Assembly (NCBI RefSeq): GCF_033095865.1 | Contig: NZ_AP019365.1 | Location: forward strand, 1,647,501 to 1,711,500 | Length of the DNA: 64,000 nucleotides | Direction of reading: 5' to 3' | Source: Pseudomonas sp. KU43P | GTDB lineage: Bacteria > Pseudomonadota > Gammaproteobacteria > Pseudomonadales > Pseudomonadaceae | In this document: positions 1 to 64,000 of the stretch, one piece after another | Position numbering within the stretch: the stretch's first letter is position 1 | How the letters are laid out: the number at the start of each line of letters is the position of its first letter | Made by a program: the position numbers and the translations under genes | The notes under the pieces: generated by a model | Seen by the model: the letters and a program-made list of their open reading frames with translations, nothing else | Databases searched by the model: none | Told to the model about the DNA's origin: nothing

Positions 1-546
1 ATCGAAGCGGTCACCGGCGCCGCTGCGCTGGCCTACCTGAACGCTGCCGAAGAGCAGGTCAAGGAAGCCGCGCAGCTGGTCAAGGGTAACCGTGACAACC
101 TGATCGACAAGCTGTCGGCGGTGCTCGAGCGCAACCGTCAGCTGGAGAAGCAGCTGGAACAGCTGCAGGCCAAGGCCGCCAGCGCCGCCGGGGATGATCT
201 CTCCAGCGCGGCTGTTGAGGTCAAAGGTGCCAAGGTGCTTGCCGCTCGCCTAGACGGGCAGGATGGCAAGGCGCTGCTGGCCCTGGTCGATCAGCTGAAG
301 AACAAGCTCGGCCACGCAGTGATCCTGCTGGGCAGCGAGCATGAGGGCAAGGTCGTGCTGGTGGCCGGCGTGACCAAAGACCTCTCCAGCCAACTCAAGG
401 CTGGCGACCTGATGAAACAAGCCGCAGCAAAAGTGGGTGGCAAGGGCGGTGGCCGTCCGGACATGGCCCAGGGTGGTGGCGTCGACGTCGCTGCACTGGA
501 CCAGGCCCTGGCGCTGGCCGTGCCATTCGCAGAGCAGGGACTTTGA
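1..546 (+). CDS. alaS: Alanyl-tRNA synthetase, C-terminal part (5' end outside window)
   Basis: The open frame runs in from the first base and encodes the last 181 residues. It charges tRNA-Ala with alanine in the cytoplasm. The visible part begins inside the linker/coiled-coil region (alternating charged and Leu/Gln residues such as [13 protein letters not shown]) and continues into the C-terminal DHHA1/C-Ala region. It includes the family's glycine-rich [15 protein letters not shown] motif near the C-terminus, followed by a short helical tail. The catalytic, anticodon-independent recognition and editing cores lie upstream of the window. lysC follows 83 bases downstream, the usual Pseudomonas order alaS-lysC-csrA. 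The identification is secure; only the truncation by the window edge limits it. Confidence 0.97.
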
Positions 547-629
547 GATGACGGGGCGGCGGTCTAGTCGTCGCCCCCTCATGTTGGATGGTTTTTTTGG
601 GGCCCTGTATGGGCTGAGGCACCATTGAA

Positions 630-1865
630 ATGGCGTTGATCGTACAGAAATTTGGCGGCACCTCTGTCGGTTCCATCGAGCGGATCGAGCAGGTTGCCGA
701 CAAGGTCAAGAAACACCGTGAAGCGGGCGACGACCTGGTGGTTGTGCTGTCGGCCATGAGCGGCGAAACCAACCGCCTGATCGACCTGGCCAAGCAGATT
801 ACCGACCAGCCGGTTCCGCGTGAGCTGGATGTGATCGTGTCCACTGGCGAGCAGGTCACCATTGCCCTGCTGGCCATGGCCCTGATCAAGCGCGGAGTGC
901 CGGCGGTGTCCTACACCGGCAACCAGGTGCGCATTCTCACCGACAGCTCGCACAACAAGGCGCGCATCCTGCAGATCGACGACCAGAAGATTCGCGCCGA
1001 CCTGAAGGCCGGGCGCGTGGTGGTGGTGGCTGGTTTCCAGGGTGTCGACGAGCACGGCAGCATCACTACGCTGGGCCGTGGCGGCTCCGACACCACCGGC
1101 GTAGCCCTGGCGGCCGCGCTCAAGGCTGACGAGTGCCAGATCTACACCGATGTCGATGGCGTCTACACCACCGACCCGCGTGTCGTGCCCCAGGCGCGCC
1201 GCCTGGAGAAGATCACCTTCGAAGAGATGCTGGAAATGGCCAGCCTCGGTTCCAAGGTGCTGCAGATCCGTTCGGTGGAGTTCGCCGGCAAGTACAACGT
1301 TCCGCTGCGCGTGCTGCACAGCTTCAAGGAGGGTCCGGGTACCCTCATTACCATTGATGAAGAGGAATCCATGGAACAGCCGATCATTTCCGGTATCGCC
1401 TTCAACCGTGATGAAGCCAAGCTGACCATTCGCGGCGTGCCGGACACCCCGGGCGTCGCTTTCAAGATCCTCGGCCCGATCAGCGCTTCGAACATCGAAG
1501 TGGACATGATCGTGCAGAACGTTTCGCACGATAACACCACCGACTTCACCTTCACCGTACACCGCAACGAGTACGAGAAGGCCCACGCCGTGCTGGAAAA
1601 CACCGCGCGTGAAATCGGTGCCCGCGAAGTGATCGGCGATACCAAGATCGCCAAGGTGTCGATCGTCGGTGTTGGCATGCGCTCCCATGCGGGTGTTGCC
1701 AGCCGCATGTTCGAAGCCCTGGCCAAGGAGAGCATCAACATCCAGATGATCTCCACCTCCGAGATCAAGGTGTCGGTCGTCATCGAAGAGAAGTACCTGG
1801 AGCTGGCCGTTCGCGCGCTGCACACCGCGTTCGAGCTCGACGCTCCGGCACGACAGGGCGAGTAA
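630..1865 (+). CDS. lysC: Aspartate kinase
   Basis: Phosphorylates L-aspartate with ATP, the first step toward lysine/diaminopimelate, threonine, methionine and isoleucine. The 411-residue protein has the kinase signature KFGGTS at residues 7-12, a full amino-acid kinase domain to about residue 245, and two C-terminal ACT domains (about 265-411) that normally bind inhibitory lysine and threonine. The length matches monofunctional aspartokinases that form alpha2beta2 enzymes. An ATG at 1371 (Met248), preceded by AGAGGAATCC, is well placed to start a separate 164-residue ACT-only beta subunit. The ATG at 630 is the first possible start and gives the conserved N-terminus [11 protein letters not shown] strong hairpin follows the stop codon. 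Confidence 0.97.
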
Positions 1866-1876
1866 GGCCTTGCCAG

Positions 1877-1901
1877 AAGGGCGCGGCTTAGCCGCGCCCT
1901 T
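1877..1901 (+). terminator. Hairpin after lysC
   Basis: A perfect 11-bp inverted repeat (AAGGGCGCGGC / GCCGCGCCCTT, loop TTA) lies 12 bases after the lysC stop. It is followed only by CGCGTTTCT, so the U tract is poor. It probably ends or attenuates lysC transcription before csrA. Confidence 0.6.
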
Positions 1902-2031
1902 CGCGTTTCTGGTCGTCGCGCAGGCCCTGTCCTGCCGGCGCGGTGGCCACCCGGGCCTGTGCTGTCATCCGCAGCCAGGTCCCGCCATTCCCAGACTGTT
2001 ATCCCTGAATGTTTTGCGTAAGGAGAAAGCT

Positions 2032-2220
2032 ATGTTGATTCTGACTCGTCGGTGCGCCGAGAGCCTGATCATTGGAGACGGCGAGATCACCGTGACGGTG
2101 CTCGGCGTCAAAGGCAACCAGGTGCGTATCGGCGTCAGCGCGCCCAAGGAAGTGGCCGTTCACCGCGAAGAAATCTACTTGCGGATCAAGAAAGAGAAGG
2201 ATGAAGAGCCAAGCCTTTAA
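2032..2220 (+). CDS. csrA: Carbon storage / secondary metabolism regulator CsrA (RsmA)
   Basis: Small RNA-binding post-transcriptional regulator that binds GGA motifs in mRNA leaders and blocks or alters translation. In Pseudomonas it controls secretion systems, biofilm and motility and is titrated by RsmY/RsmZ RNAs. The 62-residue protein [12 protein letters not shown]... has the complete family length and the conserved segment around [10 protein letters not shown] (about residues 43-52). The ATG at 2032 is chosen because it gives the family N-terminus and has the ribosome site AAGGAG 6 bases upstream; the frame stays open further 5' but those residues are unlike the family. This AAGGAG is itself a GGA motif, so autoregulation is plausible. 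It sits between lysC and tRNA-Ser. Confidence 0.97.
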
Positions 2221-2246
2221 TTTTTTTGAAGTTTTTTTCAAAAAAA
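2221..2246 (+). terminator. A/T-only inverted repeat directly after csrA
   Basis: TTTTTTTGAA and TTCAAAAAAA form a 10-bp inverted repeat with a 6-base loop starting at the first base after the csrA stop. It may end the csrA transcript in either direction, but with no GC in most of the stem this is weaker evidence than for a standard terminator. Confidence 0.4.
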
Positions 2247-2249
2247 GGG

Positions 2250-2278
2250 TTGCAAACGAGGAAGAGCCTGTTTAATAT
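2250..2278 (+). promoter_or_regulatory. Sigma-70 type promoter for tRNA-Ser
   Basis: TTGCAA (2250-2255), a 17-base spacer and TAATAT (2273-2278) lie 14 bases upstream of the mature tRNA-Ser. The match to a -35/-10 pair and the position make this the likely tRNA promoter. Confidence 0.55.
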
Positions 2279-2292
2279 TCGCCTCGTGTTGC

Positions 2293-2383
2293 GGTGAGGT
2301 GGCCGAGTGGCCGAAGGCGCTCCCCTGCTAAGGGAGTATACCTCATAAGGGTATCGGGGGTTCGAATCCCCCCTTCACCGCCA
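2293..2383 (+). tRNA. tRNA-Ser (GCU)
   Basis: A 91-base class II tRNA with encoded CCA. The acceptor stem is GGTGAGG/CTTCACC (one G-T pair), the discriminator is G as expected for serine, and the anticodon loop CTGCTAA gives anticodon GCU, reading AGC/AGU. A long variable arm (about TATACCTCATAAGGGTAT) and T-loop TTCGAAT are present. Confidence 0.96.
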
Positions 2384-2447
2384 TTATTCGCTTAGGGCGC
2401 TGTAATCGGTAGGAACGCTAAGTCGTTGAAGTTAAACGAAAAAGTTC

Positions 2448-2475
2448 TTGCAAAAATGATTAAGCGAACTATCAT
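2448..2475 (+). promoter_or_regulatory. Sigma-70 type promoter for the tRNA-Arg array
   Basis: TTGCAA (2448-2453), a 16-base spacer and TATCAT (2470-2475) end 14 bases before the first tRNA-Arg. The later copies lack an obvious promoter, so the four tRNAs probably form one transcript. Confidence 0.5.
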
Positions 2476-2489
2476 GCGCGGCAAGACAC

Positions 2490-2566
2490 GGACTCATAGC
2501 TCAGCTGGATAGAGTACTCGGCTACGAACCGAGCGGTCGCAGGTTCGAATCCTGCTGAGTCCGCCA
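2490..2566 (+). tRNA. tRNA-Arg (ACG), copy 1
   Basis: A 77-base tRNA with perfect acceptor stem GGACTCA/TGAGTCC, discriminator G and encoded CCA. The anticodon loop CTACGAA gives ACG (wobble A edited to inosine to read CGU/CGC/CGA). First of four copies identical across the mature tRNA. Confidence 0.96.
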
Positions 2567-2639
2567 TTTTTGAAGTGGCTTTGCCTGCAAGGCTGCTTCA
2601 AATCAACCAGTGGTAACCTGGTCTAAAACTACCAACCAC

Positions 2640-2716
2640 GGACTCATAGCTCAGCTGGATAGAGTACTCGGCTACGAACCGAGCGGTCGCAGGTTCGAAT
2701 CCTGCTGAGTCCGCCA
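2640..2716 (+). tRNA. tRNA-Arg (ACG), copy 2
   Basis: The 77-base sequence is the same as copy 1, with anticodon ACG and encoded CCA. The 73-base spacer before it contains GTGGCTTTGC and ACCAGTGGTAACCTGGT blocks that recur, slightly changed, in the next spacers. Confidence 0.96.
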
Positions 2717-2791
2717 CTTTTTGAAGTGGCTTTGCTTGCAAGGCTCCTTCAAACCAACCAGTGGTAACCTGGTCTAAAAAATACCAACCAC

Positions 2792-2868
2792 GGACTCATA
2801 GCTCAGCTGGATAGAGTACTCGGCTACGAACCGAGCGGTCGCAGGTTCGAATCCTGCTGAGTCCGCCA
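2792..2868 (+). tRNA. tRNA-Arg (ACG), copy 3
   Basis: The sequence is the same as copies 1 and 2, with anticodon ACG and encoded CCA. The preceding spacer is 75 bases and closely resembles the previous one, consistent with tandem duplication of a tRNA-plus-spacer unit. Confidence 0.96.
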
Positions 2869-2940
2869 CTTTTGAAGTGGCTCTGCTTGCAAAGGCACTT
2901 CAATCCACCAGTGGTAATCTGGTCTAAAACTACCAACCAC

Positions 2941-3017
2941 GGACTCATAGCTCAGCTGGATAGAGTACTCGGCTACGAACCGAGCGGTCGCAGGTTCGAA
3001 TCCTGCTGAGTCCGCCA
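2941..3017 (+). tRNA. tRNA-Arg (ACG), copy 4
   Basis: Last copy of the array, with anticodon ACG and encoded CCA. The downstream sequence no longer carries the spacer repeat and leads into a strong terminator. Confidence 0.96.
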
Positions 3018-3023
3018 TACATC

Positions 3024-3056
3024 AAAAAGCCCGCTCATTTGAGCGGGCTTTTTGTT
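3024..3056 (+). terminator. Terminator of the tRNA-Arg array
   Basis: AAAAAGCCCGCTC, loop ATTT and GAGCGGGCTTTTTG form a GC-rich stem with an A tract before and a T tract after. A rho-independent terminator, possibly two-way, seven bases after the last tRNA. Confidence 0.9.
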
Positions 3057-3265
3057 TTCCATTTTCACTGAATTGTCAGTGATGCCTGACTAGACTGCAA
3101 AGAAACCGGCCCGGCAATCTTTTGCGCGACGGATGTGTTCTTTACCTGGCGCCTGCCGTCGCACTGATGGCTTCGAGCGTTGTCCCAGCTTTATCGCGCA
3201 AACGATTGTTCTGGCCAAAATTTTAAGCGATCTGACAGCTTAGGCAGTGTATGATTGCGCCCGTC

Positions 3266-3354
3266 AGCCCCGCCGGGGCTTGTGGAATACCACCATGGAC
3301 TTACCCAGTAGTTACTCCTTAACAAGATTTTTACAGATTGATCTGACCGATTGA
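3266..3354 (+). promoter_or_regulatory. Possible mgtE leader: two hairpins and a 19-codon ORF
   Basis: Upstream of mgtE are the hairpin AGCCCC-GCC-GGGGCT (3266-3280) and a second small one, GTGG-AATA-CCAC (3282-3293). The second is followed at once by ATG at 3295, opening a 19-codon frame (MDLPSSYSLTRFLQIDLTD) that stops at 3354, 40 bases before mgtE. Mg2+ transporter leaders in enterobacteria use short ORFs in this way, but no known family is recognised here. The rest of the 377-base gap holds only the tRNA terminator and an AT-rich stretch near 3215-3240. Confidence 0.3.
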
Positions 3355-3394
3355 TTCTCCCGGCGTGCTCCGCTGCTGGGAGTGGAGTTCGCCT

Positions 3395-4837
3395 ATGACT
3401 GAAGTAGAAGTAAAGAAAGCTCAAGAGAGCCTGCAGGATCGCCTGGCCCAAGTGGTCGAGCTGCTGCAGCGCCAGCGCGTGGTTGAGGACCTGACTCACC
3501 GTCAGGAAGGCCATCACCATGATCGGGTGGAAAACCTCGTCCACCGCCAGAACCTGGTCGAGCTGCAGCGCAAGCTCGACGATCTGCACCCTGCAGACAT
3601 CGCCTACATCCTCGAAGCCTTGCCGCTGGAAGACCGCCTGACGGTCTGGCAGCTCGTACGCTCGGACCGTGACGGCGATATTCTCCTCGAAGTATCCGAT
3701 TCCGTACGTCAATCGCTGATCGCCGATATGGACGATCACGAGATCCTCGCTGCGGCGAAGGAAATGGACGCCGACGAACTGGCCGACCTGGCGCCTGAGC
3801 TGCCACGTGACGTCGTTCACGAGCTGATGGAGAGCCTCGATGCCCAGCAGCGCGAGCGCGTGCGCTCGGCGTTGAGCTATGACGAGGAGCAGGTCGGTGC
3901 GTTGATGGACTTCGAGATGGTCACCATCCGCGAAGATGTCAGCCTGGAAGTGGTATTGCGCTACCTGCGCCGGCTGAAAGAGCTGCCCAACCATACCGAC
4001 AAACTGTTCGTGGTCGATTACGACGGCATCCTCAAGGGTGTGCTGCCGATCAAGCGCCTGCTGGTCAACGACCCGGAGAAGAAGGTAGCGGAGGTCATGG
4101 CGACCGACCCGGTCTCCTTCCATCCTGAGGAAGATGCCTACGATGCTGCCCAGGCCTTCGAGCGTTACGACCTGGTATCGGCACCCGTGGTGGACAAGAG
4201 CGACCGCTTGATCGGCCGTCTGACCATCGACGAGATGGTCGACCTGATTCGTGAGGAGAGCGAGAGCGAAGTTCTCAACATGGCGGGTCTGCGCGAAGAA
4301 GAAGACATCTTTGCTTCGGTCTGGCGTTCGCTGCGCAACCGGTGGGCCTGGCTGGCCATCAACCTGATCACTGCATTCGTGGCCTCGCGTGTGATCGGCC
4401 TGTTCGAAGGCTCGATCGAGAAACTGGTGGCACTGGCTGCGCTGATGCCGATTGTGGCGGGTATCGGTGGCAACTCCGGTAACCAGACCATCACCATGAT
4501 CGTTCGCGCCATGGCGCTGGACCAGGTGTCACCCGGCAATACCAGCCGCCTGATGCGCAAGGAGCTTGCAGTGTCGCTGCTCAATGGCCTGATCTGGGGT
4601 GGGGTGATCGGTGCGGTAGCGTTCTGGCTGTATGGCAGCTGGTCGCTGGGCCTGGTGATGACGGCGGCAATGACCTTGAACCTGCTGCTGGCGGCCTTGA
4701 TGGGTGTGTTGATACCGATGACTTTAACGCGCCTGGGGCGCGACCCGGCGATGGGGTCCAGCGTGATGATTACTGCGGTCACTGACAGTGGAGGCTTCTT
4801 CATCTTCCTCGGCCTGGCCACCGTCTTCCTGCTGTAA
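3395..4837 (+). CDS. mgtE: Magnesium transporter MgtE
   Basis: Inner-membrane Mg2+ channel gated by cytoplasmic Mg2+. The 480 residues show the expected order: an N-terminal helical MgtE_N domain (about 35-130), a CBS pair (about 135-255), then a membrane domain from about residue 285. The membrane part contains the conserved segment MPIVAGIGGNSGNQ after the first helix and several further hydrophobic helices to the C-terminus. The ATG at 3395 is preferred over an ATG 30 bases upstream because GGGAGTGGAG lies just before it and the alternative adds non-conserved residues. In P. aeruginosa MgtE also affects type III secretion through the Rsm system, which makes its closeness to csrA worth noting. 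Confidence 0.95.
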   Translation: MTEVEVKKAQESLQDRLAQVVELLQRQRVVEDLTHRQEGHHHDRVENLVHRQNLVELQRKLDDLHPADIAYILEALPLEDRLTVWQLVRSDRDGDILLEVSDSVRQSLIADMDDHEILAAAKEMDADELADLAPELPRDVVHELMESLDAQQRERVRSALSYDEEQVGALMDFEMVTIREDVSLEVVLRYLRRLKELPNHTDKLFVVDYDGILKGVLPIKRLLVNDPEKKVAEVMATDPVSFHPEEDAYDAAQAFERYDLVSAPVVDKSDRLIGRLTIDEMVDLIREESESEVLNMAGLREEEDIFASVWRSLRNRWAWLAINLITAFVASRVIGLFEGSIEKLVALAALMPIVAGIGGNSGNQTITMIVRAMALDQVSPGNTSRLMRKELAVSLLNGLIWGGVIGAVAFWLYGSWSLGLVMTAAMTLNLLLAALMGVLIPMTLTRLGRDPAMGSSVMITAVTDSGGFFIFLGLATVFLL

Positions 4838-4913
4838 GCCCGCTGAAGCCAGGGGCCGCTGCGCGGCCCGCCAGCTCCCACGGATCCCCTAATGCTGCCA
4901 AAACCGACACTGT

Positions 4914-4948
4914 ACCTGTGGGAGCCGGCTTGCCGGCGATGAGGCCGG
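4914..4948. repeat. REP element
   Basis: ACCTGTGGGAGCCGGCTT plus GCCGGCGATGAGGCC, the P. putida-type REP palindrome. A degenerate inverted partner may lie at about 4852-4880. Similar elements occur at 15577, 18567 and 29143. Confidence 0.8.
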
Positions 4949-4963
4949 ATCAGGCAAACAAGA

Positions 4964-4988
4964 AAGCCAGCTTGCGCTGGCTTTTTTC
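4964..4988 (+). terminator. Terminator after mgtE
   Basis: AAGCCAGC-TTGC-GCTGGCTT followed by TTTTC. Its preceding A-rich run (CAAACAAGAAAG) may let it also serve the convergent gene ending at 5000. Confidence 0.85.
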
Positions 4989-4999
4989 TTGCCTGCGTC

Positions 5000-5236
5000 T
5001 CACTGGGTAAAACCGAAGCCGGTGATGACGCGCTCTTTGTCAGTGTGCACATACAGCTGGTAAGCCATTACCGCCATGTCATCAGGGCCCACGACATCAT
5101 CGATATCAAAGCCACTGACAGCACTCACGGTGTGCTTCACCAGCGTGCTGTACCGGCTGCCAACAAGAGGCTGCAGGGCATTGAGAATTTTTTTTTCCCT
5201 GGCGAGCGTTGCGGGGCTTTTCTGTAGGTTCTGCAT
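5000..5236 (-). CDS. Small conserved hypothetical protein (78 aa)
   Basis: I do not recognise a named family. The 78-residue protein MQNLQKSPATLAREKK... has a basic, helical N-terminal half and an acidic middle (FDIDDVVGPDD), with no signal peptide, membrane segment or cysteine, so it is probably cytoplasmic. Coding is supported by an ATG with CAGGAGAAACTGC upstream, normal codon use, and clean spacing between the mgtE and amrZ terminators. It is convergent with mgtE and separately transcribed from amrZ, because a terminator lies between them. Function unknown. Confidence 0.7.
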   Translation of the reverse strand: MQNLQKSPATLAREKKILNALQPLVGSRYSTLVKHTVSAVSGFDIDDVVGPDDMAVMAYQLYVHTDKERVITGFGFTQ

Positions 5237-5332
5237 GCAGTTTCTCCTGAGTAACCAGGCTAATGGGGCTGGTCATTCTGTCGCTCACGGAGAAAGGCAT
5301 GTGGTGCAGAGTTATAGAGGCTGCAAACGAAA

Positions 5333-5357
5333 ACGCCCGATGCAAGGCATCGGGCGT
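5333..5357 (-). terminator. Terminator of amrZ
   Basis: ACGCCCGATGC-AAG-GCATCGGGCGT is an 11-bp stem. Read on the minus strand it is followed by TTTCGTTT. It lies 63 bases after the amrZ stop and upstream of the small gene. Confidence 0.85.
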
Positions 5358-5419
5358 TTGGGCTTGGCAAGGATCGCCTATGGGGCGAAACCTTTGGCTG
5401 AGCTGGCTACGAGCTAACC

Positions 5420-5746
5420 TCAGGAGGCGTCGGCGGCCATTTCCACATCGTGAGCGATGAGGGCCACCAACGCGTTCTGCTGTCGGTGGGTGAGCTGGCG
5501 GAAGCGCTGTAACAACTCACGCTCGTGCAGCGACAGCTCAGGGCTGTCAAGGCGCATGCTCAGCTCGTCGCCCAGTGCGCCTTCCTGGATCAGGCTCTGT
5601 TCCAGGCGCGCAATGATTTCGGAGTTCATGCTGCGGTGATGGTTGCGCGCTACCTCGGCAATGCGCTCACGCATCCCGTCTGGCAGGCGGACGACGAACT
5701 TGTCAGCGGTACGGCTCGAATAAATAGCCTGTTTCATTGGGCGCAT
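5420..5746 (-). CDS. amrZ: Ribbon-helix-helix transcription factor AmrZ (AlgZ)
   Basis: Arc-family DNA-binding protein that in pseudomonads activates alginate genes and controls flagella, type IV pili and cyclic-di-GMP genes. The 108-residue length equals that of P. aeruginosa AmrZ. The N-terminal half carries the ribbon-helix-helix region, with the beta-strand segment around [10 protein letters not shown] (about residues 16-25) and helix [13 protein letters not shown]. The C-terminal half ([20 protein letters not shown]) matches its tetramerisation region. The start at 5746 (MRPMKQ...) gives the family N-terminus, although no strong ribosome site is visible. Alone on the minus strand with its own terminator. 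In a window dominated by flagellar genes it is a plausible regulator of them. Confidence 0.95.
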
Positions 5747-6090
5747 ATAAATTGACCGGTTTTTGGTTCAGGGGAAGCGGTTCTCAAATTGGCCGCACGG
5801 GATGGTGGTACGACCGTGGCGACGACAAAATGTTCAACCGTCAGATAAATTTGGTGCTCATCTTGCCTCATGGTCGCCGTTTCCTTGGCGTCAATTCTGT
5901 GACAAATAGTGATCCGGATAAAGGCTTTTTGCCAGTACCAATTATCAGAAATGAGTACTGGTTTGAAAAGTTTTGCATCTTCCGGCCCACTACAGCGTCA
6001 GCCCTTTGCCGTCAAAAACCCGTAAAACGCAGCAAAGGGTCGGGAAAACACCTAAAATGCGCGGGTTTCCTTCCATAGAGCATAGTGGCT
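5747..6090. other. 344-base intergenic region between amrZ and phnN
   Basis: Shared upstream region of two divergent genes. It must hold the amrZ promoter; its AT-rich ATATAAATTGACC start (5746-5759) is compatible. The only structure I can point to is an inverted repeat CCAGTAC (5932-5938) / GTACTGG (5955-5961) with a 16-base AT-rich spacer, a possible regulator site. No convincing gene or RNA was seen. Confidence 0.5.
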
Positions 6091-6678
6091 ATGCAACATG
6101 ACGCAAGCGCCCAAGGTGAAGCCTCAGGCCGCCTGATATTTCTGATAGGACCGTCGGGTTCGGGAAAAGATTCCCTGATCGATGCATCGCGTGTGCAACT
6201 CGCTGCGGCGGGAGTGGAAATTGCCCGCCGGGTCATCACCCGCTCTGCAGAATCCAAAGGCGAAGCCGCCCAGGGCGTCACGCCCGAACGTTTCGAAACG
6301 ATGCGTGCCGCTGGAGCGTTCGCCATGCACTGGCGGGCCAATGGGTTGGACTACGGCATCCCTGCGCAAGTGGATCATTGGCTGGCGCAAGGGCGCCCGG
6401 TATTGGTCAACGGTTCGCGAGCCTACCTGCCCCAGGCACGCCTGCGCTACCCGGACCTGCTGGCCGTGTGCCTGGTGGTAAAGCCCGAGGTGCTGCGTGA
6501 CCGCCTGCTCGCAAGGGGAAGAGAAACACAGCAGCAAATCGACCAGCGCCTGGCGCGCAACGCCCGCATGCAGGTGAGTGACGATGCTGCCTTGCACCTG
6601 CTGGACAACTCGGGGTCGTTGCAGGCGGCAGTGGCGGCATTGCTCGACCTGCTGCGCAAGGAAAAACTGATCACCTGA
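6091..6678 (+). CDS. phnN: Ribose 1,5-bisphosphate phosphokinase PhnN
   Basis: Converts ribose 1,5-bisphosphate to PRPP with ATP, a step of phosphonate (C-P lyase) catabolism and a minor PRPP route. The protein (about 195 residues) has a P-loop GPSGSGKDS close to its N-terminus within RLIFLIGPSG and the guanylate-kinase-like fold features of the family. The ATG at 6091 is used; an in-frame GTG at 6085 would add two residues and the weak upstream sequence CCATAGAGCA does not decide. No other phn gene is nearby, so this is an orphan copy outside a C-P lyase operon. A small hairpin (CGGGCA-AAA-TGCCCG, 6697-6711) follows. Confidence 0.9.
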   Translation: MQHDASAQGEASGRLIFLIGPSGSGKDSLIDASRVQLAAAGVEIARRVITRSAESKGEAAQGVTPERFETMRAAGAFAMHWRANGLDYGIPAQVDHWLAQGRPVLVNGSRAYLPQARLRYPDLLAVCLVVKPEVLRDRLLARGRETQQQIDQRLARNARMQVSDDAALHLLDNSGSLQAAVAALLDLLRKEKLIT

Positions 6679-6740
6679 GGGAGCGGAAAAAACCTACGGG
6701 CAAAATGCCCGATTGAGGCTGACAAACGGCAGCCCGCTGG

Positions 6741-6769
6741 TTAACATGCTCGCCGTCCTCCCGTGCAAT
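6741..6769 (+). promoter_or_regulatory. Likely promoter of tRNA-Arg(CCU)
   Basis: TTAACA, a 17-base spacer and TGCAAT, ending 19 bases before the tRNA. The spacing is ideal and the -10 is only moderate. Confidence 0.4.
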
Positions 6770-6788
6770 GCTCGTTGCCGGTTCTTGT

Positions 6789-6865
6789 GTCTCAGTAGCT
6801 CAATTGGATAGAGCATCCCCCTCCTAAGGGGAAGGTTGGCAGTTCGAACCTGCCCTGGGACGCCA
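6789..6865 (+). tRNA. tRNA-Arg (CCU)
   Basis: A 77-base tRNA with acceptor GTCTCAG/CTGGGAC (one T-G pair), discriminator G and encoded CCA. The anticodon loop CTCCTAA gives anticodon CCU, reading the rare AGG codon. tRNA genes of this kind are common integration sites, but the sequence following is ordinary chromosomal coding DNA with no integrase. Confidence 0.95.
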
Positions 6866-6943
6866 TGCACTCAGCCCATCTCAATACGCCCGCTCAGGCC
6901 ACCATGGCTCACATCGCAAGCCATGGCATGATCAGGTGTTCAG

Positions 6944-7915
6944 CTACTTGCAGTTCCCCGCCTTGCGATACCCCGCAGCCTGCGCCTGCGCTTCATTCTC
7001 GAAGGCTACCTGGTTCTTCTGCGACACCTGGCTGTAACCCGGGCATCCGTTGGCAAGGTGATACACATGGCTGTTTCGATTGCCGATGATTGCCCCGTCG
7101 ATCGATGCGCGGGCCAAGGTTGGCTGTGGCATGGGCTTGGATGCCGTTTTCGGGCCGGGAGCTGTGACCACGTCAGTTGTGCCTGCAGGCTTGTAGCCCA
7201 GTGACCAGGTGCGCTCGCCGGTAACGAAGGGGTTGGAGTGCCCCATGATCCGGGCAATGCGCTGGTCGCGCTCCTTTTCCCAGGCAGACACCGGGTGCTG
7301 CTTGTCCCACGCCATGAGCAGCTGTTGCTGCTGGCGCGACATGCTCAGCTGGTAGCGGTCGAACATGTAGAACGTGGTACGCGCCACCAGCCCTTTCACT
7401 TCATCGCGGGGCTCTGCCGCCTTCTGCTGGAAGTCGACCTTGGTGGTGCATTGGCCGTATTGTGGGGCAACGCCCGAGACCATGCCGTAGTTGAAGTTAC
7501 TGCGGTCCCCGTTCACTTCGCCCACGGAAGGGTAGAGGTTGAACAAATCGGCTTCCATGGCGCGGAAAGTGGGGTCTGTGTCGACGCAATGCTCACGGCC
7601 GCCGTTCTGCCAGCACTGGCGTTGATGGCCGAAGGTCCAGGCCGGCACGATGTGCTCCCACTCGGTACGTTCGGCGCGGGTCTGCAGCTTGCGGGTTTCG
7701 TAACCGCAGGACTTCAGGTCCACGCGGCCACCCGACTTGCCGACCCAGGTCCACTTGCAGCCGCAGTACAGGTCGCCCATGGCGCTGCTGGCCTGGTCGA
7801 GGTAGACCTTCTGCTTGGCAATGACTTTGGCTTCGGTAAAGGTCGCGGGAGGGGTGGCGAAGGCGCTGGGGATGGCGGCGAGGGCGAGGGTTACGACATA
7901 CAGCAGTTTCTTCAT
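6944..7915 (-). CDS. Secreted endonuclease I family nuclease with C-terminal Ada-like module
   Basis: Non-specific DNase of the EndA/Vvn family, expected in the periplasm or outside the cell. The 323 residues start with a signal peptide ([20 protein letters not shown]). The His-Me finger core follows: [14 protein letters not shown] carries the general-base histidine (about residue 88), and the downstream [16 protein letters not shown] is the family's conserved Asn-rich segment. Several cysteines (YCGCKW, SCGYE, CW, HC) suit an oxidised protein. After a Pro/Thr-rich linker, about the last 50 residues ([20 protein letters not shown]) resemble an Ada-type metal-binding or DNA-uptake module, an extra compared with E. 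coli EndA. The downstream hairpin CCATGGCT/AGCCATGG (6902-6926) may end the transcript. Confidence 0.88.
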
Positions 7916-8032
7916 GAGAAAACATCATCGGAAGGGTGGGGCGCGGGATTATACGGCGAGCCGACGATGAGTGAAGAAATGTCCTGCAGCTTTCAAGGAC
8001 GGCGCCTATGGCAAGGTGTTCATTGCCATAGG

Positions 8033-8071
8033 CCAGGGGGGCAGCCAGCATTGCACTGGCTCCCCCCCTGG
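8033..8071 (-). terminator. Large hairpin after the Gln-rich protein gene
   Basis: CCAGGGGGGCAGCCAG (8033-8048) pairs almost perfectly with CTGGCTCCCCCCCTGG (8056-8071). It lies 3 bases after the stop of the gene ending at 8075. A second repeat, CCTATGGCAA/TTGCCATAGG (8005-8032), follows. There is no T tract, so this may stop transcription or stabilise the 3' end. Confidence 0.55.
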
Positions 8072-8074
8072 CGT

Positions 8075-8641
8075 TCAGACCTGGCCGGCCTCCAGTGCCT
8101 CTTCACGCTCGTCGATACCCTGCGATGCCGCAAGGTCAGTGCCCTGGCGAGCCTGTTCGGCACGCACGGCCTGTTGCTCAAGCTTCGCCTGAGTCTTCAT
8201 TTCGACGTCTTCCTTCATGCGCTGGGCAACCTGCTGGTCTACCTTCATCTGCTGTTCCGGCGGCAGGGCATTGTACTCATCCTCGGTCATGCCCAGTTCC
8301 TGAAGGATCTTTTCCTTGATTTTCTCCTCCGGTGGCTTGGCCATGTAGTCGCGGAAGTCCTGCACCGCATCGCTGGTCTGCTGGGTGCTGGAACCCGCCT
8401 GCTGGCGGGCAGCGAGGTCGGGGTTCTGCAGCATGACTTTGAGTTTGGCGAAGGCTTCGGCGCGGGCATCGTCGGCATTCTGCTGGTCGGTGCTGCCCTG
8501 GCCATTGTGCTGCGCCGAGGTGTTGCTGGTGGCCAGCGGCGCGCGGAATAACGACACATCGGCCTGCGCTTGTTCGTGGTTGATGCGCTGCTGTTGCTGC
8601 ACGGAGGCCTGCCAACCCAGGCCGTTAAAGGTGATTGCCAT
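8075..8641 (-). CDS. Conserved hypothetical protein, Gln/Glu-rich, probably coiled coil
   Basis: I do not recognise a family. The 188-residue product begins MAITFNGLGWQ; this ATG is chosen because AAGGAGGAGAAG stands just upstream, while the open frame continues 56 codons further 5' with non-coding-looking composition. It is hydrophilic, rich in Gln, Glu, Asp, Ala and Lys, with a low-complexity stretch at the N-terminus and a long predicted helix near the C-terminus. There is no signal peptide, membrane segment or cysteine. A middle segment (PPEEKIKEKILQELGMTEDEYNALPPEQQ) looks folded. It is divergent from the diguanylate cyclase gene and monocistronic. Function unknown. Confidence 0.75.
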   Translation of the reverse strand: MAITFNGLGWQASVQQQQRINHEQAQADVSLFRAPLATSNTSAQHNGQGSTDQQNADDARAEAFAKLKVMLQNPDLAARQQAGSSTQQTSDAVQDFRDYMAKPPEEKIKEKILQELGMTEDEYNALPPEQQMKVDQQVAQRMKEDVEMKTQAKLEQQAVRAEQARQGTDLAASQGIDEREEALEAGQV

Positions 8642-8847
8642 CTTCTCCTCCTTGGACGGTGCGAAACCTGGGGAGAGGGGCAAAACCCATGCCAGCCACG
8701 GGGGCCACGAAAGTAGAGCAGCGCGGGGGTTCCGATGGCAAACTGCTCGGAATATCCTTGCCAGCCAGGGGCACAACGTTGCCGCCTGCGGCAAATATGA
8801 GCACTGCATGAACGCGGTGCGCAGTCAGGACACTAGGGAGAGCGTCC

Positions 8848-9846
8848 ATGAGTGAGCAAGCAAGGCCGGTACCTGCCGGTTTCAGTGAACAGCAGTTGCA
8901 CCTGCTGTTCGAGTTGATCAGCGATGGCATCTGGGACTGGAACGCCAACACCGGCTATGTCTATCGCAACCCAGGCTGGTACGCCATGCTCGGCTATGCC
9001 AGCCACTCCATGGCCAATACCGTGCTGACCTGGGAGGGGGTGATTCACCCGGAGGATTATCCGCGGGTAATGGCGCACTTCGAGGCCTACATCCAGCAGC
9101 GCAATGAGCACTACCTCATCGAATACCGCTGTCTCTGCCAGGACGGTAGCTACCTGTGGGTCGAAGACCGGGGCTATGTCATCGACCGCAACGAAGACGG
9201 CTCGGTGGCCCGCATGCTGGGCGCCCACCGCAATATCGATGCCAGTAAACGCCTGGTGGCGGAGCTGCAGCAGAAGACCCAGTCGCTGGAAACCCTGGTG
9301 GCCGAACACACCCGCGAGCTGTCGTGGGTCAACCAGCAGTTGCAGCGCCAGCTCGACGAGAACCGCGAGTTGGCCGAGCGCGACGCGCTGACCGGCATCG
9401 CCAACCGCTACTGCCTGGAGAAACGTCTGCAGGAAGGGTGCGAGCGAGCCCAGCGTTTTCGCCAGCCCTTGGCGCTGATTGCGATGGATGTGGACGACTT
9501 CAAGCCGATCAATGATCGCTACGGCCATGTCCGGGGTGAAGCGGTACTCGTCGCGGTGGTCCAGGCATTGCGTGGCTGCATGCGTGAACAGGACGTGCTG
9601 GCGCGTTGGGGGGGCGACGAGTTCGTCATGGTATTGCCGCAGACCTCGTTGAGCGAAGCGCTCGAGGTGGCGGCCGGCCTGCGACGTGCGATGGCACAGG
9701 TGAAACCGGTGGGCGAGTACATGCTGACCCTGAGTTATGGGGTGGTGGAGCGGCAGGAGGGGGAGGCCCAGCATGAATTGCTGCTTCGGGCGGACGAGGC
9801 CTTGTACCGCTCCAAAGGTGCCGGCAAGAACGCCATCTGCGAGTGA
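8848..9846 (+). CDS. PAS-GGDEF diguanylate cyclase
   Basis: Makes cyclic di-GMP from two GTP. The 332-residue cytoplasmic protein has an N-terminal PAS domain with PAC motif (about 14-130; DGIWDWNANTGYVYRNPGW, ending AHRNIDASKR). A helical linker (about 130-170) precedes the C-terminal GGDEF domain. The active-site motif GGDEF is intact at residues 255-259, and an inhibitory RxxD site (REQD, 246-249) lies the standard five residues before it, so product feedback is expected. There is no EAL domain and no membrane segment, so the PAS domain probably senses a soluble or redox cue. The ATG at 8848 has AGGGAGAG upstream. With flgZ, a cyclic-di-GMP receptor, about 9 kb away, a link to motility is possible but unproven. 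Confidence 0.93.
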   Translation: MSEQARPVPAGFSEQQLHLLFELISDGIWDWNANTGYVYRNPGWYAMLGYASHSMANTVLTWEGVIHPEDYPRVMAHFEAYIQQRNEHYLIEYRCLCQDGSYLWVEDRGYVIDRNEDGSVARMLGAHRNIDASKRLVAELQQKTQSLETLVAEHTRELSWVNQQLQRQLDENRELAERDALTGIANRYCLEKRLQEGCERAQRFRQPLALIAMDVDDFKPINDRYGHVRGEAVLVAVVQALRGCMREQDVLARWGGDEFVMVLPQTSLSEALEVAAGLRRAMAQVKPVGEYMLTLSYGVVERQEGEAQHELLLRADEALYRSKGAGKNAICE

Positions 9847-9870
9847 GCTGCCACCTCTGGCTCCGAGATG

Positions 9871-9908
9871 AAAAAAGACCCGCGATGCCTCGAAAGGCAC
9901 TGCGGGCC
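9871..9908 (-). terminator. Terminator of the bkd operon
   Basis: On the minus strand CCCGCAGTGCC-TTTCGA-GGCATCGCGGG forms a long stem with one mismatch followed by TCTTTTTT, 25 bases after the lpdV stop. Confidence 0.85.
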
Positions 9909-9932
9909 AAATCGGCCACAGCCGCTTCAGTG

Positions 9933-11312
<1,380 letters not shown>

Positions 11313-11314
11313 GC

Positions 11315-12586
11315 TCACTCCACGAACAGGCAGGCGGGTTGTTCAAGCAGGCCGCGCACGGCCTGGATGAACAGCGCGGCATCCATGCCATCGACCACCC
11401 GGTGGTCGAACGAGCTGGACAGGTTCATCATCTTGCGAATCACGATCTGGCCATCGATCACCATCGGCCGCTCGACCATGCGGTTGACGCCGACGATCGC
11501 CACTTCCGGGGTGTTGACCACCGGCGTGCTGACGATGCCGCCCAACGCGCCGAGGCTGGTCAGGGTGATGGTCGACCCGGACAATTCTTCGCGGCTGGCC
11601 TTGTTGTTGCGTGCGGCGTGGGCCAGGCGGGAAATCTCGCTGGCGTTGCCCCACAGGCTGCCGGCTTCGGCATGGCGCAACACCGGTACCATCAGGCCGT
11701 TGTCACCTTGGGTGGCGATGCCCACATGCACCGCACCGTGGCGGGTGATGACCTGGGCTTCGTCGTCGTAGGTGGCGTTGATCTGTGGGAAGTCGCGCAG
11801 GGCCACGACCAGAGCGCGCACCAGGAACGGCAGCAGGGTCAGCTTGCCGCGGCTGTCGCCGTGCTTACTGTTGAGCTGCTGGCGCAGGGCTTCCAGGGCG
11901 GTGACGTCGATTTCCTCGACATAGCTGAAGTGCGCGACGCGGCGTTTGGCGTCCTGCATGCGCTGGGCAATCTTGCGGCGCAGGCCGATCACTTGCACCT
12001 GCTCGCTGTCGGTTCGCTTGGCATAGCCGTTCGGTGCCTGGCCGGCAGTGCTCTGCGGTTTGCTCATGAAGGCATCGAGGTCTTCGTGCAGGATGCGCCC
12101 GGCCGGGCCGCTGCCATGTACGTAGCGCAGTTCGATACCGGCATCCAGCGCGCGCTTGCGCACGGCGGGGGAGGCCAGGGGTTTTTCGTCGGCCTGACGC
12201 GCTACGATCGGTGCGGCGCTGTAAGCCGCAGCCGGCTGACTGGCCACCGGTTGCGCTTCAGGGCGCGGTTCCTGTCTGGCAGCGACCGGCGCGGCCTGCG
12301 GCTCCACTGGCTTGGCCTGCGGCACATCCACGTGGTTGCCGCTGCCTTCCACTTCGATGCGAATCAGCTCGCTGCCGACCGCCATCACTTCACCTGGCTG
12401 GCCACCCAGGGCCAGCACCTTGCCGCTGACCGGCGAGGGGATTTCCACCGTGGCCTTGTCGGTCATGACATCGGCCACCACCTGGTCCTCGGCGATCACA
12501 TCGCCGACCTTGACGAACCATTCCACCAATTCGACCTGCGCGATGCCTTCGCCAATGTCCGGCATCTTGATGACGTGCGTGCCCAT
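11315..12586 (-). CDS. bkdB: Lipoamide acyltransferase (E2) of the branched-chain keto acid dehydrogenase
   Basis: Core of the complex; moves the branched acyl group from E1 to CoA. It has a single N-terminal lipoyl domain with the lipoylated Lys44 in [10 protein letters not shown], and an Ala/Pro/Gln-rich linker (about 85-130). A peripheral subunit-binding domain ([16 protein letters not shown], about 140-175) is followed by the catalytic acyltransferase domain ending with the active-site motif [15 protein letters not shown] near the C-terminus. The 423-residue length is typical. It abuts bkdA2 with no gap and lpdV with a two-base gap, so translation is likely coupled. Confidence 0.97.
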
Positions 12587-13645
12587 TCAGACCTCCATGA
12601 CCCGTTTCAATGCCGCACCTACCCGCGAAGGGCCTGGGAAATACGCCCACTCCTGTGCATGCGGGTAAGGAGTGTCCCAGCCGGTGACGCGCTCGATCGG
12701 CGCTTCGAGGTGATGGAAGCAATGTTCCTGCACCAGCGACACCAGTTCGGCACCGAAGCCGCAGGTGCGCGTGGCTTCATGCACCACCACGCAGCGGCCG
12801 GTCTTCTTCACCGACGCGACGATGGTTTCCAGGTCCAGCGGCCATAGGCTGCGCAGGTCGATGACTTCGGCGTCGACACCGGTTTCCTCGGCGGCCACCT
12901 GGGCCACGTAAACCGTGGTGCCGTAGGTCAGCACGGTGACATCGTTACCTGGGCGGGTGATTGCCGCCTTGTCCAGCGGCACGCTGTAGTAGCCGTCCGG
13001 CACGGCGCTTTGCGGGTGCTTGGACCATGGCGTCACCGGGCGATCGTGGTGGCCGTCGAACGGGCCGTTGTACAGGCGCTTGGGCTCCAGGAAGATCACC
13101 GGGTCGTCGCATTCGATCGAAGCGATCAGCAGGCCCTTGGCGTCATACGGGTTGGACGGCATTACCGTGCGCAGGCCGCACACTTGGGTGAACATCGCTT
13201 CGGGGCTCTGGCTGTGGGTTTGGCCGCCGTAGATGCCGCCGCCGCAGGGCATGCGCAAGGTCAGCGGAGAAATGAACTCGCCGGCCGAACGGTAGCGCAG
13301 GCGCGCCATCTCCGAGACGATCTGGTCGGAGGCCGGGTAGAAGTAGTCGGCGAACTGGATTTCCACCACCGGCCGCAGGCCGTAGGCGCCCATGCCCACC
13401 GCCGTGCCGACGATGCCGCTCTCGGAGATCGGTGCGTCGAACACGCGCGACTTGCCGTATTTGTTCTGCAGGCCTTCGGTGCAGCGGAACACGCCGCCGA
13501 AGTAGCCGACGTCCTGGCCGTAGACCACCACGTCGTCGTCGCGCTCGAGCATGACATCCATGGCCGAGCGCAGGGCCTGGATCATGGTCATGGTGGTGGT
13601 GGCCATGGCGGTTTCCGGTTTGATGCTGTTGTTATGGTCGTTCAT
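12587..13645 (-). CDS. bkdA2: Branched-chain 2-oxoacid dehydrogenase E1 beta subunit
   Basis: Forms the alpha2beta2 TPP-dependent E1 that decarboxylates the keto acids of valine, leucine and isoleucine. The 352 residues carry the E1-beta hallmarks: ERDDDVVVYGQDVGYFGGVF, FDAPISESGIVGTAVGMGAYGL, the histidine-containing THSQSPEA segment and the transketolase C-terminal domain (VIDLRSLWPLD...). The ATG at 13645 gives the N-terminus MNDHNN expected for P. putida BkdA2; a later start at MATTTMTM is possible. It begins one base after the bkdA1 stop. Confidence 0.96.
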   Translation of the reverse strand: MNDHNNSIKPETAMATTTMTMIQALRSAMDVMLERDDDVVVYGQDVGYFGGVFRCTEGLQNKYGKSRVFDAPISESGIVGTAVGMGAYGLRPVVEIQFADYFYPASDQIVSEMARLRYRSAGEFISPLTLRMPCGGGIYGGQTHSQSPEAMFTQVCGLRTVMPSNPYDAKGLLIASIECDDPVIFLEPKRLYNGPFDGHHDRPVTPWSKHPQSAVPDGYYSVPLDKAAITRPGNDVTVLTYGTTVYVAQVAAEETGVDAEVIDLRSLWPLDLETIVASVKKTGRCVVVHEATRTCGFGAELVSLVQEHCFHHLEAPIERVTGWDTPYPHAQEWAYFPGPSRVGAALKRVMEV

Positions 13646-13646
13646 C

Positions 13647-15076
<1,430 letters not shown>

Positions 15077-15562
15077 ATGCGCAAACTCGATCGTACCGAT
15101 ATCGGCATTCTCAACAGCCTGCAGGACAACGCCCGCATCACCAATGCGGAGCTGGCGCGTTCGGTGAACCTGTCGCCCACGCCCTGCTTCAACCGGGTCA
15201 AGGCCATGGAGGAGCTGGGGGTGATTCGCCAGCAGGTGACCTTGCTGTCGCCGGAGGTGTTGGGGCTGGATGTGAACGTGTTCATTCATGTCAGCCTGGA
15301 GAAGCAGGTGGAGCAGGCGCTGCACCGCTTCGAGGAAGAGATTGCCGAGCGGCCCGAGGTGATGGAGTGCTACCTGATGACGGGAGACCCGGACTACCTG
15401 CTGCGGGTGCTGTTGCCGAGCATCCAGGCGCTGGAGCGGTTTCTCGATTACCTGACGCGGTTGCCGGGGGTGGCGAACATCCGTTCGAGTTTTGCCTTGA
15501 AGCAGGTGCGGTACAAGACGGCGCTGCCGTTGCCTTCGAACGGCATGACCTTGCGGGAATAG
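15077..15562 (+). CDS. bkdR: Lrp-family activator of the bkd operon
   Basis: Transcriptional activator responding to branched-chain amino acids. The 161-residue protein has the N-terminal AsnC/Lrp helix-turn-helix ([24 protein letters not shown]..., about 4-60) followed by the ligand-binding RAM domain (about 75-150; [17 protein letters not shown] is the effector-pocket signature). It starts with ATG at 15077 and is divergent from bkdA1, the arrangement known in P. putida. A REP pair follows. Confidence 0.95.
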
Positions 15563-15576
15563 CGGGTGGCAGGACC

Positions 15577-15661
15577 GGCCTCATCGCCGGCTAGCCGCCT
15601 CCCACACTGGATCTGTGGTGTCCCCGGTCCCTGTAGGAGCCGGCTTGCCGGCGATAGGGCC
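15577..15661. repeat. REP pair after bkdR
   Basis: Two P. putida-type REP elements in opposite orientation: GGCCTCATCGCCGGCTAGCC (15577-15596, slightly diverged) and GGAGCCGGCTTGCCGGCGAT (15636-15655), separated by a spacer. Confidence 0.75.
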
Positions 15662-15735
15662 AGCGCAGGGCGCTTGATATTTTAAACACCCCCAGCCTAT
15701 GTTGTTCCCAGCCTATAACAACAAGGACAAGCGTC

Positions 15736-17079
15736 ATGACCACCGCCGCCCAACGCTCACTAGCCGAGCACCTGCAGGGCATCGACCAGATCGAATGCAT
15801 CACCCCTGACCTCAACGGTGTCCCCCGTGGCAAGGTGATGACCGCCGAAGGCTTCATCGAAGGCCGCCGCCTGCAGATGGCGCGCGGCGTGTTGCTGCAA
15901 TGCATCATGGGCGGCTACCCGCCGGCACGCTTCTACGGCAGCGACGATGGCGACCTGGCGCTGGTGGCCGAACCCACGCAGATCCACCGCCTGCCGTGGA
16001 GCGAGGAGGGCTTGGCCCTGGCCATCTGCGATGCCAACGAGCTGGATGGCAGGTCGTCGGCGTTGTCCACCCGCGGCCAGCTCAAGGCCGTGATTGCCCG
16101 CTACGCAGCACTGGGCCTGGCGCCGGTGGTGGCCACCGAACTGGAGTTCTTCGTCTTCGCCGCCAACAGCGACCCGCAGCAGCCGTTCCAGCCGCCAGTG
16201 GGCAAGGACGGGCGCCGCGAGCTCGGCCACTCGGCGTTCAGCGTCAGTTCCAACAACGGCCTGCGCCCGTTCTTCCAGGACGTGTACCGGTGCATGGCGG
16301 CGCTCGGCCTGCCGCGCGATACCTTCATGCACGAGATGGGCGTCAGCCAGTTCGAGATCAACCTGCTGCACGGCGACCCGTTGCTGCTGGCCGACCAGAC
16401 CTTCCTGTTCAAGCACCTGCTCAAGGAAGTGGCGCTCAAGCACGGCCTGATCGTGGTGTGCATGGCCAAGCCGCTGGCGCACACCCCTGGCAGCTCCATG
16501 CACATTCACCAGAGCCTGGTCGACATCACTGGCGGGCGGAATGTGTTCAGCGATGACCAAGGGCAGCCGACCGATACCTTCCACCATTTCATCGGTGGCC
16601 AGCAGGCCTGCATGGCCGAATTTACCGCGCTGTTCGCCCCGAACGTCAATTCGTACCAGCGCCTTTGCCATCCGTACGCCTCGCCCAACAACGCTTGCTG
16701 GTCGCACGACAACCGTGCCGCCGGGCTGCGCATTCCGGCCAGCGCGCCGGTGGCGCGGCGTGTGGAGAACCGCTTGCCCGGCGCCGACGCCAACCCCTAT
16801 CTGGCCATTGCCGCCAGCCTGGCCGCCGGCCTGCACGGCATCGAGCAGCGCTTGCAGCCGACACCGGCGATACAGGGTGAGTTCGAGGTGCCGGAGGCAT
16901 TGAGTCTGCCGTGCACGCTGCATGCCGCGCTGGAGCGCCTCAAGCGCAGCAACCTGGCGCGGGAACTGTTCGGCAGCGAGTTCATCGAAGGCTACGTTGC
17001 CAGCAAGACACTGGAGCTGACCGACTTCTTCGACGAGATCACACCGTGGGAGCGGCGGGTTTTGGCGGCACAGGCCTGA
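15736..17079 (+). CDS. Glutamine synthetase family protein (gamma-glutamylpolyamine synthetase-like)
   Basis: ATP-dependent ligase of the GlnA-like fold; the family joins glutamate to polyamines, ethanolamine or other amines rather than ammonia. The 447 residues keep the core: the metal-ligand segment ATELEFFVF (about 135-143), MHEMGVSQFEINLLHGD, the ATP/metal motif PGSSMHIHQSL (about 255) and the NRLPGADANPYLAIAA region near 355. It lacks the adenylylation-site context of GlnA. The substrate cannot be told from sequence. It stands alone between bkdR and an MFS gene 130 bases downstream, so the two may be cotranscribed; a polyamine or amine pathway is a reasonable guess. Confidence 0.85.
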   Translation: MTTAAQRSLAEHLQGIDQIECITPDLNGVPRGKVMTAEGFIEGRRLQMARGVLLQCIMGGYPPARFYGSDDGDLALVAEPTQIHRLPWSEEGLALAICDANELDGRSSALSTRGQLKAVIARYAALGLAPVVATELEFFVFAANSDPQQPFQPPVGKDGRRELGHSAFSVSSNNGLRPFFQDVYRCMAALGLPRDTFMHEMGVSQFEINLLHGDPLLLADQTFLFKHLLKEVALKHGLIVVCMAKPLAHTPGSSMHIHQSLVDITGGRNVFSDDQGQPTDTFHHFIGGQQACMAEFTALFAPNVNSYQRLCHPYASPNNACWSHDNRAAGLRIPASAPVARRVENRLPGADANPYLAIAASLAAGLHGIEQRLQPTPAIQGEFEVPEALSLPCTLHAALERLKRSNLARELFGSEFIEGYVASKTLELTDFFDEITPWERRVLAAQA

Positions 17080-17209
17080 ACGCGACACCAGTACGACTGG
17101 ACGCGCCGCAGGCCAAGTATTTCGTTGTCGGGGGCCTGCGCCGCAGCGCATTTGCTTTTATGCTTGCGAGCAAGCCAACGCCACCTGACCAGGGAGCCCG
17201 AGGGGACGT

Positions 17210-18556
17210 ATGCGAAACATCTGGAAGCCCTTTCAGTCGCTGTATTTCGCTGCCTTGATGATGCTGATCGGCTCGGGCCTGCTCAGTACCTACCTGGCAC
17301 TGCGCCTGGCGGCCGACCATGTCGACAGCCTGTGGGTCGGTGCGCTGATGGCGGCCAACTACTTTGGCCTGGCCGTGGGCGGCAAGGTCGGCCATCGCCT
17401 CATCGGGCGTGTCGGGCACATCCGCGCCTATGCCACTTGCGCCGGTATTGTCGGCGCGGCCGTGCTCGGCCATGGCCTGACCAATTGGCTGCCGGCCTGG
17501 GTCGGGTTGCGGATGATCGTCGGCCTGGGAATGATGTGCCAGTACATGGTCATCGAGAGCTGGCTGAACGAGCAGGCCGACGCCAAGCACCGCGGCGCGG
17601 TGTTCAGTGGCTACATGATCGCCTCCTACCTGGGGTTGGTGCTGGGCCAGTTGATCCTGGTGGTGCATCCGCAGCTCGGCCCCGAACTGCTGATGCTGGT
17701 CGCCATGTGCTTCGCGCTGTGCCTGGTGCCAGTGGCGATGACTCGCCGTATCCACCCGGCGCCGCTGCGTCCGGCGCCGATGGAGCCGAAGTTCTTCATC
17801 AAGCGGGTGCCGCAGTCGCTCAGCACGGTGTTGGGTTCGGGGCTGATCGTCGGCTCGTTCTACGGCCTGGCGCCGCTGTACGCCTCCAGCCAGGGGTTGT
17901 CCACCGAGCAGATCGGTCTGTTCATGGGTTGCTGCATTTTCGCCGGTCTGGTGGTGCAGTGGCCGTTGGGCTGGTTGTCCGATCGCTACGACCGTGCGTT
18001 GCTGATCCGCAGCGTGGCGGTGGGGCTGGCGCTGGCCTCGGCGCCCCTGGCGATCATGCCCAGCGTGCCGCTGGAGTTGCTGTTCGGTGTCGGTTTCCTG
18101 ATCTCCTTGCTGCAGTTCTGCCTGTATCCGCTGGCGGTGGCGTTTTCCAATGACCACGTGGAAAGCGAGCGGCGGGTGTCGCTGACCGCCATGCTGCTGG
18201 TTACCTATGGCGTAGGCGCATGTATTGGGCCGCTGGCGGCAGGGGTGCTGATGAAGGTGCTGGGCGCGCAGATGCTCTATGCCTTCTTCGTGTTCTTCGC
18301 CCTGGTGCTGGTGTGGCGCATTCGGCCGAAGGCGGTTACCGGGCTGCACCAGGTGCAGGACGCGCCGCTGGGGCACGTGGCGATGCCGGCGGCAGGTTCG
18401 CCATTGTCGGCTGCGCTCGACCCGCGGGTGGATGAGCAGACCGTGCAGGACGTGATGCAGGCGCCGGTGGCGGCTGAGGATACCGAAGTGGAAGAGAAGG
18501 CCGAGCCGGCAGGGGGCGCAGAAGCTGCCGAGTCGGTCGAGGTGAACAGGAGCTAG
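17210..18556 (+). CDS. MFS transporter, YcaD-like
   Basis: Inner-membrane carrier of the major facilitator superfamily. The 448-residue protein has about 12 hydrophobic helices in two halves: MRNIWKPFQSLYFAALMMLIGSGLL opens helix 1, and the loop GGKVGHRLIGRVGHIRAY matches the conserved loop 2-3 motif. A long hydrophilic C-terminal tail (about the last 65 residues, rich in Glu/Ala/Val) is predicted to be cytoplasmic and is longer than in E. coli YcaD. The substrate is unknown. The ATG at 17210 has GGGAGCCCGAGGGGAC upstream. Confidence 0.85.
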   Translation: MRNIWKPFQSLYFAALMMLIGSGLLSTYLALRLAADHVDSLWVGALMAANYFGLAVGGKVGHRLIGRVGHIRAYATCAGIVGAAVLGHGLTNWLPAWVGLRMIVGLGMMCQYMVIESWLNEQADAKHRGAVFSGYMIASYLGLVLGQLILVVHPQLGPELLMLVAMCFALCLVPVAMTRRIHPAPLRPAPMEPKFFIKRVPQSLSTVLGSGLIVGSFYGLAPLYASSQGLSTEQIGLFMGCCIFAGLVVQWPLGWLSDRYDRALLIRSVAVGLALASAPLAIMPSVPLELLFGVGFLISLLQFCLYPLAVAFSNDHVESERRVSLTAMLLVTYGVGACIGPLAAGVLMKVLGAQMLYAFFVFFALVLVWRIRPKAVTGLHQVQDAPLGHVAMPAAGSPLSAALDPRVDEQTVQDVMQAPVAAEDTEVEEKAEPAGGAEAAESVEVNRS

Positions 18557-18566
18557 GCTGCCCGCA

Positions 18567-18642
18567 GGCCCTATCGCCGGCAAGCCGGCTCCCACAGGTA
18601 TGCCACGGGCTTTGTGGGAGCCGGCTTGCCGGCGATAGGGCC
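18567..18642. repeat. REP pair (inverted, near-perfect)
   Basis: GGCCCTATCGCCGGCAAGCC... (18567-18596) and its near-exact reverse complement ...GGCTTGCCGGCGATAGGGCC (18613-18642) form a large palindromic unit immediately after the MFS gene. Confidence 0.9.
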
Positions 18643-18653
18643 AGCAAGGACAC

Positions 18654-18688
18654 AAAAAAACGCCACCCAATGGGTGGCGTTTTTTTTC
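18654..18688. terminator. Two-way terminator between the MFS gene and flgZ
   Basis: An A7 tract, CGCCACCC-AAT-GGGTGGCG and a T8 tract: a symmetric rho-independent terminator for the convergent genes on both sides. Confidence 0.92.
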
Positions 18689-18701
18689 ACTCGGCTGCCG
18701 A

Positions 18702-19445
18702 TCAATAATCGTCTTTGTCGAACCGCCGCGCTTCACGCTGCAGTTGGTACACGAAGCTTTCGATCTTGCGCTGCGCCTGGCCGCTGAGGTTGTGGAAGCG
18801 CACACCGGCGAAGGTGGTGTTGATGCGCTCTTCGTAATGCAGGTGACGCAGCTCGACCATGGTGTCCACCAGGCCCAGTGGGTTGCCAGCCTTGAAGCGC
18901 TCGTACACCTGGCCCAGTTGCAGACGGTCTTCGACATTGCCATCGAAGCGCAGCTTGCATCCGGTGGCAGAGATGTCCAGCAGCTTGCCACGCAGGGCAC
19001 CGTTGCCCTTGAGGTGGGTGCCGTCGAGGATGATGTCGACCAGTTGCGACAACTTCAGTGCGGCGCGGAAGGCATTGCGGCGTTGGTGATAGGTCACTTC
19101 TTCCGGCAGGGCGCCGCGGTAAGAGCGGTGGCCGTCGACTTCGGTAATCCTGAGTTCGTGGTTGCATTCCCAGGCGATGCGCACACCGTCGTGGAAGCCT
19201 TCGACACGGAACGGTTCGCCGTTCTCTATGAATTTCTCGCCATCGCGCGGGATCATTTCGTCCAGCGCCAGGGTGTTGCTCTCGCGGTCCACGTGCACCA
19301 CGTAGCTCTGGAACCGCTGGCTGCGCTCGTGGAAGGTGATGATCAGAGGATCATGGCTCTCCAGAAGCTGGCGCAGGTTGGCGGCGATCTCCAGAGGAGT
19401 GTTCAGCACCTTTGGCGGCTGCGGAGCATCGGTTTCATTGAACAC
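18702..19445 (-). CDS. flgZ: PilZ/YcgR-type flagellar brake protein FlgZ
   Basis: Binds cyclic di-GMP and slows or stops flagellar rotation. The 247-residue protein has an N-terminal YcgR domain (about 15-115) and a C-terminal PilZ domain. The ligand motifs are intact: RxxxR at 123-127 (within QRRNAFR) and DxSxxG at 157-162 (DISATG). It is the last gene of a minus-strand set flgM-flgN-flgZ, as in P. putida and P. fluorescens, and should be expressed from the sigma-28 promoter upstream of flgM. The gap to flgN is 80 bases. Name assigned from domain order and location. Confidence 0.92.
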
Positions 19446-19525
19446 GGGTTATCAATCTCCAGGCAAAAACGGCACACGCAAGTAACGGCATTTTGCCAGT
19501 ATGTTCCGTGCCTTGATACAAATAA

Positions 19526-19993
19526 TCACACTTGGCTGAGTGCCCGGGGCTTGGCCAGTGGCGAGGTGGCGCCACGGCTGTCGTAGAGCGACGGAGAATC
19601 GCCGCCCATGAGGATCCTGATCTGATTGGCCGTGACGTGCTGTTGTACCTGGATGATCCGGCCGTTGGTCTCGTTCACCTTCTGGCAGGCATCCATCAGC
19701 TGGGTCAGCACGTTGAGCTGTTGCATGATCACTTCGCCGTTGTCCGACTGCGCGGCCACCGCCTGCACCCCGGCGCGGTCGGCGCTCAGGCCGAGGCTGG
19801 CGAGCAGGTTGTTGCGGCGCAGGCCTTGCTGCTCGAGCAGGACGATCAGCGACTGCTTGCGGGCCAGGATGCCCTCTAGCGGCGCCAGGTCCCGAGTGTG
19901 AAGGGCTACCGCCTCTCTTTGCAGGAGGTCGAGCAGTTCCTCGGTCGGGGCGATGTCGTCTTCGATCAGTTGCAGCAAAGTGATGTCGTGCAT
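19526..19993 (-). CDS. flgN: Flagellar export chaperone FlgN
   Basis: Cytoplasmic chaperone for the hook-filament junction proteins FlgK and FlgL. The 155-residue protein is almost wholly helical, with heptad-like patterns (LIEDDIAPTEELLDLLQREAVAL; ARKQSLIVLLEQQGLRRNNLL) and the FlgN family's C-terminal N-E-x-N-G segment (KVNETNGRIIQV, about residue 105-116). It has a disordered Ser/Pro-rich tail. It lies between flgM and flgZ on the minus strand, and its clients flgK and flgL are at 34-37.7 kb. Confidence 0.93.
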   Translation of the reverse strand: MHDITLLQLIEDDIAPTEELLDLLQREAVALHTRDLAPLEGILARKQSLIVLLEQQGLRRNNLLASLGLSADRAGVQAVAAQSDNGEVIMQQLNVLTQLMDACQKVNETNGRIIQVQQHVTANQIRILMGGDSPSLYDSRGATSPLAKPRALSQV

Positions 19994-20042
19994 GGCTAAC
20001 TCTTGGCTTTTAAAGCGTCCGTGAAGTCAGCGCGCCAAACGG

Positions 20043-20357
20043 TCAGCGCTGGGCTTCGAAATCGAGCAGTTTGCTGGCGACCCGGCCGGCATCGACCTGG
20101 TAGCTGCCGTCGGCGATCGCCTGCTTCAACTGCGCCACGCGGGCGTTGTCGACAACGGGCTGGTCGCGCAGCTTGTCGCTGATCTTCTGCAACTGCTGGG
20201 CCTCTTGGCTGAGGTGTACCGCTTCTCCGCTGGCGCTGGTGCTTGCCGGCGCTGCAGCCGGTTCGCCGGCCTTGTCGGCGGCACCCGGTGCGGCAGTGCC
20301 GCGAACGCCGCCCGTAACGGACGGAGAGTTATTCAAACGACTGAAGTCGATGACCAT
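20043..20357 (-). CDS. flgM: Anti-sigma-28 factor FlgM
   Basis: Holds FliA (sigma-28) inactive until the hook is finished and FlgM is exported. The 104 residues show the family pattern: [10 protein letters not shown] at the N-terminus, a disordered Ala/Pro/Ser-rich middle, then the FliA-binding helices ([45 protein letters not shown]). A near-consensus FliA promoter lies just upstream, giving the expected autoregulatory loop with fliC, whose promoter is of the same type. Confidence 0.95.
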
Positions 20358-20393
20358 GATCAGAAACCTCTGGGTATTTGGACGCTTGCCTTG

Positions 20394-20420
20394 TTTTCGG
20401 CCAACCCGAAAGAAACTTTA
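20394..20420 (-). promoter_or_regulatory. Sigma-28 (FliA) promoter of flgMNZ
   Basis: On the minus strand, TAAAGTTT, an 11-base spacer and GCCGAAAA match the Pseudomonas FliA consensus (TAAAGTTT-N11-GCCGATAA) at all but one base. It begins about 35 bases before the flgM start. Confidence 0.92.
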
Positions 20421-20508
20421 GGCACAAATGCATAGCCGCCTATCGGCAAGCCCATGAACCCGTTTGTGCCACAGTTTAGGAAAAGCGCCAGCGCACCGCC
20501 AGCCTAAT

Positions 20509-21255
20509 CTACATCGCCACCTCGACCTGGCCGGGTCCGGTCACCCGGGCCTTGACCACCCGTTGTGAATTGAGGTTGCGCACGCGAATCTGTTCACCCT
20601 GGCCGCCCTTGCTCAAGGCTTCGCCGGGCATGCGCACGCTGAGGCTGCCGCTGCGCGCGGTAATCACCACATGATCGCCCTTGCGCACCACCTCGGCCTG
20701 TTCAAGATGTTGCGGGGTGAGTACCTGGTCAATCACCGTTGAGCGCAGCATCTTCATGCCCACGGCCTGGTCAAGGTCGCTGAGAAAGCCTTGTGTCAGG
20801 GTGCCTACATCGCGCTCGCGCAGGGCCACGTCAGCTTCGCCGATCACGTTGTCGCGCTTGAGCGGGCGAGTGACCACCACCACGTCGCGGAACAGCTTCA
20901 CAGTGGCCGGTATGAAGAGGGTCCATGGCGCGCTGCCATCGCAGCGCACGCGCACCGTCACGCGGCCCAGCGGTTGCGCCGGGCTTTCCAGCGATGCGTC
21001 GAGCTGCTGGCTGCACAGTGGCATGCGCAGGCGCGGATCCAGCGGGCTGACCTGGATTTCATAGCGCCCCGCGGTCTGGGTGGTGGCCAGATAATCCTCG
21101 ACGGCGAATTCAAGAAACCCTTGGGTGACACCGATAAGCTGTTCAGGCAAGGTAACCGCATCCGCCAGCGTGCGAGCGCCGGGTGCCAGCAGGCACAGCG
21201 CGGCGAGCGAGCTGCTCAGCAGGTGTGTCAATCGTCGGAAAATTGTCGTTTTCAT
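20509..21255 (-). CDS. flgA: Flagellar basal body P-ring assembly chaperone FlgA
   Basis: Periplasmic chaperone needed to assemble the FlgI P ring. The product (about 248 residues) starts with a basic, hydrophobic signal peptide (MKTTIFRRLTHLLSSSLAALCLLAPGART). It ends with the SAF domain (about 120-248; DVVVVTRPLKRDNVIGEADV...) and the conserved end VRVRNLNSQRVVKARVTGPGQVEV-like segment. The ATG at 21255 is used; an in-frame ATG at 21261 and a TTG at 21270 are alternatives because no strong ribosome site decides. Divergent from cheV; its client flgI is at 31.7 kb. Confidence 0.93.
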   Translation of the reverse strand: MKTTIFRRLTHLLSSSLAALCLLAPGARTLADAVTLPEQLIGVTQGFLEFAVEDYLATTQTAGRYEIQVSPLDPRLRMPLCSQQLDASLESPAQPLGRVTVRVRCDGSAPWTLFIPATVKLFRDVVVVTRPLKRDNVIGEADVALRERDVGTLTQGFLSDLDQAVGMKMLRSTVIDQVLTPQHLEQAEVVRKGDHVVITARSGSLSVRMPGEALSKGGQGEQIRVRNLNSQRVVKARVTGPGQVEVAM

Positions 21256-21287
21256 GTACATGGCGCTCAAAAAAGCAAAGCCCGTGC

Positions 21288-21306
21288 CGACTCGCTGTCT
21301 GAGTCG
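21288..21306. promoter_or_regulatory. Inverted repeat between flgA and cheV
   Basis: CGACTC-(7)-GAGTCG lies in the 85-base gap between the divergent flgA and cheV genes. It could be a regulator site or a hairpin in the cheV leader. Confidence 0.3.
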
Positions 21307-21340
21307 CTACTAAAAAAGCAGAAACCAAAAGGAGTCAGGC

Positions 21341-22270
21341 ATGGCGGGGGTAATGGATTCAGTCAACCAGCGCACTCAGCTGGTGGGGCAGAATCGCCTG
21401 GAGTTGCTGCTTTTCCGTCTCAATGGCGAGCAGCTCTACGGCATCAACGTATTCAAGGTTCGCGAGGTGCTGCAGTGCCCTGAGCTGACCTTGCTGCCCA
21501 AGTCGCACCCGGTGGTGCGCGGTGTGGCCAACATCCGCGGGGCGACCATCCCGATCCTCGACCTGTCGATGGCCACCGGCCTGCCCGGGTTGAAGGAAGA
21601 AACGCGCAACAGTTTCGTGATCATCACCGAGTACAACACCAAGACCCAGGGCTTTCTGGTGCATTCAGTCGAACGCATCGTCAACATGAACTGGGAAGAG
21701 ATTCATCCGCCACCCAAGGGCACTGGCCGCGACCACTACCTGACCGCGGTCACCCGAGTGGACAACCGCATGGTCGAGATCATCGACGTGGAAAAGGTGC
21801 TGGCCGAGGTGGCGCCCTCCTCCGAACAGGTATCTGCCGGTGTGGTCGACGCCGAGGTGCAGGACAAGGCCGTGCTGTTGCGGGTGCTGACCGTCGACGA
21901 TTCATCGGTGGCGCGCAAGCAGGTCAGTCGCTGCCTGCAGACCGTGGGTGTGGAAGTGGTGGCGCTCAACGACGGCCGTCAGGCCCTGGACTACCTGCGC
22001 AAGCTGGTGGACGAGGGCAAGCGGCCGGAAGAAGAGTTCCTGATGATGATCTCGGACATTGAAATGCCAGAAATGGACGGCTACACGCTGACTGCGGAGA
22101 TCCGCAGCGACCCGCGTATGCAAAAATTGCACATCTGCCTGCATACTTCCCTGTCCGGGGTATTCAACCAGGCGATGGTCAAGAAGGTCGGTGCCGATGA
22201 CTTCCTGGCCAAGTTCAAGCCGGACGACCTGGCCCAGCGCGTGGTCGACCGGATCAAGGCAGCGCATTGA
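21341..22270 (+). CDS. cheV: Chemotaxis coupling/response protein CheV
   Basis: Couples chemoreceptors to CheA and may buffer phosphate. The 309 residues consist of a CheW-like domain (about 15-165; NGEQLYGINVFKVREVLQCPEL, PVVRGVANIRGATIPILDLS) and a receiver domain (about 178-309). The receiver has the acidic pocket VDDSS, the phosphorylated aspartate in ISDIEMPEMDG (about 235) and the switch lysine in FLAKFKPDDL near the C-terminus. It is followed by cheR, whose GTG lies 51 bases after the cheV stop, the usual Pseudomonas cheV-cheR pair between flgA and flgB. Confidence 0.95.
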   Translation: MAGVMDSVNQRTQLVGQNRLELLLFRLNGEQLYGINVFKVREVLQCPELTLLPKSHPVVRGVANIRGATIPILDLSMATGLPGLKEETRNSFVIITEYNTKTQGFLVHSVERIVNMNWEEIHPPPKGTGRDHYLTAVTRVDNRMVEIIDVEKVLAEVAPSSEQVSAGVVDAEVQDKAVLLRVLTVDDSSVARKQVSRCLQTVGVEVVALNDGRQALDYLRKLVDEGKRPEEEFLMMISDIEMPEMDGYTLTAEIRSDPRMQKLHICLHTSLSGVFNQAMVKKVGADDFLAKFKPDDLAQRVVDRIKAAH

Positions 22271-22320
22271 AGCAGCCGGGACAGGCTCCCGGCACCAGTG
22301 ATTGGAAAGAGGCGGCAGTA

Positions 22321-23148
22321 GTGTCTACGGGTAATTTGGAGTTCGAACAGTTCCGGGTCTTCCTGGAGAAAGCCTGTGGCATCCTGCTGGGGGAGAATAA
22401 GCAGTACCTGGTTTCCAGCCGTCTCAACAAGCTGATGGAGCAACAGGGCATCAAGAGCCTGGGCGAGCTGGTCCAGCGCATCCAGGCCCAGCCGCGTGGC
22501 GGCCTGCGCGAGCTGGTGGTCGACGCCATGACCACCAACGAAACCCTGTGGTTTCGCGATACCTACCCGTTCGAAGTGCTGAAGAACAAGGTCATCCCCG
22601 AGTTCATCAGGAACAACCCCGGCCAGCGCCTGCGCATGTGGTCGGCGGCGTGCTCGTCGGGTCAGGAACCGTATTCCATTTCCATGGCCATCGACGAGTT
22701 CGAGCGCAGCAACCTGGGCCAGCTGAAGATGGGCGCGCAGATCGTCGCCACCGACCTGTCGGGCTCGATGCTGAACAACTGCAAGACCGGCGAATACGAC
22801 AGCCTGGCGATTGCCCGCGGCTTGTCCCAGGAGCGCCTGCAGCGCTACTTCGACACCAAGGCGCCGGGGCGTTGGGCGGTGAAGCCGGCGATCCGCAGCC
22901 GGGTCGAGTTCCGCTCGTTCAACCTGCTCGACAGCTATGCGGCGCTGGGCAAGTTCGACATCGTGTTCTGCCGCAATGTGCTGATCTATTTCTCGGCGCA
23001 GGTGAAGAAGGACATTCTGTTGCGGATTCACAGTACCCTGAAGCCAGGCGGGTATCTGTTCCTGGGGGCGTCCGAGGCGCTCAATGGGTTGCCGGACCAT
23101 TACCAGATGGTGCAGTGCAGCCCGGGGATCATCTACCAGGCCAAGTAG
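22321..23148 (+). CDS. cheR: Chemotaxis protein methyltransferase CheR
   Basis: Methylates glutamates on chemoreceptors using S-adenosylmethionine. The 275-residue product has the N-terminal helical CheR_N domain (about 5-60; FRVFLEKACGILLGENKQYLV) and the SAM-binding domain with WSAACSSGQEPYSI (about residue 105), then FDIVFCRNVLIYF. The GTG at 22321 is chosen since AAAGAGGCGGC precedes it and it gives the conserved STGNLEFEQF start; the frame also opens at a TTG at 22267 overlapping cheV, which would add 18 unlikely residues. Confidence 0.94.
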   Translation: MSTGNLEFEQFRVFLEKACGILLGENKQYLVSSRLNKLMEQQGIKSLGELVQRIQAQPRGGLRELVVDAMTTNETLWFRDTYPFEVLKNKVIPEFIRNNPGQRLRMWSAACSSGQEPYSISMAIDEFERSNLGQLKMGAQIVATDLSGSMLNNCKTGEYDSLAIARGLSQERLQRYFDTKAPGRWAVKPAIRSRVEFRSFNLLDSYAALGKFDIVFCRNVLIYFSAQVKKDILLRIHSTLKPGGYLFLGASEALNGLPDHYQMVQCSPGIIYQAK

Positions 23149-23164
23149 GGTTTTTTAATGACGC

Positions 23165-23187
23165 GAGGGGCTGCAGTGCAGCCCTCG
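23165..23187. other. Hairpin after cheR / after first immunity gene
   Basis: GAGGGGCTGCA/TGCAGCCCTC forms a strong stem between the convergent cheR and the gene ending at 23211. There is no T tract on either side. It has a near copy at 23883-23901. Confidence 0.5.
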
Positions 23188-23210
23188 GCTCGATTTGATC
23201 GGTAAGACAT

Positions 23211-23828
23211 TCAAAGCTCGGGAAGGTCGAAGGGGTTAAGTGTGGTGAGTTGTGAGAGAAATATTAAATGCTCCACAATTTTTACCTTTTCTAAGTTCTC
23301 GAGTTTGTCCGCTCCGCCGAGCATGATGGCGGGGGTGAATCCGTACATTTCATCTGGATGAAGGGGGGCGAGTTTTTTCTTGGCCGGTTTGAAAAGGTCG
23401 CCATAGTCATTGGTGTCAACCCTTTTAGATACCATGAACGCCCTGACGCCTGCATCCATTCTATCTCCGGTGTAAATAGATTGGTGAACGCTGTAGCGTG
23501 AAAGAATGCTGGTGATTTTGAGCGAGGCACCTGAGGTTTCTCCCCAGAGGTAAAGGTCTCCAAAGGCGCTTCTCGCAATGACATGGTACTTGTCTGAGTT
23601 CGCGAATTTGGTGCTTTCAAGCCAGGATTCAACAACGCCGTCATAGTCTTGGGGATTGACCATCCAGAAGATTCCCTCGCCATAGCCGCACCACCCGTGC
23701 TCGCGCCAATACGTCAGTAGCTGATTTGGGAGTATGCCTTGATAGCGCTGAATGCTCGATGGTGGAACTTCCCTGCTCTCGATTGGCGAACCGAATTCTT
23801 CTAGGAAAATTGAAAAAGCCTCGTCCAT
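23211..23828 (-). CDS. GAD-like / Tdi1-type immunity protein, copy 1
   Basis: The 205-residue protein has the GAD-like domain at the N-terminus (about 1-105; PNQLLTYWREHGWCGYGEGIFWMVNP) and the T6SS immunity Tdi1-type (DUF1851) C-terminal domain (about 120-205; ending in EHLIFLSQLTTLNPF). In Agrobacterium a protein of this architecture neutralises the type VI DNase effector Tde1. The ATG at 23828 is preferred because it aligns exactly with the paralogue's MDEAFSIF start; the frame opens nine codons earlier. It is clearly lower in GC and different in codon use from the flagellar genes around it, a sign of transfer. No T6SS structural genes are in the window. Confidence 0.82.
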   Translation of the reverse strand: MDEAFSIFLEEFGSPIESREVPPSSIQRYQGILPNQLLTYWREHGWCGYGEGIFWMVNPQDYDGVVESWLESTKFANSDKYHVIARSAFGDLYLWGETSGASLKITSILSRYSVHQSIYTGDRMDAGVRAFMVSKRVDTNDYGDLFKPAKKKLAPLHPDEMYGFTPAIMLGGADKLENLEKVKIVEHLIFLSQLTTLNPFDLPEL

Positions 23829-23882
23829 ATTTCGCCTCTTGGCGTCCGTTGTCACGGGGAAAGCTCAGTCGTTATTCGCCAA

Positions 23883-23901
23883 GGGCTGCATTGCAGCCCC
23901 C
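23883..23901. other. Second copy of the GGGCTGCA hairpin
   Basis: GGGCTGCA-TT-GCAGCCC-type hairpin between the two immunity genes, nearly the same as that at 23165-23187. Each immunity gene is thus followed by one copy, which suggests that gene plus hairpin were duplicated together. Confidence 0.45.
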
Positions 23902-23940
23902 GGACTAATTATGCCTTAGTGATTTTGGAGTATTCTTTGG

Positions 23941-24552
23941 TTAAAAATCCGAGAAATTATACGGCTCAAGGGGCGCAATCTGGGATAGGAAAACGAGGTG
24001 TTCTTGAGCTTTTACCTTTTCGACATGATCAAGGCTGGCTGTTCCACCAAGCGACAAGGCGGGAACAAAAGCATACATTTCATCGTGCTTCACTATGCCG
24101 AGTCTTTTCTTTAAAGGCTCAAACATATCGTCGAAGTCATCAGTTTCTCGATCGCGCATCGCAAAGAAATTTTGTACGTGCCGATCCATGTTGACAATTT
24201 TTCTGTCTTTTCCTACGTAGCATGACAAGTAACCAATGATTTTCAGTGAAAACCCGGTTTGCTCTCCAAAAAAATAAAGGTCGCCAAAGGCGCTTCTTGC
24301 AATTAAATGGTATGTGTCTCTAGCGGCAAGTGCAGTGCCCTCAAGCCATGAGGCCGTCACTCCTTCGTAATCCTGCGGGTTAACAGTCCAAAATAGTCCG
24401 TCAGCATACCCACACCAGCCATGTTCTGCCCAGTATTCAAGCAATTGATTTGGTAGTCTATTTTTGTAACGTTCTAGACTTGACGGTGGAACTTCCTGTC
24501 GGTATGCAGGTTGTCCCATTGATTCAGTAAATATGGAGAATGCTTCGTCCAT
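23941..24552 (-). CDS. GAD-like / Tdi1-type immunity protein, copy 2
   Basis: A 203-residue paralogue of the gene ending at 23211; by eye well over half of the positions are the same, strongest in the GAD-like half (HGWCGY.., NPQDY, ARSAFGDLY) and weaker in the middle. The same Tdi1-type C-terminal domain is present (EHLVFLSQIAPLEPY). It starts 17 bases after the remnant stop codon of a toxin gene on the same strand, the normal toxin-then-immunity spacing, so this is the original cognate partner. AAGGTAG serves as ribosome site. GC content is low compared with the flanking flagellar genes. The toxin it should guard against is destroyed, so it is now an orphan. Confidence 0.83.
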   Translation of the reverse strand: MDEAFSIFTESMGQPAYRQEVPPSSLERYKNRLPNQLLEYWAEHGWCGYADGLFWTVNPQDYEGVTASWLEGTALAARDTYHLIARSAFGDLYFFGEQTGFSLKIIGYLSCYVGKDRKIVNMDRHVQNFFAMRDRETDDFDDMFEPLKKRLGIVKHDEMYAFVPALSLGGTASLDHVEKVKAQEHLVFLSQIAPLEPYNFSDF

Positions 24553-24569
24553 CGAGATTCTACCTTAAG

Positions 24570-25517
24570 TCAACATTTGTGCAGTTTTACGTTCATGAGG
24601 GCTGAATGGTCATCTGGGGCCATTCGCTCAGCGGCTGGATCCTCGGCGTGCTGGGGCTTGCCTCCATCGCCGAGTTCTTCGTCGAAGACCTGCCGCGCAT
24701 CGGCGAGTACTACCTCGACGGCATGCACATCGCCTGGTAAGGCACGCGCAGCGATGGCCTCGACCCGTTCAGCCAGGACCACCCGGATACGGTCTCCCGT
24801 GCTGCTCATCACATTGCCTTGGGGCATGTGGAAGTGGTGGTGCTGCTGTTGGGGGCGATCGTCTCGTACCTCACCCGCGGACGCGGCGATGCCCGGGTGC
24901 TGGCGCAGGAAATGGCGGCCAGCAGCAAGGGCGCGCGACTGGGGCAGTGGATGCTCAAGCATGAGGAGGGGTTGAAGAAACGGCCGGATCTGCAGGTGCC
25001 GGAGCGGCACAAGGGCGCGATGGATGAAGTGCAGCCTCAGCAGTCGAATCGGCCTGCCGGCAAAGACAAGGAGCCTTCGAAGCGCAAGCCCGGTAGCATG
25101 CCTTTGCATACAGTGGCCTGGATTCAGGAAGAGCTATCACAGGTAATGAGTCCGGCCGAAGCCGAAGGGAATTACCCCCGCACCGCCGGTAAACGCCCCG
25201 AACCCGGCGCCGATGGCGCCGCCGGTGAGGGTGCTGGCGACGACGATCATCGCCATGTCCCTCACCACTCTCAGCAGGTCATCGACGATGCTGGCGATCT
25301 CAAGCTCGGCAAAGCGTTGGCGCAGCATGACGCTGGCTTGCCACTCGGCCTGGTTGAGGGCCGAGCGAACCGCCTTGACCCGATTCAGGTTGAGGGACAG
25401 CGAGGGGGCGGTCTGGTTGAGGTGATCGAGAAAATGGGCGCCTCCTTGATAGCCCATTGCGTCAATGATGCGTGATTCGATCTCGAGCCATGACGGCACG
25501 AGGTAATCCAGATACAT
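24570..25517 (-). pseudogene. Rearranged remnant of a DUF6861-like (probable T6SS) effector gene
   Basis: Three pieces of one gene are visible. (1) The N-terminus, minus strand 25517 to about 25155, starts MYLDYLVPSWLEIE after GGGAGACACCTC and ends in a glycine zipper (TGGAIGAGFGAFTGGAGVIP). It then runs out of homology (RTHYL, stop at 25137). (2) The middle, on the plus strand from about 24633 to 25117, reads SGWILGVLGLASIAEFF and later GHVEVVVLLLGAIVSYL. It carries an in-frame TAA at 24738-24740 (after HIAW). (3) The tail, minus strand 24605-24570, reads LMNVKLHKC then stop, just before the immunity gene. Turning round about 24615-25150 would put piece 2 directly after piece 1 in frame order. 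The C-terminal toxin domain is missing. The family assignment (DUF6861, seen on T6SS effectors) is from memory of the domain and moderately sure. Confidence 0.75.
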
Positions 25518-25839
25518 GAGGTGTCTCCCTGACATCGCGTACAGGGGGAAATCACACCACATATCGACCGAGGAAATTTCCGTGAAGCTTGTGGGAAATT
25601 TCCTAAATTTCACCAAAAAAGGGCTGAAGATCGTTAATCAGAGTGGCGGCACTCGATATGCACCACGCCACTCAACCCAAGACATGCACCGCAACTGCCG
25701 TCAATTTTTTGCTTTGCCGCTTATGCCACCCGGCAATTGCCGCTTTCCCATGTCCAAGCGGAAGCACTTTGCCGCTTTTCTGGCATCGACATTTCCCCTG
25801 CAGTCTCCAAAGCCCAGCATTCACGGGCTTTTAAAACCT

Positions 25840-25855
25840 TGGCACAGCTCTTGCT
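25840..25855 (+). promoter_or_regulatory. Sigma-54 promoter of flgBCDE
   Basis: TGGCACAGCTCTTGCT matches the -24/-12 consensus with GG and GC ten bases apart, 48 bases before the flgB start. In P. aeruginosa flgBCDE is RpoN-dependent (FleQ/FleR cascade). The 320 bases between the effector remnant and flgB hold no other recognisable gene. Confidence 0.93.
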
Positions 25856-25903
25856 CTATCTTCGGCAACGACATTCCGGTCAACCTTCGAAGGTTTCCCC
25901 GAC

Positions 25904-26311
25904 ATGAGCATCAGTTTCGACAAGGCACTTGGTATCCACGAAAAAGCCCTGGGCTTCCGCGCCCAGCGTGCCGAGGTGCTGGCCAACAACATCGCCAACG
26001 CCGACACGCCGAACTACAAGGCGCGTGACATGGACTTCTCCTCGGTGCTCGCCGCCGAGAGCCAGAAGCAGCAGAGCGGCCGTTTCGCCATGGAGCGCAC
26101 CAACAGCCGCCACATCGAGGCCGAAGGCCTGGCGATGAACGACGAGAGCCTGCAGTACCGCACGCCGACGCAGCCGTCGATCGACCAGAACACCGTGGAT
26201 GCGCAGATCGAGCAATCGAACTACACCGAAAACGCCATCGGCTTCCAGGCCAGCTTCACCTTGCTCAACAGTAAATTCAAAGGGCTGGTATCGGCCCTGC
26301 GCGGAGAATGA
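25904..26311 (+). CDS. flgB: Flagellar basal-body rod protein FlgB
   Basis: Proximal rod subunit, exported by the flagellar type III apparatus. The 135-residue protein has the flagellar rod signature AQRAEVLANNIANADTPNYKARD (about 22-44) and a C-terminal helix ending LLNSKFKGLVSALRG. First gene of flgBCDE, with a sigma-54 promoter upstream. Its stop overlaps an ATG at 26308, although the downstream gene more likely starts six bases later. Confidence 0.97.
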   Translation: MSISFDKALGIHEKALGFRAQRAEVLANNIANADTPNYKARDMDFSSVLAAESQKQQSGRFAMERTNSRHIEAEGLAMNDESLQYRTPTQPSIDQNTVDAQIEQSNYTENAIGFQASFTLLNSKFKGLVSALRGE

Positions 26312-26313
26312 CC

Positions 26314-26757
26314 ATGTCCCTTTCCAGTGTTTTCAACATTGCCGGCAGCGGCATGAGCGCGCAGAACACCCGCCTCAACACCGTCGCTTCCAACATCGCC
26401 AACGCCGAGACCGTGTCGTCGAGCATCGATCAGACCTACCGCGCGCGTCACCCGGTGTTCGCCACAACCTTCCAGAATGCCCAGGCCGGCGGCAGCCAGT
26501 CGCTGTTCGAGGACCAGGGCGAGGCGGGGCAGGGTGTGCAGGTCAAAGGCATCGTCGAAGACCAAAGCAACCTCGAAGCACGTTACGAGCCTAATCACCC
26601 GGCGGCGAACAAGGACGGCTACGTCTATTACCCGAACGTCAACGTGGTCGAGGAGATGGCCGACATGATCTCCGCCAGCCGCGCGTTCCAGACCAACGCC
26701 GAGCTGATGAACACCGCCAAGAACATGATGCAGAAAGTCCTGACCCTGGGTCAGTGA
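26314..26757 (+). CDS. flgC: Flagellar basal-body rod protein FlgC
   Basis: Second rod protein; 147 residues with the N-terminal motif GMSAQNTRLNTVASNIANAET and the C-terminal helix MISASRAFQTNAELMNTAKNMM that pack into the rod. The ATG at 26314 is chosen because GGAGA at 26303-26307 is six bases away and gives the family start MSLSSVFNIAG; an ATG at 26308 overlapping flgB would leave no room for a ribosome site. Confidence 0.97.
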   Translation: MSLSSVFNIAGSGMSAQNTRLNTVASNIANAETVSSSIDQTYRARHPVFATTFQNAQAGGSQSLFEDQGEAGQGVQVKGIVEDQSNLEARYEPNHPAANKDGYVYYPNVNVVEEMADMISASRAFQTNAELMNTAKNMMQKVLTLGQ

Positions 26758-26772
26758 TAAGGAATCCAGACC

Positions 26773-27480
26773 ATGGCAGTCGATAGCACCAGCGGTGTGA
26801 ACCTCAACGATGTCCTGACGGCATCGGGCGTCGGTGGCACCACCAAGAAAACCGTCGATACCACGTCCAAGACCGGTTCCGACGCGCTCGGCAAGGACGC
26901 GTTCCTGCAGCTTCTGGTGACCCAGATGCAGCACCAGAACCCGCTCGATCCGCAGGACAACAGCGAGTTCGTCGCCCAGCTCGCGCAGTTCAGCAGCCTC
27001 GAAGGCATCACCAACCTGAACGACTCGGTCACCAGCATCACCAATGCCATGGCCTCGTCCCAGGCCCTGCAGGCCTCTTCGCTGGTGGGGCGCTCGGTGG
27101 TGGTACAGAACGACAAGGCAGTGGTCGATACTGCCGATAGCTTCAACGGCCAGTTCGTTGTGCCGCAGGCGATCAGCGAAGCGAAGATCACCATCAAGGA
27201 CAAGGACGGCAACACCGTCAAGACCATCGAGCTGGGTGAGCAGAAAGCCGGTTATGCCGACTTCATCTGGGACGGCACCAATGCCAGCGGCGAGAAGGTC
27301 GACCCAGGCACCTACACCTTCAGCGCCAGCACCACCGTCGACGGCCAGGCCGTGCAGATGAACACCCTGCTGCCAGCCAAGGTGACCAGTGTCAGCTTCA
27401 ACGCCACCGGCGAGATGGTGCTGAACCTCGCGGGTGTCGGCAAGGTTTCCCTCTCCGACGTACAAACCATCGGTATCTAA
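26773..27480 (+). CDS. flgD: Flagellar hook assembly protein FlgD
   Basis: Scaffold or cap that allows hook subunits to polymerise; lost from the finished flagellum. The 235 residues have the conserved N-terminal FlgD segment (GKDAFLQLLVTQMQHQNPLDPQDNSEFVAQLAQFSSLEG, about 37-75) and the C-terminal FlgD Ig/tudor-like domains (FIWDGTNASGEKVDPGTYTF). Fifteen bases separate it from flgC; flgE follows after 31 bases. Confidence 0.96.
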   Translation: MAVDSTSGVNLNDVLTASGVGGTTKKTVDTTSKTGSDALGKDAFLQLLVTQMQHQNPLDPQDNSEFVAQLAQFSSLEGITNLNDSVTSITNAMASSQALQASSLVGRSVVVQNDKAVVDTADSFNGQFVVPQAISEAKITIKDKDGNTVKTIELGEQKAGYADFIWDGTNASGEKVDPGTYTFSASTTVDGQAVQMNTLLPAKVTSVSFNATGEMVLNLAGVGKVSLSDVQTIGI

Positions 27481-27511
27481 GGCCCGCTAACGCGGCACAA
27501 GGAGCGAATTC

Positions 27512-28873
27512 ATGTCTTTCAATATCGGCCTTAGCGGTCTGTACGCAGCCAACAAGCAACTGGACGTTACCGGCAACAACATCGCCAACGTCAACACCAC
27601 CGGCTTCAAATCGTCGCGCGCCGAGTTCGCCGACGTCTACGCTGGCGCCAACCGCCTGGGTGTGGGCAAGAACCAGGTGGGCGCCGGTGTACGCCTGGCA
27701 GCCATTTCGCAGCAGTTCACCCAGGGTGACGTCAACACCACCGGCAACGTGCTGGACATGGGCATCCAGGGCCAGGGCTTCTTCGTGCTCTCCGACAACG
27801 GCGCGCGGGTTTACACCCGTGCCGGCGCCTTCCAGGCTGACAAGAACAACTTCGTGGTGACCTCGGACGGCCTGCGCCTGCAGGGCTATGCGGCCGACTC
27901 CAATGGCAAGATCCAGAAGGGTGTGCTGACCGATCTGAAGATCGACACTTCGGCCCTCAAGCCCAAGGCCACCACCCTGATCGACCAGGGCATCAACCTG
28001 AACTCCTCGGCTACCGACATTCCGCTGCAGGTCTATGACGACAGCACGCCGCCGGTACTGGTACCCAACAAGGTATTCGACCCCTCCGACGAAACCACCT
28101 ACACCAAGTCGTTCCCGACCAAGGTGTATGACAGCCAGGGTAACGAGCACACCCTGGAGCAGTTCTACCGTAAGACCGACACCAACGAGTGGACCATGTA
28201 CACCCTGGTCGACGGCCGCAACCCGTTCGATCCGTCGTCGACCACTCCGCTGACCGGCACCATCAGTTTCAACAGCGATGGTTCGGTGAAATCCATGGCG
28301 GCCGATAACACCGGCCACCCGACAGGTTCGTCGTTCACCGTAACCAACAACACCTTCACCATGACCGGCTGGGTGCCTGCCGTGGAAGACTCCGCTGGCA
28401 ACTGGGCAAGCAACGGCGCCACCGGCAATGCCGAAGGCATGAAGCTGTCGATGAACAGCACCACCTCCTACAACACCGAGACCGCGCGCATGTCGCAGTC
28501 CCAGGACGGTTATGCCACCGGTATCCTGTCGAGCCTGAGCATCGACTCCACCGGCGTGCTGTTCGCCAGCTTCAGCAACCAGCAGTCGCGTGCCATCGGC
28601 CAAGTAGCTCTGGCCGGCTTCGCCAACGAGCAGGGGTTGCAGCAGATTGGCGGTACTCGCTGGACCGAAACCTACAGCTCCGGCATCCCGGGCATCGATG
28701 CGCCGAAGACCGGTACGCTGGGCAGCGTCGAGTCCAACGCCCTGGAAGGCTCCAACGTCAACCTGACCCAAGAGCTGGTCGAGCTGATCAAGGCGCAGAG
28801 CAACTATCAGGCGAACGCCAAGACCATCTCCACCGAAAGCACCATCATGCAGACCATCATCCAGATGACCTGA
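27512..28873 (+). CDS. flgE: Flagellar hook protein FlgE
   Basis: Structural subunit of the hook. The 453-residue protein has the rod/hook N-terminal motif (GLYAANKQLDVTGNNIANVNTTGFKSSRAEF), central variable domains rich in Thr/Ser/Asn, and the conserved C-terminus LTQELVELIKAQSNYQANAKTIST. Last gene of the flgBCDE unit. AAGGAGCGAATTC precedes the ATG. Confidence 0.97.
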   Translation: MSFNIGLSGLYAANKQLDVTGNNIANVNTTGFKSSRAEFADVYAGANRLGVGKNQVGAGVRLAAISQQFTQGDVNTTGNVLDMGIQGQGFFVLSDNGARVYTRAGAFQADKNNFVVTSDGLRLQGYAADSNGKIQKGVLTDLKIDTSALKPKATTLIDQGINLNSSATDIPLQVYDDSTPPVLVPNKVFDPSDETTYTKSFPTKVYDSQGNEHTLEQFYRKTDTNEWTMYTLVDGRNPFDPSSTTPLTGTISFNSDGSVKSMAADNTGHPTGSSFTVTNNTFTMTGWVPAVEDSAGNWASNGATGNAEGMKLSMNSTTSYNTETARMSQSQDGYATGILSSLSIDSTGVLFASFSNQQSRAIGQVALAGFANEQGLQQIGGTRWTETYSSGIPGIDAPKTGTLGSVESNALEGSNVNLTQELVELIKAQSNYQANAKTISTESTIMQTIIQMT

Positions 28874-28945
28874 TGGTCGCGGCTTGATGGTGTGAGGACG
28901 AACCCCTTTGTCGTGAAGGGGTTCGTCGTTTTTGCCGGAGGATTC

Positions 28946-29131
28946 ATGAAAAGGCTGGTTGTCGCATTGCTGGCTGCTTTTTGCCTGTACCAGGCGCAGG
29001 CAGGTACGGCGCCGTGGTGGCGTTGGGAAAGCCAGGTGGATGGGCGCCTGGTGTGTTCGCAGTGGTCGCCGGGGGAGGGCTGGAAGCGCTTTGCCGGTCC
29101 TTACAACAACGGCGGTTGCCGGGAACGATGA
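28946..29131 (+). CDS. Small secreted hypothetical protein (61 aa)
   Basis: No named family recognised. The ATG at 28946 follows a strong ribosome site (CCGGAGGATTC) and opens a signal peptide (MKRLVVALLAAFCLYQAQA). About 42 mature residues follow, with many Trp, Gly and Arg and two cysteines (LVCSQW, NGGCRER) that could form one disulfide. The frame continues upstream but composition and ribosome site support this start. It lies between flgE and flgF, followed by a REP pair. Whether it is part of the flagellum is unknown. Confidence 0.65.
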   Translation: MKRLVVALLAAFCLYQAQAGTAPWWRWESQVDGRLVCSQWSPGEGWKRFAGPYNNGGCRER

Positions 29132-29142
29132 TTGCTGTGCCT

Positions 29143-29235
29143 GCCTCATCGCCGGCAAGCCGGCTCCTACAGGTACGGCACTGACTTGAGCAACACCGCC
29201 GCACCTGTGGGAGCCGGCTTGCCGGCGATGAGGCC
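29143..29235. repeat. REP pair between flgE and flgF
   Basis: Inverted REP elements: GCCTCATCGCCGGCAAGCCG (from 29143) and GGAGCCGGCTTGCCGGCGAT (from 29210), with a short spacer. Confidence 0.88.
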
Positions 29236-29314
29236 GCCACAGGCAGCCGCCATTGCCGCCACCGGCAATCAGGCGCCGGATAACCGGCGTTCGCCCCTCC
29301 GCTAAAACCCGCCA

Positions 29315-29339
29315 AAGCCCGTATTCACGGGCTTTTTCT
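29315..29339 (+). terminator. Terminator before flgF
   Basis: AAGCCCGT-ATTC-ACGGGCTTTTTCTC ends the flgBCDE transcript and separates it from the next sigma-54 unit, which starts 15 bases later. Confidence 0.87.
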
Positions 29340-29353
29340 CACTTTCAAAAAGT

Positions 29354-29369
29354 TGGTTCGGAACTTGCT
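29354..29369 (+). promoter_or_regulatory. Sigma-54 promoter of flgFGHIJKL
   Basis: TGGTTCGGAACTTGCT has the required GG (29355-29356), ten-base spacing and GC (29367-29368) with the TTGCT -12 core. It lies 60 bases before flgF and directly after a terminator. Confidence 0.85.
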
Positions 29370-29428
29370 TTAGTGCCTGCACAGCAACGGCAAGCGGCAA
29401 ACGCTCGCCAGTGCAGCGGAGGATGACT

Positions 29429-30169
29429 GTGGACAAGATGCTTTACGTGGCCATGACCGGCGCCAGCCAGAACGCGCTGGCGCAGAAGGCCCACGCCAAC
29501 AACCTGGCGAACATTTCCACCAACGGCTTCCAGCGTGACCTGGAGCAGGCCCGCTCGATGCCGGTGTTCGGTGACAGCTTTCCGTCGCGAGCCTTTGCGA
29601 TGACCGAGCGCCCGGCCACCGACTTCAGCGAAGGGCCGATGGTCGAGACCGGGCGTGACCTGGATGTGGCCGTGGCCGGCCAGGGCTTCATCGCCGTGCA
29701 GGCTCCCGACGGTAGCGAAGCCTATGTGCGTACCGGCAGCTTGAACATCGACGCCCTCGGCGTGCTGCGCGCCGGCAACGGCATGCCGGTGATCGGCAAC
29801 GGTGGCCCCATCGCCATTCCGCCTGAGCAGAAGGTCGAAGTCGGCGAAGACGGCACCATCAGCATCCGCTCCATGGGCGAAGACCCGCGGGTGATGGCCG
29901 AGGTCGACCGCATCAAGCTGGTCAATCCCGACACCAAGGGCCTGACCAAAGGCCTGGACGGGCTGATCCACACCGGCAACGGCCAGCCTGCGGCTGCCGA
30001 CGTCAACGTGCGTGTGGTCTCGGGCTTCCTGGAGGGCAGCAACGTCAACGCCGTGGAAGAAATGACCTCGGTACTGGCGCTGTCCCGTCAATTCGAACTG
30101 CACGTCAAGATGATGAACGCGGCCAAGGAAGGCGATGAAGCCATGGCGCGTGTTTTGCAACTCGGCTAA
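29429..30169 (+). CDS. flgF: Flagellar basal-body rod protein FlgF
   Basis: Rod subunit between the proximal rod and FlgG. The 246-residue protein has the signature AHANNLANISTNGFQRDLEQ near the N-terminus and the conserved C-terminus SVLALSRQFELHVKMMNAAKE. The GTG at 29429 is chosen because CGGAGG is six bases upstream and it gives the family start xDKMLYVAMTGA; an ATG at 29423 touches the ribosome site and is unlikely. Confidence 0.96.
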   Translation: MDKMLYVAMTGASQNALAQKAHANNLANISTNGFQRDLEQARSMPVFGDSFPSRAFAMTERPATDFSEGPMVETGRDLDVAVAGQGFIAVQAPDGSEAYVRTGSLNIDALGVLRAGNGMPVIGNGGPIAIPPEQKVEVGEDGTISIRSMGEDPRVMAEVDRIKLVNPDTKGLTKGLDGLIHTGNGQPAAADVNVRVVSGFLEGSNVNAVEEMTSVLALSRQFELHVKMMNAAKEGDEAMARVLQLG

Positions 30170-30216
30170 CCACACTTGAACGGGTGCCGTAAAACAGGCG
30201 CACGAGGAGAATACTG

Positions 30217-31002
30217 ATGCTTCCGGCTCTTTGGGTCGCTAAAACCGGCCTGTCCGCCCAGGACACCAACCTCACGGTCATTTCCAACAACCTGGCCAAC
30301 GTTTCCACCACCGGCTTCAAGCGTGACCGCGCCGAGTTCCAGGATCTGCTGTACCAGATCAAGCGTCAGCCAGGTGCCCAGTCGACCCAGGACAGCGAGC
30401 TGCCGTCGGGCCTGCAGGTCGGTACCGGTGTGCGCATCGTCGGCACCCAGAAGAACTTCCAGACCGGCAGCCTGCAAACCACCGAGAACCCGCTGGACAT
30501 GGCGGTCAACGGCCGTGGCTTCTTCCAGGTACTGCAGCCGGACGGCACCGTTTCGTACACCCGCGACGGTACCTTCCACCTGAACTCCGACGGCCAGATC
30601 GTCACCGCCAACGGCTTCGCCCTGGAGCCTGCGATCGTGGTGCCGAACGACGCCCAGACCTTCACCGTGGGCCAGGATGGCACCGTGTCGATCACCACTG
30701 CCGGCAACCCGGCTGCCCAGGTGATCGGCAACATCCAGACCGCCGACTTCATCAACCCGGCTGGCCTGCAGGCCATTGGCGAGAACCTGTTCCTGGAAAC
30801 CGCCGCCAGTGGCGCGCCACAGGTTGGTACTCCAGGCCTGAACGGCTTCGGCACCACCCTGCAGCAGACCCTGGAAAACTCCAACGTCAGCACCGTCGAA
30901 GAGCTGGTGAACATGATCACCACCCAGCGTGCCTACGAGATGAACTCCAAAGTCATCTCCACCGCCGACCAGATGCTGTCGTTCGTCACCCAGCAGCTGT
31001 AA
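30217..31002 (+). CDS. flgG: Flagellar distal rod protein FlgG
   Basis: Forms the distal rod that passes through the P and L rings. The 261-residue length is exact for the family, with MLPALWVAKTGLSAQDTNLT and SNNLANVSTTGFKRDRAEFQDLLYQ at the N-terminus and the C-terminal VEELVNMITTQRAYEMNSKVIST. ACGAGGAGAATACTG provides a ribosome site. Confidence 0.97.
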   Translation: MLPALWVAKTGLSAQDTNLTVISNNLANVSTTGFKRDRAEFQDLLYQIKRQPGAQSTQDSELPSGLQVGTGVRIVGTQKNFQTGSLQTTENPLDMAVNGRGFFQVLQPDGTVSYTRDGTFHLNSDGQIVTANGFALEPAIVVPNDAQTFTVGQDGTVSITTAGNPAAQVIGNIQTADFINPAGLQAIGENLFLETAASGAPQVGTPGLNGFGTTLQQTLENSNVSTVEELVNMITTQRAYEMNSKVISTADQMLSFVTQQL

Positions 31003-31037
31003 GCCCTAGTCCCTGATACACCGTGAGGTAATGAGTC

Positions 31038-31733
31038 ATGAAGCGTTCGTTGTCTGTCTTCGCCCTGGGGGGGGCGGTGTTGCTGGCTGGTTGCGTCGCG
31101 CCGACGCCCAAGCCCAACGACCCGTACTACGCGCCGGTTCTGCCGCGCACCCCATTGCCGGCGGCGGCCAACAACGGTTCGATTTACCAGGCCGGGTTCG
31201 AGCAGAGCCTGTACACCGACCGCAAGGCCTTCCGGGTCGGTGACATCATTACCATCACGCTCAACGAGAAGACCTCGGCGAGCAAGAATGCCGGCTCGCA
31301 GATTCAGAAGAACAGCAAGGCAGACATCGGCCTGACCTCGCTGTTCGGCACCACGCCGAACACCAACAACCCGTTCGGCAGTGGCGACCTGAGCCTCGAA
31401 GCCGGCTACAGCGGTGACCGCGCCACCAAGGGCGACAGCAAGGCGACCCAGGGCAACACCCTGACCGGCTCGATCACCGTCACCGTCGCCGAAGTGCTGC
31501 CCAACGGCATCATCGCCGTGCGCGGCGAGAAATGGCTGACTCTGAACACCGGCGAAGAGCTGGTGCGCATCGCCGGCCTGGTGCGCGCCGACGACATCGC
31601 CACCGACAACACCGTGCCATCGACCCGGGTGGCCGATGCACGTATCACCTATTCGGGCACCGGCTCGTTCGCCGATGCCAGCCAGCCGGGTTGGCTCGAT
31701 CGCTTCTTCATCAGCCCGCTCTGGCCTTTCTGA
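31038..31733 (+). CDS. flgH: Flagellar L-ring lipoprotein FlgH
   Basis: Outer-membrane L-ring bushing around the rod. The 231-residue precursor has a lipoprotein signal peptide with lipobox LAGC, so lipidation at Cys19. Conserved blocks [23 protein letters not shown] and [22 protein letters not shown] follow, then the C-terminal GWLDRFF. Standard place between flgG and flgI, six bases before the latter's first ATG. Confidence 0.97.
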
Positions 31734-31745
31734 GTACGGATGAAC

Positions 31746-32855
31746 ATGTTCAACCTTAGGCAGCTGATTGCCGCAACCTTGCTCCTGTCCTGCGCGTTCG
31801 GTGCCCATGCCGAACGCCTGAAGGACATCGCCAGCATTTCTGGCGTGCGTTCCAACCAGTTGATCGGTTACGGCCTGGTGGTGGGGCTCAACGGCACGGG
31901 TGACCAGACCACCCAGACGCCGTTCACCCTGCAGACCTTCAACAACATGCTGTCGCAGTTCGGCATCAAGGTGCCGGCAGGTTCCGGCAACGTGCAGTTG
32001 AAGAACGTCGCGGCAGTGTCGGTGCATGCCGACCTGCCGGCCTTCGCCAAGCCAGGCCAGGTGGTGGACATCACCGTGTCCTCGATCGGCAACTCCAAGA
32101 GCCTGCGCGGCGGCAGCCTGCTGATGACCCCCCTCAAGGGTATCGATGGCAACGTCTATGCCATCGCCCAGGGCAACCTGGTGGTCGGCGGTTTCGATGC
32201 CGAGGGCCGTGACGGTTCGAAGATCACCGTCAACGTACCGTCGGCCGGCCGCATCCCTGGCGGTGCTTCGGTCGAGCGCGCGGTGCCGAGTGGCTTCAAC
32301 CAGGGCAACACCCTGACCCTGAACCTCAATCGCCCTGATTTCACCACCGCCAAGCGCATCGTCGACAAGGTCAACGAACTGCTTGGCCCAGGTGTCGCCC
32401 AGGCCGTGGACGGCGGCTCGGTGCGGGTCAGTGCGCCGATGGACCCGAGCCAGCGCGTCGACTACCTGTCGATCCTGGAAAACCTCGAGATCGACCCGGG
32501 CCAGGCGGTTGCCAAGGTCATCATCAACTCGCGTACCGGCACCATCGTGATTGGCCAGAACGTCAAGGTCTCGCCGGCGGCCGTAACCCACGGCAGCCTC
32601 ACCGTGACCATTACCGAAGACCCGATCGTCAGCCAGCCGGGGCCGTTCTCCAATGGCCAGACCGCCGTGGTGCCGCGCTCGCGGGTCAATGCCGAACAGG
32701 AAGCCAAGCCGATGTTCAAGTTCGGCCCGGGCACCACGTTGGATGAGATCGTCCGTGCGGTGAACCAGGTGGGCGCAGCGCCTGGCGACCTGATGGCCAT
32801 CCTCGAAGCCCTGAAGCAGGCCGGCGCGTTGCAAGCCGACCTGATCGTGATCTGA
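31746..32855 (+). CDS. flgI: Flagellar P-ring protein FlgI
   Basis: Periplasmic P ring in the peptidoglycan layer; its assembly needs FlgA (encoded at 20.5 kb). It has a cleavable signal peptide ([22 protein letters not shown]), then [25 protein letters not shown] and the C-terminal [22 protein letters not shown]. The ATG at 31746 gives 369 residues, the usual Pseudomonas length; an ATG at 31740 would add two residues. Confidence 0.97.
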
Positions 32856-32866
32856 GGACGCTGGCG

Positions 32867-34030
32867 ATGAACTCCAAGAGCCTGGTCTCCAGCACAGCCG
32901 ACAGCGGCGCCTACACCGACCTCAATCGCCTGAGCTCGCTCAAGCACGGTGACCGCGACAGCGATGCCAACGTGCGCAAGGTGGCCCAGGAATTCGAGTC
33001 ACTGTTCATCAGCGAGATGCTCAAGGCCTCGCGCAAGGCCAGCGATGTGCTGGCCGACGACAACCCGATGAACACCGAGACGGTCAAGCAGTACCGCGAC
33101 ATGTACGACCAGCAGCTGGCCGTGAGCATGTCTCGCGAAGGTGGCGGTATTGGCCTGCAGGACGTGCTGGTGCGCCAGTTGTCCAAGCACAAGCCAGCCA
33201 CGGCCAACACCAGCCCGTTCCCGCGCATCGAAGGCAATGCCCCGACGCTGTGGGGCAACAAGGTGGCAGAGCCTGTACATGCGGCCCAGTCTGCCCTGCG
33301 CAACGACGTGGCCGCGCTCAATTCGCGGCGCCTGGCGTTGCCAAGCAAGCTCACCGATCGTTTGCTGGCCGGTATCGTGCCGTCGGCAGGCGGCACCGCA
33401 GCCACCACCAATACCTTGGCTGTGCCAGTGCGTGACGGGCAGCAGGTGGCAAGGGCCATAGCCGTGCCCGACAACGGCCTGCGTATCACTGGGCGCGCCG
33501 TGGCCCAGCCGCCGCTGGCACCGAAGAAAGCCTTTGCCGACAGCGACGAATTCGTCGCCACCATGCTGCCGATGGCCGAGCAGGCCGCCAAGCGCATCGG
33601 TATCGATCCACGTTACCTGGTGGCCCAGGCCGCGCTGGAAACCGGCTGGGGCAAGTCGGTCATGCGCAACAGCGATGGCAGCAGCAGCCACAACCTGTTC
33701 GGCATCAAGGCCACCGGCAACTGGGAAGGCGATTCGGCGCGGGCGATCACCAGCGAATTCCGCGATGGCCAGTTCGTCAAGGAAACGGCGGCGTTCCGTT
33801 CCTACGATTCCTACCAGGACAGCTTCCACGATCTGGTCAGCCTGCTGCAGAACAATTCCCGCTATCAAGATGCGGTGAAGTCGGCCGATAGACCAGAACA
33901 GTTCGTGCAAGAGTTGCAGAAGGCCGGGTACGCCACCGACCCGAATTACGCCAGCAAGATCTCGCAGATCGCAAGACAGATGAAGTCGTACGAGCAATAC
34001 GCAGCGCTCGGTACCACAACGAAACTTTAA
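32867..34030 (+). CDS. flgJ: Flagellar rod cap and peptidoglycan hydrolase FlgJ
   Basis: Two-domain protein exported to the periplasm, where the N-terminal part caps the growing rod and the C-terminal glucosaminidase opens the cell wall. The 387 residues show the rod-binding domain (about 25-115; KVAQEFESLFISEMLKASR) and a variable linker. A glucosaminidase domain (about 220-385; ATMLPMAEQAAKRIGIDPRYLVAQAALETGWGKS) carries the catalytic glutamate in ALETGWG. Confidence 0.96.
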   Translation: MNSKSLVSSTADSGAYTDLNRLSSLKHGDRDSDANVRKVAQEFESLFISEMLKASRKASDVLADDNPMNTETVKQYRDMYDQQLAVSMSREGGGIGLQDVLVRQLSKHKPATANTSPFPRIEGNAPTLWGNKVAEPVHAAQSALRNDVAALNSRRLALPSKLTDRLLAGIVPSAGGTAATTNTLAVPVRDGQQVARAIAVPDNGLRITGRAVAQPPLAPKKAFADSDEFVATMLPMAEQAAKRIGIDPRYLVAQAALETGWGKSVMRNSDGSSSHNLFGIKATGNWEGDSARAITSEFRDGQFVKETAAFRSYDSYQDSFHDLVSLLQNNSRYQDAVKSADRPEQFVQELQKAGYATDPNYASKISQIARQMKSYEQYAALGTTTKL

Positions 34031-34042
34031 GGGCATGGAACC

Positions 34043-36073
34043 ATGGCGAGTCTGATCAACATTGGTATGTCGGGGCTTGGCGCCGCGCAGTCGGGGATGT
34101 ACACCCTCGGTAACAACATCGCCAACGCCGACGTCGAGAGCTACTCGCGCCAGCAGAACGTGCAGAAGACCAAGGGCGGCCAGCAGGTCGGCCAGGTCTT
34201 CATGGGCACCGGCACCACGCTGGCCGATGTGCGCCGGGTGTACAACTCGTTCCTCGAGAACCAGCTGCGCACCACCACCTCGCTGAGCAGCGATGCCTCC
34301 TCGTACCTGGACCAGATCTCGCCGCTGGACACTGCCCTGTCGAGCAGCGACACCGGCATCACCGCCGCCCTGCAGAGCTTCTTCAGCGCCATGCAGGACG
34401 CTGCGGCCAAGCCCACCGAAGACGCTTCGCGTCAGCTGCTGCTGACCAGCGCGCAGTCTCTGGCCAAGCGCTTCAACACGCTGGCGTCGCAGCTCAACCA
34501 GCAGAACAGCAACATCAACAGCAACATGGCGTCGCTGACCGATCAGGTAAACAACCTGACCAAGACCATTGCTGATCTCAATGACCAGATTTCCCGTGTC
34601 AGCTCCGTCACCGGCCAGCCCAACGACCTGCTCGACCAGCGCGATGGCGCGGTGCGCGAGTTGAACAAGCTGATCGGCACCGACGTGGTCGAGCGTGAAG
34701 GCAACTACGATATCTACCTGAAAAACGGCCAGGCCCTGGTGCTGGGCAAGACCACCCAGACCCTGGGTGTCGAGCCGAGCGCGACCGACCCGACGCGCAT
34801 GAGCCTGATCCTCAATCGTGGCTCGACCAAGATGGACATCACCAACAGCGCCACCGGTGGCGAGCTCGGTGGGTTGATCCGCTACCGCAAGGAAACCCTC
34901 GACCCGGCGCTCAACGAGTTGGGCCGCGTGGCCCTGGTGGTAGCCGACGCGATCAACAGCCAGTTGGCCCAGGGTATCGACAAGAATGGTGACTTCGGCG
35001 CCACACTGTTCGGCGATATCAACAGCCTCAAGGCCATCAGCGAGCGCAGTGTCGCCAAGCTCGGCAACAGCGCCGGTTCCGGCAACCTCGACGTGACCAT
35101 CAAGGACACCGGCAAGCTGTCCACCAGCGATTACCAGGTGACCTTCACCAGCGCCACCGGCTACAGCGTGCGCAAGCTGCCTGAAGGCACCGACATGGGC
35201 AGCTTCGACCTTACCGACAACCCACCACCGGTGATCGATGGCTTCACCCTGTCGTTGAACGGCGGTGGCCTGAGCGCCGGTGACAGCTTCAAGATCACCC
35301 CAACGCGCAACGCTGCGGCCAGCATCGATACCGTACTCACCGACCCCAAACGCCTGGCGCTGGCTTCGCCACTGACCGCCACCAGTGGCTCTGGCAACAA
35401 GGGCACGGGCGTGATTACCCAGCCGACGTTGACGTCGCAGCTGGACATCTACGATGCAGCCCAGCGCACCCAGTTGCAGAACGGCCTGAAATACTCCACG
35501 CCGGTCAAGCTGGTGTTCGGAGACGAAGGTACCTCGCCCCAGGCGTACAAAATGTACGACGCCAAGGGTACCGAGATCGGCAGCGGCACCATCATCCCGG
35601 GCCAGGAAAACAAGCTGCAACTGTCGGTACCAATGGTCGACGGCAATGGCAACTCGCTGGGTGGCAACTTCACCTTCGAAATGAGCGTGTCCGGCGCACC
35701 GAAGAATGGCGACAGCTATTCCGTCGCGCTGACCGGCGCAGGCTCGGCGGACAACCGCAACGGCCAGTCGGTGATCGACCTGCAGACCAAGCCCACCGTC
35801 GATGTCGGCGCCAACGGCAAGGGCATCAGCTTCACCGATGCCTACGCCAAGCTGGTGTCCAACGTCGGGGGCAAGGCCGGCCAGGCACAGATGGACAGCG
35901 ACGCCACCACCGCGCTGCACACCTCGGCGCTGGAAAGCCGCAACAACCTGTCGGGGGTGTCGATCGATGAAGAGACTGGCAACCTGATCAAGTTCCAGCA
36001 GTACTACACCGCGTCGTCGCAGATCATCAAGGCGGCTCAGGAAACTTTCGCCACCCTGATCAACAGTCTTTAA
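34043..36073 (+). CDS. flgK: Flagellar hook-associated protein 1 FlgK
   Basis: First hook-filament junction protein. The 676-residue length is usual for Pseudomonas. The N-terminal rod/hook motif (GMYTLGNNIANADVESYSRQQNVQ) is followed by a coiled-coil region (about 100-200), repeated beta domains rich in Thr/Gly and the conserved C-terminus (GVSIDEETGNLIKFQQYYTASSQIIKAAQETFATLINSL). It should be carried to export by FlgN. Twelve bases separate it from flgJ. Confidence 0.97.
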   Translation: MASLINIGMSGLGAAQSGMYTLGNNIANADVESYSRQQNVQKTKGGQQVGQVFMGTGTTLADVRRVYNSFLENQLRTTTSLSSDASSYLDQISPLDTALSSSDTGITAALQSFFSAMQDAAAKPTEDASRQLLLTSAQSLAKRFNTLASQLNQQNSNINSNMASLTDQVNNLTKTIADLNDQISRVSSVTGQPNDLLDQRDGAVRELNKLIGTDVVEREGNYDIYLKNGQALVLGKTTQTLGVEPSATDPTRMSLILNRGSTKMDITNSATGGELGGLIRYRKETLDPALNELGRVALVVADAINSQLAQGIDKNGDFGATLFGDINSLKAISERSVAKLGNSAGSGNLDVTIKDTGKLSTSDYQVTFTSATGYSVRKLPEGTDMGSFDLTDNPPPVIDGFTLSLNGGGLSAGDSFKITPTRNAAASIDTVLTDPKRLALASPLTATSGSGNKGTGVITQPTLTSQLDIYDAAQRTQLQNGLKYSTPVKLVFGDEGTSPQAYKMYDAKGTEIGSGTIIPGQENKLQLSVPMVDGNGNSLGGNFTFEMSVSGAPKNGDSYSVALTGAGSADNRNGQSVIDLQTKPTVDVGANGKGISFTDAYAKLVSNVGGKAGQAQMDSDATTALHTSALESRNNLSGVSIDEETGNLIKFQQYYTASSQIIKAAQETFATLINSL

Positions 36074-36088
36074 AAGGAGCCGTAGATC

Positions 36089-37672
36089 GTGAGCGTACGC
36101 ATCTCTACTTCGCAGTTCTACAACACCAGCAGCAGCAACTATCAGCGCAACTTCGCCAACGCGGTGAAAAGCCAGCAGGATGCCAGCGATGGCATCCGCG
36201 TGCGCTCTGCCAAGGACGATCCGGTTGGCGCGGCGCGCCTGCTGCAGTTGGAGCAGCAGCAGAACATGCTCAAGCAGTATTCGGGCAACATCACCAGCGT
36301 ACGCAATGCCCTGGGCACCACCGAGAGCACCCTCAATGCCATCGGCACGATCCTGCAGCGGGTCAACGAACTGGCGGTGAGCTCGGGCAACGGCACCTTC
36401 ACCGATGCCGATCGCAAGGCCAACGCCGACGAACTGGCCTCGCTGGAAGATCAACTGTTCTCGCTGATGAACAGCAAAGACGAGAACGGCAAGTACATCT
36501 TCTCCGGCTCCAAGGGCGATACTGCGCCTTACGTGCGCAATGCCGACGGCACCTACAGCTATCAGGGTGATCAGGGCAAGCTGAACCTGCAGGTGGGTGA
36601 CATGCTCAGCCTGGCCGCCAACGAGACCGGTTACGACGCCTTCGAGCAGGCGCTCAACACCAGCCGCAGCGAAACCAAGCTGACCGCGCCAGCCACCGAC
36701 GATGGCCGTGTCAGCCTGTCCAACGGCCAGGTTTCCGGCAGCTCGACCTACAACGACCGTTTCCGCAGTGGCGAGCCGTACACGATCGAGTTCATCAGCA
36801 GCACCGAGTACAAGATCACCGACGCCAACAACAACGACGTCACCCTCGAAGCCAGCCAGGGCGGCAAGTTCGACCCCAATGGCGACAACACCACCATCAG
36901 CTTCCGGGGTGTCGACCTGCGCCTGGACATCAGCCTCAAGGACGGCGACAAGGGCAACGAAGACGCCGCCATCGCCGGCCATACCTTCAGCCTGAGTTCC
37001 AAGGCCGACCAGGTCTCCGGCACCCGTAGCCCAGGCAACACCTCGTCGGAGCAGGTGACGGGCGCGACCATTACCGATGAGGCCGCCTACAAGGCAGCGT
37101 TCCCCTCCGGCGGCGCGGTGCTCAAGTTCACCGGCACGAACACCTTCGAGCTGTACGCCTCGCCGATGACCGCAGACAGCCGCCCAGTCGCCTCGGGTGC
37201 CCTGGGAGGCCCGAACGGCACGACTGCCACGGCAGCCGGCGTCAGTTTCGAGTTGTCGGGTGCGCCTAATGCGGGCGATTCGTTCGGGGTGAAGGTCGAC
37301 ACGCACCAGACCCAGAACGTGCTCGACACCATCGGCCAACTGCGCAAGGCGCTGACCAGCCCGGTCGACAACGACCCGGTTGCCCGGCAGAACTTCCTCG
37401 CCTCGCTGGATTCGGCGATCGGCAACATCGCCAGCGCCACCGATCAGGTGTCCTCGTCGATCAGTGCCATCGGTGGGCGTGGCCAGGCGCTGGATGTGCA
37501 GGCGGAAACCAATGAAGCGCTGAGCACCGAAAACACCAAGACCCAGAGCTCGATCCGCGAAAGCGATCCGGCCGAGGTGATGCTGCGTCTGCAGATGCAG
37601 ACCAACATGCTGCAAGCCTCGCTGCAGGCCTATGCCAAGGTCGCCGGGTTGTCGCTGGTCAACTACATCTGA
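36089..37672 (+). CDS. flgL: Flagellar hook-associated protein 3 FlgL
   Basis: Second junction protein, between FlgK and flagellin. The GTG at 36089 follows AAAAGGAGCCG. The 527-residue protein shares flagellin-like ends: N-terminal MSVRISTSQFYNTS... with the coiled-coil GIRVRSAKDDPVGAARLLQLEQQQ, and C-terminal AEVMLRLQMQTNMLQASLQAYAKVAGLSLVNYI. The middle third is long and probably forms extra surface domains; FlgL is often near 300-440 residues, so this one is large. Last structural gene of the flgF unit; a giant glycosyltransferase follows after 73 bases. Confidence 0.96.
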   Translation: MSVRISTSQFYNTSSSNYQRNFANAVKSQQDASDGIRVRSAKDDPVGAARLLQLEQQQNMLKQYSGNITSVRNALGTTESTLNAIGTILQRVNELAVSSGNGTFTDADRKANADELASLEDQLFSLMNSKDENGKYIFSGSKGDTAPYVRNADGTYSYQGDQGKLNLQVGDMLSLAANETGYDAFEQALNTSRSETKLTAPATDDGRVSLSNGQVSGSSTYNDRFRSGEPYTIEFISSTEYKITDANNNDVTLEASQGGKFDPNGDNTTISFRGVDLRLDISLKDGDKGNEDAAIAGHTFSLSSKADQVSGTRSPGNTSSEQVTGATITDEAAYKAAFPSGGAVLKFTGTNTFELYASPMTADSRPVASGALGGPNGTTATAAGVSFELSGAPNAGDSFGVKVDTHQTQNVLDTIGQLRKALTSPVDNDPVARQNFLASLDSAIGNIASATDQVSSSISAIGGRGQALDVQAETNEALSTENTKTQSSIRESDPAEVMLRLQMQTNMLQASLQAYAKVAGLSLVNYI

Positions 37673-37745
37673 TCCTCCTCTCGTGTCACCGGCCGCGCAT
37701 TGCCCCTACGGGGCCGTGCGCGGACCTCCTCCCAGGTCCCTCATC

Positions 37746-40700
37746 GTGAATCATTCGGCTCTCGTCACCCTTGCCATCGCCGCATTCAATCCCGACTTCC
37801 TGCGCAGCGCCTTGCTCAGCGCGGTGAACCAGGATTATCCGAACCTCGAAGTGCTGGTGTGTGACGACAGCCGGGGCGAAGACGTGCAGCGGATCGTCGA
37901 CGAAGTGGCGAGGGAGGCTGGCAAACCGGTGCGCTACCTGCGCAACCCGCAGACACTGGGGTTCGGTGGCAACCTGCTGATGTGCCTCGAACAGGCCCAA
38001 GGTGAACTGATCAAGTTCCTCTGCGATGACGATTTGCTGTTCACCGATTGCGTAAGCCTGCAAGCGGCAGTGATGAACGCACATGCCGATGTCAGCATGA
38101 CCATCTGCCAGCGCATGCTGTGCGCTGCGGACGGTACCTTGCTGCCGTCGCGCAACCTCAACAGTGTGCTGTGTCCGGAAGAGGCCGTGGTCAAGGGCAG
38201 TGACCTGCTCGAAGCGCTGGAAGTGGGCGCCCCCAATCTGTTCGGCGGCCTCAGCCATGCGCTGATGCGGGTTGCCCAGGTGAAGATGTTCCTGCCGGCA
38301 CTGGTCGAGCAGGGGCAGGGCTTCGTTGCACGCCTGGACCTGGCGCTTTACATCTGCCTGATGCGCCGTGGCAACCTGGGGCATCTGGAGCGTTTTCTCA
38401 GCGTTGAGCGGCTGCACCCGGGGCGCCTGAGCCACCAACCGAGCGTGACTCTGGCTTACCCCATCGAAACCGACTGGATCAAGGCGATGCTGGCCGCGCG
38501 CGGCAGCGAGGCGGCACCGGCCAAGGGCTGGGTGCGCTATGTGCCAATGGCGCGCTATGTCGATGATCAGCATACGTGCTGGGAAGAGTATGACCTCAAT
38601 GGGCTCAGCGCCCTGCAGGAGGCGCGCACGCTACAGCAGGTGGGCAGCGACAGCCTGTCGTTCGAAGAGGTCTACGCCGAGTGGCTGGACTACCGCACCC
38701 TGTCCGATGCCCAGCTCAAGCTGCTGCCCAAGCGTTTCGAGCAATGGCCTGCAAAGCCGCGTATCGTGCCGGTGATCTGGGCTGAGGCGGGCGATGAGCA
38801 GGCGCTGCGGGCAACGCTCGACAGCCTGGCGGGGCAATCTTATGCGCCCGCTGCTTGCTGGGTGCTCGCCGCAGAGCAGGTCAAGGCGCCGCAGGTGCCC
38901 GGTATCGAATGCCTGCCCCGGCAGGGCAACGGCCTTGCCCAGTTGCAGGCGCGCCTGATGCAGGCGGACAGCGCCGACTGGGTCTTCCTGCTGCAGGCCG
39001 GCGACCGCCTGGTGCCCCAGGCGCTGGCGATCATGGCCGAGCGCATGGCGTTGCGTGATCGTGTGTGCCTGTATGTCGATGAAGGGGGCCACGACACCCT
39101 CAACCCAGGCATGCCGATCTTCAAGCCGGACTTCAACCTCGACCTGATGCGCAGCTTGCCCTACGTCGGGCGCTTGCTGGCGTTCGAGTGCAAGGCACTG
39201 CTTGCCGCAGGCGGGTTCGATGAGCAATTCGACATCCTGGCGCCCCACGACCTGTTCTGGCGCCTGGTGGAGAACCGCGGCCTGCAGGTGGTCGAGCACA
39301 TCGACGAACTGCTGGTGCACAGCCAGTGGGATTACGGCCAATGGTTGAGTGACCCGCGCTGCGTGGCGCAAGCGCCTCGCGTGGTGCAGGCGCACCTGCA
39401 GCGCCTGGGCGTCGAGGCCGAGGTCGAGGGTGCCGCAGACCAGGCGGTATGCCAGGTCACGTATCACCATGAGGGCCAGGCGGGGGTGTCGATCCTGGTG
39501 AGTGTCGGCGATGACCTGGCCAAGGCCCGGCGCTGTGTCGAGTCGTTGTTCGAGCACACGGCCTATGGCAACTTCGAAGTGTTGCTGGTTGCCGCTGCCG
39601 ACGCGCCGCTCGACCTGCGGCAGTGGCTGGAGGCCATGAACAGCCTGGGCAGTGACCAGCTGAGGGTGATCGAAGTGGCCGCCGGCACGCGCGTAGCGCG
39701 GCTCAATGAGGCGAGTGCGGTAGCACGGGGTGATTTTCTGCTGATGCTCGACAGCGCCTGCGTGGCCTTCGATGCGCGTTGGCTGGGTGAGTTGATGGCC
39801 CAGGCGCAGCGGCCTGAAGTCGGTGTGGTCGGGCCCAAGTTGTGCGACGCTGCCGGCCAAGTGGTGGGCGCCGGGCTGGTACTCGGCTTGCACGGCGAGG
39901 TGGGCACTCCGTTCGTGGGGTTGCCGGCGCACGAGAGCGGCTACATGCACAGGCTGCGTTCCACGCAGAACTGCAGTGCCCTGGCTCTTGATTGCCTGCT
40001 GGTACGCCGTGAGCTGTTCGAGACCTTGGGTGGTTTCGACCTGGAGGGCTTGCAAGGCTCGTTGCAGGATGCCGATTTTTGCCTGAGGGCGGGCGAGCAG
40101 GGGTATCTGCTGGTGTGGACGCCTGCGGCGCTGCTGGCCCGCCTGGGGGCGGCGAGCCACAGCGCCGTGGACAGCCAGCAACTTACTGGCGACAAGGGCC
40201 TTTTCTACCAGCGCTGGCTGGCCAAGGTCGCTCGCGATCCGGCGTACAACCGTAACCTCAGCCTCAAGATGGCCAGCTTCACCCTCGAGCCCGGGCTGCG
40301 CCAAGGCTGGGATCCTTTCCTCAAGCGGGTGCTGCCTGCTGTGTTGGCGTTGCCCGTCAACTCGTCTGCCGTTGGGCACTATCGCATGACCCAGCCGTTC
40401 CATGAGCTGGAAAGTGCCGGCTGGGTCCAGGGCCGGGTGGGTTATCGCTTCCCGGACTTGATCGAGCTGGAGCGTGAAAAGCCCGATGTGGTGGTCTTCC
40501 AGTACCGCAGCAAGATGGCTTCGGTCGAGGAGATGGGGCGCCTGGTGCGCTCGTCCAGCGCCCGGCATCTCTACGAGATCGATGACTACATCATCGATGT
40601 GCCCAAGCGCAACGACCACTCGCGCAACATGCCCGCCGACATTCGCGAGGCGGTGCGCCAGGGTATCGCCATGTGCGACCGGGTGATCGCCTCCACCGAG

Positions 40701-41318
40701 CCGTTGGCCGATGCCTTGTCGAGCATGCACCGCGATATCCAGGTGGTGCCCAACATGCTCGCAGCGCAGCTGTGGTGCGGCCTGGCCAGTGAGCGCCAAA
40801 CCAGCGCCCGTCCGCGTGTGGGCTGGGCGGGTGGCACCAGCCACCGAGGTGACCTGGAGCTGCTGCTGGAGGTGATCAAGACCTTGGCCGACGAGGTCGA
40901 CTGGGTGTTCTTCGGCATGTGCCCAGATGCGCTGCGCCCTTACGTGAAAGAGTTCCATCCGGGCATACCGATGGCGCTCTACCCGAAGAAGCTGGCCAGC
41001 CTCAACCTGGACCTGGCGTTGGCCCCGCTGGAGCAGAACCTGTTCAATGACTGCAAGAGCAACCTTCGCCTGCTCGAATACGGCGCTTGTGGCTTCCCGG
41101 TCATCTGTTCGGATACCAAGGCCTACGCCGGTTACCTGCCGTGCACGCGGGTGGCCGGCAATCAGCCGCACGAGTGGCTGGAGGCGATACGCATGCACCT
41201 GGCCGACCCGGATGCCAGCTACCGCCAGGGCGACGCCCTGCGCGAAGTGGTGCTGCGCGACTACGTGCTGACCGAGCGCCATCTGCAGCATTGGGCCAAC
41301 GCCTGGTTGGCCGACTGA
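37746..41318 (+). CDS. Giant modular glycosyltransferase (GT2 repeats plus GT4-like C-terminus)
   Basis: About 1190 residues. A first GT-A (family 2) domain sits at the N-terminus (SALVTLAIAAFNPDFLRSALLSAVNQDYPN; acidic FLCDDDLLF at about 95). A second, weaker GT2-like unit begins near 335 (PRIVPVIWAEAGDEQALRATLDSL), and a third near 575 (AGVSILVSVGDDLAKARRCVESL... EVGVVGPKLCDAAG). The C-terminal 340 residues look like a GT-B/GT4 transferase (RVGWAGGTSHRGDLELLLE; NDCKSNLRLLEYGACGFPVICSD). The GTG at 37746 is used; the frame runs back into flgL but that part is not conserved. Position after flgL and resemblance to the genes at 41383 and 56731 point to flagellin glycan assembly. The sugar specificity is unknown. 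Confidence 0.85.
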   Translation: MNHSALVTLAIAAFNPDFLRSALLSAVNQDYPNLEVLVCDDSRGEDVQRIVDEVAREAGKPVRYLRNPQTLGFGGNLLMCLEQAQGELIKFLCDDDLLFTDCVSLQAAVMNAHADVSMTICQRMLCAADGTLLPSRNLNSVLCPEEAVVKGSDLLEALEVGAPNLFGGLSHALMRVAQVKMFLPALVEQGQGFVARLDLALYICLMRRGNLGHLERFLSVERLHPGRLSHQPSVTLAYPIETDWIKAMLAARGSEAAPAKGWVRYVPMARYVDDQHTCWEEYDLNGLSALQEARTLQQVGSDSLSFEEVYAEWLDYRTLSDAQLKLLPKRFEQWPAKPRIVPVIWAEAGDEQALRATLDSLAGQSYAPAACWVLAAEQVKAPQVPGIECLPRQGNGLAQLQARLMQADSADWVFLLQAGDRLVPQALAIMAERMALRDRVCLYVDEGGHDTLNPGMPIFKPDFNLDLMRSLPYVGRLLAFECKALLAAGGFDEQFDILAPHDLFWRLVENRGLQVVEHIDELLVHSQWDYGQWLSDPRCVAQAPRVVQAHLQRLGVEAEVEGAADQAVCQVTYHHEGQAGVSILVSVGDDLAKARRCVESLFEHTAYGNFEVLLVAAADAPLDLRQWLEAMNSLGSDQLRVIEVAAGTRVARLNEASAVARGDFLLMLDSACVAFDARWLGELMAQAQRPEVGVVGPKLCDAAGQVVGAGLVLGLHGEVGTPFVGLPAHESGYMHRLRSTQNCSALALDCLLVRRELFETLGGFDLEGLQGSLQDADFCLRAGEQGYLLVWTPAALLARLGAASHSAVDSQQLTGDKGLFYQRWLAKVARDPAYNRNLSLKMASFTLEPGLRQGWDPFLKRVLPAVLALPVNSSAVGHYRMTQPFHELESAGWVQGRVGYRFPDLIELEREKPDVVVFQYRSKMASVEEMGRLVRSSSARHLYEIDDYIIDVPKRNDHSRNMPADIREAVRQGIAMCDRVIASTEPLADALSSMHRDIQVVPNMLAAQLWCGLASERQTSARPRVGWAGGTSHRGDLELLLEVIKTLADEVDWVFFGMCPDALRPYVKEFHPGIPMALYPKKLASLNLDLALAPLEQNLFNDCKSNLRLLEYGACGFPVICSDTKAYAGYLPCTRVAGNQPHEWLEAIRMHLADPDASYRQGDALREVVLRDYVLTERHLQHWANAWLAD

Positions 41319-41382
41319 AGCACCGCGCCGGCGCCCAGGGCGCCGCCTGCGGTATCACTGGAATTTGAGCATCGGGTACATC

Positions 41383-44118
41383 ATGACTGGACCAACAACC
41401 GTGAACACCTTGTCACCCCGCCATACCCATGTCTTGCTGCTGGGCAGCGCCGATCAGGGTTACCGCACGCGCGCCATGGCCTACCTGCAGGCGGGCGGAT
41501 GCCAGGCCAGCGTTGTCGACGGTGAGACCGGCGAGCAGTTGCGCGCCGCGTTGAAACAGGCGCTGGACCAGGTCGATACGCCGTTCGTGGTGCTGGCCAA
41601 GGACAGTGACTTCCTGCTGGTCGATGCCCTGCAACAGGCCCTGGACTGTCTGCAGGCTCACCCCCATGTGCAGGGTGCGCAGGGCTATGCCTTGGGCATG
41701 CAGCCGGGTAACAGCACGGTCAGCTATTACCGACTGGGTCGCACGGCCCACCAGGCGGTGGCAGGTGGCCTGCGCGAGCGCGTGCAGCAGTATGGCCTGA
41801 GTGGCCTGCAGCCGTGGCGCGCGGTGCTGCGCGTGGATGCGCTGCGCAGCGCCCTGCACGAGGCGGCGCTGCAGGTGGCGGATGAAGACTGGCTGCTCGG
41901 CCTGTCCTTTGCGTTGCTGCGCCAAGGGGACATCAAGGTGCTCGAGCAGACCCAGGTGGTCAGCGAGTGCGTGGACCTGGCTGTCGATGCCGACGCCATG
42001 CTGCCGGCCATCCGCACCCTGCGCCAATGGGACGAGCAGAAAGGCGGCGACTTCGCGGACGAGGAAGGCTTCGCCATTCTGCGCCAGTTCGCGCTCAGCC
42101 TGGGTGCGCCCGACCCTGCGCCGTTGCTGTTCGTATCGCCATGGACCAGCGTGGTCAATGAGCCGGAGCGCAGCTTCGAAGCCCGTCAGTACGTCGAGCT
42201 GCCTTACTACAACGCCGGGTTGTTCCGGCAGTTGTCGGCGCTGGAGTTCCTGCAGCACGCCTGGCCGGTGGGCCAGGCCCATGTACGGGCGCTGGAGGGC
42301 GCCTGGGTGCGTCAGCGCGATCTGCTGCAGCAGCATGCCAACGACAACGTGAAGACACTGCGCAGCCGGTACTGGCAGGCACTGTCGGTCAACCTCTTCG
42401 CGCCACAGATCTGCAGCCTGCTGCTGGACACCTTGGCAGACGATGAAGACGATGCCCGCAACGAACTGCAGGCCTGGATCGAGCGCCTGCAGTTGGTTGG
42501 TGCTGCGCAGGTGTCCGAGCGCCTGGCGCACACTCCATCGGGGCAGGTGCTCCAGGCCCTTGCCCAGGCGACCTTGGACGCTGTCGGCCAGCAGCGAGTA
42601 CGCAAGCACCTGAAGGCTGGCCAGCGCACCGCAATGGCCTTGCTGGTGCTGGACCTGGCAGACGATGACGAAGCCTTGCAACGTACCTTCGACAGTGTGG
42701 TCGCCAGTGGCTTGCGCGATCTGCGCATCGTGGTGCTCAAGGCCGGCAAGCTACCTGCGATCACTACCGTGCGCGATACCTTGCACTTCATCAAGGTGTT
42801 GCCTGATACCGTTGTTTCGCACCTCAACCAGGTGGTACGCCAGCTCCCGAGCGATTGGCTGATGCTGCTGCAAGCTGGTGACGAGCTGGCCGGCAGCGGC
42901 TTGTTGCGCCTGCAGGTAGAGCTGGCGCAGGCAGGCCAGTGCCATGCCGTGTGTGGCAATGAAGTGCAGCGCGACAGTGAAGGCCGCCTGATTGCCATCC
43001 AGCGGCCAGGGGCTGACGTCGACCTGCTGCGCAGCCGGCCAGATCTCATGGCGCAGCACTGGCTGTTGCGCAAGGACGTGGTTCTGGAAGTCGGCGGGTA
43101 CAGCGACGCCTGTCGCCAGGCGCTGGAGTTCGACCTGCTGCTGCGGGTGATCGAGGCCCATGGCCTGGGCGGCCTGGCACATGTCGACGAATACCTGGTG
43201 GTCGGCCAGGTCGACCGTGAGGCCATGCTGCCGGGTGTGCTGTCCACGCTTGACCGACACCTGGGTGTGCTGGGCTACCGTGCCCAGGTCGTGCAGGGGC
43301 ATGAGGGGCGCCTGGACATCGAGTTTCGCCATGCCGCCACCCCGATGGTCAGTATTTTGCTGTCGGCCAGTGGCGACATGCAGCAGCTCGCGGCAAGCCT
43401 TGCCAGCATCCAGCAGCGTACCCGATACCCGCGTTATGAAGTGCTGGTGGTCACCGAGGGTGAGCAGCCGCAGGAAGCCAGCCTGGGCGGGCGAGTCAGA
43501 ATGTTGTCCTGCCCGTCGCAGGCGCTGGCGCAGCGCTTCAATCTGGCGGCAGAGCACGCACGTGGTGAGTACCTGGTGTTGATGAGCGACCGCAGCCAGG
43601 TTGCCAACCCAGGCTGGATTGAAGCTTTGCTCAACCAGGCCCAGCGCCCTGAGGTGGGCGTGGTGGGCTGCCAGATGTACGACGCGGACGGCAGCGTCAG
43701 CCATGCAGGCTATGAGTTGCTGGAGGGGCAGCAGGTGCATGCCAGCTGGTTGGGCGTCGCCGGCCGCGCCGGTGCTGATGCGTTGGGGTTGGGGGTGGTG
43801 CGCGCCAGCCATGCGGTTTCGGCCGATGGCCTGATGGTGCGCAAGGAGGTGTTCGAGGCACTGGGGGGCTTGCCGCAGGGCGATGCGCCAGACATCGCGC
43901 TGTGCCTGCAGGTGTCGCAAGCAGGCCTGCTGGTGCTGGTGGCGCCCCAGGCGCAATTGTTCAATGCCGGCGTGCCGTCGCTGCCGTCCGCGGTGCGCGA
44001 GGCACTGGCTGCGCAAGCGCCTTGGGCCTTCGCCCGTGCGCTGGCGGTGGATGGCGCGTTCGGCATCGGCGAGCAGCCAGGTGAGGCCGGGCCACGCTGG
44101 TTGCGTGAGCTGGGCTAG
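41383..44118 (+). CDS. Large glycosyltransferase-like protein with GT2 domains
   Basis: About 911 residues, related to the two other giant transferases here but without their GT4-like C-terminus. The N-terminal half (1-400) is a divergent or degenerate GT2-like unit followed by a helical region. GT2-type units follow near 405 (TAMALLVLDLADDDEALQRTFDSVV; WLMLLQAGDEL) and near 645 (PMVSILLSASGDMQQLAASLASIQQRTRYPRYEVLVV; LVLMSDRSQVANPGWIEALL; EVGVVGCQMYDADGSVSHAGYELL). The start is uncertain: ATG 41383 is used, GTG 41401 and TTG 41365 are possible, and no ribosome site stands out. Probably acts with the preceding gene; it ends before a strong terminator. Confidence 0.78.
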   Translation: MTGPTTVNTLSPRHTHVLLLGSADQGYRTRAMAYLQAGGCQASVVDGETGEQLRAALKQALDQVDTPFVVLAKDSDFLLVDALQQALDCLQAHPHVQGAQGYALGMQPGNSTVSYYRLGRTAHQAVAGGLRERVQQYGLSGLQPWRAVLRVDALRSALHEAALQVADEDWLLGLSFALLRQGDIKVLEQTQVVSECVDLAVDADAMLPAIRTLRQWDEQKGGDFADEEGFAILRQFALSLGAPDPAPLLFVSPWTSVVNEPERSFEARQYVELPYYNAGLFRQLSALEFLQHAWPVGQAHVRALEGAWVRQRDLLQQHANDNVKTLRSRYWQALSVNLFAPQICSLLLDTLADDEDDARNELQAWIERLQLVGAAQVSERLAHTPSGQVLQALAQATLDAVGQQRVRKHLKAGQRTAMALLVLDLADDDEALQRTFDSVVASGLRDLRIVVLKAGKLPAITTVRDTLHFIKVLPDTVVSHLNQVVRQLPSDWLMLLQAGDELAGSGLLRLQVELAQAGQCHAVCGNEVQRDSEGRLIAIQRPGADVDLLRSRPDLMAQHWLLRKDVVLEVGGYSDACRQALEFDLLLRVIEAHGLGGLAHVDEYLVVGQVDREAMLPGVLSTLDRHLGVLGYRAQVVQGHEGRLDIEFRHAATPMVSILLSASGDMQQLAASLASIQQRTRYPRYEVLVVTEGEQPQEASLGGRVRMLSCPSQALAQRFNLAAEHARGEYLVLMSDRSQVANPGWIEALLNQAQRPEVGVVGCQMYDADGSVSHAGYELLEGQQVHASWLGVAGRAGADALGLGVVRASHAVSADGLMVRKEVFEALGGLPQGDAPDIALCLQVSQAGLLVLVAPQAQLFNAGVPSLPSAVREALAAQAPWAFARALAVDGAFGIGEQPGEAGPRWLRELG

Positions 44119-44134
44119 CCCCCAGCGCAAGATG

Positions 44135-44161
44135 AAGCCGGGCTCAGCCCGGCTTTTTTTT
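44135..44161 (+). terminator. Terminator after the second glycosyltransferase
   Basis: AAGCCGGGC-TCA-GCCCGGCTT followed by TTTTTT closes the flgF-to-glycosyltransferase transcript. Confidence 0.93.
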
Positions 44162-44251
44162 GTCTGTCGAATGGGGCGAAGCCCCGAAATCTCCTGCCTT
44201 TGGGCGCTTTTTCGCGCCATTCGCCCGGCGCTGCGCCATCGATGGGCAAGT

Positions 44252-44267
44252 TGGCAATCTTTTTGCT
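44252..44267 (+). promoter_or_regulatory. Sigma-54 promoter of the sugar biosynthesis operon
   Basis: TGGCAATCTTTTTGCT has GG (44253-44254), ten bases and GC (44265-44266) and the canonical TTGCT; it lies 79 bases before rfbF and downstream of a terminator. It is as good a match as the flgB and flgF promoters, so the glycan genes probably share RpoN control with the flagellum. Confidence 0.85.
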
Positions 44268-44345
44268 TCGCCTGCCCAAGTTGCTGAATTGGTCAGTATT
44301 TTGTCAGCCCGGTCCGGGGCAACGGCCTCTCAAGGTAAGTCGACA

Positions 44346-45116
44346 ATGAAAACAGTCATCCTGGCCGGCGGCCTGGGTACACGCATCAGCGAAGAGTCGC
44401 ATCTTCGTCCCAAGCCGATGATCGAGATCGGTGGCAAGCCGATCATCTGGCACATCATGAAAATCTACTCCCACTACGGGATCAACGATTTCGTGATCTG
44501 CCTGGGTTACAAGGGCTATGTGATCAAGGAGTACTTTGCCAACTACTTCCTGCACATGTCCGACGTGACCTTCGACATGTCGGAAAACCGCATGCACATC
44601 CACAACCGCAATGCCGAGCCGTGGCGCGTGACCCTGGTCGACACCGGTGACAACACAGCCACCGGCGGGCGCCTGAAGCGTGTGCGCGACTATGTCGGTG
44701 ACGATACCTTCTGCCTGACCTACGGCGACGGTGTGGCCGATGTCGATATCCCGGCACTGATCGATTTCCACAAGGGGCACGGCAAGCTGTCCACCGTCAC
44801 TGCCGTGCAGCCGCCAGGACGCTACGGTGCGCTGGATGTGCGTGGCGAGCAGGTGCACGGCTTCCAGGAAAAACCCCTGGGTGACGGCGGCTGGATCAAC
44901 GGCGGTTTCTTCGTCCTCGAACCGGGCATCTTCGACTACATCGAAGGCGACGACACCACCTGGGAATACGAACCGATGCGCGCTCTGGCCAGCAGCGGCC
45001 AGTTGATGACCCATACCCACCGCGGCTTCTGGCAGGCGATGGACACCCTGCGCGATCGCACCTACCTGGAAGAGCGCTGGAAGTCGGGAGAGGCGCAATG
45101 GCGGGTATGGTCGTAA
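44346..45116 (+). CDS. rfbF: Glucose-1-phosphate cytidylyltransferase
   Basis: Makes CDP-glucose from CTP and glucose 1-phosphate, the entry to 3,6-dideoxyhexoses. The 256-residue protein has the nucleotidyltransferase signature GGLGTR at 8-13, RPKPMIEIGGKPI at about 21-33, the family's TYGDGVADVD metal-ligand segment, and FQEKP. The ATG at 44346 gives the full conserved start MKTVILAGG; upstream in-frame codons are not conserved. First gene of a tightly packed operon under a sigma-54 promoter. Confidence 0.95.
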   Translation: MKTVILAGGLGTRISEESHLRPKPMIEIGGKPIIWHIMKIYSHYGINDFVICLGYKGYVIKEYFANYFLHMSDVTFDMSENRMHIHNRNAEPWRVTLVDTGDNTATGGRLKRVRDYVGDDTFCLTYGDGVADVDIPALIDFHKGHGKLSTVTAVQPPGRYGALDVRGEQVHGFQEKPLGDGGWINGGFFVLEPGIFDYIEGDDTTWEYEPMRALASSGQLMTHTHRGFWQAMDTLRDRTYLEERWKSGEAQWRVWS

Positions 45117-46171
45117 GCCGCAGCTTCTGGGCCGGGCGCAGGGTCTTCCTGACTGGCCACAGCGGTTTCAAAGGCAGTTGGCTGGCGTTGTGGCTCAGCG
45201 AGCTGGGTGCCGAGGTGTACGGCTATTCGCTGGCACCGTGCACGTCTCCTGCCTTGCACGACAGCGCACGCCTGGCCGAGCGAGTGGCCGGCGAATTCGC
45301 CGACATACGTGATGCCGAGCAGTTGACGCGCAGCCTGGTGGCGTTCGAGCCGGAGATCGTCCTGCACCTGGCGGCGCAGCCACTGGTGCGCGAGTCGTAC
45401 CGCACGCCAGCGCAGACCTATGCCACCAACGTCACGGGCACGCTCAACCTGCTCGAAGCGGTGCGCCGCTGTGACACGGTGCGTGCGGTTCTGGTGGTGA
45501 CCAGCGACAAGTGCTACGAGAACCGCGAGTGGCTGTGGCCCTATCGCGAGCAGGATGCCCTGGGCGGTCACGACCCCTACAGCAGCAGCAAGGCCTGCGT
45601 CGAACTGCTCTGCGCCTCGTGGCGCGAGTCGTTCCTGCGCGAGCGCGGCGTGGCCTTGGCCACTGCACGGGCCGGCAACGTGATTGGCGGTGGCGACTGG
45701 TCGGCCGACCGCCTGCTGCCCGACATCCTGCGGGCCTGGGACGCAGGGCAGGCGCTGACCTTGCGCTACCCCGGTGCGGTGCGCCCCTGGCAGCACGTGC
45801 TCGACCCCTTGCAGGGCTACCTGTTGCTGGCCCAGGCGCTGGTCGAACAGGGCCAGGCACTGGCTCAGGCATGGAACTTCGGGCCTGACAGCGAAGGCAC
45901 GGCAACCGTGGGTGAAGTGGTCGAGGCCATGGCCGCGCTGTGGCCTGGCGAGGCGCGCTGGGCCGTCGAGGCCGGTGTCCAGCCTCACGAGGCCGGGTTG
46001 CTCACCCTCGATTCATCCCGCGCGCGCCAGCAATTGGGCTGGCGCCCGCAATGGGATCTGCAGCAGGCCCTGCGGCAGACCCTGGAGTGGCATCGCGCCT
46101 GGCGCGACGGTCAAGACATGCAGCAATACAGCCGCGCGCAGATCGCGGCCCATGAAGGCGGAAAACAATGA
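45098..46171 (+). CDS. rfbG: CDP-glucose 4,6-dehydratase
   Basis: NAD-dependent short-chain dehydrogenase/reductase enzyme converting CDP-glucose to CDP-4-keto-6-deoxyglucose. The 357 residues have the nucleotide motif GHSGFKG (20-26) and catalytic serine-threonine/tyrosine-lysine features ([15 protein letters not shown]). [20 protein letters not shown] and [10 protein letters not shown] are typical of RfbG. The ATG at 45098, with GGGAGAGGCGCA before it, overlaps rfbF by 19 bases. The 3' end overlaps rfbH by four bases (ATGA). Confidence 0.95.
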
Positions 46172-47490
46172 CTGATCAAACGGCGCAGCAGTTGCGCCAG
46201 CAAATTGCCGAACTGGTGGGCCGTTACGCGGAACTCGAGTTGACCGCACCTGCGTTCGTGCCGGGGCAGCATGCCGTGCCGCCATCGGGCAAGGTCATCG
46301 GTGCGCCGGAGCTGCAGGCCATGACTGAGGCGGTGCTGGACGGCTGGCTGACCACCGGGCGTTTCAACCAGGCCTTCGAAAAGCGTCTGGCCCGCTACCT
46401 GGGGCGCCGTGGCGTACTGACCGCCAACTCGGGGTCTTCGGCCAACCTGCTGGCGTTTTCCGCGCTGACCTCGCCGCGCCTGGGTGACCGGGCGATCCGC
46501 AAGGGTGACGAAATCATCGGTGTGGCGGCGGGCTTCCCGACCACGGTCAACCCGATCCTGCAGTTCGGTGCCGTGCCGGTGTTCGTCGATATCGAGATGG
46601 GCACCTACAACATCGACCCTGCATTGATCGAGGCGGCAATCAGCCCGCGGACCAAGGCAATCATGCTGGCCCATACCCTGGGCAACCCGTTCAACCTCAA
46701 GGTCGTGCGCGAGCTGTGCGACCGCTACGGGCTGTGGTTGATCGAGGACTGCTGCGACGCCCTCGGCGCGACCTACGATGGGCGCCAGGTCGGCAGCTTC
46801 GGCGACCTGGGTACCCTGAGCTTCTACCCCGCGCACCACATCACCATGGGCGAGGGCGGTGCGGTGTTCACCGATTCGCCGCTGCTCAAACGCATCGTCG
46901 AGTCGTTCCGCGACTGGGGCCGTGACTGCTATTGCGGCCCAGGCGAGGACAACACCTGCTCCAAGCGCTTCTGCTGGCAACTGGGCGACCTGCCGCAAGG
47001 TTACGACCACAAGTACACCTACTCGCACTTGGGCTACAACCTGAAGATCACCGACATGCAGGCCGCCTGTGCGTTGGCGCAGATGGACCGGGTCGATGAC
47101 TTCATCGCTGCACGCAAGCGCAACTTCAACTGGCTCAGCGAGCGCCTGGCCGGCTGCAGCGAGCAGTTGATCCTGCCGCACGCCACACCCAACAGTGACC
47201 CTTCCTGGTTCGGCTTCCCGCTGACCCTGCGTGACGGCTGTGGCGTCGAGCGCCTGGACCTGCTGCGCCACCTGGACGCGCAGAACGTGGGCACACGCCT
47301 GCTGTTCGCCGGCAACCTGACCCGCCAGCCTTATCTGCAAGGCCTGGAATACCGCGTGTCGGGTGAGCTGACCGTGACCGACAAAGTGATGAAGGACACC
47401 TTCTGGATCGGCTTGTGGCCAGGCTTGACCGATGACCACCTGGAACATGCTGCCAGCAGTATCGAGCAGTACGTGCGGAGGCTGCGCTGA
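46168..47490 (+). CDS. rfbH: CDP-4-keto-6-deoxyglucose 3-dehydrase (E1), RfbH
   Basis: PMP-dependent, iron-sulfur enzyme that removes the C3 hydroxyl to give the 3,6-dideoxy intermediate. The 440-residue protein has the aminotransferase fold ([29 protein letters not shown]), but in place of the PLP lysine it has histidine ([12 protein letters not shown], His223/224), the hallmark of E1. Four cysteines at 254, 256, 264 and 269 (DCYC... NTCSKRFC) suit the [2Fe-2S] cluster. It needs an NADPH reductase (E3, RfbI/AscD type), and no such gene is visible in the window. Confidence 0.95.
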
Positions 47491-48185
47491 TGCGTGCCTA
47501 CGTTCTGTGCGGCGGCTTCGGCACGCGCCTGCAGAGCGTGACCCAGGGCTCGCAAAAGGCCCTGGTCAGCGTGCATGGCGCGCCCTTCCTGCAAGCGGTG
47601 CTGTGCCAGCTGGCGCAGGCCGGCATTACCCAGGTGGTGCTGTGCGCGCACTACCGCGCCGACCAGGTGGCCGAGCAACTGCCGGCCCTGGCCCAGGCCA
47701 GCGGCCTGGCGCTGCACCTGGTGGTCGAGGCCGAGCCGCTGGGCACCGGCGGGGCGCTGCTCAATGCGCTGCACGAACACCCGGCAGCGGGGCGCTACCT
47801 GGTGCTCAATGCCGACACTTACCTGGATGCACCGGCCTACCGCCTGGCCGTCCAGGGCTCCGGCAATGCCATCCTCGGTGTCCAGGTCGACGAGCGCAGC
47901 CGTTACGGCAGCCTGGCGCTTGACGAACAGGGCGCGCTGCACGCGATCAACGAAAAAGGCGTGGCCGGCCCAGGGCTGATCAATGCCGGGGTCTATGCGT
48001 TCGACGCTGAGGCGTTTGCCGCAGCCGCTGGGCACGCCTGCTCGCTCGAGCGCGACCTGTTGCCCACCTTGTTGCGGCGCAGCGCGGTCGCTGTGTGCCA
48101 GTACCAGGGGCGATTCATCGATATCGGCACGCCGGAATCGTTTGCCCGTTACTCCAGCGAATTCCAGATGAGCGCTGCCCAATGA
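47490..48185 (+). CDS. Sugar-phosphate nucleotidyltransferase, HddC-like
   Basis: The 231-residue nucleotidyltransferase has signature GGFGTR at 8-13, QKALVSVHGAPFLQAVL, the metal-binding NADTYLD and the C-terminal FIDIGTPESFARY. It most resembles the D-glycero-D-manno-heptose 1-phosphate guanylyltransferase (HddC) group, but the true sugar and nucleotide cannot be read from sequence. It starts on the last base of the rfbH stop (TGATG) and overlaps the kinase gene after it by four bases. The pairing of HddC-like and HddA-like enzymes is that of the GDP-heptose pathway, which supports joint action. Confidence 0.85.
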   Translation: MRAYVLCGGFGTRLQSVTQGSQKALVSVHGAPFLQAVLCQLAQAGITQVVLCAHYRADQVAEQLPALAQASGLALHLVVEAEPLGTGGALLNALHEHPAAGRYLVLNADTYLDAPAYRLAVQGSGNAILGVQVDERSRYGSLALDEQGALHAINEKGVAGPGLINAGVYAFDAEAFAAAAGHACSLERDLLPTLLRRSAVAVCQYQGRFIDIGTPESFARYSSEFQMSAAQ

Positions 48186-49546
48186 ACTCACTCGTCCAGA
48201 CCCTGAGCATCAGCGAAAAGCACAGCATCCTCGATGCCGTCGAACGCATCGAGGCCGGCGCCCTGCAGATCGTTTTCGTCGTCGATGGCGCCGGGCGCCT
48301 GGTCGGCGTGGTCACCAACGGCGACGTGCGCCGGCACTTGTTGCAAGGTGGGCAGACCGACCTGCCGGTAACGGCCTGCATGAACCGCCAATTCCGAGCG
48401 GTGCCGGTGGGTACCTCGCGCGAGGAGCTGCTCAAGCTGTTCGACCTGGGCTACATCGCTCTGCCGGGTCTGGATGTCGAGCAGCGGCTGGTTGAGGTGT
48501 ACACCCGCCAGCTTGCTGCCAGTGCCGAAGTGCCGGTGCTGGCTCGGGCACGTGCGCCGGTGCGCATGAGCTTCTGCGGTGGTGGTACCGACCTGACCTA
48601 TTTCTTCATCGACCATCCGGCCGCCGTGCTGAGCTGCACCGTGGGCCTCTACGCCCACGCCACGCTGGTGCCGCGCAACGACAAGCAGATCACCATCCAT
48701 GCCGAGGACCTAGGCCGCGAAGAGCATTTCGATTGCCTGGCAGATCTGCTGGCCACCCCCGAGAAGAGCCTGCTGGCGACGATCGTTGCGGTGATCAAGC
48801 CCAAGTACGGCTTCGACCTGTTCCTGCGCTCGGACTTCCCGGTGGGGTCGGGCCTGGGCGGCTCGTCGGCGGCCACCACGGCCACCATCGCGGTGTTCAA
48901 CGAGCTGCGCCAGGACCGCTGGAGCACCTACGAGATTGCCGAACTGGCGTTCCAGGCCGAGCGCCTGTGTTTTGGCATCGCCGGAGGGTGGCAGGACCAG
49001 TACGCCTCGGCGTTCGGCGGCTTCAACCTGATCGAGTTCGAGAACCAGCGCAACCTGGTGCACCCGATCCGCCTGGAGGATGCCATTCGCAACGAGTTCG
49101 AGTCGTGCCTGCTGCTGTGCAACACCGGCATCTCCCACGACTCGGGCCGGCTGCACGAGCTGCAGCGTGAAGAGATCGCGGCCGAGGAGTCGCAGACCGA
49201 ACTGCTGCATGCCAGTGTCACCCTCTGCCGGCGCATGCATCGGCACCTGATTCGCGGCGAGCTGCGCGGGGTCGGTGAATGCCTGGATGAAGCGTGGCGG
49301 CTGAAGAAGCGCTTTTCCTCGGCGATCAGCCACGGGCGCCTTGACGCCATCTACGACGCGGCAATCGCCGCCGGCGCGGTCGGCGGCAAGCTGCTCGGTG
49401 CTGGCGGCGGTGGCTTCTTCCTGTTCTACGTGCAGCCTCAACTGCGCCAGCGTGTGATCGACGTGCTGGCGGGTGTGGGCTGTCAGACCCAGAATTTCCG
49501 CTTTGAATCCAGCGGCGTAACCTCATGGCGAGCGAAAATCCAATGA
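48182..49546 (+). CDS. CBS domain - GHMP sugar kinase fusion (HddA-like)
   Basis: 454 residues. The N-terminal about 110 residues are a CBS-type unit (QIVFVVDGAGRLVGVVTNGDVRRHLL, then GYIALPGLDVEQRLVEVYT). This is the module often fused to nucleotidyltransferases. From about 125 there is a GHMP kinase (RAPVRMSFCGGGTDLTYF; ATP loop PVGSGLGGSSAATTA at about 222; C-terminal GAVGGKLLGAGGGGFFLF). The kinase part resembles D-glycero-alpha-D-manno-heptose 7-phosphate kinase HddA. The ATG at 48182 overlaps the previous stop (ATGA). The CBS fusion is unusual and may sense a nucleotide. Confidence 0.85.
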   Translation: MNSLVQTLSISEKHSILDAVERIEAGALQIVFVVDGAGRLVGVVTNGDVRRHLLQGGQTDLPVTACMNRQFRAVPVGTSREELLKLFDLGYIALPGLDVEQRLVEVYTRQLAASAEVPVLARARAPVRMSFCGGGTDLTYFFIDHPAAVLSCTVGLYAHATLVPRNDKQITIHAEDLGREEHFDCLADLLATPEKSLLATIVAVIKPKYGFDLFLRSDFPVGSGLGGSSAATTATIAVFNELRQDRWSTYEIAELAFQAERLCFGIAGGWQDQYASAFGGFNLIEFENQRNLVHPIRLEDAIRNEFESCLLLCNTGISHDSGRLHELQREEIAAEESQTELLHASVTLCRRMHRHLIRGELRGVGECLDEAWRLKKRFSSAISHGRLDAIYDAAIAAGAVGGKLLGAGGGGFFLFYVQPQLRQRVIDVLAGVGCQTQNFRFESSGVTSWRAKIQ

Positions 49547-51441
49547 CTTCCATTCTTCTCGACGGCGTCCCTGTTGGCGGCGAGCGTGTCTACGTCATCG
49601 CCGAAGTGGGCAACAACCACAATGGCTCCCTGGCGCTGGCCCGGCAACTGGTGGATGCGGCGATCGAGGCCGGTGCCGATTGCGTCAAGTTCCAACTGCG
49701 CAACCGCGAAGCGCTGTACCGGCGCAAGGCCGATGGCTCGCGCGCCGAAGACCTGGGCGTCGAATACATCCAGGACCTGCTGGACAAGGTCGAGCTGAGC
49801 CTCGATGAACACCGCCAGGTGCGTGAGTACTGCGCCCACAAGGGCATCACCTACCTGTGCACGCCGTGGGACGAGCCGAGTGTCGATGCGCTTGCCGAGT
49901 TCGACGTGGCAGCGCTGAAGATCGCCTCGGCGGACCTGTGCAACCCGTACCTGATCGCCAAGGCCGCGAGCCTGGGCAAGCCGCTGATTCTCTCCACCGG
50001 CATGTCGTTCGAGCACGAGATCATTCGTGCCATCGAGCAGTTGCAGGCACTGGGCACGCCGTTTGCCCTGCTGCACTGCAACAGCGCCTACCCGGCCCCT
50101 GAGTCCGACATCCAGCTGGGCTACCTGGGGCGCTTGCAGCAGTTGCACGGGCTGATCGGTTACTCGGGGCACGAGCGCGGCATCGCCATCACCCTGGGCG
50201 CCGTGGCGCTGGGGGCGAAACTGGTGGAACGCCACATCACCCTGGATCGCGACATGGAAGGGCCGGACCACCTGGCCAGCCTGGAGCCGACCGAATTCCG
50301 CCAACTGGTCGAAGGTATTCGCCAGTTGGAACTGGCCCTGCCATGGCAGGGGCCTGGCCGTCATGCCAGCCAGGGCGAGCTGCTCAACCGCGAGAACCTC
50401 GGCAAAAGCGTGATTGCCGCCCGCCCCATCGCCCGTGGCAGCGTTCTCGAAGCGGGCATGCTGCGCATCGCCAGCCCTGGCCAGGGCCTGGCGCCTTACC
50501 GCCTGGAAGAGCTGCTGGGCAAGCCAGCGCAGCGGGACATCGCCCAGGGCGATTTCCTGTTCGAAAGCGACCTGCAAGAACAGCAGCCCGAACAGAAGCT
50601 GGCCTTCGACATGCCGGTGCGCTGGGGCGTGCCGGTGCGTTACCACGACTTCCTCGACTACCGCCGACGCATCGAGCCGGACCTGTTCGAGTTCCACCTG
50701 TCGTATCGCGACCTGAGCCTCGAACCGCAGCCATTCCTGGCGCCGGTTGCCTGTTCGCGCCTGGTGGTGCATGCCCCGGAGCTGTTCGAGAACAGCGAGC
50801 TGCTGGACCTGGTCGCGGACGACCCCGCCTACCGCCAGCGCTCCATCGATAACCTGCAGCGGGTGGTGGAGGCGACCGAGCAGATCGCCGCGTTCTTCCC
50901 GGATGCCGATGCCCGGCTGATCGTCGCCAATATCGGCGGCTTTTCCGCCGATGCGCCGCGCCCCCTGGCGATGCGCCCGGCGCTGTACGAGCGCTTCTAC
51001 GAGAGCTGCGCACGGGTCGACTTCGGCAGCACCGAGCTGATCCCGCAAAACATGGCGCCGTTCCCATGGCACTTCGGCGGCCAGCGTCACCAGAACATTT
51101 TCATGATGCCGGACGAGCTGGCCGCCCAGGCCCGTGACAGCGGCATGCGCCTGTGCCTGGACCTGTCGCACCTGCAGATGACCTGCTTCCACTTCGGCCT
51201 CGATTTCCAGGAAGCCCTGGGCTTGCTGTTGCCGTACTCGGCGCACCTGCACGTGGCGGATGCCAAAGGCACCAACGGCGAAGGCGTGCTGATGGGCACC
51301 GGCGACATCGACTGGCCTGCGGCCTGGGCGCAGATCAAGGCCCATCGGCAGGTGAGCTTCATTCCAGAGGTATGGCAAGGCCATAAGGATCACGGCGCAG
51401 GTTTCTGGTCGGCGCTGGCGTTTTTGAATCGATTGAATTGA
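49543..51441 (+). CDS. NeuB-family synthase fused to a TIM-barrel sugar isomerase/epimerase
   Basis: 632 residues. Residues 1 to about 255 are a NeuB/SpsE sialic-acid-synthase domain (VYVIAEVGNNHNGSLALARQLVDAA; GADCVKFQ; ALLHCNSAYPAPESD; IGYSGHERG; RHITLDRDMEGPDHLASL), which condenses phosphoenolpyruvate with a sugar. An SAF/antifreeze-like domain follows (about 275-340; RPIARGSVLEAGMLRIASPGQGL). From about 360 a xylose-isomerase-like TIM barrel (RLCLDLSHLQMTCFHFG; HLHVADAKGTNGEGVLMGTGDIDW) completes the protein. The ATG at 49543 forms an ATGA overlap with the kinase gene; an ATG at 49525 would add six residues. The substrate is unknown; a nonulosonic-acid-like product is possible. Confidence 0.87.
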   Translation: MTSILLDGVPVGGERVYVIAEVGNNHNGSLALARQLVDAAIEAGADCVKFQLRNREALYRRKADGSRAEDLGVEYIQDLLDKVELSLDEHRQVREYCAHKGITYLCTPWDEPSVDALAEFDVAALKIASADLCNPYLIAKAASLGKPLILSTGMSFEHEIIRAIEQLQALGTPFALLHCNSAYPAPESDIQLGYLGRLQQLHGLIGYSGHERGIAITLGAVALGAKLVERHITLDRDMEGPDHLASLEPTEFRQLVEGIRQLELALPWQGPGRHASQGELLNRENLGKSVIAARPIARGSVLEAGMLRIASPGQGLAPYRLEELLGKPAQRDIAQGDFLFESDLQEQQPEQKLAFDMPVRWGVPVRYHDFLDYRRRIEPDLFEFHLSYRDLSLEPQPFLAPVACSRLVVHAPELFENSELLDLVADDPAYRQRSIDNLQRVVEATEQIAAFFPDADARLIVANIGGFSADAPRPLAMRPALYERFYESCARVDFGSTELIPQNMAPFPWHFGGQRHQNIFMMPDELAAQARDSGMRLCLDLSHLQMTCFHFGLDFQEALGLLLPYSAHLHVADAKGTNGEGVLMGTGDIDWPAAWAQIKAHRQVSFIPEVWQGHKDHGAGFWSALAFLNRLN

Positions 51442-51472
51442 GCCGAACGTTCGGCGAACTGAGGTTTGAGAG

Positions 51473-53272
51473 ATGGGAAACAAGATGCGTGTAGCTGACT
51501 ACATCATGAATCGGCTGGCGGAGCTGGGCATCAAACAGGTGTTCTTCCTGCCGGGCGGCGGTGCCATGCATCTTAACGATGCCCTGGGCCGTCACCCTGA
51601 CCTCGAGCCGGTCCTATGCCTGCATGAACAGGCCTGCGGCATTGCCGCCGAGGCCGCCGGCAAATTGTCGGGCGGGCCGAGCGCCTGCATGACTACCTGC
51701 GGGCCGGGCGCCACCAACGCGGTCACCGCGACTCTGGGCGCCTGGCTGGACTCCACCCCGGTGTTCTTCATTTCCGGGCAGGTGAAGACCGCCGACCTCA
51801 AGGCTGACAGCGGCCTGCGCATGTTGGGTGTGCAGGAAGCCGATATCGTCTCGATCGTGTCGTCGATCACCAAGCGCGCCGTGACCCTGACCGACCCGCT
51901 GGCCGTGGCCGAAGTGTTCGACGAGCTGGAGCACGCCGCGCTCACCGGCCGTCGTGGCCCCGTGTGGCTGGACGTGCCGTTGGATGTGCAAGCGGTGCAG
52001 ATCGACCCGGCGACCCTGCGGCGTGCGCGCCTACCAGCACCGGCTGCGGCCGCTGACCTCACGCAGCCCGTGGCCCGTACCCTGGAGCTGCTCAAGCAGG
52101 CCAAACGCCCGGGCATCATTGCCGGCAGCGGCATCCGCATGGCAGGGGCGGTCGAGGCGTTCCGGCAGCTGGCGCAAAGCGCTGGCGTGCCAGTGATGCC
52201 GACCTGGCTGGCGATGGACCTGATCGAAGACGAGCACCCGCTGTACGGTGGCCGTCCAGGTTCGATCGCACCTCGCTGGGCCAACTTCACCCTGCAGAAC
52301 TGCGACCTGTTGATCGTTCTCGGCTCGCGCCTGGACATGGCACTGACTGCCTACAACCATGCGCACTTCGCACCCAAGGCGAAAAAGATCGTGGTCGACA
52401 TCGACCCAGCCGAAATCGCCAAGCTGCAGATGGACATCGAGTTGCCGGTGGTCTGTGACGTCAAGCCGTTCATCGAACAGCTGCAAGCGGCGGTGAATAC
52501 CGAGTGCCTGCCAGACTTCGCCAGCTGGCGTGCGCAGATCGCGACCTGGCGTGCACGTTATCCGCTGCTGCAGGCCGAGCACGCCGACGACAGCCAGGGC
52601 GTGAGCATGTATCACTTCAGCGACCGGCTTTCGGACCTGCTCAAAGAGGGCGATGTCATCGCCCCGGGCAGCTCCGGCTTCGCGTCGGAACTGTTCCTGC
52701 TCAACCTGCGCTTGAAGAAGGACCAGCGCTGCTTCCACAACCGCGGTACCGGCTCGATGGGCTTTGGCGTACCAGCGGCGATCGGCGCATGCCTCGCGGC
52801 GGGGCGCAAGCAGACCATCTGCGTCGACGGCGACGGTGGTGTGCAGATGAACATCCAGGAACTGGCGACCCTGGCAGCGCAGAAGTTGCCGATCAAGTGC
52901 TTCGTCATCAACAACCAGGGCTACGCCTCGATCCGCACCTCGCAGAACGCGCACTTCAAGTTGCTGGTCGGCGCCGATGCCAGCAGCGGCCTGCAACTGC
53001 CTGACCTGCAGCAGCTCACCGCAGCCTACGGTGTCGGCTATGCGCGCATCGACAGCCATGCGGCGCTCGACGAGCAATTGCTGGCCGTGCTCGAGCGCGA
53101 CGGCCCAGTGGTCTGCGAAGTCGTGGTGCAGGTCGAGGAAGCGCGCGTGCCGCGCGTCATGACCCGCATCAACGAACAAGGCAAACCCGAGACCGGCGCG
53201 CTGGAAGATCTGTACCCCTTCCTGCCACGGGACGAGTTTGCCGCGCAGATGGCCATTTCGGAGCACGACTGA
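51473..53272 (+). CDS. TPP-dependent acetolactate-synthase-like enzyme (candidate YerE-type branching enzyme)
   Basis: 599 residues with the three-domain layout of TPP enzymes: an N-terminal Pyr domain with catalytic glutamate Glu52 (LHEQACGIAAEAAG), a central DHS-like domain (about 195-325) and a C-terminal PP domain with the TPP/Mg motif DGDGGVQMN...INNQG (about 445-480). The N-terminus resembles acetolactate synthases, but no regulatory subunit or ilv gene is near. In Yersinia, YerE of this superfamily adds an acetaldehyde unit from pyruvate onto CDP-3,6-dideoxy-4-ketoglucose, the very compound RfbFGH lead to. That role is inferred from context. A GAG-rich leader (GGTTTGAGAG) precedes the ATG at 51473. 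Confidence 0.8.
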   Translation: MGNKMRVADYIMNRLAELGIKQVFFLPGGGAMHLNDALGRHPDLEPVLCLHEQACGIAAEAAGKLSGGPSACMTTCGPGATNAVTATLGAWLDSTPVFFISGQVKTADLKADSGLRMLGVQEADIVSIVSSITKRAVTLTDPLAVAEVFDELEHAALTGRRGPVWLDVPLDVQAVQIDPATLRRARLPAPAAAADLTQPVARTLELLKQAKRPGIIAGSGIRMAGAVEAFRQLAQSAGVPVMPTWLAMDLIEDEHPLYGGRPGSIAPRWANFTLQNCDLLIVLGSRLDMALTAYNHAHFAPKAKKIVVDIDPAEIAKLQMDIELPVVCDVKPFIEQLQAAVNTECLPDFASWRAQIATWRARYPLLQAEHADDSQGVSMYHFSDRLSDLLKEGDVIAPGSSGFASELFLLNLRLKKDQRCFHNRGTGSMGFGVPAAIGACLAAGRKQTICVDGDGGVQMNIQELATLAAQKLPIKCFVINNQGYASIRTSQNAHFKLLVGADASSGLQLPDLQQLTAAYGVGYARIDSHAALDEQLLAVLERDGPVVCEVVVQVEEARVPRVMTRINEQGKPETGALEDLYPFLPRDEFAAQMAISEHD

Positions 53273-53273
53273 C

Positions 53274-54029
53274 ATGGCGTGGCTGAAGAGAACGCTGACG
53301 GGCTGGAGCTATCGCTACTTGCGTGGCACCCGCGCATGGGCGCATGCCCGCTCGCCGGAAATCCACCACGAGCGGCTGTTGCCTTACGCCAGCTATGCGC
53401 CCTGGCAGGGTGACCAGGCCTTCGAGCGCGCCTTGGCGCAGGTCCAGGGCAAAACCCTGGTCGACAAGTATCGCCTGTACGAACTGTGGTCGCTGGCGCG
53501 TCAGCTGGAGCACCTTGAAGGGGACTTCCTCGAGGTCGGCGTCTGGCGGGGCGGCTCCGGCTGCCTGCTGGCGATGGCCAGCCAGCGCCCCGGTCGCCAG
53601 GTGTTCCTGGCCGATACCTTTGCCGGGGTGGTCAAGGCGGGCAGCCACGACACCCGCTATCAGGGCGGCGAGCACGCCGACACCGACATCGGCCTGGTCC
53701 AGGCGCTGGCACGCGAGTGCGGCGTTGCCGACCGCGTGCAACTGCTCAAGGGGATGTTCCCCGAAGAGAACGCCGAGCGCGTCACGGGGCAACTGGCCTT
53801 GGTGCATATCGACGTCGATGTCTACGAGTCCGCTCGCGACGTGCTGAACTGGGCATTGCCGCGCCTGCTGCCAGGCGCCGTGGTGGTGTTCGACGACTAC
53901 GGCTTCTTTGGCTGTGAAGGCGTGACCCGCCTGGTCAACGCCTTCGTGCTCGACAATCCGGACTTCCGCTTCCTGCACAACCTCAATGGCCACGCCGTGC
54001 TGGTGCGCGTGGGAGCCAGCCATGCTTGA
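53274..54029 (+). CDS. TylF/MycF-family O-methyltransferase
   Basis: SAM-dependent methyltransferase of the macrocin O-methyltransferase type, which acts on sugars. The 251-residue protein has LEGDFLEVGVWRGGSG (SAM-binding, about 80-95), VFLADTFAGVVKAG, the metal-ligand-like HIDVDVYES and VVVFDDYGF. The ATG at 53274 is one base after the TPP-enzyme stop codon; in-frame upstream codons lie inside that gene. It probably methylates the glycan or its precursor. Confidence 0.87.
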   Translation: MAWLKRTLTGWSYRYLRGTRAWAHARSPEIHHERLLPYASYAPWQGDQAFERALAQVQGKTLVDKYRLYELWSLARQLEHLEGDFLEVGVWRGGSGCLLAMASQRPGRQVFLADTFAGVVKAGSHDTRYQGGEHADTDIGLVQALARECGVADRVQLLKGMFPEENAERVTGQLALVHIDVDVYESARDVLNWALPRLLPGAVVVFDDYGFFGCEGVTRLVNAFVLDNPDFRFLHNLNGHAVLVRVGASHA

Positions 54030-55086
54030 CCGGCAGAACTTCAAGCACCTGCTGGTGTACGGCGCTCGCCTGGCGGGGCAGCGTGTGCAGGCCTACCTGG
54101 CTGAGCGCGATATCCGCGTCGACGGCTTTCTCGACCGCGACACCTTGTTGGGCGATGTCCAGGGGCTCGGCGTCAGCACTGCGCAGGCCTGGGCCGAGGC
54201 CCATGACCCGGCCCAGGCCTGTGTGGTCATCGGCCTGTTCAACAACTACGTCGATGTGGCCGAGGTGGTGCGTGACCTGCGCCAGCTCGGTTTCGGCCGA
54301 GTGCTCAGCCTGGTCGAGTTCGTCAACCTGATGCCGGAGGGGCAGCCGTTTCGCTACTGGCTGGTCGAAGGCGCCTATTACCAGGCCCATGCCGAGCGCA
54401 TTGCATTCATGCGCGAGCACCTGGCCGACGAGGCCAGCCGCACGTTGCTCGACCGTATCGTCGAATTCCGGACCACCGGCGACTACCTGGGCCTGCCCGC
54501 ACCGTCCCCACGCCAGTACTTCCCCGCCGACCTGCCGGCCTGGCCGCAGCCGCTGCGTTTCATCGATTGCGGCGCCTACGTGGGCGACACCGTGGCAGAA
54601 ATGCGTGAGGCAGGCGTGGCGTTTGCGTCGGTCGCGTGTTTCGAGCCCAACCTGGAGAACTATGCAGCCCTGGTCGAGAGCGTGCGTGGCCTGGATGCGG
54701 TGAACTTCCCGTGCGGGGTATCCGACCGCAACCGCCAGGTGGGCTTCGATGGGGCCCTGGGCGCCGGTGGCCACCTGGTCGAGTCGGGCGGCGAGACGGT
54801 GACCTGCGTGCGCATCGACGACGCCTTGCCGGGCTTCGCGCCAAACCTGATCAAGATGGATATCGAAGGCGAGGAACCTGCGGCGCTGGAAGGTGCGAGG
54901 CAGACCTTGGCGCGCCATCGACCGAACCTGGCCATCAGCATCTATCACCGCGCCGAACACCTGTGGAGCATCTTCGAGCAGTTGCACGGCTACGGGCTGA
55001 ACTACCGATTTTATTTGCGCTGCCACGCTCACAGCACGTTCGACACCGTGCTGTATGCGCTGAGCAGTGAAGAGGGAAGACCATGA
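54022..55086 (+). CDS. FkbM-family methyltransferase
   Basis: The 354-residue protein has an N-terminal Rossmann-like region (LLVYGARLAGQRVQAYLAERDIRVDGFLDRD) resembling a sugar/CoA-binding fold. The FkbM methyltransferase domain follows from about 175 (FIDCGAYVGDTVAEMRE; ACFEPNLENYAALVE; LIKMDIEGEEPAALEGA). The start at 54022 has GGGAG nine bases upstream and overlaps the previous gene by eight bases. FkbM-type enzymes methylate hydroxyls of small molecules and glycans. Confidence 0.87.
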   Translation: MLDRQNFKHLLVYGARLAGQRVQAYLAERDIRVDGFLDRDTLLGDVQGLGVSTAQAWAEAHDPAQACVVIGLFNNYVDVAEVVRDLRQLGFGRVLSLVEFVNLMPEGQPFRYWLVEGAYYQAHAERIAFMREHLADEASRTLLDRIVEFRTTGDYLGLPAPSPRQYFPADLPAWPQPLRFIDCGAYVGDTVAEMREAGVAFASVACFEPNLENYAALVESVRGLDAVNFPCGVSDRNRQVGFDGALGAGGHLVESGGETVTCVRIDDALPGFAPNLIKMDIEGEEPAALEGARQTLARHRPNLAISIYHRAEHLWSIFEQLHGYGLNYRFYLRCHAHSTFDTVLYALSSEEGRP

Positions 55087-55715
55087 GCCTGTTGGAAAAG
55101 TCGATCTACTGGGACAGCTTCTACAGCAGTCGTAAAAAGGGCGCGCCGGCGTACCCCTCGCAGTTTGCCGCGTTTGTCATCAATGAACTGGCGGATGTCG
55201 ACGGCATCATCGAGTTCGGCTGTGGCAATGGTCGCGACAGCGAATTCTTTGCCGCTCACGGCTTCGAGCTGCTGGCCCTGGATGCCTCGAAAGAGGCCAT
55301 CGAGCTGTGCCGGTCGCGTTCCGCCCATGAGCGTGCGCGCTATGTGCAATCCACGGCAGGTGAGGCACGCGACGCCCTCCAGGGCTTCCTGGCCGGCAAG
55401 CGCAAGGTGGCCGTGTACGCACGGTTCTTCCTGCATGCAATCGAGGAAGCCGAGGCCGCGGCATTGCTGGACCTGCTGGGCGTGATGCTGCCCTCCGGCA
55501 GCCAGGTGTTCTTCGAGTACCGCACCGTGGACGATGCAGCCCAGGACAAGATCTTCGGCACCGACCACTATCGTCGCTACCTGGAACATGGCAGTGCATT
55601 GGCCGGCATCGAGCGGGCAGGGTTCAGCATCGTCTACCAGATCGAAGGGCACGGCCTGGCCAAGTTCCGCGACGAAGATGCCAAGGTTGGCCGTTGTGTC
55701 GCGCAGAAAAATTGA
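55083..55715 (+). CDS. Class I SAM-dependent methyltransferase
   Basis: A 210-residue methyltransferase with motif I GIIEFGCGNGRDSEFFA (about 42-58), the acidic LLALDASKEAIEL and a C-terminal LAKFRDEDAKVGRCVAQK. It overlaps the FkbM gene by four bases (ATGA). The third methyltransferase in a row; the target is unknown and could be a carboxyl, hydroxyl or amine of the sugar. Confidence 0.83.
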   Translation: MSLLEKSIYWDSFYSSRKKGAPAYPSQFAAFVINELADVDGIIEFGCGNGRDSEFFAAHGFELLALDASKEAIELCRSRSAHERARYVQSTAGEARDALQGFLAGKRKVAVYARFFLHAIEEAEAAALLDLLGVMLPSGSQVFFEYRTVDDAAQDKIFGTDHYRRYLEHGSALAGIERAGFSIVYQIEGHGLAKFRDEDAKVGRCVAQKN

Positions 55716-55740
55716 GCAGCAGTGAACCGAGGTGAATGAC

Positions 55741-56661
55741 ATGCAGGACCTGCAAGGCAAGAAAATCGTCCTCTTTGGCGCGGGCAAGAGTGGCGGCCTG
55801 TTCATCGAGCAGAACCTGGCACTGAACATTCTGGCCGTGGCCGACAACGACCCCGGCAAGCAGGGTGGGCTGTTCAATGGCTACCCGGTGATTGCTGCGC
55901 AGCAGATCGCCCAATCCGGTTGCGAGGTGATCGTGATCACCAGCGTCTGGTCCGACAGCATCCTCAAGCAATTGGCGGAGCTGGGCCTTGACCACCTGCC
56001 GACGGTGATTCCGGGCAAGCGTGAAATGAAGGGCATGCGCGACATCCATCCCTTCTCCCACCCGTTGACCAAGCGCTTGGCCAGCGAGCTGGTGATCGCC
56101 TTGAACACCCTCACCGATGCTGCAGGCATCGATCTGTACCTGGACTTCGGCACGTTGCTCGGCGCTTTGCGCGAAGGCGATTTCATCGCTTGGGACGACG
56201 ATATCGACTTTTCCGTGAATGCCGAGCAGTTCGAGCGCCTGGTCGGCCTGGTGCGGGAAAACCGCGACAGCCTGCCGGTGCACGAAGGCGTGTTGTGGCG
56301 CATCGAGGTGATCGCCACCCATGGCGTCGACTTCGCGATCCGCATCACTTGCGACAACGCCGAGGGAAGCGACGCGATCATCCCGTTCGAGACCGACATC
56401 GCCCGCCGTGTGCGCCGCGACGGTTCGGCTGTGGTGATTGGCGCCATGCCGGAGTGGTTCTGCCCCGAGCGGCACTTCGATGGCTTCGACCCGGTGCAGC
56501 TGTTTGGCACGACGCTCAAGGCGCCAAGCGATGCCTACGGCTACCTGGATTTCGTGTATGGGGAGTGGCAGGTGCCGAAGAAGGACATGTCGTTCGCCGA
56601 TTACAACCATTCCGGCGAAGTGCTGTTCGAGCACTACGACAATTCCATTCGCGCGCTGTAA
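55741..56661 (+). CDS. LicD-family transferase with N-terminal Rossmann-like domain
   Basis: 306 residues. The first about 100 (KKIVLFGAGKSGGLFIEQ...) form a small nucleotide-binding-like fold similar to the N-terminal part of the FkbM protein before it. From about 115 is the LicD domain, with the nucleotidyltransferase-fold active site LDFGTLLGALREGDFIAWDDDIDFSV. LicD proteins attach phosphocholine or similar phospho-groups to glycans. The ATG at 55741 is favoured (GAGG eight bases before); a GTG at 55732 is possible. It suggests a phospho-substituent on the flagellin sugar. Confidence 0.83.
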   Translation: MQDLQGKKIVLFGAGKSGGLFIEQNLALNILAVADNDPGKQGGLFNGYPVIAAQQIAQSGCEVIVITSVWSDSILKQLAELGLDHLPTVIPGKREMKGMRDIHPFSHPLTKRLASELVIALNTLTDAAGIDLYLDFGTLLGALREGDFIAWDDDIDFSVNAEQFERLVGLVRENRDSLPVHEGVLWRIEVIATHGVDFAIRITCDNAEGSDAIIPFETDIARRVRRDGSAVVIGAMPEWFCPERHFDGFDPVQLFGTTLKAPSDAYGYLDFVYGEWQVPKKDMSFADYNHSGEVLFEHYDNSIRAL

Positions 56662-56730
56662 CACGCGTGCCAGGAAGCGACCGGGCCCTGCGTGGGCCCG
56701 GTCACGTTCAACGGTCAGCAGGAGTTCCAG

Positions 56731-59700
56731 ATGGTCCGTTCGTTGTTTGCCAAGCGACCCAGCCCTTACTACATCATGGCCCCGGATTACCGCCGCAGTT
56801 CGGCGGGCATCCGGGTGTTGCACATGCTGTGCGATGCCTTGATGCGAGCCGGGCAGGAGGCCTACGTCGCGGCAACTGGCATGCACCCCGGCCTGATGAC
56901 GCCGCTGCTGACCGAAGCGGTCGTCGCGGTGCACAAGGCGCAAGGGGTCGAGCCGATCATCGTTTATCCGGAAGTGGTCGATGGCAACCCGTTCAAAGGC
57001 AACGTGGTGGTGCGTTACCTGCTGAACCGGCCAGGGTTTCTGGCCAGCGTCAGCCCGTTCGCCGAAACGGATGTGCTGTTCGCCTACACCCGCGAGCTGC
57101 TGCAGCCGGGCATGGATGAGGACCGCGTGCTGTACATGCCTGCAGTCGACCTAAGCATTTTCTGCCCGCCAGCGGACAGCGCCACGCGCATTGCCGGCAA
57201 GGTCTGCTATTACCGTGGTAGAAAGTCCCAGGTCGAGATCGACCCGGCGCTGCTGGGGGCCGACGCCGTCGAGATCACCGGGCAGAGCCCAGGCTCCTGG
57301 GAAGAACTTGCCGCACTGTTCCAGAGCTGCGAGTACTTCTATTGCACGGAACCGTCGGGGCTGGCTGCCGAGGCCGCCTTGTGCGGCTGTGTCGCGGTAG
57401 TGTTGCCGGGCGCCTATGCCCCCCGCCCCCTGTCGCAGCACGAGAACAACAGCTACGGCGTTGCGTGGGGCAACACGCCGCAAAGCCTGGAGCAGGCCAG
57501 GGAAACACTGCCGTTGCTGCGTGAGAGCCTGTTGCAGCACCAGCGTACGTTCTGGACGGCGCTCGATCATTTCATCGACGTGACCCAGCAGGCTGTCGAG
57601 CTGCACCGAGCACGCGCGCAGATCAGCGAGGCCCAGCGCTGGCTGGCGCAGCGAACGCTGAGCGACGCCCAGCGTACGCAGGTCGATCACTACCTCGAAG
57701 CACGGCCGACGCTGCGTCTGGCAGTGGTGGTGGTCGACCGGCAGGGTGAGCCTGCCGCGCTGGGCAAAACCCTCGACAGCCTGGCGGCGCTCGCTGTGCC
57801 CGGCCTTTCGGTGCAGCCTTTGGTGGTGGCCGATCGTCAGGGTCTGGTGACGGCGATCAATACGCAGGTTGCCGACAGCGCCTGTGAACTGTTCATGCTG
57901 CTGGAGCCTGGCGAAACCTTGACTGCGTCGGGGGCGCTGAGCCTGGTGCTGGAGCGCGCCGCTGCACCGACGTGCCGTGCGTTGTATGCCGACGAGGCAT
58001 TGCAGGGCAGCAATGGCACGCTCGAACTGCAACTGCGCCCGGCCCTCAACCTGGATCTGTTGCTGAGCCTGCCGGCGGCCATGGCGCGCCATTGGCTGTT
58101 CGACCGTGAAGTCTGGCTAGGCCTGGGGGGCTTCGATGTCGAATACCCAGAAGCATTCGAGTTGGCCTTCATCCTGCGCCTGATCGAAGCCGCTGGCCTG
58201 GAAGACCTGGGGCATATCAGCGAACCGCTGGTGATTGGCCATGCACCGTTGTTGCAGGACCTTGCCCAGCAGCGCGAGGCAATCGAGGCTCACCTGCGCC
58301 AGCGCGGCTACGCCGCGGCGGTGGTGACCTCGCGCAGACCAGGCCGCTACGAGCTGGATTACGGCCACGACAACTGCCCGCCAGTCAGCATTCTGATCCG
58401 CGTGCAAGGCCAACTCGCCTACGCCCAACGCTGCCTGCAGAGCCTGCTCGAAGGAACCGACTACGGCAATTACGAAGTGCTGCTGCTCGACCACGGCAAT
58501 GATGATGCGGCCGTCGTGCAGTGGTTGGCAGGCATCGAGCAGATGGCTGCCGGCCATCTGCGGGTGCTGCGTTTTGCCGCCGAGATTGACCAGCAGGCCG
58601 TGTTGAACCAGGCGGCAGGTGAGGGGCGGGGCGAGTATCTGGTGTTCCTTGATGCCCAGGCCGGGGTGATCGAAAGGGACTGGCTGGTGCAGATGCTCAA
58701 CCACGCCATGCGACCTGAAGTAGGGGCCGTGGGCGCCAGGTTGATCGACGGTGATGGCAAGGTTCGCCACGCCGGCCTGTTGCTGGGGCTTGCTGGGCCG
58801 GTGGCTGCGCCCTTCGAGGGGATGGCAGGCGATGCGCCGGGTTACCTGCATCGCCTGGAAGTCGATCAGAACTACACGGCCCTGGGCGAGCAATGCCTGA
58901 TGGTGGGCCGGGAGCTGTTCGTCTCGCTGGGCGGTTTCGATGCGCAGATGGCGCCTTGGGCGCACGTCGACCTGTGCCTGAAATTGCAACAGGCAGGCTA
59001 CTTGAATGTATGGACGCCGCGTGCGCAGTTGCTGATCAGCGGCGGCGAAACAGCGCCTGCCACGGCGGAGCAGGAAGATGGCCTGTACGGCCGCTGGTTG
59101 CCGGCGATTGCACGTGATGCTTCGAGCAATCCGAACCTGATCGCGGGGGAGGATCAGCAGAGCTTTGCCTACGCTGACGCGGCGGTCTCCTGGCGCCCGC
59201 TGGCGGCCGTTACCGCACTGCCGACCGTGCTGGCACTTGGTGGCGGGGCTGGGGGGAGTCAGCATCGGCTCGAACGGCCTTTCGATTCGTTGAGTGCACG
59301 CGGGCTGATCCAGGGTGCGCGGCCTGGCAAATGGCTGGAGGTACCCGCGCTGGAGCGCTTCGCGCCTGATGCGATCGTCATGCAAGGCCCGCTCGGCCCT
59401 TCGCATGTTCAGGCAATGCGGCGCATGAAGGCCTTCAGCAAAGCCTTCAAGGTCTACGACCTGGCTACCTACCTGCCGGGTGCTCAACTGCAGGGGCCTT
59501 TCGCGCGTCAGCGGCCCGAAGATGTGCTGGCCTTGCTGCAGCTGGGCCTCGAGTGCGTGGATCGCCTGCTGGTGCCGACACCGTTCATGGCGCAGGTTTG
59601 CGATGGCTTCGCTGCCGATATCCGGGTGCTGGCCGATCGCCTTGTGCCTGAGCAGTGGGCGGGCCTGCAGAGCTTGCGGCGCTGCGATGTCAAGCCTCGG

Positions 59701-60204
59701 GTGGGTTGGGTAGGCGGCTTGGGGGAGCTGGACGATCTGGAACTGATTGCCGACGCGGTCAAGGCGTTGGCGGGCGAGGTGCACTGGGTGGTGCTGGGCA
59801 GTTGCCCTGAACACCTGCGGCCGTACCTGCATGAGATCCATGCAGCTGTGACGCCTGCCCAGTATCCCGGCAAGCTCGCTTCGTTGAACCTCGACCTGGC
59901 GGTGGTGCCGTTGCGAGACAGCCTGTTCAACCGTTGCAAGAGTCATTTGCGTCTGCTGGAGCATGGCATTTGCGGTGTGCCGGTGATCTGCAGCGATATC
60001 GAAGCGCACCATGGCGATCTGCCGGTCAAGCGGGTGTCCGACGAGGCCGCCGCGTGGGTGGAGGCAATCCGGCTGCATGCCGGCGACCTGGACGCCGTTG
60101 CGCAGCTCGGCGATTACCTGCGCCAATGCGTATTGCAGGGCTGGATGCTGGACGGGCCTGCGCTGACGCAATGGCGTGACGCCTGGCTGGGGGCGGCATC
60201 ATGA
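56731..60204 (+). CDS. Giant modular glycosyltransferase (GT-B / GT2 / GT4-like)
   Basis: About 1157 residues. The N-terminal region (1 to about 300) looks like a GT-B transferase (YYIMAPDYRRSSAGIRVLHMLCDAL; EPSGLAAEAALCGCVAVVLPGAYA). A GT2-like middle follows from about 325, then a GT2 domain from about 550 (PVSILIRVQGQLAYAQRCLQSLLEGTDYGNYEVLLLDHG; EVGAVGARLIDGDGKVRHAGLLL). The GT4-like C-terminus (RVGWVGGLGELDDLELI; NRCKSHLRLLEHGICGVPVICSD) is closely parallel to that of the gene at 37746. CAGGAGTTCCAG precedes the ATG at 56731. It could add several sugars to flagellin in turn. Confidence 0.85.
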   Translation: MVRSLFAKRPSPYYIMAPDYRRSSAGIRVLHMLCDALMRAGQEAYVAATGMHPGLMTPLLTEAVVAVHKAQGVEPIIVYPEVVDGNPFKGNVVVRYLLNRPGFLASVSPFAETDVLFAYTRELLQPGMDEDRVLYMPAVDLSIFCPPADSATRIAGKVCYYRGRKSQVEIDPALLGADAVEITGQSPGSWEELAALFQSCEYFYCTEPSGLAAEAALCGCVAVVLPGAYAPRPLSQHENNSYGVAWGNTPQSLEQARETLPLLRESLLQHQRTFWTALDHFIDVTQQAVELHRARAQISEAQRWLAQRTLSDAQRTQVDHYLEARPTLRLAVVVVDRQGEPAALGKTLDSLAALAVPGLSVQPLVVADRQGLVTAINTQVADSACELFMLLEPGETLTASGALSLVLERAAAPTCRALYADEALQGSNGTLELQLRPALNLDLLLSLPAAMARHWLFDREVWLGLGGFDVEYPEAFELAFILRLIEAAGLEDLGHISEPLVIGHAPLLQDLAQQREAIEAHLRQRGYAAAVVTSRRPGRYELDYGHDNCPPVSILIRVQGQLAYAQRCLQSLLEGTDYGNYEVLLLDHGNDDAAVVQWLAGIEQMAAGHLRVLRFAAEIDQQAVLNQAAGEGRGEYLVFLDAQAGVIERDWLVQMLNHAMRPEVGAVGARLIDGDGKVRHAGLLLGLAGPVAAPFEGMAGDAPGYLHRLEVDQNYTALGEQCLMVGRELFVSLGGFDAQMAPWAHVDLCLKLQQAGYLNVWTPRAQLLISGGETAPATAEQEDGLYGRWLPAIARDASSNPNLIAGEDQQSFAYADAAVSWRPLAAVTALPTVLALGGGAGGSQHRLERPFDSLSARGLIQGARPGKWLEVPALERFAPDAIVMQGPLGPSHVQAMRRMKAFSKAFKVYDLATYLPGAQLQGPFARQRPEDVLALLQLGLECVDRLLVPTPFMAQVCDGFAADIRVLADRLVPEQWAGLQSLRRCDVKPRVGWVGGLGELDDLELIADAVKALAGEVHWVVLGSCPEHLRPYLHEIHAAVTPAQYPGKLASLNLDLAVVPLRDSLFNRCKSHLRLLEHGICGVPVICSDIEAHHGDLPVKRVSDEAAAWVEAIRLHAGDLDAVAQLGDYLRQCVLQGWMLDGPALTQWRDAWLGAAS

Positions 60205-61247
60205 GGCAGGACTCGGCCGAGGCCTTGATGGCCCAGGATATCCAGCGCATCGCCACGCATGTGGACCTCACTGCGTTGTCGGGCCAGCACCTGCTGCTGA
60301 CCGGCTGCACCGGTTTTTTCGGTAAATGGTTGCTGGTGATGCTTGCCATGCTGAACCGCAATGGCGCGGCGATTCAGGTAACGGCGGTCTCTCGATCGCC
60401 CGAGCAATTTCTCTGCCGGTATCCGCAGTATGCCGATGCGGCCTGGATCCGCTGGCTGCAAGCCGATGTTCGCGCTCTCGATGGGGTGCTGGCGGGCGTT
60501 CGGGTTGACGGCGTGATCCATGCCGCCACCGATACCCTCGGTGGCGGTCAGGCGGATGCTCTGCAGCTGTATGACACGATCCTGGGGGGCGCGCGCAGTG
60601 TCTTGGAATTGGCCGTGCGCAGCGGTGCTCGGCGTGTGCTGTTCACCGGCAGTGGGGCGCAGTACGGTGCCCTCCCATGGGGATGTCCGGTAGCGGAAAG
60701 CAGTGCTCGCGCCTGTGATAGCACGCAGCCGGCCAGTGCTTATGCCGAAGGCAAGCGCGCACAGGAAACCCTTGCTGCGCTTTATGCGCAGCGCCACGGC
60801 CTGGAGGTGGTCTTCACTCGCTGTTTCGCGTTTTCCGGGCCTGGATTGGCACTGGACGCGCATTTCGCCATCGGCAACTTCGTTCGCGATGCCTTGTACC
60901 AGGACGAACTGGTGCTCAACTCCAGCGGCAGTGCGGTGCGCAGCTATCTGTACGGCGCGGATCTGGCCGTCTGGCTGCTCGCCCTGCTGGCCAGAGGGGA
61001 GGGCGGGCAGGCCTACAACGTCGGCTCCGACAAGGCATTGAGCATCGCTGAACTGGCCCATCGAGTGGTCGCGCGGCTGGCACCCGGCAAGCCGGTGCGC
61101 ATCCTTGGGCAGGACGCAGCAGCGCAGGCGCGCTCCTACTACGTGCCGGACATCGCAAAGGCGCGCGCGCTGGGTCTGGATGACTGGACGACACTCGATC
61201 AGTCCATCGACAGCATGGGGCGGTGGGCCGCTGCATTGGACCGCTGA
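60201..61247 (+). CDS. NAD-dependent sugar epimerase/dehydratase/reductase
   Basis: A 348-residue extended short-chain dehydrogenase with NAD-binding GCTGFFG (about 34-40), a catalytic Thr/Ser region (VLFTGSGAQYG) and YxxxK (YAEGK), then SYLYGADLAVWLLALL and the C-terminal GQAYNVGSDKALSIAELA. The start overlaps the preceding transferase by four bases (ATGA). If a two-carbon branch is added by the TPP enzyme, a reductase is needed to finish the side chain (YerF in Yersinia), and this is the best candidate by location; the fold alone does not prove that. Confidence 0.85.
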   Translation: MRQDSAEALMAQDIQRIATHVDLTALSGQHLLLTGCTGFFGKWLLVMLAMLNRNGAAIQVTAVSRSPEQFLCRYPQYADAAWIRWLQADVRALDGVLAGVRVDGVIHAATDTLGGGQADALQLYDTILGGARSVLELAVRSGARRVLFTGSGAQYGALPWGCPVAESSARACDSTQPASAYAEGKRAQETLAALYAQRHGLEVVFTRCFAFSGPGLALDAHFAIGNFVRDALYQDELVLNSSGSAVRSYLYGADLAVWLLALLARGEGGQAYNVGSDKALSIAELAHRVVARLAPGKPVRILGQDAAAQARSYYVPDIAKARALGLDDWTTLDQSIDSMGRWAAALDR

Positions 61248-61489
61248 ACCGGGCCTGCCTGCAGGCAATGGCCACCCATCACGCGATGATTCTTGCCCGT
61301 GGTTTCACTTGGGCGACAAAAAGCGCGTGACTCGGGAGTCAGAACGGGCATCTTCACTGTATATTGTCGAAACCGGGAACCGTCGTGTCGCCCGGACACA
61401 GCGTCAGGGATAGGGCCTGCACCCATCGCCTGGCGTTTTGCCGTTTAGGCCACGACGGGCATTTCGCTGTTACTGAATTGGGAAGCCAT
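61248..61489. other. 242-base gap before the KAS III-like gene
   Basis: No gene recognised. Contains GACTCGGGAGTC (61329-61340, short inverted repeat) and an AT-rich TGTATATTG near 61358 that could be a -10 element. A TGG-TTTCACTTGG-GC sequence near 61303 has sigma-54 spacing but a poor -12 core, so it is not claimed. Confidence 0.3.
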
Positions 61490-62425
61490 ATGATTGGCAT
61501 TAAAAGCATCGCCAGTTACGTGCCGACTGAAGGCGTGGACAACTACGCCCAGGGCGCGAAATTCGGCAAGGACCAGGATTTCATCTTTGGCAAGATCGGC
61601 TCCACGTTCTTGCCACGCAAGGAAGCCGCCCAGGAAACCTCCGACCTCTGCGTCGAGGCCGCCAGGAACCTGTTCGCTGCCAATCCATCGCTGGACCCGG
61701 CATCCATCGACGCCGTGATCGTCGTGACCCAGAACGGTGATGCCGAGGGCCTGCCGCACACGGCCGCCATCGTCCAGCACAAGCTTGGCCTGTCGACCGC
61801 CATCGCCGCCTTCGATATTTCGCTCGGTTGCTCCGGCTATGTCTATGGCCTGTACGCGATGAAAGGCTTCATGGAAGCCGCAGGCTTGAAAAATGGCCTG
61901 CTGATCACCGCCGACCCTTACTCGAAGATCGTCGACCCGGAAGATCGCAATACCACCATGTTGTTCGGCGATGCCGCTACCGCGACCTGGATGGGCGAGG
62001 GCGCCAGCTGGCAGTTGGGCAAATCGTTGTTCGGCAGCGATGGTGCCGGTGCCGAGCATCTGCGCACTACCGATGGCAAGTTCTTCATGAACGGCCGTCA
62101 GGTCTACAACTTCGCCCTGGTCAAGGTGCCGGCGCACCTGAAGCAGCTGCTCGAAGCGAGCGAGCTCAGCGCCGACGACATCGACCTGTACTGCCTGCAT
62201 CAGGGTAGCGCGGCCATCGTCGATGCCGTTTCGGCGCGCTTCGATGAGGGCGAGCACAAGCAGAAGTTCGTTAAGGACATGGTCGAAACCGGTAATACCG
62301 TTTCGTCGAGCATTCCGCTGCTGCTGGAAAAGCACGTGATGGGCTCGCAGCACAGGCGCATTGCCCTCAGTGGTTTTGGCGTAGGGCTGTCGTGGGGCTC
62401 GGCGATCATCGAGCGTCAGAACTGA
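61490..62425 (+). CDS. 3-oxoacyl-ACP synthase III-like enzyme (KAS III) linked to flagellin glycosylation
   Basis: The 311-residue thiolase-fold condensing enzyme keeps the KAS III triad: Cys114 in DISLGCSGYVYGL, His in YCLHQGSAAI (about 243) and Asn in GNTVSSSIP (about 273). In pseudomonads a homologue sits just before fliC in the flagellin glycosylation island (OrfD-like in P. aeruginosa) and is thought to make an acyl group for the glycan, not membrane fatty acids. The ATG at 61490 (MIGIKSIASYVP) has GGGAAG before it; upstream codons are non-conserved. A terminator follows. Confidence 0.88.
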   Translation: MIGIKSIASYVPTEGVDNYAQGAKFGKDQDFIFGKIGSTFLPRKEAAQETSDLCVEAARNLFAANPSLDPASIDAVIVVTQNGDAEGLPHTAAIVQHKLGLSTAIAAFDISLGCSGYVYGLYAMKGFMEAAGLKNGLLITADPYSKIVDPEDRNTTMLFGDAATATWMGEGASWQLGKSLFGSDGAGAEHLRTTDGKFFMNGRQVYNFALVKVPAHLKQLLEASELSADDIDLYCLHQGSAAIVDAVSARFDEGEHKQKFVKDMVETGNTVSSSIPLLLEKHVMGSQHRRIALSGFGVGLSWGSAIIERQN

Positions 62426-62442
62426 TCGCTCGCCAGCCTTGG

Positions 62443-62478
62443 AAAAAGCGCCACCCCCTGCAGGTGGCGTTTTTTTTT
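62443..62478 (+). terminator. Terminator after the KAS III-like gene
   Basis: An A-rich run, CGCCACC, a 7-base loop, GGTGGCG and a T9 tract. It separates the glycosylation island from fliC. Confidence 0.92.
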
Positions 62479-62568
62479 CGCCTGCGACGGCGTCCGCCTG
62501 GATTCTGGCGTCAAACCCTTGATTTCATTGGGCTGGCAGGATGCCAGCAATTTTTTTTGAAAAATCCC

Positions 62569-62595
62569 TAAAGCAACCCGCCCTGACGACGATAA
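62569..62595 (+). promoter_or_regulatory. Sigma-28 (FliA) promoter of fliC
   Basis: TAAAGCAA, an 11-base spacer and GACGATAA closely match TAAAGTTT-N11-GCCGATAA. The roughly 80-base leader that follows carries the ribosome site ACGAGGAATTCGTC before the ATG at 62678. Confidence 0.92.
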
Positions 62596-62677
62596 CAATT
62601 ACGAAGGTTCTCTGTGCCGCACCCGGCGAATTGCCAAGGCCGGAAGCCGTAGTACCCAATCCAACGAGGAATTCGTC

Positions 62678-63526
62678 ATGGCTTTGACTGTTAACACCAA
62701 CACCACCTCCCTGGGCGTCCAGAAGAACCTGAACCGTGCTACCGACGCGCTGGCCACCTCGATGACCCGCCTGTCCTCCGGCCTGAAAATCAACAGCGCC
62801 AAAGACGACGCTGCCGGCCTGCAGATCGCTACCCGCATGACCTCGCAGATCCGTGGCCAGACCATGGCGATCAAAAACGCCAACGACGGTATCTCCATCG
62901 CCCAGACCGCTGAAGGCGCGATGCAAGAGCAGACCAACATTCTGCAGCGTATGCGTGAACTGGCCATCCAGTCGCGAAACGACTCCAACAGCGCCGACGA
63001 CCGTATCGCCCTGGACAAAGAATTCCAGTCGATGTCTTCGGAACTGACCCGTATCGCCAACAGCACCCAGCTGAACGGCAAGAACCTGCTGGACGGTTCG
63101 GCTTCGACCATGACCTTCCAGGTTGGCTCGAACACCGGTAGCGTCAACCAGATCACCATCAACCTGACCCAGAAGTTCGACGCTGCCTCGCTGGGTATCG
63201 GTTCGTCGATCAACATCCAGGGTTCCAGCAGCACCCTGTCGGAAACCAACTACAGCGCCGCTGTTGCTGCCATCGACACCGCTCTGCAGACCATCAACAC
63301 CAACCGTGCTGACCTGGGTGCCTCGCAGAACCGTCTGACCAGCACCATCAACAACCTGCAAAACATCAACGAGAACGCCGAAGCCGCCCGTGGCCGTGTA
63401 CAGGACACCGACTTCGCTGCTGAAACTGCCCAGCTGACCAAGCAGCAGACCCTGCAGCAAGCTTCGACTTCGGTTCTGGCCCAGGCCAACCAGCTGCCGT
63501 CGGCAGTACTGAAGCTGCTGGGCTAA
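62678..63526 (+). CDS. fliC: Flagellin FliC (short type)
   Basis: Filament subunit, exported by the flagellar apparatus. 282 residues. The conserved D0/D1 N-terminus (MALTVNTNTTSLGVQKNL) includes the flg22-type immune epitope at 30-51, with core INSAKDD. The C-terminal D1/D0 runs AARGRVQDTDFAAETAQL to the end LPSAVLKLLG. The middle, about 145-200, is short and very rich in Ser/Thr/Asn (GSSINIQGSSSTLSETNYSA). It lacks the large D2/D3 domains of longer Pseudomonas flagellins. The Ser/Thr surface is where O-glycans from the upstream island would be attached. Confidence 0.97.
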   Translation: MALTVNTNTTSLGVQKNLNRATDALATSMTRLSSGLKINSAKDDAAGLQIATRMTSQIRGQTMAIKNANDGISIAQTAEGAMQEQTNILQRMRELAIQSRNDSNSADDRIALDKEFQSMSSELTRIANSTQLNGKNLLDGSASTMTFQVGSNTGSVNQITINLTQKFDAASLGIGSSINIQGSSSTLSETNYSAAVAAIDTALQTINTNRADLGASQNRLTSTINNLQNINENAEAARGRVQDTDFAAETAQLTKQQTLQQASTSVLAQANQLPSAVLKLLG

Positions 63527-63540
63527 TCTGCCTAGTTGCT

Positions 63541-63578
63541 GGCGGGGAAGTGCTCTTGCGGCGCTTCCCCGCCTTTTC
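63541..63578 (+). terminator. Terminator after fliC
   Basis: GGCGGGGAAG (63541-63550) pairs with CTTCCCCGCC (63564-63573), followed by TTTTC. It probably lets only part of fliC transcription reach flaG. Confidence 0.87.
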
Positions 63579-63595
63579 ATTGCGAGGTGGTGGAC

Positions 63596-63955
63596 ATGGA
63601 CATGAGCGTCAAGCTGAACCTGTCTTATCCGGCCGCACGTTCGGCCGAGCAGGTTGCCGAAAAGCCGGTTGTCCGGCAAACGGAGCAGGTTAAGACCGAA
63701 GACGACAAGAAAGACCCATTGGCGGTGCAAGATACCGACAAGGTCAAGAGCGCCGTCGCGGAGATCGAGAAGTTTCTGAAGGCGTCGCAACGCAATCTGG
63801 AATTCTCCACGGATGAAGAATCCGGCAAAATCGTTGTCAAAGTCATCGCAACCGATAGCGGTGAGCTGATTCGTCAATTGCCCTCGGAAGAGGCGCTGCG
63901 GATCGCCCACAGCCTGAGCGATGTCAACAGTGTTCTGTTCGACGCCAAGGTATGA
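63596..63955 (+). CDS. flaG: FlaG family protein
   Basis: Small protein encoded after flagellin that affects filament length in pseudomonads. The 119 residues have a charged, disordered N-terminal half and the FlaG domain at the C-terminus (KSAVAEIEKFLKASQRNLEFSTDEESGKIVVKVIATDSGELIRQLPSEEAL). The ATG at 63596 is preferred (GAGG eight bases before); an in-frame ATG at 63602 is possible. The usual fliC-flaG-fliD order would put fliD just beyond the window; the last 45 bases hold no start I can support. Confidence 0.92.
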   Translation: MDMSVKLNLSYPAARSAEQVAEKPVVRQTEQVKTEDDKKDPLAVQDTDKVKSAVAEIEKFLKASQRNLEFSTDEESGKIVVKVIATDSGELIRQLPSEEALRIAHSLSDVNSVLFDAKV

Positions 63956-64000
63956 TCGGCGGCGAACACTAATGAAGTGATGCTTCACGGTCCCGCAGGA

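Follow-up and report, generated by a model that had tools for sequence, protein, structure and literature searches.

A probable large branched flagellar sugar in Pseudomonas, joined from two sugar-like building blocks, with a relative of sialic acid synthase as the likely source of one

Which sugar is made by the genes that lie between a flgL-like gene and fliC in Pseudomonas sp. KU43P? Within the window (the whole stretch of 64,000 nucleotides that we analyzed), these two genes bound an island whose operon is collinear, with neighboring genes that overlap or nearly touch (Table 1). A sequence-only reading had proposed a yersiniose-like pathway on flagellin, in which a YerE-like enzyme adds two carbons from pyruvate to CDP-4-keto-3,6-dideoxyglucose. 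Its acceptor, its YerE-like class, its flagellar setting, and a possible YerF-like SDR are supported, but the two-carbon branch from pyruvate is not. The sequence itself shows the families of the enzymes, the linkage of the genes, the changed residues, and the location among flagellar genes. We judge it likely that the operon's output is a CDP-activated 4-C-branched 3,6-dideoxyhexose, with a long hydroxylated branch, that is placed on flagellin; FliC is the likely acceptor protein.

Table 1. Genes of the flagellar island, with positions in the window
Feature	Position	Strand	Evidence
flgL-like gene (left edge of island)	36089..37672	+	PF00669
Large glycosyltransferase, 1 of 2 upstream	37632..41318	+	PF00535
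Large glycosyltransferase, 2 of 2 upstream	41365..44118	+	PF00535
RfbF/DdhA, glucose-1-phosphate cytidylyltransferase	44346..45116	+	TIGR02623, 469 bits (cut-off 300)
RfbG/DdhB, CDP-glucose 4,6-dehydratase	45098..46171	+	TIGR02622, 495 bits (cut-off 278)
RfbH/DdhC, PLP dehydrase of 3,6-dideoxyhexose pathway	46168..47490	+	NF011936, 735 bits (cut-off 423)
NTP transferase, HddC-like	47490..48185	+	PF00483; NF049965, 124 bits (far under HddC cut-off of 300)
CBS domain-GHMP kinase fusion, heptokinase-like	48182..49546	+	PF00571, PF00288, PF08544; NF049969, 227 bits (cut-off 600); PDB 4n3o, 4usm
NeuB-SAF-TIM (AP_endonuc_2) fusion	49543..51441	+	PF03102 (258 bits), PF08666, PF01261
YerE-like ThDP lyase	51473..53272	+	Three TPP domains; family scores, structure match, tree
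TylF-like methyltransferase	53274..54029	+	PF05711
FkbM-type methyltransferase	53986..55086	+	PF05050, TIGR01444
SAM methyltransferase	55083..55715	+	PF13649
LicD-family protein	55732..56661	+	PF04991
Large glycosyltransferase, GT2-type and GT1-type domains	56692..60204	+	PF00535, PF13692
Extended SDR, candidate branch ketoreductase (YerF-like role)	60201..61247	+	PF01370; GxxGxxG, YxxxK
Ketoacyl-ACP synthase III-like, last gene before fliC	61364..62425	+	PF08545, PF08541
fliC (right edge of island)	62678..63526	+	PF00669, 146.8 bits; NF009444, 477 bits (cut-off 332)

The proposed pathway and its acceptor

RfbF, RfbG, and RfbH each score above their own NCBIfam cut-off, as the sequence-only reading had identified them, and their presence supports CDP-4-keto-3,6-dideoxyglucose as the acceptor, which the three would form together. 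For the donor, an aldose that bears no N-acetyl group would come from the TIM domain of the fusion protein, and NeuB would condense it with PEP to form a 3-deoxy-2-keto acid. The YerE-like enzyme would decarboxylate this acid on ThDP, and the acyl carbanion so formed would attack the ketone at C-4, leaving a tertiary alcohol. The SDR at 60201 would then reduce the new ketone, and methyltransferases and glycosyltransferases would complete the sugar and attach it. We infer each reaction from the NeuB step on, as well as the identity of the aldose and the attachment to flagellin.

The SDR has GxxGxxG from residue 35 and YxxxK from residue 181. By blastp, homologs with E values of 2e-31 or better are present at 42 of 99 loci that we selected by similarity to the ThDP protein alone, and at one of these (L151), the homolog lies between RfbH and the ThDP gene. 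This co-occurrence makes the YerF-like role possible.

Linkage of NeuB-family and YerE-like genes

The NeuB-SAF-TIM gene is directly upstream of the ThDP gene. Across the 99 loci (97 distinct ones, as L075 and L076 come from the same genomes as L035 and L037; counts are given on 99), there is a NeuB-family match at 80 and an RfbH match at 70. Upstream genes were located by tblastn and local profiles, with Pfam on examples only. At 74 of the 80 loci, NeuB is on the same strand and within 3 kb upstream of the ThDP gene; the other six are L097, L100, L116, L121, L123, and L146. The pairing spans 13 named phyla in this sample, in which many named loci are metagenome bins. Because the alignment behind the scan (A1) consists mostly of NeuB-linked proteins, the linkage holds for one part of the YerE-like family only.

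NeuB itself takes several forms. It is fused to a TIM domain like the window's at 20 of the 80 loci and, according to local profiles, to a cupin at 31. At L048 and L142, the cupin part matches Pfam's Lyx_isomer or Cupin_2, and at L048 it also matches D-lyxose isomerase (2y0o). Another 25 loci have a short NeuB of 272-283 amino acids that, judging by length and alignment, lacks the SAF part, and four have other forms. A HAD-phosphatase match is near the ThDP gene at 21 of the 25 short-NeuB loci (Pfam scans covered seven stand-alone genes and two HAD-SIS fusions).

At 8 of the 19 loci without NeuB, an HMGL-like gene is upstream of the ThDP gene, directly so except at L133, where it is one gene away. 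Five are HMGL-like by Pfam (L127, L141, L145, L148, and L154) and three by blastp likeness to these (L133, L137, and L144). The same queries found no HMGL-like gene at the 80 NeuB loci (Fisher P = 4e-7), but the eight loci form one clade and so represent one switch only. The remaining 11 loci have neither match in the stretch examined. Four of them end just upstream of the ThDP gene, and two (L128 and L139) have a long N-terminal stretch ahead of the ThDP domains; in L128, a Pfam scan of this stretch gave no match. At least four different YerE-like lineages occur in the flagellar island of Pseudomonas. Our tree is a quick LG+G4 tree in which long branches meet at L074 with L050 and L051, and it omits 10 of the 99 loci (L079, L099, L035, L036, L038, L041, L042, L045, L075, and L076).

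The association also holds in reverse. RfbF, RfbG, RfbH, and the ThDP gene were present at 5 of 5 new Pseudomonas loci picked by NeuB type alone, and RfbF, an RfbH-like gene, and the ThDP gene at 4 of 4 other Mycobacterium loci picked by NeuB alone. At two of the latter (L258 and L259), NeuB is downstream of the ThDP gene, in the order GT2-ThDP-NeuB. As controls, we hand-picked classical NeuB loci from Gammaproteobacteria (20 of 36 places above 120 bits, some on short contigs such as L198, 3.4 kb, and L206, 5.5 kb) and from Pseudomonas (15 of the classical places listed). None of these 35 loci (0/20 and 0/15) had the ThDP gene.

Could the ThDP enzyme nevertheless add a two-carbon unit from pyruvate, as in yersiniose, with the NeuB block serving another sugar? 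RfbFGH, a YerE-like enzyme, and an SDR are all together in the island, as required by the yersiniose A pathway (ddhA-D, yerE, and yerF), with which they are shared and whose donor is pyruvate (PMC12247030, in its available part). Homologs of ddhA-D, yerE, and yerF also occur together in Pseudomonas WCS417, where the accessible passage describes them as a yersiniose gene set and names no NeuB (PMC4509608). JanthE accepts short as well as longer donors (available text of PMC12188165), and two loci, L074 (from Pseudomonas) and L151, have RfbFGH and the ThDP gene with no NeuB match. However, a pyruvate donor would make a dedicated synthase superfluous, yet one is encoded directly upstream and its linkage is conserved: NeuB accompanies the ThDP clade in its several forms, an HMGL-like gene stands at eight further loci, and both reverse tests were uniform. 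The NeuB-less contrast, L074, has ABC transporter genes and resembles an O-antigen cluster. We therefore consider this explanation unlikely, and the two-carbon reading is probably wrong; the data are better matched by a larger branch with hydroxyl groups, like that of caryophyllose.

The NeuB residues and the class of the lyase

The fusion protein is the sole match to PF03102 in the whole genome, and it scores below the NCBIfam cut-offs for both NeuB and PseI. Like the nonulosonic acid synthases NeuB, PseI, and LegI, it has the fold family and a SAF domain, and it keeps the columns of Lys53, Lys129, Ser132, Ser154, Tyr186, Ser213, His215, His236, and Glu282, which we take to be PEP and metal residues. 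Unlike them, it has a fused TIM domain (for which a PDB sequence search at E 1 found no solved relative), an adjoining ThDP gene, no NeuA, and Ser in place of Arg314 of NmNeuB, which presumably contacts the N-acetyl group. At this position, structures 4ipi and 4ipj do not have the residue of 1xuu. The ThDP-linked NeuBs likewise retain the PEP and metal residues, and Ser, Ile, and Phe occur among them at the Arg314 column; just 1 of the 56 rows that reach it has Arg, and in this exception (L123), NeuB does not adjoin the ThDP gene. Arg is present in 17 of 20 gammaproteobacterial and 15 of 15 Pseudomonas controls, versus 0 of 5 new Pseudomonas loci.

These residues bear on the idea that there are two sugars: a nonulosonic acid from NeuB, CMP-activated and transferred to flagellin, and a separate sugar from RfbFGH and the ThDP enzyme. 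Nonulosonic acids are frequent on flagellins, according to the part of the literature available to us; the fusion protein scores 309 bits against NeuB_NnaB, although the cut-off is 400; and 3 of the 80 NeuB loci (L088, L131, and L150) have a NeuA-like match. With one NeuB-less locus, this makes 4 of 99 ThDP loci, as compared to 17 of 20 gammaproteobacterial controls, 14 of 15 Pseudomonas controls, and 0 of 5 new Pseudomonas loci. In addition, a scan of the complete genome with PF02348 for a CMP-synthetase partner found only KdsB and a GlmU-like protein. Together with the loss of the Arg314 equivalent, these results make a nonulosonic acid beside a separate dideoxy sugar unlikely.

The ThDP protein contains all three TPP domains and the motifs CLHEQ and VDGDGG...NN, corresponding to the catalytic Glu and the GDG...NN of ThDP enzymes; E52 is invariant across the 13 rows of alignment A1. 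Among solved structures, 8rph is nearest to the protein (371 bits), and acetolactate synthase 6lpi comes next (248 bits). 8rph is JanthE, which is termed YerE-like in the available text of PMC12188165. The protein is 35% identical to JanthE and 30% identical to the genome's own acetolactate synthase III, which is encoded at 5.09 Mb (1128 bits; cut-off 951). In a tree whose rows do not include YpYerE, it is nearer to JanthE than to five other ThDP enzymes of the same genome, from which a branch with a support of 100 separates it. Judged by these comparisons, the protein is YerE-like and not an acetolactate synthase, which agrees with the class first proposed for it. It is hardly credible that the protein is a standard acetolactate synthase or decarboxylase that happened to end up in the island: most of the NCBIfam names it matches are acetolactate synthase large subunits, but it falls below the cut-off of all 25 families listed (of 54 matched), including acolac_lg (349 bits; cut-off 538), JanthE is closer, and the genome already has a separate acetolactate synthase III.

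Comparison with known systems

The enzyme shares its ThDP class and its proposed acceptor, with rfbFGH alongside, with the YerE-like lyases YpYerE, ErwE, JanthE, and MMAR_2332 (PMC12247030, in part). Here, in contrast, there is a NeuB-family partner and a flagellar island; the words NeuB, neuraminate, and flagell are absent from the available part of that review. According to the same part, ErwE and similar enzymes favor long hydroxylated keto acids, whose source it does not name. For every YerE-like enzyme, a partner gene of the NeuB or HMGL-like kind would predict the route to its donor, and gene order would then point to products that could be tested.

Another known system is caryophyllose, from the lipooligosaccharide of Mycobacterium marinum. 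A YerE-like enzyme is common to both systems. Caryophyllose is a C12 product. Its 1,3,4,5-tetrahydroxyhexyl branch is deoxy at C-2' (available text of PMC5706390), which is what a 3-deoxy-2-keto acid donor would give. Mutants in MMAR_2331, MMAR_2332, and MMAR_2333 halt at a precursor without the caryophyllose branch (same source). The order of MMAR_2333 (a glycosyltransferase), MMAR_2332 (YerE-like), and MMAR_2331 parallels that of L258 and L259, and by gene order MMAR_2331 would be NeuB. A NeuB-family gene is beside YerE-like and Rfb genes in the window and at 4 of 4 other mycobacterial loci and, going by gene order, may be so in M. marinum as well. Caryophyllose is carried by lipooligosaccharide, whereas we propose flagellin for the window's sugar.

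More broadly, we lean, with moderate confidence, towards a second widespread job for NeuB-family synthases. With YerE-like ThDP partners in 13 named phyla, they would make 3-deoxy-2-keto acids as carbanion donors for higher-carbon branched sugars instead of sialic acids for CMP activation; in Pseudomonas, these sugars would be on flagellin and would gain variety as the enzymes that make the donor and join it are exchanged, given the four or more YerE-like lineages in the island. A NeuB gene then need not signal sialic or pseudaminic acid, and a ThDP neighbor together with Ser, Ile, or Phe in place of Arg314 would mark the other use. Sugars with a tertiary-alcohol branch would also join the known decorations of flagellin. 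In the literature that we covered, which leaves out most subscription papers, we found neither flagellin bearing this kind of sugar nor an involvement of NeuB in branched-sugar synthesis reported.

Three genes within the region covered by the sequence-only reading did not appear in it: the NTP transferase, the CBS-GHMP kinase, whose ATG start overlaps the stop of the preceding gene, and the NeuB-SAF-TIM fusion. The NTP transferase is matched at 14 of 18 other Pseudomonas loci, which are those with NeuB-TIM; the other four have no match. The minimal route has no place for the transferase or the kinase; both could belong to the synthesis of another sugar. Their sub-cut-off likeness to HddC and HddA suggests heptose-1-phosphate chemistry.

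Flagellar setting and the joining enzyme

The island is flagellar: flgK and an flgL-like gene lie on its left and fliC on its right. The sequence-only reading had placed a candidate yersiniose-like branched sugar on flagellin. In the whole genome, only the flgL-like gene and fliC match Flagellin_N. Among the stretches fetched for 18 other Pseudomonas loci, 15 include matches to FlgK, FlgL, or FliC. In G050, one of these, the sole match is to FlgK at a distance of about 30 kb; L039 adds a weak match to FlgL (31% identity). The genomes of P. viridiflava and P. syringae GAW0119 gave no match to these three proteins, even with an extra 20 kb read on each side. The island also contains a LicD-family gene, and two stretches of the window have a G+C content of 54 to 56%, below that of most of the window.

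Features of the window and of compared loci (L handles)
Sequence	Position	Feature
Window	2001-4000	low G+C
Window	22001-26000	low G+C
Window	end at 37672	flgK and flgL-like gene
Window	44346-47490	RfbF, RfbG, RfbH
Window	47490-49546	NTP transferase, CBS-GHMP kinase
Window	49543-51441	NeuB-SAF-TIM fusion
Window	51473-53272	ThDP enzyme
Window	55732-56661	LicD family
Window	60201-61247	SDR
Window	62678-63526	fliC
L048	8174-9700	ThDP-linked NeuB
L048	13561-15324	SDR fusion
L101	3243-5027	YerE-like
L101	10594-12336	YerE-like
L128	9236-11800	YerE-like, extended
L139	9212-11800	YerE-like, extended

The RfbF, RfbG, and RfbH genes that had been claimed are present and exceed curated cutoffs by wide margins. 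The ThDP protein is a complete enzyme and scores below the cutoffs of the acetolactate synthase families listed; its closest solved structure is 8rph (371 bits), with acetolactate synthase behind (248 bits). PMC12188165 identifies 8rph as JanthE and terms it YerE-like. A quick tree was built from 96 rows, with JanthE rather than YpYerE (the Yersinia enzyme) as the YerE-like reference; it placed the window protein, JanthE, and the 89 retained loci on one side of a branch (SH-aLRT of 100) and five of the genome's own ThDP enzymes on the other. Because the protein falls on the JanthE side of this branch and its best structure match is 8rph, we classify it, from these sequence comparisons, as YerE-like. 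The sequence-only reading had inferred a YerE identity from family and context, and the YerE-like class is supported.

Linkage of NeuB to the ThDP gene

Directly upstream of the ThDP gene is a NeuB-SAF-TIM fusion, which lies within the region covered by the sequence-only reading and went unmentioned there. We considered whether NeuB might make a 3-deoxy-2-keto acid that the YerE-like enzyme decarboxylates and joins to C-4 of CDP-4-keto-3,6-dideoxyglucose. Enzymes known to produce 2-keto acids of a type that a ThDP decarboxylase-ligase could use include NeuB, HMGL-family aldolases, and KdsA-type synthases paired with a phosphatase.

All 18 of the other Pseudomonas loci found with the ThDP protein contain RfbF, RfbG, RfbH, and matches to NeuB and the SDR. 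In 14 of them, NeuB is 81 to 93% identical and the TIM part, NTP transferase, and kinase are also matched; in the other four (L048 to L051), NeuB is distant (29 to 30%) and nothing matches the TIM part, the NTP transferase, or the kinase. Since these four retain NeuB without the other three, the pairing of NeuB with the ThDP enzyme survives replacement of other parts. The NTP transferase (HddC-like) and CBS-GHMP kinase (HddA-like), both far below cutoffs, precede the NeuB fusion and accompany it in Pseudomonas; a NeuB-made donor leaves them unaccounted for, which we count against it. Loci L044 to L047 and L034 to L043 share much the same block, from RfbFGH through NeuB-TIM, with two different YerE-like lineages (47 to 50% identity to the window protein in one and 79 to 88% in the other), which suggests that the joining enzyme was swapped.

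A named scan across many phyla gave 80 further loci, which with the 18 Pseudomonas loci and L074 make 99 (97 distinct). NeuB is present in 80 of the 99 and RfbH in 70; the named scan was seeded mostly from NeuB-linked proteins, which we also count against a NeuB-made donor. In 74 of the 80, NeuB is on the same strand as the ThDP gene and at most 3 kb upstream; the six that are not close upstream count against it as well. By local profiles, 20 of these NeuBs are fused to a TIM domain, 31 to a cupin (that of L048 resembles the D-lyxose ketol-isomerase 2y0o), 25 are short, and 4 are other forms. The short frames have 272 to 283 amino acids and end before the SAF part. Close to the ThDP gene, 21 of these 25 loci carry a match to a HAD phosphatase, an assignment for which Pfam was run on seven genes; L113 and L135 encode a HAD-SIS fusion. 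Among the 19 loci without NeuB, 8 carry an HMGL-like gene on the upstream side of ThDP, adjacent to it except in L133 (one gene removed); searched with these queries, the 80 NeuB loci gave no match. These eight form one clade within the NeuB-linked part of the ThDP tree, so they count as a single switch. The other 11 loci have neither partner, a further point against a NeuB-made donor, and 4 of them are cut off upstream of the ThDP gene.

The linkage was also examined in reverse, from loci chosen without using the ThDP gene. The window's type of NeuB (at least 81% identity, frames of at least 644 amino acids) occurs in 20 of 398 Pseudomonas genomes; the next matches listed are at 39% or below. 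Five of these 20 loci were new to the set, and all five have RfbF, RfbG, RfbH, and the ThDP gene nearby and no NeuA-like match. The classical NeuB loci compared gave no ThDP match, either in Pseudomonas (0 of 15, with NeuA in 14) or in other Gammaproteobacteria (0 of 20, with NeuA in 17). The NeuB of M. szulgai was matched in 5 of 198 Mycobacterium genomes, including M. szulgai itself; in the other four, matches to ThDP, RfbF, and RfbH-like proteins lie beside NeuB, which is downstream of the ThDP gene in two.

Active-site residues and CMP-synthetase

We take Arg314 of NmNeuB to contact the N-acetyl group of ManNAc; 4ipi and 4ipj have other residues at this position. Arg is present in 17 of 20 classical NeuBs from other Gammaproteobacteria and in all 15 from Pseudomonas. 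Among 81 ThDP-linked rows (the window included), 25 have a gap in this column, and in the other 56 Arg occurs once, in L123, whose NeuB does not adjoin its ThDP gene. The residue is Ser in the window and in all five new Pseudomonas loci. Lys53, Lys129, Ser132, Tyr186, Ser213, His215, His236, and Glu282 are retained in 79 to 81 of the 81 rows, and Ser154 in 75. At Glu134, 19 of 20 controls have Glu or Asp; the linked rows have Ser (45 of 81) or Asp (23 of 81, as in the window). Because the PEP and metal residues are retained and the Arg314 equivalent is missing, the linked NeuBs have probably kept PEP chemistry and lost recognition of N-acetylhexosamines.

PF03102 has no second match in the genome, and the two proteins that match PF02348 are KdsB and one resembling GlmU. 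Four of the 99 ThDP loci do have a NeuA-like match, which counts against a NeuB-made donor: L128, without NeuB; L150, with a second NeuB in the same locus; L131, about 10 kb away; and L088.

Caryophyllose and the likely branch

According to PMC5706390, caryophyllose is 3,6-dideoxy-4-C-[D-altro-1,3,4,5-tetrahydroxyhexyl]-D-xylo-hexopyranose, and a precursor without it accumulates upon deletion of MMAR_2331, as in mutants of MMAR_2332 and MMAR_2333. Two other papers describe MMAR_2332 as YerE-like (PMC12247030) and MMAR_2333 as a glycosyltransferase (PMC4403928). Since L258 and L259, both mycobacterial, have the order GT2, ThDP, NeuB, which matches these two genes, MMAR_2331 is likely a NeuB. 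In caryophyllose, the branch carbon beside the carbinol is deoxy, as a 3-deoxy-2-keto acid donor would give, and caryophyllose is a known sugar that fits a NeuB-made donor.

The sequence-only reading had the enzyme add a two-carbon unit from pyruvate. Its observation is confirmed and its YerE-like and flagellar parts are supported; its two-carbon, yersiniose-like product is probably wrong. A long-branched product with a donor made by NeuB replaces it as the best explanation, and on the sequence evidence we consider this quite likely to be correct.

Homologs of the window's SDR occur in 42 of the 99 loci at E values of 2e-31 or better (52 at 1e-10), and this co-occurrence makes it a candidate branch reductase. 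In L048, a Pseudomonas flagellar locus, the SDR is fused to an adenylylsulfate kinase domain (PF01583, 200 bits), which may point to a connection of the branched sugar with sulfate activation. The NeuB of L048 is a close relative of PDB 3g8r (461 bits), whose label, "probable spore coat polysaccharide protein E," may be misleading. The YerE-like enzymes of L128 and L139 have about 250 additional N-terminal residues, which in L128 have no Pfam match. Finally, L101, from a contig titled uncultured archaeon, combines NeuB and RfbH with a pair of YerE-like genes in a single locus.
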